DNA from: Okeania sp. SIO3B5
Lineage (GTDB): Bacteria; Cyanobacteriota; Cyanobacteriia; Cyanobacteriales; Microcoleaceae
Direction: 5' to 3'
Assembly: GCF_010692555.1 (NCBI RefSeq)
Contig: NZ_JAAHHG010000054.1
Span: 1 to 36,126 of the forward strand
Length of the DNA stretch: 36,126 bases
Each line of letters opens with the position of its first letter. Position 1 is the first letter of the stretch. This document shows positions 1 through 36,126 of the stretch, piece by piece. A program made the position numbers and the translations under genes. The notes below the pieces were generated by a model. The model did no database searches, was not told where the DNA came from, and was given only the letters and a program-made list of their open reading frames with translations.

Positions 1-1
1 G

Positions 2-304
2 AAATCTGGTCCTACAGAAGTTCGTGGTTATCGTGGACAAACTAGCACTGCTCGAGTGGGTGTAGAACAAAATAATGGATATGACTTAGGGTTTACCTGG
101 AATGGTAATGAATATGAATTGGTAGCGGATCTACAATTTTGGCAACAAGCATGGTCTGTTGATCGGTTTATCAGTATGGTGACTCAGCGTTATGCTTACA
201 GCACTGTAGTCAATGAAACTGCTAAACAAGGATTTCAAGTTACCGAACAGCAAAAAAACAAAGATGGATCTATTCGTCTAGTTGTTCAACGTTGGAGCGC
301 TTAA
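2..304 (+). CDS. ycf35: Ycf35/DUF1257 family protein, 5'-truncated by window edge
   Basis: The open frame runs from base 2 with no start codon in the window, so only the C-terminal ~100 residues are visible. A GTG at 56 is internal, because the reading frame upstream of it still encodes conserved family sequence (EVRGYRGQT). The segments NGYDLGFTWNGNEYELVADL and QRYAY, and the ending LVVQRWSA, are characteristic of the cyanobacterial/plastid Ycf35 (DUF1257) family. The molecular function of the family is not established. The next gene on the same strand is a small ferredoxin, a neighbour I recall as conserved in cyanobacteria. The gene appears intact at its 3' end and is followed at once by a heptamer repeat tract. 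Confidence 0.9.
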   Translation, partial: KSGPTEVRGYRGQTSTARVGVEQNNGYDLGFTWNGNEYELVADLQFWQQAWSVDRFISMVTQRYAYSTVVNETAKQGFQVTEQQKNKDGSIRLVVQRWSA

Positions 305-311
305 TTACTAT

Positions 312-380
312 AGCAGAAGGAAGAAGGAAGAGGGAAGAAGGAAGAAGGAAGAAGGCAGAAGGCAGAAGGCAGAAGGAAAA
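312..380. repeat. Heptamer tandem repeat tract (gaaggaa / ggcagaa)
   Basis: A purine-rich tract begins as gaaggaa-type units and passes into three or more ggcagaa units, all with 7-bp period. It lies between ycf35 and the ferredoxin gene. The same ggcagaa unit recurs near 1896-1930 and 8828-8865. It resembles the short tandemly repeated repetitive (STRR) sequences known in cyanobacterial intergenic DNA. The long frames across it on both strands have repeat-like composition and are not credible genes. Confidence 0.85.
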
Positions 381-446
381 ATCTGGTGTTGTCTGAGTTT
401 TCTGCTTTCTGGAGATGTCTATTCTTATTTCTTTCCTCCTGACTAT

Positions 447-476
447 TGTAGGGGCGATTCGCGAATCGCCCCTACA
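447..476. repeat. Perfect 30-bp palindrome in ferredoxin leader
   Basis: The 15-base arm tgtaggggcgattcg is followed immediately by its exact reverse complement, giving a 30-bp palindrome with no loop. It is 43 bp upstream of the chosen ferredoxin start. It may be a dispersed palindromic repeat, a transcript hairpin, or both. No T-run follows on either strand, so it is not an obvious intrinsic terminator. Confidence 0.8.
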
Positions 477-519
477 GGTTCCTGATTCAGTAACGCCATT
501 TATTATTGCAAGAGGTCTA

Positions 520-975
520 ATGCTAGATTTTTCTCCATCATCTCCTGAGTCTAACACAGAACGTTCAGGTTTTGAACCGGAACTTGGTGGAGTGTTACGC
601 AATACTCCCGAACGTTCAGGTTTTGAACCGGAACTTGGTGGAATGTTGCGACAAAAGGGAGTTTACGTTGATGAAATTACCTGTATCGGTTGTAAACATT
701 GCGCTCATGTTGCCCATAATACTTTTTATATAGAACCAGATCATGGGCGAGCGCGGGTTTTTCAGCAAGATGGTGACTCTGAAGAATTAATCCAAGAAGC
801 GATCGATACTTGTCCTGTAAATTGTATTCACTGGGTTGATTATACCAAACTAAAAAATTTAGAGGAAGAGCGCAAATATCAGGTTATTCCTATTGCTGGT
901 GGTCCTGTGGATAGCGGAGCAGCTCGTATTGCTAGTCACAGAAATAAGCAGAATGCAGAGAAAAAGAAGATTTGA
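520..975 (+). CDS. Small [4Fe-4S]-type ferredoxin with duplicated N-terminal motif
   Basis: With the ATG at 520 the product is 151 aa. This start is preferred because AGAGG sits 5 nt upstream, and because the in-frame extension back to 415 would translate the palindrome at 447-476. Five cysteines are visible: C55, C58 and C61 in CIGCKHC, then C98 and C102 in CPVNC. This fits a low-potential electron carrier with a CxxCxxC...CP cluster motif (Fer4-like); which four bind the cluster is not decided here. The N-terminal ~45 residues contain the motif ERSGFEPELGG twice, 17 residues apart. The C terminus is a lysine-rich tail. It follows ycf35 on the same strand, with repeats between, so co-transcription is uncertain. 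The redox partner is unknown. Confidence 0.88.
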   Translation: MLDFSPSSPESNTERSGFEPELGGVLRNTPERSGFEPELGGMLRQKGVYVDEITCIGCKHCAHVAHNTFYIEPDHGRARVFQQDGDSEELIQEAIDTCPVNCIHWVDYTKLKNLEEERKYQVIPIAGGPVDSGAARIASHRNKQNAEKKKI

Positions 976-998
976 TTCTTGTCATTAGTTTATAAAAC

Positions 999-1101
999 TG
1001 TAGGTTGGGTTGAACGGAGTGAAACCCAACAAAAGCTTACTATTGTTAGGTTGATCCTAACGGATAAGCTCCGCTAATAGTGTTCCTCAACCAAACCTAC
1101 A
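999..1101. mobile_element. 103-bp inverted-repeat element (MITE-like)
   Basis: The left end tgtaggttgggttga (999-1013) is matched by an inverted right end tcaaccaaacctaca (1087-1101) with one mismatch. A second, partial copy lies at about 1167-1221 and shares the core ggataagctccgctaa and the right end. The element has no coding capacity and sits just after the ferredoxin stop, where its hairpin could also act in 3'-end formation. The 307-bp gap to the next gene also holds tgttgcc heptamers at 1232-1262. I see no gene in it. Confidence 0.7.
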
Positions 1102-1282
1102 TCTATTGCACCATTTCATTTAAGGTCTGTCAATTCAGTAGTAGGGGAGTAGGGGAGCAACATTCTTGTTGGGTTTATCCTACGGATAAGCTCCGCTAAC
1201 GTTCCTCAACCCAACCTACATCTATATGCACTGTTGCCTGTTGCCCGTTGCCTGTTGCCTGCGCACAGCGCTATAACTAACC

Positions 1283-1891
1283 ATGACTACAACACCAATA
1301 AAACCACAACTTACTTTTGAACAATTCCTAGAAAATCTCCCCGATGCAGAAGGACGTTATGAGTTTGTTAATGGAGAAATAACGAGAATATTACCAACCA
1401 GAAGACATGAAACTATCGCTGAGTTGATTACTGACTTGATGAAGAATGAAGTAAAGCGCCTTAATCTCAATTATTTTGTTTCTGGCAGAATAATGATTAG
1501 AACTTTTCGCAAAGATGGCAAAGAGCAAGGTCGTTATCCTGATGTAAGTGTGGTTGATAAAACAATTTGGTTAGCTAATCCAAGGGCTTATTCTGCACTT
1601 ACCGAACCGCTTCAGTTGGCTGTAGAAATTGTCTCTACAAATTGGGAAGATGACTATATTGATAAACAAGATGAATATCAACGTTTGGGAATTCTTGAAT
1701 ATTGGATTGTCGATTATTTAGCCGTGGGTAGTCGCGATATTTTAGGCAACCCAAAACAGCCGAGTATTATGGTTTGTTTACTCGATGAAAATGGAGTTTA
1801 TCAAACTAATTTATATCAAGGCAAAGATAAAATAGTATCCCGAACTTTTCCAGAGTTAACATTAACTGTAGAGCAAATATTAGCAGCTTGA
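1283..1891 (+). CDS. Uma2 family (DUF820) PD-(D/E)xK-like protein
   Basis: The 202-aa product matches the Uma2/DUF820 family, which is expanded in cyanobacteria and has a restriction-endonuclease-like fold. Visible family features are the N-terminal YEFVNGEI, the RYPDVSVVD strand with the metal-binding Asp, the VEIVS strand with the second acidic residue, and DKQDEYQRLGILEYWIVDY with the catalytic-type Lys followed by the conserved EYW. Length is normal. The true substrate of these proteins is unknown, and many copies are solitary and repeat-flanked like this one. The gene lies between repeat clusters and has no operon partner. A second Uma2 gene is at 23337. Confidence 0.9.
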   Translation: MTTTPIKPQLTFEQFLENLPDAEGRYEFVNGEITRILPTRRHETIAELITDLMKNEVKRLNLNYFVSGRIMIRTFRKDGKEQGRYPDVSVVDKTIWLANPRAYSALTEPLQLAVEIVSTNWEDDYIDKQDEYQRLGILEYWIVDYLAVGSRDILGNPKQPSIMVCLLDENGVYQTNLYQGKDKIVSRTFPELTLTVEQILAA

Positions 1892-1895
1892 TTAA

Positions 1896-2032
1896 GGAAG
1901 GCAGAAGGCAGAAGGCAGAAGGCAGAAGGAAAGAAAAGATTGGAAGGGAAAAGGTTTTTTTATCACTGATTATCAGGACATGATATTATACGATGTCAGG
2001 TTGAATAGTTATAAATTAACGAGAGAGGAGTC
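1896..2032. repeat. Heptamer tract plus end of a tatcatgtcc-type element
   Basis: After the Uma2 stop come four aggcaga heptamers. These are followed at about 1955-1988 by a T-run, atcactgattatc and aggacatgatat, which is the same right-end sequence seen at 8884-8916. A partial left-end-like stretch follows at 1991-2032 (gatgtcaggttgaatagtt), similar to 36014-36035. It reads as a composite of nested repeat copies with no gene. Confidence 0.65.
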
Positions 2033-2159
2033 ATATCATGTCCGGTAGCACCGTTTGTGTATAAAATTAAGGTAAAAATGGGAGAAAACCTTCTGCCTCC
2101 TGCCTCCTGCCTCCTGCCTTCCTTCCACCAAAGTCTAATTATTCAACCGGACATGATAT
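2033..2159. mobile_element. 127-bp inverted-repeat element with embedded heptamers (copy A)
   Basis: Perfect 14-bp terminal inverted repeats: atatcatgtccggt at 2033-2046 and accggacatgatat at 2146-2159. The interior contains a ctgcctc heptamer run (about 2092-2122) and no coding capacity. A second 127-bp element with the same ends is at 8790-8916, and a left end lies at 36008. It is best described as a non-autonomous, MITE-like element. No transposase gene is present in the window. Confidence 0.75.
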
Positions 2160-2164
2160 CAGGA

Positions 2165-2245
2165 GATCCCCCCTAACCCCCCTTGAAAAGGGGGGAACTG
2201 GAAGTCCCCCTTTTTAAGAGGGATGCGCGGGGGATCATTGATGTA
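2165..2245. repeat. C/G-rich interspersed repeat (gatccccc-type)
   Basis: C-run/G-run palindromic sequence (gatcccccctaacccccctt, then aagggggga, then tccccc...gggggatc) of the kind common between cyanobacterial genes. The same repeat type is found inside the coding sequence of the second STAND gene at 13737-13919. No gene is visible here. Confidence 0.7.
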
Positions 2246-2284
2246 CTTCACGCCTTATGAAAACTATTATATCAGGAGGAACAA

Positions 2285-2316
2285 GTTTTTTGATCGCTGA
2301 TTATCCGAACATAATA
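2285..2316. mobile_element. Right end of a tatcatgtcc-type element abutting the STAND1 stop codon
   Basis: A T-run followed by gatcgctgattatccgaac and ataatat is a slightly diverged copy of the right end seen at 1955-1988 and 8884-8916. Its outer edge touches the TAA (2317-2319, - strand) that ends the first STAND gene, suggesting that the element supplies the premature end of that gene. Confidence 0.55.
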
Positions 2317-5300
2317 TTACTCTAAAGATGAAGCTTCATTTTTGGCTTTAGCCTCTGGATCAATATTTTGCCAAGTAGGAATGAGTGCTAGGCGATCGAG
2401 TTCTTTTGCTTTTTTATACTTTTCCACTGCTACCTCAATTTCTCCTTCTCTTGCTAATTTGAAACCTTCCTCTATTAGCTTTTCTGCCTCAGCTAATGAT
2501 TCTGCTCTTTTTATTGGGTTGAGGTTAAGGTCAGAATTCCATCGAAGTGCTTTCTCAAATATGGCAACTGCCTCTTTAATTTTTCCCTCCCTTGCCAGTT
2601 TCTCTCCTTCTATTATCCAACTACTAGCAGCCTTTTTCAAGCGAGAGTCAGTTTGGCAAATCTTGAGTTCCTCCAACTCCTGGGGGTGGGAAATTAGGTA
2701 ATCATTTAACCACTCGCAACCATAGTTAGTTAAATCTTCTATGGGTAAATATCTCCACAACTTTACAGTCTTGTCATCACTAGCAGAAGCAATAGTCTCT
2801 CCATCAGGACTAAAAGCTACACCTATGAACAGATTTTCATGTCCCTCAAAAGTCTGCAATAATTGTCCCTGACAATGCCATAATTTTACGGTCTTGTCGG
2901 CACTAGCAGAAGCGATCGTCTCTCCATGAGGACAAAAAGCTACATCTATAACTCTGTCCTGATGCCCGTTAAAAGTCTGCAGTAATTGTCCTTGACAGTT
3001 CCATAATTTCACAGTCTTGTCATCACTAGCAGAAGCAATAGTCTCTCCATCAGGACTAAATGCTACACCATAAACTTTATCCTGATGCCCCTCAAAAGTC
3101 TGCAATAATTTTCCCTGGCAGTTCCATAATTTCATAGTATTGTCAGCACTAGCAGAAGCAATAGTTTCTCCATCTGGGCTAAATGCTACACCATAAACTC
3201 TATTTTCATGTCCCACTAAAGTATACAATAATGTTCCCTGGCAGTTCCATAATTTCACGGTACTGTCATAACTAGCAGAAGCAATAATCTCTCCATCACA
3301 GCTAAATGCTACACCATAGACTTTATCCTGATGCCCCTCAAAAGTCTGCAATAATTGCCCCTGACAGTTCCACAATTTTACCGTTTTATCATCACTAGCA
3401 GAAGCAACAATCTTTCCATCAGGGCTAAATGCTACACCCCTTACCCATTCTTGATGCCCCTCAAAAGTTTGCAATAATTGACCCTGACAATGCCATAATT
3501 TCACAGTATTGTCAGCACTAGCAGAAGCAATATTTTTTCCATCAAGGCTAAATGCTACACCGTAGACTCGATTTTCATGCCCCTCAAAAGTTTGCAATAA
3601 TTGCCCATGACGATGCCACAATTTCACTGTTTTGTCATAACTAGCAGAAGCAACAGTCTTTCCATCAGAGCTAAATACTACACTGTTGACCTGATTTTCA
3701 TGCCCCACCAAAGTCTGCAATAATTTCCCTTGGTAGTTCCATAATTTCACGGTGTTGTCAGCACTAGCAGAGGCAATGGTCTTCCCATCAGAGCTAAATG
3801 CTACACTGTAAAGCTTTTTGTGATGATCTTCGAGGGTATGCAATAATTTCCCTTGGCAGTTCCATAATTTCACAGTGTTGTCATAACTAGCAGAAGCAAT
3901 AGTTTTTCCATCAGGGCTAAATGCTACAAATATGACCTTATCGTGATGCCCCCCAAAAGTTTGCAACAATTGCCCCTGACGGTTCCACAATTTAACCGTT
4001 TTGTCATCACTAGCAGAAGCAATGGTCTTTCCATCAGGGTTAAATGCTACACTGTTGACCTCATCTTGATGTTCGCTCAAAGTCTGCAGCAACTGCCCTC
4101 GATAGTTCCATAATTTCACCGTTTTGTCACGACTAGCAGAAACAATGGTTTCCCCATCAGGGCTAAACGCTACATTATAGACAGTCTCCTGGTGTCCAAC
4201 AAGAGTCTGCAACAATTGCCCCTGACGATTCCACAATTTCACTGTTTTGTCACGACTAGCAGAGGCAATGGTCTCTCCATCAGGACTAAATGCTACACTG
4301 TAAACTCTCTCCTCATGTCCCACAAGAGTCTGTAGCAACTGCCCCCGATAGTTCCATAATTTCACCGTTTTGTCATCACTAGCAGAGGCAATAGTCTTCC
4401 CATCAGGGCTAAATGCTACACCGTAGACTCTATCTTCATGTGCCTGGAGACGGTTAAATTCAATAAATTCATCTTTGTCATGTTTATAAATTACTGCTCC
4501 TAGAGCAGTTGTCACCTCAATAGCTTCGTCCATTGCTTCAAGTTTAGCATCTATGAGTTTTTGTCTTGCTTTCATGGCAGTCATCAACCCATCCCATTGC
4601 TTATCTAACATAGAGAGATTTTTGGCCTCATTTGCTAGATCGATAATAATAGTTTTTCCTTTTGACTGTCTACTTTCTCTTTGTCGAATAAATGCAACTA
4701 AATAATCATGTACCAACTGATAGCGGTTTGTTGGATTTTCTGGCAACAAAAATACTAAGCCAGAGTTAACAAAAATCTTTAATACTAGCTCCAAATTTTC
4801 TACATTAAAATCTACAGTTTCTTTCACCAACTCAGCCTTGGTTTTTTGTGGACGAGTATTATTTTCATCTGTTAATAATAGCAACACTAACCAAGCCAAT
4901 TTTTCATTTTCTCCTCCGCAATTGTTCACCACTTCTGCTAAATATCGCTCTACCAATTCTGCTTTAGGATGCTCTCCTAATTCTTGATATTTTCCGAGAG
5001 TAGTAATATTCTCTGTTTGTAGTTGTGCCCCCACAATCTGCAACTCAATGGGGCGAATTTCTCCTGACTCTTTAGCTAAGTCTGCAACCAACTTTTCTGT
5101 GAGTTCTGAATCTATTTGAAATTGAGAATTTGCAGTTAATTCTTTAATTACTAATTTTGCTTGTTCCTGGGAAAAATTTCCCAAGTAATAGAGAATATTT
5201 TTACTTAAAATATCATTGTTGATAGTATCGAAATTCCCCAAGCGATTAAGTTCTAATAAATGATGAATATAATCTTCTCGCAGAGATAAAATAATTTTCG

Positions 5301-7239
5301 TAAAGGGAATATTCAAACATTCTTGGAGAAACTGAGCAAATTCTCTTTTCTTGCCTGGTTCGGTATTTTCAAAGAAAAATTCCTCAAATTGGTCAAAAAT
5401 TATAACTGTGAGTAGATTTAATTCAGCGTTATTTTGTAACTGAGCTAAAATTGCCTCAGTCGAATTAAGAGTATCTGAAATAACTACTGATTTTTGAATA
5501 TTTTGTAGCTGCTCTGCTAATTTTTTTCCCAATCTTGAAATCCATTCAACATAAACTCGGTGCAAAACAAGCACTACAGAACGGGTTTCAATTAATTCTC
5601 GTTCTAAAGCAGGAATTAATCCTCCCTGCAAAATTGAACTTTTACCAACTCCTGATTGCCCATGAATAACTATTAATTTACACTGATTACTTCTCACTTT
5701 TTTTACCAATTTTTCTACATCAAACTGTCTTCCTGGTGCAGCAACTTCTTGAATAGCTTTTCTTGGATTCAGCTTAGGAAAAGTTGGATTAATATTTTTT
5801 TTTCTATGTCTCAAACGATTCGCGCCAATGAATGCTTGGAACCCAAATTCCTGTTCAATTTTTTGTTGATTTTGCTTAAATTCAAAAGCTATAAGATATT
5901 CTTTTTTTTGGAAATAAATCTCTCGTAATTCTTTGCATATAGAAAAATAAAGTTTTGGATCGTATTCAACTTTTGCTTCTGTAATAGCTTTATTTAGAAT
6001 TTCTATGGCTCCTTTAATATCACCCAAACATTTATTTGCTTTTCCCAAAGAAAATAAATACCAAACTTGACGATATAAACGTTCCCAATTTAAAATTATT
6101 TTGTCTTTGTCTGAGGTAGAATTAGATACATTCTTCAGGGTTTTGTTTAAAATTTTGAGAGCTTTTTGAGCATACTTTTTTGCTTCTGTGTAGTCATTTT
6201 TTGCTAGTTTAACTTCGGCAAACAAACCATCAGCCTGTGCTTCTCGGAATGGGTAAGAATAATTTTGATGTAATTCAATTGCTTTATTAGCGACATTCTC
6301 TAACTCATTCCAACGCTCCAAATATTGTAAAATCACTCCCCAAGCATTGATAAATTTGGCAACCAAGTCAGGGCGCTTAACTTTCTCAAAGGTTTCTACC
6401 GACTGCTGAAAATAGGAACAAGCTCGCTTGTAAGATTTTTCTTGTTCAGCCCGATGCCAAACTCCATAACTGCGCCACCACGAGCCTAGATAATAATTAA
6501 TGTGGGCTACCCGCACAGCATTATTCAGTTGTTGCCAAAGTTCGAGACTTCGCTGATAATGCTGTCGCGCCTTTTCTGTAGAATTATCTGCTGTCCTAGC
6601 TATAGCAAATTCTAGACTTGCCTCTAACTCCCGCTCTAAAATGACTCCCCGTTTTTCCAACTCTTTCTGTGCGCGTAACAACTCTTGATAACCAAATTCA
6701 CCTAACCCCAAGAAAGTATTATCTAAAAATATTCCTGCCCCACTCTCTAAAACTGTCTGATAAACAGACTCACTCGTCTGCCGAATAAAATCTATTAATT
6801 CATCAGTAGAAATTTCAAATACAGTCAAGCTTGCCCTATTTTCAAAATCAGGAATCAACTGAATAAATTTCCGTGACACCTCCTCATTTATCCATAACAC
6901 CATTGGGAAGTGAAAATTTTTTCTAAACTCGTCTAACACTAAACTCATTGAACGGAGTAACTCATCCACATCAACCACTGATTCCAACCCCCATACCATC
7001 AAAGCATCTGGCTGTTGATTTTTTAGACGTTCTTGGATAGTTGCATAAAGTGAACTTACTGACTTATCCAGTACCAACTCCTGCAAAACCCCAGAAAAAG
7101 ATTCCCGGAGTTGTGGAATTAGGCGATCGCGCTGACTCAGATAACTATAGCGCGCCAGAAACAACCTAAATTTTCCTTGAGACATTTCCATGCCTCTAAC
7201 TAACCTCTGCAATGATGCTCGATTATTAATTTCTGTCAT
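2317..7239 (-). CDS. STAND1: giant TPR-nSTAND1 NTPase-14xWD40 protein, soluble form
   Basis: A 1640-aa predicted signalling ATPase. Order: conserved N-terminal module of unknown function (~1-165); TPR-like helices (~185-460); an nSTAND1-type NTPase (~500-855) with Walker A GQSGVGKSS at 527-535, Walker B-like IIFDQFEEFF from 613, LSLRED at 651-656 and the YQLVHDYLVAFI winged-helix end at 840-851; a short linker; 14 WD40 units of exactly 41 residues (931-1504); the GCxWLxDYL motif; and a short TPR tail. STAND proteins switch from ADP- to ATP-bound oligomers when the sensor binds a ligand. The ligand here is unknown. There is no transmembrane segment. The start ATG overlaps the upstream ATPase gene by 14 nt, implying translational coupling. 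Compared with the paralogue at 9243-14897 it lacks the membrane helix and the last ~140 residues; its stop touches a repeat-element end. No enzymatic effector domain is recognised. Confidence 0.9.
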   Translation of the reverse strand: MTEINNRASLQRLVRGMEMSQGKFRLFLARYSYLSQRDRLIPQLRESFSGVLQELVLDKSVSSLYATIQERLKNQQPDALMVWGLESVVDVDELLRSMSLVLDEFRKNFHFPMVLWINEEVSRKFIQLIPDFENRASLTVFEISTDELIDFIRQTSESVYQTVLESGAGIFLDNTFLGLGEFGYQELLRAQKELEKRGVILERELEASLEFAIARTADNSTEKARQHYQRSLELWQQLNNAVRVAHINYYLGSWWRSYGVWHRAEQEKSYKRACSYFQQSVETFEKVKRPDLVAKFINAWGVILQYLERWNELENVANKAIELHQNYSYPFREAQADGLFAEVKLAKNDYTEAKKYAQKALKILNKTLKNVSNSTSDKDKIILNWERLYRQVWYLFSLGKANKCLGDIKGAIEILNKAITEAKVEYDPKLYFSICKELREIYFQKKEYLIAFEFKQNQQKIEQEFGFQAFIGANRLRHRKKNINPTFPKLNPRKAIQEVAAPGRQFDVEKLVKKVRSNQCKLIVIHGQSGVGKSSILQGGLIPALERELIETRSVVLVLHRVYVEWISRLGKKLAEQLQNIQKSVVISDTLNSTEAILAQLQNNAELNLLTVIIFDQFEEFFFENTEPGKKREFAQFLQECLNIPFTKIILSLREDYIHHLLELNRLGNFDTINNDILSKNILYYLGNFSQEQAKLVIKELTANSQFQIDSELTEKLVADLAKESGEIRPIELQIVGAQLQTENITTLGKYQELGEHPKAELVERYLAEVVNNCGGENEKLAWLVLLLLTDENNTRPQKTKAELVKETVDFNVENLELVLKIFVNSGLVFLLPENPTNRYQLVHDYLVAFIRQRESRQSKGKTIIIDLANEAKNLSMLDKQWDGLMTAMKARQKLIDAKLEAMDEAIEVTTALGAVIYKHDKDEFIEFNRLQAHEDRVYGVAFSPDGKTIASASDDKTVKLWNYRGQLLQTLVGHEERVYSVAFSPDGETIASASRDKTVKLWNRQGQLLQTLVGHQETVYNVAFSPDGETIVSASRDKTVKLWNYRGQLLQTLSEHQDEVNSVAFNPDGKTIASASDDKTVKLWNRQGQLLQTFGGHHDKVIFVAFSPDGKTIASASYDNTVKLWNCQGKLLHTLEDHHKKLYSVAFSSDGKTIASASADNTVKLWNYQGKLLQTLVGHENQVNSVVFSSDGKTVASASYDKTVKLWHRHGQLLQTFEGHENRVYGVAFSLDGKNIASASADNTVKLWHCQGQLLQTFEGHQEWVRGVAFSPDGKIVASASDDKTVKLWNCQGQLLQTFEGHQDKVYGVAFSCDGEIIASASYDSTVKLWNCQGTLLYTLVGHENRVYGVAFSPDGETIASASADNTMKLWNCQGKLLQTFEGHQDKVYGVAFSPDGETIASASDDKTVKLWNCQGQLLQTFNGHQDRVIDVAFCPHGETIASASADKTVKLWHCQGQLLQTFEGHENLFIGVAFSPDGETIASASDDKTVKLWRYLPIEDLTNYGCEWLNDYLISHPQELEELKICQTDSRLKKAASSWIIEGEKLAREGKIKEAVAIFEKALRWNSDLNLNPIKRAESLAEAEKLIEEGFKLAREGEIEVAVEKYKKAKELDRLALIPTWQNIDPEAKAKNEASSLE
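2758..4449 (-). repeat. WD40-encoding 123-bp tandem repeat array, 14 units
   Basis: Fourteen 41-codon units encode the STAND1 sensor (residues 931-1504). KLW recurs at residues 960, 1001, 1042 and so on to 1493, with no length change. Between units the DNA is close to identical apart from a few codons. Variation concentrates at unit positions 2, 5-7, 9-10, 25 and 34-35. Fourteen units would make two seven-bladed propellers. Confidence 0.92.
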
Positions 7240-8545
7240 CTTTTAACTCCGGTACATCTTTTAATATAGGATTGATGTCAAACCAAGACCCTTGTTCATC
7301 TTGATATTCATAGACAAACATACTCCGGATTAAAGTTTGGTATTCGTCATCTCCTGCCACTTTTTTTGTCCTAGCTACTCGGCGTAATAATTCCCATTCG
7401 TGGTCATCTATAGCTAAAAGTCGCTCATTGCGATAAGTTTTAATGACCTTGGCAACACTAGCACGGGAAATGGGAAGATATCCTTCTTCCATAATGGCAT
7501 CATTAACTATGCGCAATACATTTCTAACATGACCCCCACTGATGCGACATAAGTAATCTAAAGTTTCCTGACTATCAAAAATTTCGGTAACTTTTGCCAA
7601 ACGTTGCTGTGGATCTAACTCCGGAAACGCCCTTGCCAAAACTAATTGTCGAACTAACTCCATTCCTTCAGCACATTCATTACCGTCGCGTAACTGTGTC
7701 GCCACCATTGGCAATACCTGGGGACTTTTTTTAAATCGCTGGATTAGTGTTTCTAGGTCATTGGAAAACCTCAATGCCAGAGGAATGGTATAAATCACAT
7801 GACAATGCAGTGCTGCTAGTTGCTCCCCTCGGTCTACAAATAGATATTCTGGTTGAGTTTTGTTCTGATATTTGAGAGTATTATCAACTTTATCAAGGTT
7901 ATCAACAATGACGACTAATCCATTTTTGCTATACTGCAACAGTTTTTTGTTGGCAGGTTCAAACAATTCTTGGTTAATAGTTTCAATAATGCCACGGGTT
8001 CGGGGTCCGAGATATTCTCTGAGTTTACTACGAACTTCAGGACTAGCTTTGGCCTCGGCAGTTATTTTGCCTATTCCGAAAGAGAGTTCAATGTTAGATA
8101 TTTCCATTTCTGTCTGCAATAATTTGGCAGCTCCCTGGAGTATACCTTTCAGTCTGTTGGGTTCCTTTATCTTAAAATTTTTCAACTCCTCCAAACTTTC
8201 ACTGACTTGTTGGGCAATAGTTAGAAGGATATCGCCTACATCTACATCTCCCATTTCTAGGTTTTTGTCAGACTCAACGTAGACAACATGAAAGCCTTCT
8301 ATTTCCAACTGTTGCTTGAGTCGCCAAAGTTCTGTAGATTTGCCACAACCAATATGTCCAGTGAATAGTTGACAGGTAGGTCGGCCTGAAGACCAGAGAA
8401 TAGTCTTTTGTAATTTCTTGATAACTTGTCCTCCACGGACAGTGGAGAAGTCAATATAGTATCTATTGTCAATTTCTGCATTGTCTATAAATAGAGGAAT
8501 GCCAGGGTCTGTTGCCTGAAAAAAAGCTTTGGGATCTAAAGGCAT
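7226..8545 (-). CDS. ATPase1: P-loop NTPase partner of STAND1
   Basis: The 439-aa product is a predicted AAA-like/STAND-like ATPase. Walker A is GHIGCGKST (63-71) and a Walker B-like strand is LVVIVDNLDK (210-219). The C-terminal half has PISRASVAKVI and a conserved RRVAxTKKV segment that looks like a helical or winged-helix region. The extreme N terminus (AFFQATDPGIPLFIDN) is shared with the paralogue at 15172-16602. It is the first gene of a two-gene unit, and its 3' end overlaps the STAND1 start by 14 nt. The fixed pairing suggests that the small ATPase loads, regulates or signals through the STAND protein; that is inference. An AAGGAG lies ~20 nt upstream of the ATG, rather far. I know of no assigned function for this family. 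Confidence 0.85.
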   Translation of the reverse strand: MPLDPKAFFQATDPGIPLFIDNAEIDNRYYIDFSTVRGGQVIKKLQKTILWSSGRPTCQLFTGHIGCGKSTELWRLKQQLEIEGFHVVYVESDKNLEMGDVDVGDILLTIAQQVSESLEELKNFKIKEPNRLKGILQGAAKLLQTEMEISNIELSFGIGKITAEAKASPEVRSKLREYLGPRTRGIIETINQELFEPANKKLLQYSKNGLVVIVDNLDKVDNTLKYQNKTQPEYLFVDRGEQLAALHCHVIYTIPLALRFSNDLETLIQRFKKSPQVLPMVATQLRDGNECAEGMELVRQLVLARAFPELDPQQRLAKVTEIFDSQETLDYLCRISGGHVRNVLRIVNDAIMEEGYLPISRASVAKVIKTYRNERLLAIDDHEWELLRRVARTKKVAGDDEYQTLIRSMFVYEYQDEQGSWFDINPILKDVPELKDDRN

Positions 8546-8548
8546 AAT

Positions 8549-8587
8549 TATTTATGAGAAGCTACTCCTTAATTTTATCGCAGGGAA
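8549..8587 (-). promoter_or_regulatory. Leader block conserved upstream of both ATPase genes (copy 1)
   Basis: A ~39-bp block starting 3 bp upstream of the ATPase1 ATG (+ strand: tatttatgagaagcta, a 3-4 bp variable stretch, then ttaattttatcgcagggaa) recurs at 16786-16823 upstream of ATPase2. Conservation inside otherwise unrelated repeat-filled spacers suggests a promoter/5'-UTR function or simply shared ancestry of the cassettes. No clear -35/-10 pair was assigned. Confidence 0.5.
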
Positions 8588-8732
8588 TAGGGAGTGGGGG
8601 AGTAGGGGAGTGGGGGAGTAGGGGAGTAGGGGAGTAGGGAGTAGGGGAGTAGGGAGTAGGGAGTAGGGATTAGGGGAGTAGGGGAGTAGGGAGTAGGGGA
8701 GTAGGGGAGTAGGGAGTAGGGGAGTAGGGGAG
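8583..8732. repeat. ggggagta/gggagta tandem array upstream of ATPase1
   Basis: About 150 bp of mixed 7- and 8-bp units (gggagta, ggggagta, gtggggga). The same motif in reverse orientation is at 15119-15177, with a shared flank aggtgtctttatct, and again near 18262-18305. It lies directly upstream of the conserved leader of ATPase1. It has no gene content. Confidence 0.9.
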
Positions 8733-8789
8733 ATAAAGACACCTTTGATAAATGTTTGCTACAAATAGTTAGGCTATTTCTTAGGAGTC

Positions 8790-8916
8790 ATATCATGTCC
8801 GGTTGAATCTTACACTTTGGAGGAAGTAAGGCAGAAGGCAGGAGGCAGAAGGCAGAAGGGAAAGAAAGGTTTGAAGGAAAAAGGTTTTTTTATCACTGAT
8901 TATCCGGACATGATAT
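8790..8916. mobile_element. 127-bp inverted-repeat element with embedded heptamers (copy B)
   Basis: Ends are atatcatgtccggt (8790-8803) and tccggacatgatat (8903-8916), 13 of 14 bases inverted. The interior has ggcagaa/ggcagga heptamers, a T-run and atcactgattatc. It has the same length as copy A (2033-2159) but a different heptamer inside. It is non-coding and lies between the two ATPase-STAND cassettes. Confidence 0.75.
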
Positions 8917-9025
8917 AAATTCTCTTTTCTATCAAATGGACATTTCCTGTAAAATCTTTTCATTGCACTTAATTATTCGTAAGATTCTTTTTTGAAATTG
9001 GTATTATACCATTTTTTATGTCGTA

Positions 9026-9176
9026 ATATCAAATCCGGTAGCATCGGTATAATAAGATAGTTAATCAGAATTCAGAATCCAGAATCCAGAATTCAGAAGG
9101 GAAGAGAACTCAGAATTCTTTCCGCTCTGGGTGAAGAAGGAATATTTTTTTATACCGAATTAAACGGATTTGATAT
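9026..9176. mobile_element. 151-bp inverted-repeat element, related ends (atatcaaatccg)
   Basis: The left end atatcaaatccg (9026-9037) is matched by the inverted right end cggatttgatat (9165-9176). The interior holds cagaatc/cagaatt heptamers (about 9066-9098) and inner partial inverted repeats (cggtata / tatac cg). The organisation is the same as the 127-bp family but with different terminal bases, so probably a sister family. It is non-coding and ends 66 bp from the STAND2 stop. Confidence 0.65.
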
Positions 9177-9242
9177 AACTTATCTTTTTCGTCAAATAGG
9201 CATTTCCTATAAATTCTTTCTATCGACTCCAGCAAATAACCA

Positions 9243-12200
9243 TCAATCTCTCAAACTCTCCAACACCTCATCAGTAAATGGGTTTTCCCCTGCCTGAAGC
9301 GCTTTTATCCATTCTTGCCGTTGCGCTTTTTTCTTCTCATCATTAGCCCATTCTACATATACCTGAAAATCTGCGATCGCTCCTTCAATATCCCCCATTA
9401 ACGCCCTGGCAAATCCGCGACTGTCAACAATAGAGCCATTTTTAGGGTCAAGGGTGACTGCTTTCTCACAAGCAAACATAACATCAGCAGCTTTGTTATA
9501 AAGACTGCCATACCAACAAAGTGTACCCCAATTATGAGCAGAAATTTGAGTAGAGTAGATTTTTTCTGCTTGTTTGTAAGAGTTAATTGCTTCCTTAACT
9601 TTACCCTCTTTCACAAGCTTCCTCCCTTTATCCAAAAACGCATTTACTGCCTCATATCTAGCTTGAGCCTTAGCAATATTTTGCAGAGTAGGCATGAATG
9701 CTAGGTTGTCCAGTTTTGCTATTGCTTCTTCATACTTTTCTACTGTTGCTTCTTCTATAACTTCCTTCATCAGATTTTCTGCCTTAAATAATGATTCTGC
9801 AAGAACTTTTGGCTTGAGGTTGAGGTCTGGGTTCCATTTCAGTGCTTTCTTAAATGTGGCAACTGCTTCGTTAACCTTCCCCTCTCTTGCCAACTTCTCT
9901 CCCTCCATCACCCAACTACGAGAGGCTACTTTCTTGCGTCCGTAGGTTTGGCAAATCTCAAGTTCCTCTAACTCTTGGGGATGGGAAACCAGGTAATCCT
10001 CTAACCACTTGCAACCATGCTTGGTTAAATCGTCTATGCGCCAAGTCCACAATTTCACTGTATTGTCAGCACTAGCGGTAGCAATAGTCTCTCCATCCGG
10101 ACTAAATGCTACACTATAGATCTCATTCTCATGTCCGGTTAAAGTCTGCAATTCATTTCCCTTAAGGTTCCACAATTTCACTGTATCGTCAGTACTCGTA
10201 GAAGCAATAGTCTCACCATCCGGACTAAATGCTACACCAAAGACTGAATACTTATGCCCAGTTAGAGTCTGCAACTTCTTTCCCTTAAGGTTCCACAATT
10301 TCACTGTTTTGTCACTACTGGCAGAAGCAATAATCTCTCCATCGGGACTAAATGCTATACCATTAACCCAATTCTCATGGTGGGTGAGAGTCTGCAACTC
10401 CTTTCCCTTAAGGTTCCACAACTTCACTGTATTGTCACTACTCGTAGAAGCAATAGTCTCCCCATCCGGGCTAAATGCTACACCAAAGACTGAATACTTA
10501 TGCCCAGTTAGAGTCTGCAACTCCTTCCCCTTAAGGTTCCACAATTTCACTGTTTTGTCACTACTGGCAGAAGCAATAATCTCTCCATCAGGACTAAATG
10601 CTACACCATTAACCCAGTTCTCATGGCCGTTTAAAGTCTGCAATAATTTCCCCTGACGGTTCCACAATTTTACTGTATTGTCACTACTAGCAGAAGCAAT
10701 AATCTCTCCATCAGGACTAAATGCTACACCATTAACCCAATTATCATGGCCGTTTAAAGTCTCCAATAATTTCCCCTGACGGTTCCACAATTTCACTGTA
10801 TTGTCATGACTGGCAGAAGCAATCATCTCTCCATCGGGACTAAATGCTACACCTATGACCAAATCATCATGCCCCTGCAAAGTCTGCAACAACTGTTCCT
10901 TTTGCTTCCACAATTTCACTGTATTGTCACGACTAGCAGAAGCAATAGTCTCTCCATCAGGACTAAATACTACACCCATGATCGAATCATCATGCCCCTG
11001 CAAAGTCTGCAACAGTTGCCCCTTTTGGTTCCACAATTTCATTGTTTTGTCAGCACTAACAGTGGCAATAGTTTTTCCATCAGGGCTAAATGCTACAGAG
11101 TAGACCCAATTTTTATGCCCCCTCAGAGTCTGCAATAACTGCCACGACTTCCTCAAAGGAATTGGCCACAACTTCCCCTTTTGGCTCCACAATTTCACTG
11201 TTTTGTCAGCACTAACAGTGGCAATAGTTTTTCCATCAGGACTAAACGCTACATCCCTGACTTGATCCTTATGCCCAGTTAGAGTCTGCAACAGTTGTCC
11301 CTTTTGGCTCCATAATTTCACCGTGTTATCAACACTAGCAGTGGCAATAGTCTCTCCATCAGGACTAAATGCTAAACCCCTGACTTTATCCTTATGCCCA
11401 GTTAGAGTCTGCAACAGTTGCCCCTTTTGGCTCCATAATTTCACCGTGTTGTCAGCACTAGCAGAAGCAATAGTCTCTCCATCGGGACTAAATGCTACAC
11501 CCAAGACATGATCCTCATGCCCCACTAGAGTCTGCAATAAATCTCCCTGATGGTTCCACAATTTCACTGTTTTGTCATCACTAGCAGTGGCAATAGTCTC
11601 CCCATCAGGACTAAATGCTACACTATTTACCCACTGCTTATGGCCTAGCAGAGTCTGCAATAAATCTCCCTGACGGTTCCACAATTTCACCGTGTTGTCA
11701 CGACTAGCAGTGGCAATAGTCTCTCCATCGGAGCTAAATGCTACACCCACAACCCAATGCTTATGCCCCTGGAGATTGTTAAAGTCTCTAAATTCTTCTT
11801 CTTTGTTACGTTTGTAAACTGCTACTCGGAGAACATCTCTAATTTTGCTACCATTTTTACCAGTTAGATCAAATTTACCATCTACTTGTTTTTGTATAGC
11901 TTTCATAGCAGTCATCAACCCATGCAATCGATCGCCTGACATCGATAAGGCTCTGGACTCATTTGCCGTAGTAATAATAGTTTGTTTTTCTGCTCGTCTA
12001 CTTTCCCTGTGTTCCCTCAAGGCAAATATTGTCATCCCTCCTGCCAATACTGCCATCCCCAATGCAGCACCAACCGAAACTCTAACTATCCGCTTCTGCA
12101 ACTGCTGTCGTTTTGACTTTTCCTGTTTCAGTTCTTCTAATATTTCAGGGCCTTTCCTTTGTCGAATAAAAGCAACTAAATAATCATGAACTAACTGATA

Positions 12201-14897
12201 ACGATTTGCTGGTTTTTCCCGTAACAAAAATACTAAACGAGACTTGACAAAAATCTTTAGTACTAACTCTAACTCTTTCTCTTGAAACTGACTTTCTTTC
12301 ACCAATTCAGTCTGAGTTTTTAGTGGACGAGTATTATTTTCATCGGTTAACAACATCAAAACCAACCAAGCCAAATTTTCATTTTCTTCACCACAGTCTT
12401 TCACTACTGATGCTAAATATCGGTTTACTAATTCTGCCTTGGGATAATCTCCTAATTCTTGATATTTTTCCACAGTGGTAATATTCTCTGTCTGTAGTTG
12501 TGCTCCCATAATTTGTAACTCAATCGGACGAATATCTTCTGTCTCCTTGTCTAAGTCTTCTACCAATTTTTCTGTCAATTTTGAATCGATTTTAAATTGA
12601 GAGTTTTCGGTTAATTCTTTAATGACTGATTTTGCCTGATTCTGGGAAAAATTTCTCAATTCATAACGAATATTTTTACTTAAAATATCATTGTTGATTG
12701 TTTCTAAGTTAGCTAAAGAATTAAATTCTAATAAATAATGAATATAATCCTCTCGCAGGGATAAAACAATTTTCACAAAAGGAATTTCCAAACATTCTTG
12801 CAGAAACTGAGCAAACTCTCTTTTCTGCCCAGGCTCTGAATTAACAAAGAAAAATTCCTCAAATTGATCGAAAATAATAACCGTCAGTAAATTGAATTCA
12901 GCATTATTTCGTAACTGAGAAAAAATTGCCTCAGTCGAATTAAGCATTTGTGAATTAACTGCTAATTGGGGAATTGTTTTGAGTTTTTTAGCTAAACTTT
13001 CCCCCAATTCTGAAATCCAATTAACATAAACTCGCTGCAAAACTACTACTACGTTACGGGTATCAATTGATTTTTTTTCTAAAACAGGTATTAATCCAGC
13101 CTGCAAAATCGAACTTTTACCAACTCCTGATTGTCCATGAATCACTATCAGTTTATAGTCAGGACGACTAATTCTTTCTAGCAATTCTTCTACATTAAAT
13201 TGACGCCCAGATGCAGAAATTTCTTGAGTAAATTTTCGTCGATTAAGTTGAGGTAAAGCCTGGTTGGTATTTGGTTTTCTATACCCCAAACGATTTGCAC
13301 CGATAAATGCTACAAACCCAAATTGTTGTTCTATTTTTTGTCGTTCTCGCTTCAGTTCAAAAGCTGTTAAATATTCCTTTTGTTGGTAATATATTTTTCG
13401 TAATTCTGTGAGAATATAAATATAAAATTCAGTTCTGTATTCAGGTTTAGTCGTATTTTTTGCTTGCTCAAAATTGGCTATTGATGCTTCAAAATTACCT
13501 AATTTTTTTTCGGCTTTTGCTAGAGTAAATAAATATTTTCCTAGATGAGAATAGCGCTCCAAATCTAAAGTAATTTCGTCTTTTTCTGAGCTAGGAGGAG
13601 ATACAGCATCTAGAGTTTTGTTGAAAATTTCTATGGCATTTTGAGCAAGTTTTTTTGCTTGTCTATAATGATTTTTTGCCAGTTCAAATTCTGCTAGAAA
13701 ACCATAAGCACGAGCGAGTCGAAAAGATGTTTGATGAACTCCACTCATTCCCCCCTGGGAAAGGCGATCCCCCCTCATTCCCCCCTGGGAAAGGCGATCC
13801 CCCCTCATTCCCCCCTTGGTAAGGGGGGAGGAAGAAGAAGAAGGGGACTTTTTTGTTACTAAGAGTAGCTCAACACCATCCAACTCCCCCCTTTCCAAGG
13901 GGGGTTGGGGGGGATCAAAAACTTTTATTGCTCTTTTGGCAACAGTTTCTAACTCATCCCAACGCCCTAAAGTTTGCAGAACTTCTCCCCAAGCATTGAT
14001 AAATTTAGCAACTAAGTCTGGGCGGTTAACTGTCTCAAAGCCTTCTACCGACTGCTGAAAATATGAACAAGCTCTCTCACAAGCCATATTTTTCTCAACC
14101 CGATGCCTAAGTGCATAACTACGCCACCATAACCCCAGATAATGATAAGTGTGAGCTACTCGCACCGAGTTGTTAATTTGTTGCCAAAGTTCGACACTGC
14201 GTTGATAATGCTCTAGTGCTACTTCGGTAGAATTATCGGTTGCCCTGCCTAAAACAAATTCCAAATTTGCTTCTAATTCAGGCTCTAAGGTAACTTCTCG
14301 CTTTAACAATTCTTGCCTTGCGCCAACCAACTCTTGATAAGCACACTCTCCCAAACCAAGGGCAGTATCATCTAAAAATATTCCTGCCCCACTTTCTAAA
14401 ACTTTCTGATAAACACTCTCACTGGTGTGCTGAATAAAATCAATTAATTCCTGAGTTCCAGTTTCAAAAACGGTCAGACTTGACCAATTTTCAAAGTCAG
14501 GAATTAACCGAATAAACTTACGAGAAATTTCTGCATCAACCCATAAAACTATGGGAAAAGGGCAATTTTTTCTAAACTCCTCGCGAACTAAACTCATTGC
14601 GACCAGCAATTTATCAATATCTCTAACAAACTCCAAACCCCAAACCATCAAAGCATTTGGTTGTTGGTCTCTTAATCGTTTTCTGATAGTTGCATAAAGT
14701 TCATCGACAGACTCATCCAACTGCAACTGTGCCAAGTCTTCAGAAAAAGATTCCCGGAGTTGTGAAATTAGGCGATCGCGCTGGCTCAGATTATTGCACT
14801 GTGCCAGAAATAGGCGAAATTGTCCTTGAGACATTTCCATGCCTCGGATTAATTTATGCAATAATTTTTGATGATTAACTTCCCTGTAACTAGGCAT
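9243..14897 (-). CDS. STAND2: giant TPR-nSTAND1 NTPase-14xWD40 protein with membrane helix
   Basis: A 1884-aa paralogue of STAND1 with the same order: N-terminal module (~1-170), TPRs (~190-520), nSTAND1 NTPase (~550-910; Walker A GQSGVGKSS 590-598, IIFDQFEEFF from 674, LSLRED 712-717, YQLVHDYLVAFI 900-911), a coiled-coil-like charged stretch (917-936), a hydrophobic helix 940-960 (VSVGAALGMAVLAGGMTIFA), 14 WD40 units (1042-1626), GCKWLEDYL and a full C-terminal TPR region (~1660-1884). Odd points: residues ~327-387 are a low-complexity insert made from an intergenic repeat (RGDRLSQGGM twice); WD40 unit 5 carries an extra 11 residues (about 1242-1252); units 10-11 and 12-13 are a recent two-blade duplication. 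The upstream gene is ATPase2, separated by 274 bp of repeats. The helix suggests membrane anchoring; topology and function are inference. Confidence 0.9.
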   Translation of the reverse strand: MPSYREVNHQKLLHKLIRGMEMSQGQFRLFLAQCNNLSQRDRLISQLRESFSEDLAQLQLDESVDELYATIRKRLRDQQPNALMVWGLEFVRDIDKLLVAMSLVREEFRKNCPFPIVLWVDAEISRKFIRLIPDFENWSSLTVFETGTQELIDFIQHTSESVYQKVLESGAGIFLDDTALGLGECAYQELVGARQELLKREVTLEPELEANLEFVLGRATDNSTEVALEHYQRSVELWQQINNSVRVAHTYHYLGLWWRSYALRHRVEKNMACERACSYFQQSVEGFETVNRPDLVAKFINAWGEVLQTLGRWDELETVAKRAIKVFDPPQPPLERGELDGVELLLVTKKSPSSSSSPLTKGGMRGDRLSQGGMRGDRLSQGGMSGVHQTSFRLARAYGFLAEFELAKNHYRQAKKLAQNAIEIFNKTLDAVSPPSSEKDEITLDLERYSHLGKYLFTLAKAEKKLGNFEASIANFEQAKNTTKPEYRTEFYIYILTELRKIYYQQKEYLTAFELKRERQKIEQQFGFVAFIGANRLGYRKPNTNQALPQLNRRKFTQEISASGRQFNVEELLERISRPDYKLIVIHGQSGVGKSSILQAGLIPVLEKKSIDTRNVVVVLQRVYVNWISELGESLAKKLKTIPQLAVNSQMLNSTEAIFSQLRNNAEFNLLTVIIFDQFEEFFFVNSEPGQKREFAQFLQECLEIPFVKIVLSLREDYIHYLLEFNSLANLETINNDILSKNIRYELRNFSQNQAKSVIKELTENSQFKIDSKLTEKLVEDLDKETEDIRPIELQIMGAQLQTENITTVEKYQELGDYPKAELVNRYLASVVKDCGEENENLAWLVLMLLTDENNTRPLKTQTELVKESQFQEKELELVLKIFVKSRLVFLLREKPANRYQLVHDYLVAFIRQRKGPEILEELKQEKSKRQQLQKRIVRVSVGAALGMAVLAGGMTIFALREHRESRRAEKQTIITTANESRALSMSGDRLHGLMTAMKAIQKQVDGKFDLTGKNGSKIRDVLRVAVYKRNKEEEFRDFNNLQGHKHWVVGVAFSSDGETIATASRDNTVKLWNRQGDLLQTLLGHKQWVNSVAFSPDGETIATASDDKTVKLWNHQGDLLQTLVGHEDHVLGVAFSPDGETIASASADNTVKLWSQKGQLLQTLTGHKDKVRGLAFSPDGETIATASVDNTVKLWSQKGQLLQTLTGHKDQVRDVAFSPDGKTIATVSADKTVKLWSQKGKLWPIPLRKSWQLLQTLRGHKNWVYSVAFSPDGKTIATVSADKTMKLWNQKGQLLQTLQGHDDSIMGVVFSPDGETIASASRDNTVKLWKQKEQLLQTLQGHDDLVIGVAFSPDGEMIASASHDNTVKLWNRQGKLLETLNGHDNWVNGVAFSPDGEIIASASSDNTVKLWNRQGKLLQTLNGHENWVNGVAFSPDGEIIASASSDKTVKLWNLKGKELQTLTGHKYSVFGVAFSPDGETIASTSSDNTVKLWNLKGKELQTLTHHENWVNGIAFSPDGEIIASASSDKTVKLWNLKGKKLQTLTGHKYSVFGVAFSPDGETIASTSTDDTVKLWNLKGNELQTLTGHENEIYSVAFSPDGETIATASADNTVKLWTWRIDDLTKHGCKWLEDYLVSHPQELEELEICQTYGRKKVASRSWVMEGEKLAREGKVNEAVATFKKALKWNPDLNLKPKVLAESLFKAENLMKEVIEEATVEKYEEAIAKLDNLAFMPTLQNIAKAQARYEAVNAFLDKGRKLVKEGKVKEAINSYKQAEKIYSTQISAHNWGTLCWYGSLYNKAADVMFACEKAVTLDPKNGSIVDSRGFARALMGDIEGAIADFQVYVEWANDEKKKAQRQEWIKALQAGENPFTDEVLESLRD
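10044..11774 (-). repeat. WD40-encoding 123-bp tandem repeat array, 14 units
   Basis: KLW recurs at residues 1071, 1112, 1153, 1194, 1235, then 1287 and every 41 residues to 1615. The period is broken once by an 11-codon insertion after unit 5. The unit pairs 10-11 and 12-13 (about 10143-10634) are nearly identical, indicating a recent 246-bp duplication. The number of units equals that of STAND1. Confidence 0.92.
13737..13919 (-). repeat. Intergenic C/G-rich repeat inserted in frame in STAND2
   Basis: About 180 bp inside the STAND2 TPR region carries the gatccccc / aagggggga repeat type found between genes (compare 2165-2245). It includes a 30-bp unit repeated in tandem at 13746-13775 and 13776-13805, with a third partial copy. 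It is translated as a Pro/Gly/Ser-rich linker. STAND1 has no counterpart at this point, and the reading frame is kept on both sides. Confidence 0.8.
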
Positions 14898-15171
14898 AAA
14901 TTTTTGACTCTATGTTAATTACTAACCAACCTCAAACCTGTATTATTTCCTACTAGACTGACACACCTTAAATGGGGTGATGGGGTGATGGGGGGATGGG
15001 GTGATGGGGGGATGGGGTGACGAAAAAAGCGCTCTGCACTATTTTAGGTGAAACGGTCCACTACTAGACTGACACAGCTAAAACTGTGCAATAGATTGTT
15101 ATTTCTAGGTGTCTTTATCTCCCCTACTCCCCCACTCCCCCACTCCCCTACTCCCCCACTCCCCTACTCCA
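14898..15171. repeat. Repeat-filled spacer between ATPase2 and STAND2
   Basis: No gene is seen. The spacer holds gggggatg/ggggtgat 8-mers (about 14976-15021), a tagactgacaca sequence at about 14955 and again within 15057-15112, and an inverted ggggagta array (15119-15177) that overlaps the 3' end of ATPase2. The stretch 15057-15112 (tagactgacaca...gtgcaatagatt...ctaggtgtctt) recurs at about 18205-18262. The insertion of these repeats separates two genes that overlap by 14 nt in the sister cassette. Confidence 0.75.
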
Positions 15172-16602
15172 CTACTCCCTTATATTTAACTCCGGCGCAT
15201 CTTTCAAGAGAGGATTAATTTCAAACCAAGGGCCAAGTTCATCTTGATACTCATAAACAAACATACTCCGAATTAAAATTTGGTATCCATCATCTCCCGT
15301 TACTTTTTTTGTCTGAGCAACTCGGCGCAATAATTCCCACTCATGGTCATCTACAGCTAAAAGTCGCTGATTGCGATAAGTTCTAATTACATTGGCAACA
15401 CTAGCGCGGGAGATGGGAAGATCCCCTTCTTCCATAATAGCCTCATTAACTATTCGCAATACATTCCTCACATGACCACCACTGAAACGACATAAGTAAT
15501 CTAAAGTTTCCTGACTATCAAATATTTCGGTAACTTTTGCCAAACGTTGTTGTTCATCTAATTCTGGAAATGCTCTCGCCAACACTAACTGTCGCATTAA
15601 CTTCATTCCTTCAGCACATTCACTACCATCACGCAACTGTGTCGCCACCATTGGCAATATTTGAGGGTCTTTCTTAAATCTTTGAGTTAATGTGTCGTAG
15701 TCATTGGAAAACCTCAGTGCCATAGGAAGAGTATAAATCAAATGACAATGAAGACTCATCAATTGTTCGCCCCGGTCAACAAATAGATATTCTGGTTGAG
15801 GTCGTCCCCAAGGTTTAGGTGAGCTATCAACTTTTTCCAGGTTGTCAACTATAACCACTAATCCTTTTTTACCATACTGTTTCAGCTTTTCGTTAGCGGG
15901 TTCGAGCAATTCTTTGTTAATAGTTTCAATAATTCTGCTGGTGCGGGGTCCGAGATATTCTCTGAGTTTACTACGAAGTTCGGGACTAGCTTTTGCTTGG
16001 GCAGTAATTTTACCAATTCCTAAAGCTACAAATTCTAATCCTTTTTCGTCAGCTTTGACTTGACCAACTCCAGGCAAACCAACTTCTGCTGAAAATGAAC
16101 CCTCACTGCTAGCTGCTACTTTACCCACACCGGGAATATTAGCTTCTGCAGAGAGTTCAATTTCTGTGTGCAATAATTTTGCAGCTCCCTGAAGTAGACC
16201 TTTTAATCCTTTTGGTTCCTCCAGGTTAAGTTTTTCCAACTTCTCCAAACTTCTGCTGACCTGTTGTGCAATAGTTAGAAAAATATCACCTATATCCACA
16301 TCTCCCATTTCTAGGCTTTTGTCAGATTCAAAATAGACAACGTGAAAGCCTTCCGTTTCTAACTGTTGTTTGAGTTGCCATAATTCTGTAGACTTACCAC
16401 AACCAATATGTCCGGTGAATAGTTGGCAAGTAGGTTGGTCTGAAGACCAGAGAGTAATAGTATTTTTTAATTTTTTTATAACTTTTCCTCCACGCACAGT
16501 CGAGAAGTCAATGTAGTATTTCTTGTCAATTTCTACATTATCCATGAACAGAGGAATGCCAGGGTTTGTTGCCTGAAAAAAGGCTTGAACATCTATGGTC
16601 AT
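15172..16602 (-). CDS. ATPase2: P-loop NTPase partner of STAND2
   Basis: The 476-aa paralogue of ATPase1. Walker A is GHIGCGKST (64-72) and the Walker B-like strand is LVVIVDNLEK (248-257). The two proteins align end to end except for about 37 extra residues at ~151-195, which contain two copies of a SAExxxPGVGxVxA motif 20 residues apart (SAEANIPGVGKVAA and SAEVGLPGVGQVKA); this insert accounts for the size difference. The ATG at 16602 is chosen because the N-terminal QAFFQATNPGIPLF aligns with ATPase1. It is preceded directly by cagttat heptamers with no adjacent Shine-Dalgarno; the nearest GGAGG is ~40 nt upstream. It is presumably transcribed toward STAND2 across a 274-bp spacer. Function unknown; a regulatory NTPase for the STAND partner is inference. 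Confidence 0.85.
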   Translation of the reverse strand: MTIDVQAFFQATNPGIPLFMDNVEIDKKYYIDFSTVRGGKVIKKLKNTITLWSSDQPTCQLFTGHIGCGKSTELWQLKQQLETEGFHVVYFESDKSLEMGDVDIGDIFLTIAQQVSRSLEKLEKLNLEEPKGLKGLLQGAAKLLHTEIELSAEANIPGVGKVAASSEGSFSAEVGLPGVGQVKADEKGLEFVALGIGKITAQAKASPELRSKLREYLGPRTSRIIETINKELLEPANEKLKQYGKKGLVVIVDNLEKVDSSPKPWGRPQPEYLFVDRGEQLMSLHCHLIYTLPMALRFSNDYDTLTQRFKKDPQILPMVATQLRDGSECAEGMKLMRQLVLARAFPELDEQQRLAKVTEIFDSQETLDYLCRFSGGHVRNVLRIVNEAIMEEGDLPISRASVANVIRTYRNQRLLAVDDHEWELLRRVAQTKKVTGDDGYQILIRSMFVYEYQDELGPWFEINPLLKDAPELNIRE

Positions 16603-16604
16603 TT

Positions 16605-16637
16605 CAGTTATCAGTTATCAGTTATCAGTTATCAGTA
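16605..16637. repeat. cagttat heptamer array touching the ATPase2 start
   Basis: Four to five tandem cagttat heptamers lie directly upstream of the ATPase2 ATG (- strand), between it and the conserved leader block at 16786-16823. They may affect translation, because they displace any ribosome-binding site. Confidence 0.85.
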
Positions 16638-16785
16638 CCTCCAACTGTTTGCGCAGCATTCCGCAGGAAAGTTAGAGGCTTGAAATATTGAACTTGATTG
16701 TCTCTTGGTCCATTGGATATGGCGAAGAAACCTGCGCCATCCCTCGACCGCTTCTTCATCCCCTTAAAAGGGCAGCCTTATTTAC

Positions 16786-16823
16786 TATTTATGAGAAGCT
16801 AGCATTAATTTTATCGCAGGGAA
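16786..16823 (-). promoter_or_regulatory. Leader block conserved upstream of both ATPase genes (copy 2)
   Basis: Same sequence as 8549-8587 apart from a few bases, but here it lies 183 bp from the ATG instead of 3 bp. The intervening DNA (16603-16785) is repeat-rich and appears inserted. The 443-bp spacer to the divergent ABC gene also holds gaattta heptamers (about 16829-16863) and a ccccttaaaag motif at about 16759 and 16918. I see no gene. Confidence 0.5.
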
Positions 16824-17045
16824 CATTCAAGAATTTAGAATTTAGAATTTAGAATTTAGAATTACCTCTTCTTGAAAAGAAGAGGATTGACTAATCATGA
16901 AAATTTTTATTTATTATCCCCTTAAAAGAGGAGGCTTTAAACCACAATATTTCGATAAGAAAAACTTTTCTATCTGCTGGTTTTCTGCCGACAATAATAT
17001 AAACAATTACAATGATCGGAGAAAACCCTATATTTACTCATAATC

Positions 17046-18065
17046 ATGGCACCAGCAGTTTTAATAGAAAACCTTCAGAAAAGTTATGGCTCAGTTACAG
17101 CAGTTAAGGACGTTTCCTTTCAGATAGAACCTGGAGAAATATTTGGTTTGCTTGGCCCTAATGGTGCAGGTAAAACAACCACACTACGCGCTCTGTGTAC
17201 TCTACTTACACCAGACGCTGGACGTTTAGAAGTATCTGGTATTTCAGTAGTTGACCAACCGAGAATAGCTAGACAACGCCTTGGCTATGTTGCTCAGGAA
17301 GTGGCCATCGACAAGGTACTGACGGGCCGAGAACTACTGGAACTGCAAGCAGCTATATATCATATTCCAGACAAATTGGCAAGGGAAAGAATCGAAGGAG
17401 CGATCGCCCTCTTGGGAATAGAAGATTGGGCAGATAAAAAAACAGGCACTTATTCAGGTGGTATTCGTAAACGTCTAGATTTAGCGGCAGGTTTATTGCA
17501 TCAACCAGATGTTTTAGTTTTGGATGAACCCACAGTGGGTTTAGATATTGATAGTCGGGTAGCAGTTTGGGATTTTTTGCGTCAGTTGCGAGACTCAGGC
17601 ACAACAGTTTTGATTACCAGTCACTATCTGGAAGAAGTTGATGCTTTGGCAGATAGGGTAGCTATTATTGACCAAGGTGTGGTTATTGCGACGGGTACTC
17701 CTTCGGAACTTAAAGACCGAGTGGGAGGCGATCGCATCACTCTCCGTATTAGGGAATTTTCTTCTACTGAAGAAGCAGAAAAAGCCAAAGTATTACTAGG
17801 AAACTTGCCCATAGTCCAAGAAGTTATTGTTAATGCTGCTCAAGGCAATTCTTTAAACTTAGTTGTGACACCCCAGAGCGATGCTTTGATTAAAATTCAA
17901 CAGTCATTGCAGGAGGAAGGTTTACCTATTTTTGGTATTGCTCAAGCGCGACCAAGTTTGGATGATGTTTATCTAGCAGCAACAGGAAAAACTTTGATGG
18001 ATGCAGAATTAGCTGCTGTGGGTAGTCGCGACTTAAAAGCTGAGAAAAAACAAAGTATGCGTTGA
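17046..18065 (+). CDS. ABC transporter ATP-binding protein, DrrA/ABC-2 type
   Basis: The 339-aa cytoplasmic ATPase of an ABC-2 type exporter. Walker A GPNGAGKT is at 37-44, the Q-loop YVAQE at 81-85, the signature YSGGIRKRL from 136 (Tyr instead of the usual Leu), Walker B VLVLDEP at 156-162 and the H-loop His at 193. The LDDVYLAATGKTL ending is typical of the DrrA (daunorubicin resistance) subfamily. The partner membrane protein usually follows directly, but none does; the next gene is a symporter. Either the permease is encoded elsewhere or it has been lost. The substrate cannot be told from sequence. The gene is divergent from ATPase2. The C-terminal ~20 residues are charged and poorly conserved. 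Confidence 0.9.
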   Translation: MAPAVLIENLQKSYGSVTAVKDVSFQIEPGEIFGLLGPNGAGKTTTLRALCTLLTPDAGRLEVSGISVVDQPRIARQRLGYVAQEVAIDKVLTGRELLELQAAIYHIPDKLARERIEGAIALLGIEDWADKKTGTYSGGIRKRLDLAAGLLHQPDVLVLDEPTVGLDIDSRVAVWDFLRQLRDSGTTVLITSHYLEEVDALADRVAIIDQGVVIATGTPSELKDRVGGDRITLRIREFSSTEEAEKAKVLLGNLPIVQEVIVNAAQGNSLNLVVTPQSDALIKIQQSLQEEGLPIFGIAQARPSLDDVYLAATGKTLMDAELAAVGSRDLKAEKKQSMR

Positions 18066-18377
18066 ATGTTTTCGTGAATTGGCACTTTGTAGGTGAACGG
18101 GCGAACGGGCGAACGGGAACACGCAAGATGCCCATTCCACAAGACTATTAAAATTATTCCGCATTTATGCAACACCAACAATGGAGTATTTGTCAAAGTC
18201 TAGTCCAGTAGTAGACTGACACATCTAAAACTGTGCAATAGATTTTTATTTCTAGGTGTCTTCCCTACTCCCCTACTCCCCCACTCCCCTACTCCCCCAC
18301 TCCCTAATGGACCATTTTAGCGTCGGTCCACTACTTCTACTGTTCCCTATTCCCTACTTTTACAAGTTGAGTAGTTT
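18066..18377. repeat. Repeat-filled spacer before the symporter
   Basis: Contains gaacgggc 8-mers (about 18093-18118), the tagactgacaca...ctaggtgtctt repeat (about 18205-18262, second copy of 15057-15112), a ccccact/cccctact array (about 18262-18305), and tccctattccctac just before the symporter. No gene is seen. Confidence 0.75.
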
Positions 18378-20180
18378 ATGCATTTAATTGATTACACTAT
18401 TGTCGTCATCTACCTGCTGGCGATCGTCCTGTTTGGCATATTTCTCCAGCGCAAAGCATCCGGTGGCATAGACTCTTACTTTCTGGGCGATCGGAATATG
18501 CCTTGGTGGGTATTGGGGGCATCCGGAATGGCTTCCAATACGGACATTGCGGGGACAATGTTGATAACAGCTTTAGTCTACGCCTTGGGAACGAAGGGAT
18601 TTTTTCTGGAACTCCGGGGTGGCATTGCCTTAATTCTAGCAATGTTCATGATTTTTATGGGCAAGTGGAACCGTCGCGCCCAAGTTATGACTTTAGCAGA
18701 ATGGATGCATTTGCGTTTTGGAGTCGGACGGGAAGGAAATATCGCCCGGATAGTTAGTGCCGTTGCTGCTATTATCTTGACTATTGGCAGGATTAGTTAC
18801 TTTGCCATAGGTGGGGGCAAATTCTTAGGAGAATTTATCACAGTGGATGCCCGCATAGCCTCGATTTTAATTATCTTCCTGGCATTGATATACACTGTCC
18901 TTAGCGGTTTTTATGGGGTGGTGTTAACAGACCTGTTTCAGGGAGTTTTGATTTTTGTGGCTATCATCTATATCTGCGCGATCGCTCTGCAACTTCCCCC
19001 TCTCCCGGAGACATTTGCCATTTCTATTCCGGGAACCGAGCAATTGCACGAGTGGAATTTTAGCGAGTGGAGTAGTATATTCCCCTCCATGGAAGTAGAC
19101 TTGCCCGGAGACTATGGTCGTTTCAACTTGTTCGGCGCTATCCTTTGTTTCTATCTGCTGAAAGTATTGATGGAAGGGTTTGGCGGTATCGGTGGTTATA
19201 TGATGCAGCGCTATTTTGCCGCCAAAAGCGACCGGGAAGTGGGGTTAATGTCCCTGTGGTGGATATTCTTGCTTTCCTTTCGCTGGCCTTTGGTAACTGC
19301 CTTTGCGATCCTGGGCATCAATTACGGCATTACTAACCAAGTAATTCCTGACCCGGAACTGGTCTTGCCAACAGTTATCGCTACTTACCTACCAGTGGGA
19401 ATCAAGGGATTGGTATTAGCTTGTTTTATCGCCGCCGGGATGTCTACTTTTGACTCCTTAATTAATGGTGGCGCTGCTTACTGGGTGAAGGATATTTATC
19501 AAGCTTATCTCAATCCGCAAGCTGACAACCGCAAACTGCTGGCTCAAAGTCGTTGGGCATCGGTTATCATTGTTATGGTGGGATTGCTATTTAGCTTCAG
19601 TATCTCCAATATCAATGAAATTTGGGGATGGTTGACTCTGGGATTGGGTACGGGTTTGGCAGTTCCTTTGCTGTTAAGATGGTATTGGTGGCGGTTTAAT
19701 GGTTATGGATTTGCTACTGGTATCGCTGCTGGTATGGTGGCTGCAATTGTTACTAAGGCGATCGTCTTACCTTCTTTCCCGAATCTGCAACTTGCTGAAT
19801 TTATCCAATTTCTAATTCCTAGCAGTTGTTCTTTGGCAGGATGTATCGCTGGCACTCTGTTAACTCCAGCAACGGAACAGTCAGTTCTGGAGAATTTTTA
19901 TACTGTCACCCGTCCCTTTGGTTTCTGGAAGCCGATCGCTGTTAATATTCCCCGCAATCTCACGATCAATATCGCATTAGAGAACAGGCGGGATTTACTG
20001 GTAACTGCGATCGCGATTCCCTGGCAAATAGTTTTGTGTCTCACGGGAATTATGTTTATGATGAAACGTTGGGATAATTTCCAAATTCTATTCCTGTTGC
20101 TGCTTGTACTTTCTATCTGTTTGTACTTCGTCTGGTATAGATATCTGTATGGAAGTCAAAATTCAAAAGTCAAAAGTTAA
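18378..20180 (+). CDS. Sodium:solute symporter (SSS family) transporter
   Basis: A 600-aa integral membrane protein with roughly 13-15 hydrophobic segments spread over its full length. It belongs to the SSS (solute:sodium symporter) family: the N-terminal DYTIVVIYLLAIVLFGIF helix, RKASGGIDSYFLGDRNMPWW and ASGMASNTDIAGTM match TM1-TM2, and ACFIAAGMSTFDSLINGGA matches the helix-8 region that holds the second sodium site. Members take up sugars, amino acids, vitamins, urea or other solutes with Na+; the substrate cannot be told here. The ATG at 18378 fits the family N terminus. The last residues (GSQNSKVKS) are encoded by a gtcaaaa heptamer array that also supplies the stop codon, so the native C terminus has probably been replaced or extended. 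Confidence 0.88.
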   Translation: MHLIDYTIVVIYLLAIVLFGIFLQRKASGGIDSYFLGDRNMPWWVLGASGMASNTDIAGTMLITALVYALGTKGFFLELRGGIALILAMFMIFMGKWNRRAQVMTLAEWMHLRFGVGREGNIARIVSAVAAIILTIGRISYFAIGGGKFLGEFITVDARIASILIIFLALIYTVLSGFYGVVLTDLFQGVLIFVAIIYICAIALQLPPLPETFAISIPGTEQLHEWNFSEWSSIFPSMEVDLPGDYGRFNLFGAILCFYLLKVLMEGFGGIGGYMMQRYFAAKSDREVGLMSLWWIFLLSFRWPLVTAFAILGINYGITNQVIPDPELVLPTVIATYLPVGIKGLVLACFIAAGMSTFDSLINGGAAYWVKDIYQAYLNPQADNRKLLAQSRWASVIIVMVGLLFSFSISNINEIWGWLTLGLGTGLAVPLLLRWYWWRFNGYGFATGIAAGMVAAIVTKAIVLPSFPNLQLAEFIQFLIPSSCSLAGCIAGTLLTPATEQSVLENFYTVTRPFGFWKPIAVNIPRNLTINIALENRRDLLVTAIAIPWQIVLCLTGIMFMMKRWDNFQILFLLLLVLSICLYFVWYRYLYGSQNSKVKS

Positions 20181-20270
20181 AATTATGGAAGTCAAAAGTC
20201 AAAAGTTAATGGAAGTCAAAAGTCAAAAGTCAAAAGTAAGAATTATGGAAATCAAGAGTCAAAAGTCAAT
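20154..20270. repeat. gtcaaaa heptamer array overlapping the symporter 3' end
   Basis: Imperfect tandem gtcaaaa units interspersed with atggaa spacers. The array begins within the last codons of the symporter gene. A further array of the same unit is at 25257-25289. Confidence 0.9.
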
Positions 20271-20325
20271 TGCTGACTGCTAACCGCTTTTTTAATAATG
20301 TGGTTCATTGACCTAAAAACTGCTG

Positions 20326-20331
20326 TATAAT
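20326..20331 (+). promoter_or_regulatory. Putative -10 box (TATAAT) upstream of hicB
   Basis: TATAAT lies 49 bp upstream of the hicB ATG. The best -35-like hexamer, TTGACC at 20308-20313, is only 12 bp away, too close for a standard promoter. The -10 is therefore suggestive only. Confidence 0.35.
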
Positions 20332-20379
20332 AGCTGTAAAAATTGAGAAAATTTTTGACTTTCTCCAATCTAAAATATT

Positions 20380-20616
20380 ATGGAAAAACTGTTGCAACTA
20401 CAGATTGAAAAGTTACCTGAAGGAGTTTATTTGGCAACTAGCGATGCTTTGCCTGGTTTAGTTGCTCAGGGAGAAACTCTGACTGAAACTTTGGAAATAG
20501 CTCGCGATGTAGCTAGTAAGTTAATAGAAGCTCGTAGGGAAAGACAACCTCTGAATCTGGAAAGTTTACAAACTCTTGCTGAAAAGTTTGATTATCCATT
20601 GGTTATTAGTGAATAA
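20380..20616 (+). CDS. hicB: HicB-like antitoxin (type II TA)
   Basis: The 78-aa protein has the HicB partial RNase-H-like pattern: LQIEKLPEGVYLATSDALPGLVAQGETLTETLEIARDVA. HicB proteins bind and neutralise HicA mRNA interferases and often repress their operon. The ATG at 20380 lies downstream of a TATAAT. The cognate hicA follows at 20629 but is frameshifted and shortened, so this antitoxin may now be an orphan. Length is normal for short cyanobacterial HicB proteins that lack a DNA-binding tail. A separate intact HicBA pair is at 34700-35147. Confidence 0.8.
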   Translation: MEKLLQLQIEKLPEGVYLATSDALPGLVAQGETLTETLEIARDVASKLIEARRERQPLNLESLQTLAEKFDYPLVISE

Positions 20617-20628
20617 TTTGGTGGTTTT

Positions 20629-20800
20629 ATGGGAAGGTTGGCAGGATTTCGCTACCTTTGAAATTGTGAAGAAATTGAAGACTTTTGGGTTTGTTTTTGA
20701 CCGTCAAGCTGCTGGTAGCCATGAGATTTGGTACAATCCAGATAGGAATTTGTATACTACTATTCCTAATCATTCTAAAGATTTGCCAGAAGGAACATAA
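20629..20800 (+). pseudogene. hicA: Broken HicA mRNA interferase
   Basis: The ATG at 20629 starts MGRLAGFRY, the expected HicA N terminus, but the frame hits TGA two codons later. The frame one base on continues EIVKKLKTFGFVFDRQAAGSHEIWYNP...TTIPNHSKDLPEGT, the expected HicA body including the catalytic-type His in GSHEIW. A single extra base near 20656-20660 explains the break. TAA then follows EGT, where intact relatives continue with a further helix (~10-15 residues). The gene is 12 nt downstream of hicB. It is probably inactive, removing the toxin while leaving the antitoxin. A sequencing error could explain the frameshift but not the early stop as well. Confidence 0.7.
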
Positions 20801-20887
20801 AAACCGAGTTTGCGTTAGATGTCTTGCTATACTTAGCATCTGTTTTCCACAAACCCAGTTTCTTAATAATACTCTAAAGCAATTGGA

Positions 20888-22696
20888 TTATTTACGCTTT
20901 AGTCGGGAACCTAGGAATAATGCGCTTACAGATAGCAATCCTAGAACGGTTGCTGGTTCTGGCGTTGACTCTAGTTCAACTGGAGACAGGGTAAAGTCGG
21001 CTGTTTCTGTATTGAAGGCGAGTTTTATTGGTAGAGCCATAGGATTTGTGGGGTCGATCGCATCACCTGTGCGAACAGTAAACCGTTCTACACCCTCGCC
21101 ATCAATGAGGAAGTCGCCTAAGATATCAGCATAGAGGCTAAAGTCAATTTCGTCGCCACTAGAAAACTCACCCAAAACAATATCCTCAACGAGAACGGTG
21201 AAGGGATTCTCAAATGTAGAAGGCAAATCAAGGATTGAGGTAAATAGAGAGTCGCTGTCCATCTCGTAGTGGAAACCGTAAGCAGTGGGGGGGTCGTACC
21301 AAGCACCGGAGGTGACACCGCAGAAACTCATCGTGTTTATTTCTTGGTGAGGGCAGTTTGGCAACCAAGGATTAAACTGGGAATCACCGAACGGGTTGGC
21401 ACGGTAAACACCTTCAGTTCCATTAGCCAGTCTTGCCCAGAAGGCGATTTCGCTGTCGTTGCTCAAGCTACCGCGATCCATGGCTAAATCGACAACTGTA
21501 GAGCCCAGGAGCGTATCGCCCAAGCCAATTACTTTATCATCTATTGCATGACTTCCAGTAAAGATGCCTTTCTTATTTCTGGAATCTTGAGGGTTACTCT
21601 GATTCGCCATGAAGGCAACGTTTCCGTTATCGTTGATGGAACTTGTGCCCATACTAAAGAAGCTTGAGCTGGTTGGATCTCCGTGACCCCAACGCCAGGG
21701 GTTCTCAAAATAATTACCAGCAATCACGCTGCCGTTCGCACCATCACCAGAAAAGATTATTTGACCTTGCAAACCTGGTATAGGAGTAGTGTTAGCAGTG
21801 ATACCCACATAACCCGACACCAATCCGTTGTCATTAATATTAGCTTCACGGTATGAACCTACCAGAAAAGCAGGATTGTCAGAAACAACGGGAGTAGTTG
21901 CACCTCCATCCCCAACGAAAATACCGTTCTCGCTAGAAAAACTAACGACTCCCTCATTATTAATCGAAGGAGCGTAAAAATCTACAGGACATTGACTTCC
22001 ATCAGCCGATAGACCAGAACACTGGGTAATCTCAGTGGTGACGCTTGGAGGATTTGGTGCAGTCGGTAGTGTTGCTTTATAGACATTAGTGTGACCATTT
22101 CTCCGAGCAGTGAATGCTACCTCTCCACTGTCATTTATAGAAACTCCAGGAGCAAAGTCATAGCCCTCAGTGCTACTGGCAATCAACCTAGGCTGCGGCC
22201 AGCCAGGTCTGTTGACATAGATAGCTGTAGTACCATCGTTCAATGTAGCAATAAAAGCAGTTTCTTTGTTTGCGTTGATAGCAATTCCCTGATCGAAGCT
22301 AGCAAATATTGTGCCGTCTGTTGTCGCTACTGTCTCTGGAGCAGCACCTAAGCCAATATAAATGCCCTGATAAGTCTGTCCAGATGACGTTCTCTTTTCT
22401 GCATGGTAGGCAATTCGTCCACCATTACTAATCGCGATGCCCTTGCCAGCCTGATAATTAGGATCTGTTTCCAGGTTATACGAGTTGCGCCAGAAGCCCG
22501 GTGTACCGAGTCCGCGCTCAACGCTAGAGTACTGAGTACTAGGTACGAAAGGATTGTTTGTTGTGTCTGCAATCCTCGTAAAATTGAAACTGGCAGCCTT
22601 AGCTTGGCCACCTACTAAGAGTGAAACCAAAGTTAAAGCCAGACCGGAAATCTTCTTGGCTTTACCTTTAAATTGACAATAGTTGCGAAAGTTCAT
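20888..22696 (-). CDS. PEP-CTERM sorted exported protein with repeated propeller-like motifs
   Basis: The 602-aa protein has a signal peptide (residues ~1-34, cleavage near QAKA-AS). The C-terminal sorting signal has PEP at 579-581, a hydrophobic stretch LGLLSVSALFLGSRL and a basic end KRK. PEP-CTERM proteins are processed by exosortase and sent to the surface or extracellular matrix; no exosortase gene is in the window. The middle has at least six degenerate repeats of an INxxGxVAF type (GIAINANKETAF, GVSINDSGEVAF, SINNEGVVSF, NINDNGLVSG, SINDNGNVAF, LSNDSEIAF) spaced by 50-60 residues, suggesting a beta-propeller-like surface protein. Ligand unknown. It is transcribed convergently with the broken hicA. 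Confidence 0.8.
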   Translation of the reverse strand: MNFRNYCQFKGKAKKISGLALTLVSLLVGGQAKAASFNFTRIADTTNNPFVPSTQYSSVERGLGTPGFWRNSYNLETDPNYQAGKGIAISNGGRIAYHAEKRTSSGQTYQGIYIGLGAAPETVATTDGTIFASFDQGIAINANKETAFIATLNDGTTAIYVNRPGWPQPRLIASSTEGYDFAPGVSINDSGEVAFTARRNGHTNVYKATLPTAPNPPSVTTEITQCSGLSADGSQCPVDFYAPSINNEGVVSFSSENGIFVGDGGATTPVVSDNPAFLVGSYREANINDNGLVSGYVGITANTTPIPGLQGQIIFSGDGANGSVIAGNYFENPWRWGHGDPTSSSFFSMGTSSINDNGNVAFMANQSNPQDSRNKKGIFTGSHAIDDKVIGLGDTLLGSTVVDLAMDRGSLSNDSEIAFWARLANGTEGVYRANPFGDSQFNPWLPNCPHQEINTMSFCGVTSGAWYDPPTAYGFHYEMDSDSLFTSILDLPSTFENPFTVLVEDIVLGEFSSGDEIDFSLYADILGDFLIDGEGVERFTVRTGDAIDPTNPMALPIKLAFNTETADFTLSPVELESTPEPATVLGLLSVSALFLGSRLKRK

Positions 22697-22919
22697 AGTA
22701 AATAGTCCATAAAATTGATAGGAAGCCTTACATCAAGTAACAATCTAGGAGATGCCTTCTGCTTTTACACTAAATCTCAAATTTGTTTGTTTGCAACAAT
22801 TTACAAACCCCATTGAGATTTCTTTTATAAGAGTCTCTGATAAAAACGATAAACATAGATTAATTAAGAATTTTTTAACTATTCTGGCAAAAAGACCTCC
22901 AATTAACAAGAAGTCGGGA
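22697..22919. other. Intergenic, nothing recognised
   Basis: Leader region of the PEP-CTERM gene (- strand) and upstream region of the broken XRE gene. An open frame from 22752 runs into the XRE fragment in the same frame, but its N-terminal part (MPSAFTLNLK...) resembles nothing known and is not called as a gene. It could include diverged sequence of the regulator's original 5' end. Confidence 0.4.
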
Positions 22920-23201
22920 ATGGCTTTAAAACAGTTAATTCACTAGATGGGCTTCCCAAGCAATGCTGATCTGGCCAGGTCTACGGGTATAGACAAGGAC
23001 ATCCTCAGCAAACTGTTTAACGGCCAAACCAGAAAGCTGACAGTGCCTAATACTTTGAAAATAGTCAATACCTGTGCTACTAGAAGCGATCGCTTTCGTT
23101 CCTTTATCTACTACCTGCCATCAACAGTTAAAGTCGTAATCAAACAGATACTAACTTTGGATAGTTTTGGGATAATTTATTTCTTAGAAGTCCCTAAGTA
23201 A
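22920..23201 (+). pseudogene. XRE/Cro-type HTH regulator broken by an amber codon
   Basis: From the ATG at 22920 the frame reads MALKQLIH, then TAG (22944-22946), then MGFPSNADLARSTGIDKDILSKLFNGQTRKLTVPNTLKIV without any frame change. Read through the stop, this is a continuous helix-turn-helix_XRE pattern: the stop occupies the residue usually Gln or Glu before MGF. A point mutation CAG or GAG to TAG would explain it. The C-terminal part (LPSTVKVVIK...) is unrecognised and contains a GCGATCGC site. Restart at the ATG at 22947 could give an 84-aa product lacking the first helix. Function, if any, would be DNA binding; its target is unknown. Confidence 0.5.
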
Positions 23202-23336
23202 TTACAATAGTAGCGATCGCTCCCACTAGCAACAAGAGCGATCGCTTAATATACTTGCCAGAAAACAAGAGCGATAGAACTCTGTTCCCCAATATGTTAA
23301 AATCAAATCGAAACTTCAATTACCAGGAGAAAAACA
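23202..23336. other. Spacer with clustered HIP1-type octamers
   Basis: Two GCGATCGC octamers (about 23213-23220 and 23239-23246) and related agcgat repeats (acaagagcgat twice), then ccaatatgttaaaatcaaa, which resembles the end of the 120-bp repeat at 33669-33787. GGAG in ccaggagaa precedes the Uma2 ATG by ~10 nt. Confidence 0.5.
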
Positions 23337-23915
23337 ATGGTAGCAATCCCCAAACCAGTTCCAATGACTCCCCAAGAATACTTTGACTGGGAGGAGAAAC
23401 AACCGATTAAATATGAATATATGAACGGTCAAGTTTTTGCCATGACTGGGGGAACTATTCCTCATAATGACATTGCAGTTAATTTAACAGTGGCTTTAAA
23501 AAATCATCTGCGCGGTAAAGGGTATAAAGTATTAATGGCAGATGTCAAATTAGGAGTATCCGAAAAAGGACCTTTTTATTATCCTGATGTCATGGTAACT
23601 TGCGATGAAAGAGACCGACGTGCTATTAAAATTATTTATTATCCTTGCTTAGTCGTAGAGGTTTTATCTCCAGGAACCGAAGCTTTTAACAGGGGTAAAA
23701 AGTTTAAAAATTATCGCAATATTTCTACTTTAAAAGAATACGTTTTAATTGATGCGCGAGAGATGACAGTGGAGTGTTTTCGGCCTAATGAAAATGGTGT
23801 TTGGGAACTTTATAATTATGGAGAAGGTGACGAAGTAACCTTAACTTCTGTAGATTTTAGCTTTCCCATTGAGATGCTTTATGAAGACGTAGTTTTAGAG
23901 GAAGTAGAAGAGTAG
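23337..23915 (+). CDS. Uma2 family (DUF820) PD-(D/E)xK-like protein
   Basis: The 192-aa product is of the Uma2/DUF820 family but from a different branch than the copy at 1283. Visible features: MTPQEYFDWEEKQPIKYEYMNGQV at the N terminus, FYYPDVMVTCD with the metal-ligand Asp, the LVVEVLSPGTE strand with a conserved Glu, and KFKNYRNISTLKEYVLID with the catalytic-type Lys. Length is normal and an AGGAG ribosome-binding site precedes the ATG. Such proteins are plausible nucleases whose biological substrate is unknown; cyanobacteria carry dozens. It stands alone between a broken regulator and an orphan toxin/immunity-like pair. Confidence 0.9.
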   Translation: MVAIPKPVPMTPQEYFDWEEKQPIKYEYMNGQVFAMTGGTIPHNDIAVNLTVALKNHLRGKGYKVLMADVKLGVSEKGPFYYPDVMVTCDERDRRAIKIIYYPCLVVEVLSPGTEAFNRGKKFKNYRNISTLKEYVLIDAREMTVECFRPNENGVWELYNYGEGDEVTLTSVDFSFPIEMLYEDVVLEEVEE

Positions 23916-24064
23916 GGGAGGGTAGGGAGTATTTTTAATATTTTTCCTGCTTTTTCTTTGATTTTTTCTTCGACTTGAAAACTGTTGTAGATATAGGAAT
24001 GTGCGCTGGCATATTTACAAAATGTAAGTCCAGATATTAACTTTTCATACTTTAAATTTCACTA

Positions 24065-24370
24065 ATGACTCAAGGTCAAGTTCCTGATGATACTCCTACT
24101 AACTTACAAGAACAAATTCTGCTAGAAGATGCTAAAAATCAACCAGGAGTTGAAATTATAGGAGGAACGGAAACTCCACTTAGAGATGCTCCTAGACTGA
24201 TTGCTAATTATGGTGGTAATCCTGAAGATTGGTATAAAATAGCTAGTAATCAAACCACAATAATTGATGGAGCAATTGTTGAAATACATTGGTATAGAAA
24301 TAATAAAACTTGGCAAAACGTCGAAGACAAAATTAAACGTACCTATCCCAGAAAAGTGCGGAAAAGTTAG
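24065..24370 (+). CDS. Orphan polymorphic-toxin-like C-terminal module
   Basis: A 101-aa protein with no signal peptide. The segment LLEDAKNQPGVEIIGGTETPLRDAPRLIANYGGNPEDWYK followed by EIHWYRN and VEDKIK resembles, from memory, the C-terminal toxin modules of polymorphic toxins and phage head-morphogenesis fusions (pattern YGGxPxDWxK...DGxxxEIHWY...KxK). Here it stands alone, without the delivery domains. It is followed after 15 nt by a gene whose first ~110 residues look like an immunity protein, the usual gene order for such pairs. The activity of the module is not known to me. No good ribosome-binding site precedes the ATG. Alternative: an unrelated small hypothetical protein. Confidence 0.55.
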   Translation: MTQGQVPDDTPTNLQEQILLEDAKNQPGVEIIGGTETPLRDAPRLIANYGGNPEDWYKIASNQTTIIDGAIVEIHWYRNNKTWQNVEDKIKRTYPRKVRKS

Positions 24371-24385
24371 AGAGGTAAATTAATT

Positions 24386-25250
24386 ATGAAAGTTTGTTGT
24401 CTTGCTAATACAGGGGATTTTCTACCTGAAAGTTATCTGGATTCATCTTTATATCGTACTAAAGAAACTGAGTTTAATTTGATAGTTGGTAAAGAATATG
24501 TTGTCTATGCACTCTACATCTGGCAAAAAAAATATTTGGTATTATATTTGTGACGAACGTTTTACTTATTTTCCTATCAAAAATCCTGCACCTTTATTTC
24601 AGGTAATAGATTCTCGTCCTTCTAGATATTGGCGCATGGAATTAGCTGAGAATGGTTTATTTATTCTGGCATTTGAACATTGGTTTTCTCTGGCTAATTA
24701 TTATGAAAAACTGACTGATAAAGATGAAGAAGCAGTGTTAATTTTTGAGAAGTATAAAGAGTTAATAGATGCTGAAGTTTCTGAACCTTTACCTAAACCT
24801 TTGAGTGTGGAAAATTTGTTGGAAAGTAATTATAAAGCTACTATAGGAGATGACCTAGCAGCACTAATTGCCGTTCCTTTTGTAACTAAATATGTGGAAA
24901 AAATAGGGGAAGCTTTAGGGGAAAAGACCGTGAAACAGATGAATAAGTTTTGGCAACTAATACAACAAAAGCCTGCGGGAATTTTGCCTACTTTAAAATC
25001 TGCTGAAACAGAAGCTTTTCCTATTGATTTTTATCAGGCAATACAAGAGTTGGAGGCAGCTGCTAATCAAGACCCAGAAGTTAAGCAGGCTCTTATTGAT
25101 GTGGTTGAAGTTGCAAAACAGGAAGATTCAGAATATGTTAACAATCTTGAGTCTGAGGTTGAGAAAATTAAGTCTCAAGGAGTAACTGCTAAAAGCTCCA
25201 GGAGTTTTTTGATGGCAGCGAAGGAGTGGGGGAGTAGGGGAGTGGAGTAA
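24386..25250 (+). pseudogene. Frameshifted immunity-like protein fused to an EAD-like helical domain
   Basis: The ATG at 24386 starts MKVCCLANTGDFLPESYLD..., which fits an immunity-type protein and continues to ALYIWQKK at an A8 run (24525-24532), then stops at 24551. Dropping one A joins it to NIWYYICDERFTYFPIKNPAPLFQVIDS... in the next frame, giving a ~288-aa product. The TTG at 24486 is the only early start in the downstream frame and is unconvincing. The region ALIAVPFVTKYVEKIGEALGEKT...KQMNKFWQLIQQ, followed by acidic PEVKQAL repeats, resembles a small helical domain often found next to cyanobacterial STAND proteins (from memory). The last residues (EWGSRGVE) come from ggggagta repeats that supply the stop. 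Either a homopolymer error or slippage, or a true frameshift mutation. Confidence 0.6.
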
Positions 25251-25256
25251 ACGGAA

Positions 25257-25289
25257 GGCAAAAGTCAAAAGTCAAAAGTCAAAAGTAAG
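25257..25289. repeat. gtcaaaa heptamer array
   Basis: Four gtcaaaa-type units directly after the frameshifted gene; same unit as 20154-20270. The rest of the 277-bp gap to alaS (to 25402) shows no gene. Confidence 0.85.
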
Positions 25290-25402
25290 AATGTAAGGGA
25301 AGTTAAAAGTTAGAACTTAAGCAAGGAAACTACTTCAGAGTATGTAGACCATAAAGTAGAGACGTTGCACATAATGTCCCTACAGGGTTATGATTTTTTT
25401 AT

Positions 25403-25499
25403 CAGGACTTACGCACCCAAACAAGAAACTGGGTTTATTCCCATAATTTGTTTAAACTACCAGATTTCCTTGATCGACCAGGTTTCTGCGTGAGTCCTG
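25403..25499. mobile_element. 97-bp inverted-repeat element in the alaS leader (MITE-like)
   Basis: Left end caggacttacgca (25403-25415) and right end tgcgtgagtcctg (25487-25499) are inverted with one mismatch, and a second inner pair (aagaaactgg / ccaggtttct) is also inverted. This resembles dispersed cyanobacterial elements that start CAGGACTTACGC. It ends 28 bp before the alaS start, so alaS may be transcribed from within or across it. Confidence 0.7.
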
Positions 25500-25527
25500 A
25501 AATAACAAAAAAGGAAGAATTTAAGCT

Positions 25528-28152
25528 ATGTCTGCAAAAAAACTCACAGGTAACGAAATTCGACAAACATTTCTCGACTTTTACGCACAACGGGAACACA
25601 CTATTTTACCTAGTGCATCTCTAGTTCCCGAAGACCCCACAGTCTTACTAACTATTGCGGGAATGTTACCATTTAAACCCATATTTCTCGGACAACAACC
25701 CCGGAAATATCCCCGCGCTACCACTTCCCAAAAATGTATCCGCACTAACGATATTGAAAATGTTGGTCGCACTGCCAGACATCACACTTTTTTTGAGATG
25801 TTGGGTAATTTCAGTTTTGGAGACTATTTTAAACCAGAGGCGATCGCCTTTGCTTGGGAACTATCCACAAAAATCTTCGGTTTGCCTCCAGACCATTTAG
25901 TTGTCAGCGTATTCCGAGAAGATGATGAAGCATTTGCTATTTGGCGCGACAAAATTGGTATTCCCGCACACCGCATTCAACGGATGGATGAGGAAGATAA
26001 TTTTTGGGCATCTGGTCCGACAGGCCCCTGTGGCCCGTGTTCGGAAATTTATTACGACTTCCATCCAGAATTGGGAGATGAAAACATTGACTTGGAAGAC
26101 GACAGCAGGTTTATCGAATTTTATAATCTGGTATTCATGCAATACAACCGGGATGCAGAGGGAAATCTGACCCCATTGCAAAACAGAAATATTGATACGG
26201 GGATGGGGTTGGAAAGAATGGCGCAAATATTACAAAAAGTGCCGAATAATTATGAAACTGACCTGATTTTTCCCATTATTAAAACTGCTGCGGATATTGC
26301 TGGTATAGACTACAAAAAAAGTGATGACAAAACCAAAGTTTCCCTGAAAGTAATTGGGGACCATGTGCGAGCAGTAGCACATTTAATTGCCGATGGTGTC
26401 ACTGCATCTAATGTTGGCAGGGGTTATATTTTACGACGGTTAATTCGTCGGGTTGTGCGTCACGGACGTTTGATTGGCATTTTTGGGGAATTTACTTCAA
26501 AAGTTGCTGAGAAAGCGATCGCTCTTTCTGAGGATGTTTACCCTAATTTGCGGGAGAGGGAAAGTGCTATTAAAGCTGAGTTGCAACGGGAAGAGTCTCG
26601 CTTCTTGGAAACATTGGAGCGTGGTGAAAAATTGTTGGCGGAAATTATGGCAAAACCGGAAACTCAGAAAACCAAACAAATTTCTGGGGAAGATGCTTTC
26701 AAGTTATACGACACCTATGGTTTTCCACTGGAGTTGACTCAGGAAATAGCAGAAGAAAATGGTTTAACTGTTGATGTCAGTATGTTTGAAAAAGAAATGA
26801 AACTGGCACAAGAACGTTCTCAGTCAGCTCACGAAACTATTGACTTGACTGCTGAAGGTGGGGTAAAATTGGATGTTGACAAAACGGAATTTTTAGGGTA
26901 CACATATTTGACTTCCTCAGCGCAGGTAATGGCATTAGTAGCTGAAGGGGAACAGGTTGAGTCTGCGGAAGCGGGTACTCAAGTACAAGTGGTGCTTGAT
27001 CAAACACCCTTTTATGCTGAGTCTGGAGGTCAAATAGGCGATCGCGGTTATCTGAGTGGGGATAATGTGGTCGTGCGGATAGAAGATGTGCAGAAGCAGA
27101 ATAATATTTTTGTGCATTTCGGTCGCGTGGAAAGGGGTACGTTACAGTTAGGAATGACGGTGAATGCTCAAATAGATGCAGCTTGTCGTCGCAGAGCGCA
27201 AGCAAACCATACCGCAACACATTTGTTACAAGCTGCTTTGCGGTCTCTGGTAGATCAGTCTATTTCTCAAGCGGGTTCGTTGGTATCTTTTGACCGTTTG
27301 CGGTTTGATTTTAATTGTCCCCGGGGGTTGAAACCGGAGGAAGTGGAGCAAGTGGAAGCTCAGGTAAATAGTTGGATAGCTGAAGCACATCCGGCGACGG
27401 TTGCGGAAATGCCATTGGATGAGGCAAAGGCAAAGGGAGCTGTTGCTATGTTTGGTGAAAAGTATAGCGATGTAGTAAGGGTGGTTGACTATCCGGGAGT
27501 GTCGATGGAATTATGTGGGGGAACTCATGTGAATAATACGGGAGAAATTGGGGTGTTTAAAATTATTTCTGAAGCTGGTATTTCTTCTGGGGTGCGCCGT
27601 ATAGAAGCAGTTGCAGGTTTGGCAGTTTTAGATTATTTGAATGTCCGAGATGTTGTGGTTAAAGAATTGAGCGATCGCTTTAAGGCAAAACCGGAGGAGT
27701 TATCGGAGCGGGTGAGTAACTTGCAGCAGGAGTTGAAGGAGTCGCAAAAACAGTTGGAAGCGTTGAAAGGTGAGTTAGCAGTGGCTAAGTCTGACCAGTT
27801 ATTAGGAGATGCTGAGACTGTGGGTGAGTTTCAGATATTGGTAGCGGAAATGCCTGGTGTTGATGCGGAGGCGTTGAAAACTGCTGCGGAACGGTTACAA
27901 CAAAAGTTGGGCGAGAGTGCTGTGGTATTGGGTGCTGCTTCTGGGGAGAAAGTCAGTTTGGTTGCTGCTTTTAGTAAGTCTGTGAATAGTAAAGGTTTGC
28001 AAGCAGGGAAATTTATTGGAGGGATAGCTAAAATGTGTGGAGGAGGCGGCGGCGGGCGTCCGAATTTGGCGCAAGCAGGGGGTCGCGATCCGAGTAAGTT
28101 GAAGGAAGCGTTGGAGAGTGCGAAGGAGCAGTTAGTTGATGGGTTGAAGTAG
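25528..28152 (+). CDS. alaS: Alanine--tRNA ligase
   Basis: The 874-aa cytoplasmic enzyme charges tRNA-Ala with alanine. Order: class II catalytic core (N-terminal [50 protein letters not shown], the GMGLERM motif 3), tRNA-recognition helices, then the editing domain with zinc ligands H561 and H565 (HTATH), C663 and H667 (CGGTH), and a coiled-coil and C-Ala domain ending in a glycine-rich [15 protein letters not shown]. Length is normal. GGAAG precedes the ATG by ~10 nt. The gene appears intact and essential, is followed by a strong terminator, and forms a core-genome boundary between two accessory regions. Confidence 0.98.
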
Positions 28153-28165
28153 GTTATAGTTTTTG

Positions 28166-28192
28166 AGGTGGGTATACCCCACCTTTTTTTTT
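28166..28192 (+). terminator. Intrinsic terminator after alaS
   Basis: aggtggg, a 5-base loop and cccacct form a perfect 7-bp stem followed at once by nine T residues. It starts 14 bp after the alaS stop codon. Confidence 0.88.
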
Positions 28193-28262
28193 CCTAAAGT
28201 TTTGTAGTAATATGAATAAAATTTTTCTAGAAATTTTTAAGTACAGATAGTCAATATAAATA

Positions 28263-29141
28263 ATGGCAGATTTTGGTTATAAAATTGATTTTGCAAGAGA
28301 TACAGAAGACCCTGGAAGAGTATTTCGTGCTATGTTGGGACTCATAGAATTTTCCAAAGTAACAGATAATACTTTAATTAAATATCTTGATGTTGAAATT
28401 GAGTCTAATTTAGTATTAGAGAATATACAGCAAGGCTCATTTATTGTTTGGTTCAAAAACATTTTAAAGCCTGTTGATGCTAACCAAAAAATAAATGTTA
28501 AATCTATTTGTTCATATCTGGGAATAGGAAAGCTTGATATTATTAAATTCATTAATGATAGAAATACAATAAATAATCGTTCTGAAATATTAGAGTTACA
28601 AGAAATACTAAAAGAATCAGCACAAGAAACTGAAAGTAATCCTTTGGATATTTATACAGCACCAAGCGACGAAGAGTTATTATTAATTATAGATAAGTTG
28701 CACAAACCAAATTATGAACTTCAAGAAGCAGATAAACTATATTATCTAACTCGAAACTCAAATTTTCCTATTAACCGTAATTTTTCTCTTTCTGAAGAAT
28801 CTAAGGAAAATTTAGTATTCAAAGATATTATTAAAGATGATCGTGAAATGATTTTAAAAGTCAAAAAACTTGATTTACTTGGCCAATCAAAATGGGAATT
28901 TAAACATGGAAAAAGTAGAATCGAAGCAAAAGTTGCTGACTTAAAATGGTTAGAATCTTTTAAAAATAGAGACATTGTTATTTTTCCTGGTGACGCAATA
29001 AAAGCCATCGTTGAAGTTATTGAGAAGTATGATTTTAGCGGAGAATTAGTCTCAAGTCAGTATACTATCAAGGAAGTTATTGGGATTATACCTCCACCCC
29101 CACCGCCAGGAACCCAATTATCTCTTTTCCCTGATGAATAA
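28263..29141 (+). CDS. Hypothetical protein with Pro6 linker and C-terminal QLSLF motif
   Basis: The 292-aa product is not recognised as a member of any family I can name. The C-terminal half (KWEFKHGKSRIEAKVADLKWLESFKNRDIVIFPGDAIKAIVEV) is predicted mixed alpha/beta and looks well ordered. It ends in PPPPPPGT followed by QLSLF (285-289) and PDE. QL(S/D)LF is the consensus pentapeptide by which bacterial proteins bind the DNA polymerase sliding clamp (DnaN), and a flexible proline linker before a terminal motif is a common arrangement. Clamp binding is therefore a reasonable inference but unproven. The gene follows the alaS terminator and is convergent, 32 bp apart, with the PIN toxin gene. 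No clear ribosome-binding site. Alternative: a chance motif in a hypothetical protein. Confidence 0.75.
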   Translation: MADFGYKIDFARDTEDPGRVFRAMLGLIEFSKVTDNTLIKYLDVEIESNLVLENIQQGSFIVWFKNILKPVDANQKINVKSICSYLGIGKLDIIKFINDRNTINNRSEILELQEILKESAQETESNPLDIYTAPSDEELLLIIDKLHKPNYELQEADKLYYLTRNSNFPINRNFSLSEESKENLVFKDIIKDDREMILKVKKLDLLGQSKWEFKHGKSRIEAKVADLKWLESFKNRDIVIFPGDAIKAIVEVIEKYDFSGELVSSQYTIKEVIGIIPPPPPPGTQLSLFPDE

Positions 29142-29173
29142 TAAACAATATTTTTAGTTGTTTAATTAAAAAA

Positions 29174-29650
29174 CTAAGATTTAATATCCCGCCAATTTTG
29201 AGCATATTCTCCCACAAATATTTTCAAGTGTTTAATATTAGTAGTAGCAACATATATTTCTCTCCCAGGAGATTCTTGACAGAGAATATTCCATTGAGCG
29301 GAAATAATCATATCTGCATCAATATTTTGATTATCAGTTGTCGGGATATGATTTTGTCGTGCCTCAGCCCAAAACTCAGCAGCTTTGTTCATAACTTCTG
29401 TTGTAAGTGGGAGAAAATCTACTACATCCTTAAGACTATCTAATCTTTGTAGACTTTTACTTTTAATCCGAATTAATTCTCGTCTAACCTCATAATCAGA
29501 AATTTGAGAAGTTACTACATATCTGCTTTTTGCTAATAGCTCATATAGCCATTCATTACATTGGGCAATTTCATTATATTTCGTTTGAGAAATATCTTTA
29601 ACTGGACTAGCAAGTAAATCAAGCACTCCTGAATCTAAAATTACAATCAT
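29174..29650 (-). CDS. PIN-domain protein, putative VapC-like toxin
   Basis: The 158-aa protein shows the PIN nuclease pattern: D6 in ILDSG, acidic E54/E58 in the second helix region, D111 and D113 in NIDADMIISAQ, and a VATTNIKHL strand (T136-N138) like the C-terminal PIN ATxNxxH motif. PIN toxins are metal-dependent ribonucleases that cleave tRNA or rRNA. It starts 2 nt after the stop of the 247-aa gene upstream on the same strand, with a GGAGA ahead of the ATG, so the two genes form a probable toxin-antitoxin operon. The fourth acidic position is Asn, which some active PIN proteins share. Target RNA unknown. Confidence 0.8.
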   Translation of the reverse strand: MIVILDSGVLDLLASPVKDISQTKYNEIAQCNEWLYELLAKSRYVVTSQISDYEVRRELIRIKSKSLQRLDSLKDVVDFLPLTTEVMNKAAEFWAEARQNHIPTTDNQNIDADMIISAQWNILCQESPGREIYVATTNIKHLKIFVGEYAQNWRDIKS

Positions 29651-29652
29651 AA

Positions 29653-30396
29653 CTATAAATTTTCTCCATTGTATTCTCTTTTAATTTCTTCCATTCTGGC
29701 TTTTGCCCAAGCCATAGCAGGTTTATTTTTCTCTAATTGCTCTTCGGGAGTACGCCCCAAATGTTTTAAATATGGCAATAAAATTCCCTTCTCTGAATTA
29801 TATATTTCTGTTGCCTTATTTAACAAATATTGACTTTTATCCCATAACTTAGAAGTAGATTTTGATTTTCTCAATTCAATTGCTTTAGCTACAGCTTTTG
29901 GAATTATCAAAAAAGACTTTTGATACTTACTAAATAAATCTTCTTTTTTTTGTAGGGAAGGCAAAATTAATCTCAATCTAATTAACAAACCTTGCAATCC
30001 GTTACATTTAGAACTTGCCTCAGTAAAACTATAAGCTATTTTTCTAAAATATTGACGACTTTCTCCTGAAAATATATCCCAACAAGATTCAATACCAGCA
30101 GCTAATTTCTCTATCTTATCCACATACTTATTTATATCTTTAGGGATATCATTTTTAAATTCAATTTCTGTATTAATTGCCTCCAAATATTTTATCGTGC
30201 CTGCCATCATTTCCTGTAAAGTTACCTCTGTACTCTGACCTTTGAGAGCAGCAACTTCTCGAAAAAACTCCTGTACTTCATCAGTTAATGAATTAGGGGA
30301 AATACAATTTTCTAAAAACGATTTTACTTTCTCAATATTGTCTTCTGTCCGTTTAAGAGCTTCTGTTTCTTGCTGTGAAGTTAGTCCATTAAGCAT
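29653..30396 (-). CDS. Putative antitoxin of the PIN operon, unusually large
   Basis: A 247-aa protein from the ATG at 30396, chosen because AAGGAG lies ~9 nt upstream. A GTG 24 nt earlier would place that Shine-Dalgarno sequence inside the coding region. The protein is almost wholly helical and charged and has no recognisable DNA-binding motif. Its C terminus (RTPEEQLEKNKPAMAWAKARMEEI) looks like the toxin-wrapping tails of PIN antitoxins (RNxxAxxxLxxW-like). The PIN gene follows after 2 nt. Typical VapB antitoxins are 70-90 aa, so this would be a different antitoxin type or a protein with an added ~150-residue helical domain. No domain is recognised. Antitoxin role inferred from position. 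Confidence 0.6.
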   Translation of the reverse strand: MLNGLTSQQETEALKRTEDNIEKVKSFLENCISPNSLTDEVQEFFREVAALKGQSTEVTLQEMMAGTIKYLEAINTEIEFKNDIPKDINKYVDKIEKLAAGIESCWDIFSGESRQYFRKIAYSFTEASSKCNGLQGLLIRLRLILPSLQKKEDLFSKYQKSFLIIPKAVAKAIELRKSKSTSKLWDKSQYLLNKATEIYNSEKGILLPYLKHLGRTPEEQLEKNKPAMAWAKARMEEIKREYNGENL

Positions 30397-30539
30397 TTTA
30401 TTTTTCTCCTTCCAAGACACTAAACTATGATTATTCTATTTTATACCGTTGTTGCCAGAAATTACAATATTTTCAAAAATGTTTTGATATCTATTAAGAA
30501 CATTATAGACGTTCGTTAATTGCAATTTGGAACGAGTAA

Positions 30540-30659
30540 ATTACAGAATTAGCTGACCTCAGAGATGCTGAAGTTAAAGTATTAAATAGAGCAGTTTTAT
30601 TTCTTGGTTTTGTAGCTATTATATCAGCAATAGATGTGATATTAGCATCAAGACTTGAA
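30540..30659 (+). pseudogene. Remnant of a small membrane protein
   Basis: An open frame without a start codon, from a TAA at 30537-30539 to the TAA at 30657-30659, encodes ELADLRDAEVKVLNRAVLFL, then GFVAIISAIDVILASRLE: a charged helix and a single transmembrane segment. Codon use and the hydrophobic pattern look gene-like, but there is no ATG, GTG or TTG near the start. It is probably the 3' end of a decayed gene in the 430-bp gap between the PIN operon and the UPF0175 gene. A chance frame is possible. Confidence 0.35.
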
Positions 30660-30689
30660 TAAGTTGTCTTATTTGATTGAGACTATCAA

Positions 30690-30809
30690 CCTATTGACAT
30701 ATATGAAAAGGTAGAGATATCGCCAAATCGATCCCAAAAATCATCCGTACATCCGTGCCATAATCAGTGTCTAGCTACTAGGGAGCGATCGCCAATAATA
30801 TGTTAAAAT
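30690..30809. repeat. 120-bp dispersed repeat upstream of UPF0175-DUF3368 (copy 1)
   Basis: Runs from cctattgacatatatgaaaa through aaaaatcatccgtacatcc and gccataatcagtgtctag to a GCGATCGC and aataatatgttaaaat. It is nearly identical to 33669-33787 (upstream of the MazEF-like pair), and its core recurs at 35908-35964; a partial copy is near 34619-34655. It contains a TTGACA -35-like hexamer at its left end. It lies ~50 bp before the antitoxin start. Confidence 0.85.
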
Positions 30810-30860
30810 ATATATCAGTCTATTTGCACTATTCCAGAATCAAAAGGAGGTAAGAAAAAA

Positions 30861-31106
30861 ATGAGTGTGGTTATTCCTGATGACGTGCTGAGAGCAGCTA
30901 GAATGTCTGAAGCACAATTAAAGTTAGAAATTGCCATTATGTTATTTCAACAAGATAAAATTAGTATTGGTAAAGCTCGTCGTTTAGCTGGAATTAATTT
31001 GTTAGAGTTTCAGCGGGAAATTGCTGAACGCGGTATTTGTATCCATTATGATGTTGAGGAGTTTGAGGAGGATATCAAAACTTTGCAGGAAATGGGTAGG
31101 TTATGA
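30861..31106 (+). CDS. UPF0175 family antitoxin
   Basis: An 81-aa protein of the UPF0175 family: PDDVLRAARMSEAQLKLEIAIMLFQQDKISIGKARRLAGINLLEFQREIAERG. The GKARRLAGI helix-turn-helix-like segment is typical. These proteins pair with DUF3368 PIN toxins. A strong AAGGAGG Shine-Dalgarno (30844-30850) lies 10 nt before the ATG. The stop overlaps the toxin start by 4 nt (ATGA), so toxin and antitoxin are translationally coupled. It probably autoregulates the operon. The upstream 120-bp repeat is shared with another TA locus. Confidence 0.88.
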   Translation: MSVVIPDDVLRAARMSEAQLKLEIAIMLFQQDKISIGKARRLAGINLLEFQREIAERGICIHYDVEEFEEDIKTLQEMGRL

Positions 31107-31591
31107 TTGTTGTCAGTGATACTTCACCTATTACTAATTTGTCAGCAGTGGGAGCTTTGGAACTTCTGCATCAACTTTACGATCGCGTCATTATTCCTCA
31201 AGCAGTTTATGATGAAATGACTTCCTTGGGATATCAAGTACCCGGTACGGTTGAGGTGCAAACTTTAGATTGGATCGAAAATCGGACAGTTGAAAATCGC
31301 CAAGAAGTTGAAGAGTTGCAGGTTGATTTAGATATAGGAGAAGCAGAAGCGATTATTTTAGCTTTAGAACTGGATGCAGATTTGTTGCTGATTGATGAAC
31401 GTAGAGGAAGAAGGGTAGCTTTGGAGTTGGGAGTCAGGAAAATAAGTGGGTTGTTAGCTGTATTGCAGGAAGCTAAGAGAAAAGGTTTAATTTTAGAAAT
31501 TAAGCCAATTTTGGATCGGTTGATTTCTGAAAATAATTTTCGGATTAGTGTTAGCCTCTATAATAAGGTTTTACAATTTGCTGGCGAGTGA
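31103..31591 (+). CDS. DUF3368 PIN-domain toxin
   Basis: A 162-aa PIN-fold protein of the DUF3368 family, partner of the UPF0175 antitoxin. Conserved residues: D6 in VVSDTSPI, E38 in YDEM, E80 and E82 in DIGEAEAIILA, and D98 in LLIDERRGR. The C-terminal ISGLLAVLQEAKRKGLI segment is a DUF3368 hallmark. It is a predicted ribonuclease toxin; target unknown. Complete length, start ATG in the 4-nt overlap with the antitoxin. No truncation is seen, so the pair is probably functional. Confidence 0.9.
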   Translation: MIVVSDTSPITNLSAVGALELLHQLYDRVIIPQAVYDEMTSLGYQVPGTVEVQTLDWIENRTVENRQEVEELQVDLDIGEAEAIILALELDADLLLIDERRGRRVALELGVRKISGLLAVLQEAKRKGLILEIKPILDRLISENNFRISVSLYNKVLQFAGE

Positions 31592-31692
31592 AGTTGTGTT
31601 GGTTTAATAGTGATCGTTCCTAAAATCTGCTTGGTTTGGGAAGGAGTGATCGCTCAGTTGAGTATAAATCTTCTTTTAGCAAAATTTCCTTT

Positions 31693-32058
31693 TTAGTCTG
31701 GAAGATCTGAATAATCATTAAAGTAATCTATTACTATATCTCCAAATTCTAATGTAGATATCATACCTACTATTGACTTGGCTTTCCATCCAACGCCAGG
31801 GATTAAATCAAGGATGCCATGAGCAACCTTATGGCCATTAAGATAATTAGGCATAACTGTCTCAATTATCTCCTTGGCTTCGGTTCTATCTAAGTAAACA
31901 TCAAAGATAGATCCAACTTCGATAACCAGTGAGATAGCACCTTTATCCATTACTAGGTGTGCAAGTGGAAGCAAATCCACTACTCCAAATCCTAGAGCCC
32001 ATTTCTTAACAGCCCAATTTGCTTCTCTTCTTGCTATTTGTTTACAGCACGCTGCCAT
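31693..32058 (-). CDS. Hypothetical small amphipathic protein, DUF697-like
   Basis: A 121-aa protein not firmly recognised. The region VKKWALGFGVVDLLPLAHLVMDKGAISLVIEVGSIFDVYLDRTEAKEII resembles the glycine/hydrophobic segment of DUF697-type proteins (a hydrophobic ...PlaD...vmikeia.iygv pattern), which may insert in membranes. A second stretch AHGILDLIPGVGWKAKSIVGMIS is also glycine-rich and hydrophobic. It is probably membrane-active or membrane-associated. It is divergent from the HTH/NB-ARC gene, with ~200 bp between. No operon partner. Could be a small effector of the neighbouring NTPase, but this is speculation. Confidence 0.55.
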   Translation of the reverse strand: MAACCKQIARREANWAVKKWALGFGVVDLLPLAHLVMDKGAISLVIEVGSIFDVYLDRTEAKEIIETVMPNYLNGHKVAHGILDLIPGVGWKAKSIVGMISTLEFGDIVIDYFNDYSDLPD

Positions 32059-32141
32059 ATTTTAACTGCTACCCTTTTTATGAGTTTTTTTGCACTTTAA
32101 TTTTATTTCGTCATTTTAGTTTTGCCCACTCTCAGCAAGTA

Positions 32142-32204
32142 CATTTAGTACCCAATTTTTATCACTATTTTGAACTAATTTAGTACATTTAGTATATTTA
32201 GTTG
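32142..32204. promoter_or_regulatory. atttagt repeats in the divergent promoter region
   Basis: Four occurrences of an atttagt/atttagtac motif: about 32142-32151, then three in a row within 32176-32204 (aatttagtac, atttagta, atttagttg). They lie in the ~200-bp region between the divergent genes at 32058 and 32258, ~55 bp before the HTH/NB-ARC start. Candidate operator repeats, possibly for the HTH protein itself; they may instead be another heptamer tract. Confidence 0.4.
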
Positions 32205-32257
32205 AAAAAGTATATTTCACAGGATAGACTGGACTAAATATTTATTAGTATCTACCT

Positions 32258-33646
32258 ATGAATAGTTTTGAAGATGTCTTAAATTGGGCAGATAATTTGA
32301 TATTTAATCAAACAGGAAAAAATCTCTCAGAGGTTCAGAAAAAAATACTAGAAGGTACTTGGCAAGGAAAAAAATATTGGCAAATAGCTGAAGAACTCCA
32401 TTGCAGTGAATCTGATGTCAAAAAAAAAGCTGCTAAATTATGGAAAAAATTCCGTAAAGACTTAGGAGAAGACCTGAATAAATCTAATTTTCGTTATAAG
32501 GTAGAGAAAAAATACCGTGTTTCTCAAGTTTCCTCTTCCGGTGACTGTTTATTACAAGAAATTGATATTAATATTTGTGGTCAATTCATACAAAATATTA
32601 AAGATACACAAGCGCGATCGCCATCTTCTCCTGACACTCCTCAAAATAAAAATAAATCCCCAATAATTAATCTCAAAGACGCACCGAAATTAACTTGCAA
32701 TTTTCATCGCACATCAGAAGTATCTACCCTCAAACAATGGATATTAGAAAGCAACATTCACCTCATAACAATCTACGGATTAAGTAGAATCGGTAAAAGT
32801 ACCCTTGCTCGTCAACTTATAGAACAAATTAAAACAGAATTTGACTATATTTTTTGGAAAAGTCTTAACCATATTCTCCAACTTTCAACTCTAGAAACCG
32901 AGCTTAAACAATTTTTTTCCCAATCCAAAACAACTCCATTATCCACAATTATTGATTATTTTAGTGATTATCGTTGCCTAGTCATTCTTGATGATGTAGA
33001 GAATATTTTTGAAAGCGGTGAATTAGCAGGTAACTACTTACCAGACTATAAAAACTACGGCAAATTTTTCAAGCAAATTGCCACTTCATCTCATCAAAGT
33101 TGTCTAATTCTCATCAGTTGGGAAAAATCTAGAGAAATAGCTACATTAGAAACAGAAAATCATCCAATAAAAACTTTACATCTGAAAGGATTAGAAAAAG
33201 CAGAAGCCACAAAAATCTTGGCAACAAAAGCAAAAGAATTAACAGATGAGGAAAAATGGTCAGAATTAATAACTGTTTATCAAGGTCATCCCACCTGGTT
33301 AAATATTATCGCTGCAACAATAAAGGAATTTTACAATGGTAGAGTTTCTCAGTTTTTAGCCGAGCAAAATGAAATTTATTTAGATAACTTAGAGCCAATT
33401 TTAGAATCTCACTTCGAGCGTTTATCTCCATCAGAAAAAAAAGTCGCTTACTGGTTAGCTACTCAAAATGAACCAGTAAATATTTGCCAAAGACCTGCCA
33501 ATAGTGAATTATCCAAATCAGACTTTTTAGACTCCATGAAATCTTTATGCAGGCGCAGCTTAATTGAGAAAAAAGAATTAGAAAACCAATCTGTATTTGA
33601 CCTTAATCCTGTATTTAAACAATATATTGTGACAAAACAGAAATAG
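32258..33646 (+). CDS. HTH-NB-ARC STAND ATPase without sensor domain
   Basis: A 462-aa protein. The N-terminal ~90 residues (LSEVQKKILEGTWQGKKYWQIAEELHCSESDVKKKAAKLWKKF) form a helix-turn-helix like the N-terminal HTH of vWA-MoxR-associated and cyanobacterial NB-ARC proteins. After a Ser/Pro linker comes an NB-ARC ATPase (~150-330): Walker A GLSRIGKST at 174-182 (unusual SR instead of GG), LVILDDVE at 241-248, LISWEKSREI, then helical and winged-helix parts ending LCRRSLIEKKELENQSVFDLNPVFKQYI. Close relatives I recall continue into WD40 or TPR sensors; this one stops after the winged helix. The 3' end is duplicated at 34443-34598. It may be a regulator, or a truncated signalling ATPase whose sensor is elsewhere. 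It starts at an ATG ~200 bp from the divergent gene. Confidence 0.8.
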   Translation: MNSFEDVLNWADNLIFNQTGKNLSEVQKKILEGTWQGKKYWQIAEELHCSESDVKKKAAKLWKKFRKDLGEDLNKSNFRYKVEKKYRVSQVSSSGDCLLQEIDINICGQFIQNIKDTQARSPSSPDTPQNKNKSPIINLKDAPKLTCNFHRTSEVSTLKQWILESNIHLITIYGLSRIGKSTLARQLIEQIKTEFDYIFWKSLNHILQLSTLETELKQFFSQSKTTPLSTIIDYFSDYRCLVILDDVENIFESGELAGNYLPDYKNYGKFFKQIATSSHQSCLILISWEKSREIATLETENHPIKTLHLKGLEKAEATKILATKAKELTDEEKWSELITVYQGHPTWLNIIAATIKEFYNGRVSQFLAEQNEIYLDNLEPILESHFERLSPSEKKVAYWLATQNEPVNICQRPANSELSKSDFLDSMKSLCRRSLIEKKELENQSVFDLNPVFKQYIVTKQK

Positions 33647-33668
33647 TAATGAAGGAGTAAATTATAAA

Positions 33669-33787
33669 CCTATTGACATATATGAAAAGGTAGAGATATC
33701 GCCAAACCGACCCCAAAAATCATCCGTACATCCGTGCCATAATCAGTGTCTAGCTCTAGGGAGCGATCGCTAATAATATGTTAAAAT
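33669..33787. repeat. 119-bp dispersed repeat upstream of the MazEF-like pair (copy 2)
   Basis: Near-identical to 30690-30809. It begins 22 bp after the NB-ARC stop and ends ~48 bp before the antitoxin start, as in copy 1. It includes TTGACA, aaaaatcatccgtacatcc, gccataatcagtgtctag, one GCGATCGC and aataatatgttaaaat. Confidence 0.85.
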
Positions 33788-33834
33788 CAAAATCAGCTTA
33801 TTGAACAATTTCAAAATAATAATTATACTTAAAT

Positions 33835-34020
33835 ATGACTTCAAACCTGACTATAGAAGAAATAAAAGCTTTGATATTTCAATTACCTATTCAACAACAA
33901 ATAATTCTCATAGAAGACCTTGAGGAAAGACTAGAAACTCTCACCATGATGCAACTAGCAGAAACAGGTTTTTCAGAGTGGAATGAACCAGAAGAAGATA
34001 TTTACAATGTCGAATTCTAA
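33835..34020 (+). CDS. Putative antitoxin of the MazF-like toxin
   Basis: A 61-aa acidic protein (LTIEEIKALIFQLPIQQQIILIEDLEERLETLTMMQLAETGFSEWNEPEEDIYN). The N-terminal helix pair with LPxxQQxxLIEDLEERL is typical of small cyanobacterial antitoxins paired with MazF/PemK or RelE toxins; the acidic C terminus would bind the toxin. Its stop overlaps the toxin start by 14 nt. Antitoxin role inferred from size, acidity and position. Confidence 0.75.
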   Translation: MTSNLTIEEIKALIFQLPIQQQIILIEDLEERLETLTMMQLAETGFSEWNEPEEDIYNVEF

Positions 34021-34354
34021 ACCTCAAGAAATTTGGTTACTTCGCTTCCCTTTTAGCGATTTAACTTCTACAAAAGTTAGACCTGCACTAATTTTAGCAG
34101 TTCACAGAGAAGAAGCAATTATTTTAGGTATTTTCTCAAAAGTTACTAATAGTAATTTACAAACAACTTGGATATTAATGTCAGAAGAACATCCTGATTT
34201 TTTACAAACAGGTTTAAAAAAGACTTCATTAATTAGGGCAGATAAAATTGCTACAGTTAGCAATTCAGTTTTTCACAAAAAAATAGGAGAGTTACCATCA
34301 GAAATTATTTTCTTGGTACAAGAAGCAGTCAAAAAATCTCTGAATATTCCTTAA
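34007..34354 (+). CDS. MazF/PemK family mRNA interferase
   Basis: A 115-aa toxin starting at the ATG at 34007; the in-frame upstream ATG at 33983 would add eight residues coded inside the antitoxin and is less likely. PQEIWLLRFPFSD, STKVRPALILA, LQTTWILMSEEHPDF, LKKTSLIRADKIATVS and HKKIGELPSE follow the MazF/PemK SH3-like fold pattern. MazF toxins cleave mRNA at short sequences. Intact length. It overlaps the antitoxin by 14 nt. Specificity cannot be told. Confidence 0.85.
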   Translation: MSNSKPQEIWLLRFPFSDLTSTKVRPALILAVHREEAIILGIFSKVTNSNLQTTWILMSEEHPDFLQTGLKKTSLIRADKIATVSNSVFHKKIGELPSEIIFLVQEAVKKSLNIP

Positions 34355-34442
34355 ATAAAATTTTGTCTGTTAAAATTGATTATGTCTAAAACATCAATTA
34401 ATTGCATTGTTGCTTCTGGTATGGTGATGTTCAATTGTCTGT

Positions 34443-34598
34443 CCATCTGCTAATAATGAATTATCCAAATCAGACTTTTTAGACGCTATCCAATCTTTAT
34501 GCAGACGCAGCTTAGTTGAGAAAAAAGAATTAGAAAATCAATCTGTATTTCACCTTAATTCTGTCTTTAAACAATATATTATTACAAAGCATAAATAG
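34443..34598 (+). pseudogene. Duplicated 3' fragment of the NB-ARC gene
   Basis: The frame PSANNELSKSDFLDAIQSLC... matches the last ~50 codons of the NB-ARC gene (33494-33646) with few changes and ends at the same relative TAG. Homology continues past the stop into the spacer and a partial copy of the 120-bp repeat (about 34619-34655). So a segment of roughly 200 bp was duplicated across the MazEF-like pair. No start codon. Non-functional remnant. Confidence 0.8.
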
Positions 34599-34699
34599 TA
34601 ATGAGTGGGTAATTACAAATCTATTGATAAATATGAAAACGTAGGAGCGATCGCCTACAGCACCCTACTAACTACTCTTAATTTTCTGGGTTTGATCGA

Positions 34700-34897
34700 C
34701 TAGAAAAACTTAGGTAATCCTGCTTGTCTTAAAACTGCATTAGCTGTATGGCGCGATTTAATAGAATTATCTACTACGAATCGGTGTTCTGTCATTGGAC
34801 TATACCAAATTTCATGGTCTCCCTTACCCTGTCGCTCGAAATAGCAACCTGCTTGTGTGAGAATTTTTTTTAATTTAGGAGTTAGTGATGAAGCCAT
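34700..34897 (-). CDS. hicA: HicA mRNA interferase (toxin)
   Basis: A 65-aa dsRBD-fold toxin: LTPKLKKILTQAGCYFERQGKGDHEIWYSP, with catalytic-type H28 in GDHEIW, then NSIKSRHTANAVLRQAGLPKFF, the usual C-terminal helix. HicA cleaves mRNA and tmRNA independently of translation. It starts 1 nt after the hicB stop on the - strand, so the order is hicB-hicA. It appears intact, in contrast to the broken copy at 20629-20800. Confidence 0.88.
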   Translation of the reverse strand: MASSLTPKLKKILTQAGCYFERQGKGDHEIWYSPMTEHRFVVDNSIKSRHTANAVLRQAGLPKFF

Positions 34898-34898
34898 T

Positions 34899-35147
34899 TT
34901 AGGAAGCTACTTTGATTTGTTCTTCTCGATGACTGGTTAGTTGAAATTCAATATACCCAACATAATTAGACGAAATTATATTGTTCAAAACCATTAATTC
35001 TGGAATCATTTCCCGAAGTTTTTGACTGAGTGCTTCAATGGTGTCTGCTTCTGTTGCTAATCCAGGAACATCAGCACTTGTTGCTACCCAGACTTCCGCT
35101 TCTGCATCCCAGAATGATTCTACTTTACAAGTGATTTGCTGCTCCAT
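34899..35147 (-). CDS. hicB: HicB-like (DUF1902-type) antitoxin
   Basis: An 82-aa protein with the HicB/DUF1902 pattern: VESFWDAEAEVWVATSADVPGLATEADTIEALSQKLREMIPELM. It would neutralise the HicA directly downstream; there is a 1-nt gap between the genes. The C-terminal part (SNYVGYIEFQLTSHREEQIKVAS) is a beta-strand and tail with no DNA-binding motif. The upstream region (~35148-35230) contains a GCGATCGC and a taataatacgtcaaaatt stretch like the right end of the 120-bp repeat. Confidence 0.85.
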   Translation of the reverse strand: MEQQITCKVESFWDAEAEVWVATSADVPGLATEADTIEALSQKLREMIPELMVLNNIISSNYVGYIEFQLTSHREEQIKVAS

Positions 35148-35352
35148 AAAATATACATATTATATAAATATTTATAACCATCTTTTAACAGATATTTGAA
35201 ATGGTGTCAATTGAGAGCGATCGCTAATAATACGTCAAAATTCAAATAAGTCTATTTAACCAATTTAATTATTATTCTCCTCTAAATTCTTGAAAAATTT
35301 TATAACTTTGACAAATTGCTTCTAAACAAATATCTCCTTCCAAATAAAAAAT

Positions 35353-35838
35353 GCTCCTAATGCCATAACTGATAGTTTAAGACGAAGAAATATTGATGTA
35401 ACTAATACTTCTGAGGCGGACTTAATTTCTCTTTCAGATGAGGAAAAATTGAGATTTGCTACTAATGGGACTTACACAAAATAAAGCTATAAAATAGGCT
35501 CAAGTATAGATAGGCAGAGGATTTTACGTCAAAAAGGCATAAATCCTGAATAACCACGGGTTCTAGCCATTTTTAAGGCATCGACGTAATTCCCTTGTCT
35601 AGATTGACTTTGACGCATTGTTCCTACCAGAAAATGTCTAAGTACCACTAATCAAAATCGGGTTATTTTTACCCAGGATAGAGATTTTTTACGACTACAT
35701 TATGCTGGTTTTTTACATAGTGGAATTGCTTATTGTATTAAGGGAAGTCGTTCAATTGGTGAAATTTTACGCGGGTTAATTCTAATTTGGGAAGTATTGG
35801 AACCTGAAGATACGATCGGAAAAGTTGAGTTTTTGTAA
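35353..35838 (+). pseudogene. DUF5615 PIN-like toxin gene interrupted by a 180-bp element
   Basis: The first part, APNAITDSLRRRNIDVTNTSEADLISLSDEEKLRFATN (35353-35466), and the second, QNRVIFTQDRDFLRLHYAG...WEVLEPEDTIGKVEFL (35653-35838), form one continuous DUF5615 frame if 35467-35652 is removed. The first ~10 residues are also damaged: an extra A in the A-run near 35346-35351 and no start codon. DUF5615 proteins are PIN-fold, Mut7-C-like putative toxins (acidic residues in TQDRD). The gene is dead through at least two lesions. About 100 bp upstream on the - strand is an open stretch ending EFRGE, not recognised. Confidence 0.75.
35467..35646. mobile_element. 180-bp inverted-repeat insertion in the DUF5615 gene
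   Basis: Left end gggacttacaca; the right end reads ggtacttagaca on the other strand (10 of 12 bases). It is flanked by a direct repeat ACTAAT at 35461-35466 and 35647-35652, consistent with a target-site duplication. Removal of one ACTAAT plus the element restores the reading frame exactly. The element has no coding capacity and is presumably MITE-like or a deletion derivative of an IS. Confidence 0.75.
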
Positions 35839-35907
35839 TCTAAATATTATGGCTATTTTTGAGTTAGTATATTGGCAATTTGGGAATAGTGTCAATTGGG
35901 AGCGATC

Positions 35908-35964
35908 GCCAAACCGAGCCCAAAAATCATCCGTATATCCGTGCCATAATCAGTGTCTAGCTCT
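35908..35964. repeat. Core of the 120-bp dispersed repeat (copy 3)
   Basis: gccaaaccgagcccaaaaat, then catccgtatatccgtgccat and aatcagtgtctagctct match copies 1 and 2 with two or three changes. It lacks the left TTGACA part and is fused to a gtgtcaattgggagcgatcg stretch like that at 35208-35224. No gene follows within the window. Confidence 0.75.
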
Positions 35965-36007
35965 AACTCTTGATCGCCAACCTTCTTCACAAACTAAAAC
36001 AGGACTT

Positions 36008-36126
36008 ATATCATGTCCGGTTGAACAGTTATAAATAAATAACGACGGAGGAGTCAGGAGTCAGGAGTCAGTCCTCAGGAGGGAAGACTGAAGTTGGAAG
36101 AAGGAAGAAGAAGAACTGGAGTTGAA
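36008..36126. mobile_element. Left end of a tatcatgtcc-type element, cut by window edge
   Basis: atatcatgtccggt (36008-36021) is the same 14-bp terminal repeat as at 2033 and 8790. It is followed by tgaacagttataaata and a gtcagga heptamer run (about 36049-36071), then gaaggaa-type repeats to the window end. The right end is outside the window. Confidence 0.65.

Follow-up and report, generated by a model that had tools for sequence, protein, structure and literature searches.

A candidate cognate pair of active AAA+ ATPase and pseudo-AAA+ domain in tandem STAND–WD40 cassettes of a cyanobacterium

The window analyzed here, a 36,126-nucleotide stretch of DNA from Okeania sp. SIO3B5, contains two tandem minus-strand cassettes, each comprising an ATPase gene followed by a gene for an nSTAND1–WD40 protein. 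We lean toward reading them as two paralogous copies of a cognate switch that couples an active AAA+ ATPase to a pseudo-AAA+ domain carried by interchangeable sensor/output proteins, with the NLR-like version present at this locus. Computation established the pairing, its orientation, a one-to-one cognate co-divergence, two predicted folds, and the interchangeability of the rest of the second gene. The pair is widespread in cyanobacteria and points to a possible new signaling or immune switch. Bacterial NLR-like proteins are usually seen as self-contained chains of sensor, switch, and effector; in the version in the window, a dead AAA+ domain that has its own live ATPase would stand in the effector slot, a couple reused with differing outputs. 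If true, this offers a rule for locating the missing effector or regulator of cyanobacterial STAND–WD40 proteins, extends the ORC-like logic of active and pseudo-ATPases beyond replication, and makes a single genome, with its seven readable cognate pairs found in nature, a place to study pair insulation. Among the open PMC texts that literature searches listed, no title or abstract opening described this pair.

Two paralogous cassettes in the window

In cassette 1, ATPase1 (439 aa; 7226-8545, minus strand like all features below) and STAND1 (1640 aa; 2317-7239) overlap by 14 nt (7226-7239). Cassette 2 encodes ATPase2 (476 aa; 15172-16602) and STAND2 (1884 aa; 9243-14897). The motif GHIGCGKST is common to both ATPases; in ATPase2, motif searches located Walker A at 16387-16413, VDNLE at 15835-15849, and SGGHVR at 15466-15483.

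STAND1 consists of an N-terminal module (N-module) predicted to be a pseudo-AAA+ domain (6805-7239), a TPR region (5800-6732; TPR_12, 8.1e-15), an nSTAND1 domain (4696-5733), 14 WD40 units (2722-4443), and a short TPR tail. STAND2 shares this layout, with its N-module at 14448-14897 (profile match 3.5e-78, the sequence itself being a row of the profile), followed by TPRs, nSTAND1 (12171-13208), 14 WD40 units with one 11-aa insertion (10014-11768), and C-terminal TPRs. A hydrophobic segment in the interval between nSTAND1 and WD40 (12018-12080) is specific to STAND2. Both nSTAND1 domains score far above the PF20703 cut-off of 27.1 bits (120.3 in STAND1, 126.8 in STAND2) with Walker A/B motifs present, and both proteins contain GQSGVGKSS, FDQFEEF, LSLRED, and HDYL. 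The WD40 units are 41 residues long, and their mean within-protein identity (0.70 in STAND1, 0.68 in STAND2) places both among the highly repetitive bacterial WD40 proteins, which have many near-identical units. The initial annotation of this DNA had described the four same-strand open reading frames, the gene overlap, and this motif and repeat content; all were borne out, the last by motif search and a Pfam scan that also recovered the TPRs in both large proteins.

Identity between the cassettes is 79% for the ATPase, 68% for the N-module, 60% for the TPRs, 70% for nSTAND, and 66% for the linker and WD40 array; the cassettes are paralogous over their whole length. No effector domain is visible in either.

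Predicted folds of the ATPase and the N-module

The ATPase family has nine members in this Okeania genome. The initial annotation had noticed neither this multiplicity, nor the hydrophobic segment specific to STAND2, nor that the N-module is the conserved element and has a fold of its own. One pattern search confirmed at least 162 relatives, of which the best 80 were taken. Walker A is kept in 144 of 146 distinct ATPases. The structure of ATPase1, predicted from an alignment of the two window sequences with 71 of 81 full-length ATPases (those listed), has an AAA+ core that is Orc1/Cdc6-TnsC-like according to VIA-align, the sole basis of the fold assignment; ATPase2 is assigned through this model. 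The small ATPase also shows Walker A/B, a GGxxR motif that we take to be sensor-2-like, a lid, and a winged-helix-like C terminus, all features of the Orc1/Cdc6-TnsC-STAND branch. The small ATPase is thus predicted to be an AAA+ ATPase of that branch with catalytic motifs kept. Among the Pfam families listed, none exceeded its curated cut-off in the window ATPases, the KAP family (PF07693) reaching 16.7 (P0002) and 17.2 bits (P0004) against 20, and ATPase1 (P0002) had no NCBIfam match at 0.01. Likeness of the nine ATPases of this genome to KAP NTPases (7/9), the Sll1717 family (4/9), and the anti-phage protein DS41_1 (4/9) is confined to weak profile matches (E ≤ 0.01).

The N-module spans ~150 residues at the N terminus of the large partner. 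Its structure in STAND1, modeled from 61 of 74 module stretches (those listed) and the two window sequences, is predicted to be an AAA+ fold, which was extended to STAND2 through the same model. Fold matches place dynein, NSF, and proteasome ATPases level with Sir3, TnsC, and ORC, all within 1 Z, and Foldseek TM-scores are only 0.3-0.5. Walker A or any GK[ST] occurs in 0 of 126 modules. Glycine occupies the Walker B site in 97 of 101, a count that is indicative only, as the pattern allowed G/D/S/N and missed 25 modules. The predicted fold and the missing Walker A suggest a dead AAA+ domain whose phosphate-binding loop has been lost. The two window modules match no known Pfam domain above cut-off. 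Sequence paralogy between module and ATPase was rejected (hhalign probability 0.3%), leaving a common fold only; because this profile comparison reveals no sequence kinship, the mixed docking proposed below rests on fold.

Pairing and co-divergence

In a sample of 59 genomes from the phylum, an N-module gene lies within 2.5 kb downstream, on the same strand, for 61 of 66 ATPases. The ATPase (E<1e-20) occurs in 19 of these genomes and the N-module in 18, all among those 19 (Fisher 2.9e-14, inflated by relatedness). Within the same class (24 genomes), both genes are encoded in 17, the ATPase alone in 1, and neither in 6; in one genome (G011) no N-module was found anywhere, although an ATPase is present. 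Six weak rows (E 6.7e-6 to 7.8e-4) do not enter the count of 66, for which two pairs of fragments, each from one gene, were merged; all 81 N-module rows were kept. A broken ATPase copy at L084 was not joined from its pieces. When all samples are combined, 129 of 146 distinct ATPases are paired; 48 of the 129 pairs overlap or abut, 17 by an overlap of exactly 4 nt. The N-module is not adjacent in the remaining 17, some of which lie at contig ends.

Distances between ATPases mirror those between N-modules. Over the 126 of 129 pairs with modules exceeding 100 residues, the mirror-tree correlation is 0.85 (maximum of 500 shuffles, 0.19). Within genomes it is 0.775 for 53 pairs, a value reached by none of 1,000 shuffles (mean 0.14, maximum 0.30). 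The proposal that the two genes form a unit is thereby strengthened.

Outside the phylum, the search for the pair covered plasmid, phage, and viral records. An Acidobacteriota plasmid seemingly carries it, with a 4-nt overlap and a module E-value of 3.7e-7 (open reading frames of four loci searched); two later plasmid searches yielded no further phylum. None of 50,697 phage records gave a match, and a scan of viral contigs gave no confirmed one.

Variable partner proteins

What is conserved beside the ATPase is the ~150-residue N-module, not the STAND domain. In the 59 genomes, nSTAND1 was found in the partners of 26 of the 66 ATPases; 31 others are followed by longer proteins without nSTAND1 (TPR proteins where scanned), 4 by bare modules, and 5 by none. 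The STAND domain was accordingly rejected as the constant partner. Co-conservation, as anticipated by the initial annotation, holds for the ATPase and the N-module gene but not for the STAND domain, which occurs in a minority of partners. Its suggestion that a STAND NTPase requires a second small P-loop ATPase is not supported in that form, as 40 of 66 ATPases in this even sample are without an nSTAND1 partner, an outcome that it had itself named as contrary.

Other architectures illustrate the range of partners. Two further contigs of this genome (C613, C90) and another Okeania locus (L053) encode the ATPase, a bare module, and a histidine kinase-receiver-WD40 protein. Genomes G033 and G042 encode the ATPase, a bare module, and a protein of 2,087 or 2,078 aa, with Ser/Thr-kinase and histidine-kinase domains in that of G033. 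At one locus (L125), an ATPase and then another that carries a fused TIR domain (TIR_2, 1.1e-32) precede a partner in which the module is present in two tandem copies. At another (L122), a distant ATPase relative that exceeds the KAP cut-off (34.4 versus 20 bits) is fused to a vWA-like region, as judged by eye, behind MoxR and near a formylglycine-enzyme gene.

A proposed switch and its alternatives

ORC and clamp loaders place inactive and active AAA+ subunits side by side. In like fashion, the dead module would dock by its cognate ATPase, the two forming part of a mixed AAA+ assembly whose ATP-dependent state the module would relay to, or receive from, the remainder of the second protein. 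In the window version, the WD40 and TPR repeats would act as sensor and nSTAND1 as a nucleotide-driven oligomer switch. NLRs usually carry an effector or adaptor at the N terminus; this slot is held here by the putative pseudo-AAA+ domain, and therefore the modules would be brought together upon sensing, and the ATPase recruited or released; it may then act itself or bear an effector, being fused to TIR at one locus. Most likely, the switch serves filamentous cyanobacteria in responding, under regulation, to invaders or stress. More broadly, and more tentatively, the active ATPase and its pseudo-AAA+ adaptor might form a signaling chassis, an ORC-like couple outside DNA replication that plugs into and drives or gates NLR-like STAND–WD40, TPR, dynamin, TIR, and histidine-kinase proteins; one cell would run several such pairs side by side, each insulated from the others.

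The genomic neighborhood bears on whether such a switch serves conflict. The TIR fusion and the vWA-like fusion beside MoxR may indicate a conflict system; the fixed ftsQ-side locus speaks against an ordinary mobile defense gene. Of 25 loci with an ftsQ-like gene (some being the same record counted twice), 24 have it beside the ATPase and divergently oriented, and in 22 it is within 1 kb; at L132, it is 7 kb away. This group spans Nostocales, Microcoleus, Okeania, Laspinema, and others; one ftsQ-side copy, at L105, is from Nostoc punctiforme NIES-2108. Because it is fixed beside ftsQ, defense is plausible but unproven. Outside the ftsQ area, only one neighbor cluster recurs widely among 135 loci; present at 36 of them, it is a mixture, joined by single linkage, of WD40 pieces, kinases, and receivers.

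Positions 3-5, 7, 23, 32, and 41 of the WD40 unit are the most variable in both window proteins, and this within-protein pattern would fit an arms race. Between orthologs of the ftsQ type, WD40 identity stays within 0.07 of nSTAND1 identity in 8 of 8 comparisons (crude domain split); these arrays are hardly more variable than nSTAND1, unlike an arms-race sensor. For four non-ftsQ comparisons, also based on a crude domain split, WD40 identity falls below that of nSTAND1 by 0.01, 0.15, 0.15, and 0.28.

The ftsQ linkage across many genera would also suit a vertically inherited regulatory device, in cell division, development, or stress signaling rather than immunity, with the pair acting as a gate for WD40, TPR, or kinase outputs, and the bare modules beside histidine kinase-receiver-WD40 or large, in one case kinase-bearing, proteins agree with it. 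We nevertheless consider it rather unlikely given the plasmid-borne copies, some conjugative and one flanked by two integrase genes, together with the ATPase-TIR fusion and the vWA-like fusion near MoxR and the formylglycine-enzyme gene. That the ATPase is instead a keeper, restraining its partner as an inhibitor or chaperone in toxin-antitoxin style rather than serving as output arm, appears improbable: its upstream position and the frequent overlaps are compatible with tight stoichiometry, and the cognate specificity favors it, but solo ATPases and solo modules exist, and the TIR fusion places an effector with the ATPase. Operon hitchhiking, with neighbors kept together without physical interaction, is very improbable; binding within the pair is a prediction, but adjacency in 61 of 66 cases among ATPases down to 27% identity with ATPase1 and within-genome co-divergence unmatched by any shuffle argue against it.

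Relation to known systems

Fungal NACHT/NB-ARC–WD40 proteins of the HET-E type have a STAND–WD40 layout. Like these and like nSTAND1 STAND NTPases, the window proteins combine a central STAND NTPase with long arrays of near-identical WD40 units that vary at few positions. They differ at the N terminus, where in place of an effector or prion-like domain they have a putative pseudo-AAA+ domain whose cognate ATPase is encoded upstream. Unlike Orc1/Cdc6, TnsC, ORC/RFC clamp loaders, and Sir3, the small ATPase is partnered by a STAND or TPR protein, and searches against PDB chains gave no convincing sign of sequence kinship for the pair (best E 0.026 and 0.053; Sir3, 0.21).

According to passages of PMC7159879, the iSTAND subtype of MoxR-vWA ternary conflict systems joins an active AAA+ ATPase to a partner with a catalytically dead P-loop NTPase and variable extra domains. 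The window pair resembles these systems in uniting an active AAA+ protein, a predicted dead NTPase domain, and a variable remainder. It differs in having this domain at the N terminus, with a length of ~150 aa and a predicted AAA+ fold of the ORC/Sir3-like kind. Neither MoxR nor vWA was found in the ten other window open reading frames scanned or among the recurrent neighbor clusters listed.

Matches to PADLOC-DB were weak for the window ATPases (best 0.0039, PDC-S20) and restricted to the WD40 part of the large proteins; nSTAND1 of STAND2 matches PbeC at 1.7e-5 across 50 residues only. Other ATPases of the family gave weak matches to PDC-S20 (3.7e-6, L036) and to VakA (2.2e-7), mad8 (8.1e-6), and PifA (6.5e-5), the last three at one locus (L169).

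Two paralogous cassettes and their relatives in the source genome

The window carries two cassettes, each comprising a small ATPase gene followed by a large partner gene (ATPase1 and STAND1; ATPase2 and STAND2). Open reading frames, translations, and motif positions bore out the coordinates, motifs, and 14-nt overlap that the initial annotation had assigned to these four genes. Its assignment of nSTAND1, TPRs, and 14 WD40 units to both large proteins likewise held: the Pfam scores for nSTAND1 far exceed the cut-off, and each WD40 unit is 41 residues long. The paralogy of the two cassettes extends along their entire length. Among the records compared, the cassette genes are nearest to those of Trichodesmium and Okeania. 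The gap between STAND2 and ATPase1 (window 8583-8732) holds about 18 tandem copies of the 8-base unit GGGAGTAG, and the STAND2 TPR region contains a 61-aa in-frame insertion with GGMRGD repeats (13731-13913) that resembles the translation of a dispersed repeat. Genes of the Uma2 family (putative endonucleases) flank the cassettes on both sides (1283-1891 and 23337-23915). A second STAND-like gene, unrelated to the cassettes, combines a LuxR-type GerE helix-turn-helix with NB-ARC (32258-33646).

The source genome (11.06 Mb, 789 contigs) encodes nine members of the ATPase family. Behind seven of them lies a gene whose product starts with a domain related to the N-terminal module, the ~150-residue start of the large partner with a predicted AAA+ fold lacking Walker A; the other two lie at contig ends. 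One nSTAND1 partner (L031) has an additional dynamin domain. One of these two is on contig C613. Because the end of C613 and the start of C90 match consecutive stretches of an Okeania locus, L053 (94% in the ATPase stretch; 87-94% for C90), they probably form one cassette, in which a bare module of 206 aa stands between the ATPase and a histidine kinase-receiver-WD40 protein.

The ATPase is paired with the module across the phylum

Strong ATPase matches occurred in 19 of 59 genomes drawn evenly across the phylum, and the module in 18, all within those 19. A module gene in the same orientation follows 61 of the 66 ATPases in this sample at ≤2.5 kb; the five without one are the two at contig ends in the source genome, G038:C110, G002:C1:2522306, and one in G011. 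Partners comprised nSTAND1 proteins (26), longer proteins without nSTAND1 (31, two truncated by a contig end), bare modules (4), and none (5); this tally falls from 66 to 62 once four nSTAND1 loci whose sequences recur in the closest-relatives sample are set aside. TPRs were present in all eight of the 31 longer partners scanned with Pfam, one of which (L168) also gave nSTAND3/NACHT-like matches. Module matches not directly behind an ATPase (21/81) include bare ~165-aa modules, one that is the second of two in a single protein, and two that lie immediately upstream of an ATPase (L188, L191). Bare pseudo-AAA+ module genes of ~150-170 aa also occur in several genomes (L182-L186; source-genome contig C246, L038:6409-6864), with no family ATPase in the stretch examined.

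Among the best 80 of at least 162 relatives in other species, 81 full-length ATPases were accompanied by nSTAND1 partners (66), TPR-labelled partners (2, one cut by a contig end and one a split gene), bare modules (2), or no partner within limits (11). Across all samples, 17 of 146 ATPases were unpaired. Four lie <300 nt from a contig end (L032, L034, L059, L065). In two cases a partner exists but is 3.65 kb downstream (L074) or oppositely oriented (L082), and the ATPase of L122 forms a fusion with another protein. Six look alone (L054, L057, L068, L070, L075, L096), with the contigs of L070 and L068 stopping 0.3 and 1.5 kb further on. Next to the solo ATPases of L054, L070, and L130 is a gene that resembles shikimate dehydrogenase; the stretches examined there contain no module.

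ATPase and module genes overlap or abut in 48 of 129 pairs, 17 of them by exactly 4 nt. Every ATPase tracks its own module, since ATPase and module distances correlate (0.85, 126 pairs) and within-genome partner shuffles (53 pairs) reached the observed 0.775 in 0 of 1,000 trials. In the ATPase tree, all nSTAND1 partners cluster together in a 95-row group (87 nSTAND1, 5 bare modules, 3 TPR-labelled); the remaining partner types occupy separate branches, several of them long and unsure in placement.

Exceptional architectures accompany the pairing. Locus L125 (G024) encodes an ATPase and then an ATPase-TIR fusion (TIR_2, 1.1e-32), followed by a partner with two tandem modules, a TPR-like region, and nSTAND1; two ATPases are thus matched by two modules. 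In L122, carried by a Nostoc plasmid, an ATPase relative with intact Walker A forms the C-terminal part of a protein whose gene adjoins one for MoxR; the preceding part of that protein bears the annotation SAV_2336 N-terminal-related and by eye looks vWA-like. In Acidisarcina, a member of the Acidobacteriota, a plasmid-borne ATPase gene shares 4 nt with the reading frame that follows it; this frame exceeds the annotated TPR gene in length and matches the module weakly (3.7e-7). An Acaryochloris plasmid carries a cassette between two integrase genes, near NACHT and HicAB genes.

A proposed switch and its alternatives

Our computations establish the pairing, gene order, cognate co-divergence, predicted folds, and modular remainder of the partner. 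We lean, by a modest degree, toward an active/dead AAA+ switch as a whole, in which the dead domain would dock with the live ATPase and state would pass between ATPase and partner in an ATP-dependent manner. WD40 and TPR regions would act as sensor and nSTAND1 as oligomer switch; in the window version, the ATPase could be the effector arm or a carrier. Some partner versions may be membrane-bound, because in 46 of 71 sufficiently long partners, including STAND2 and excluding STAND1, a hydrophobic segment separates the nSTAND1 domain from the WD40 part.

An ftsQ-like gene, read as such by sequence and an ftsZ-like neighbor, is present in 25 of 135 loci and in 24 of these adjoins the ATPase, transcribed away from it, in many genera. 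Such divergent cassettes include L102-L105, L107-L110, L113, L114, L118, L119, L077, L078, L085, L088, and L099; variants there have the ATPase alone (L057) or with a bare module (L150, L151). In eight comparisons of ftsQ-side orthologues, WD40 variability hardly exceeded that of nSTAND1; in three of the four comparisons made elsewhere, it was clearly higher. The ATPase was the most conserved part in 11 of the 12 comparisons and tied with nSTAND1 (0.99) in L105/L107. This fixed position and the low WD40 variability there speak against a simple defence role, and a similarly built regulatory device without an immune function is a possible, if less probable, reading. An inhibitor role for the ATPase appears unlikely. 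Mere neighborhood of genes, set beside the tracking of modules by their own ATPases, is very improbable.

Relation to known defence genes

The components of the cassette are members of known superfamilies, and we file the cassettes with STAND-centred NTP-dependent systems, as a variant. In the open-access literature searched, we found no account of an active and a dead AAA+ paired as an interchangeable front end of two genes. The NCBIfam anti-phage protein DS41_1 weakly matched four of the nine source-genome ATPases (best, 1.2e-4); judging from its name, it would correspond to DS-41, which PMC13092281 names as a validated anti-phage system.
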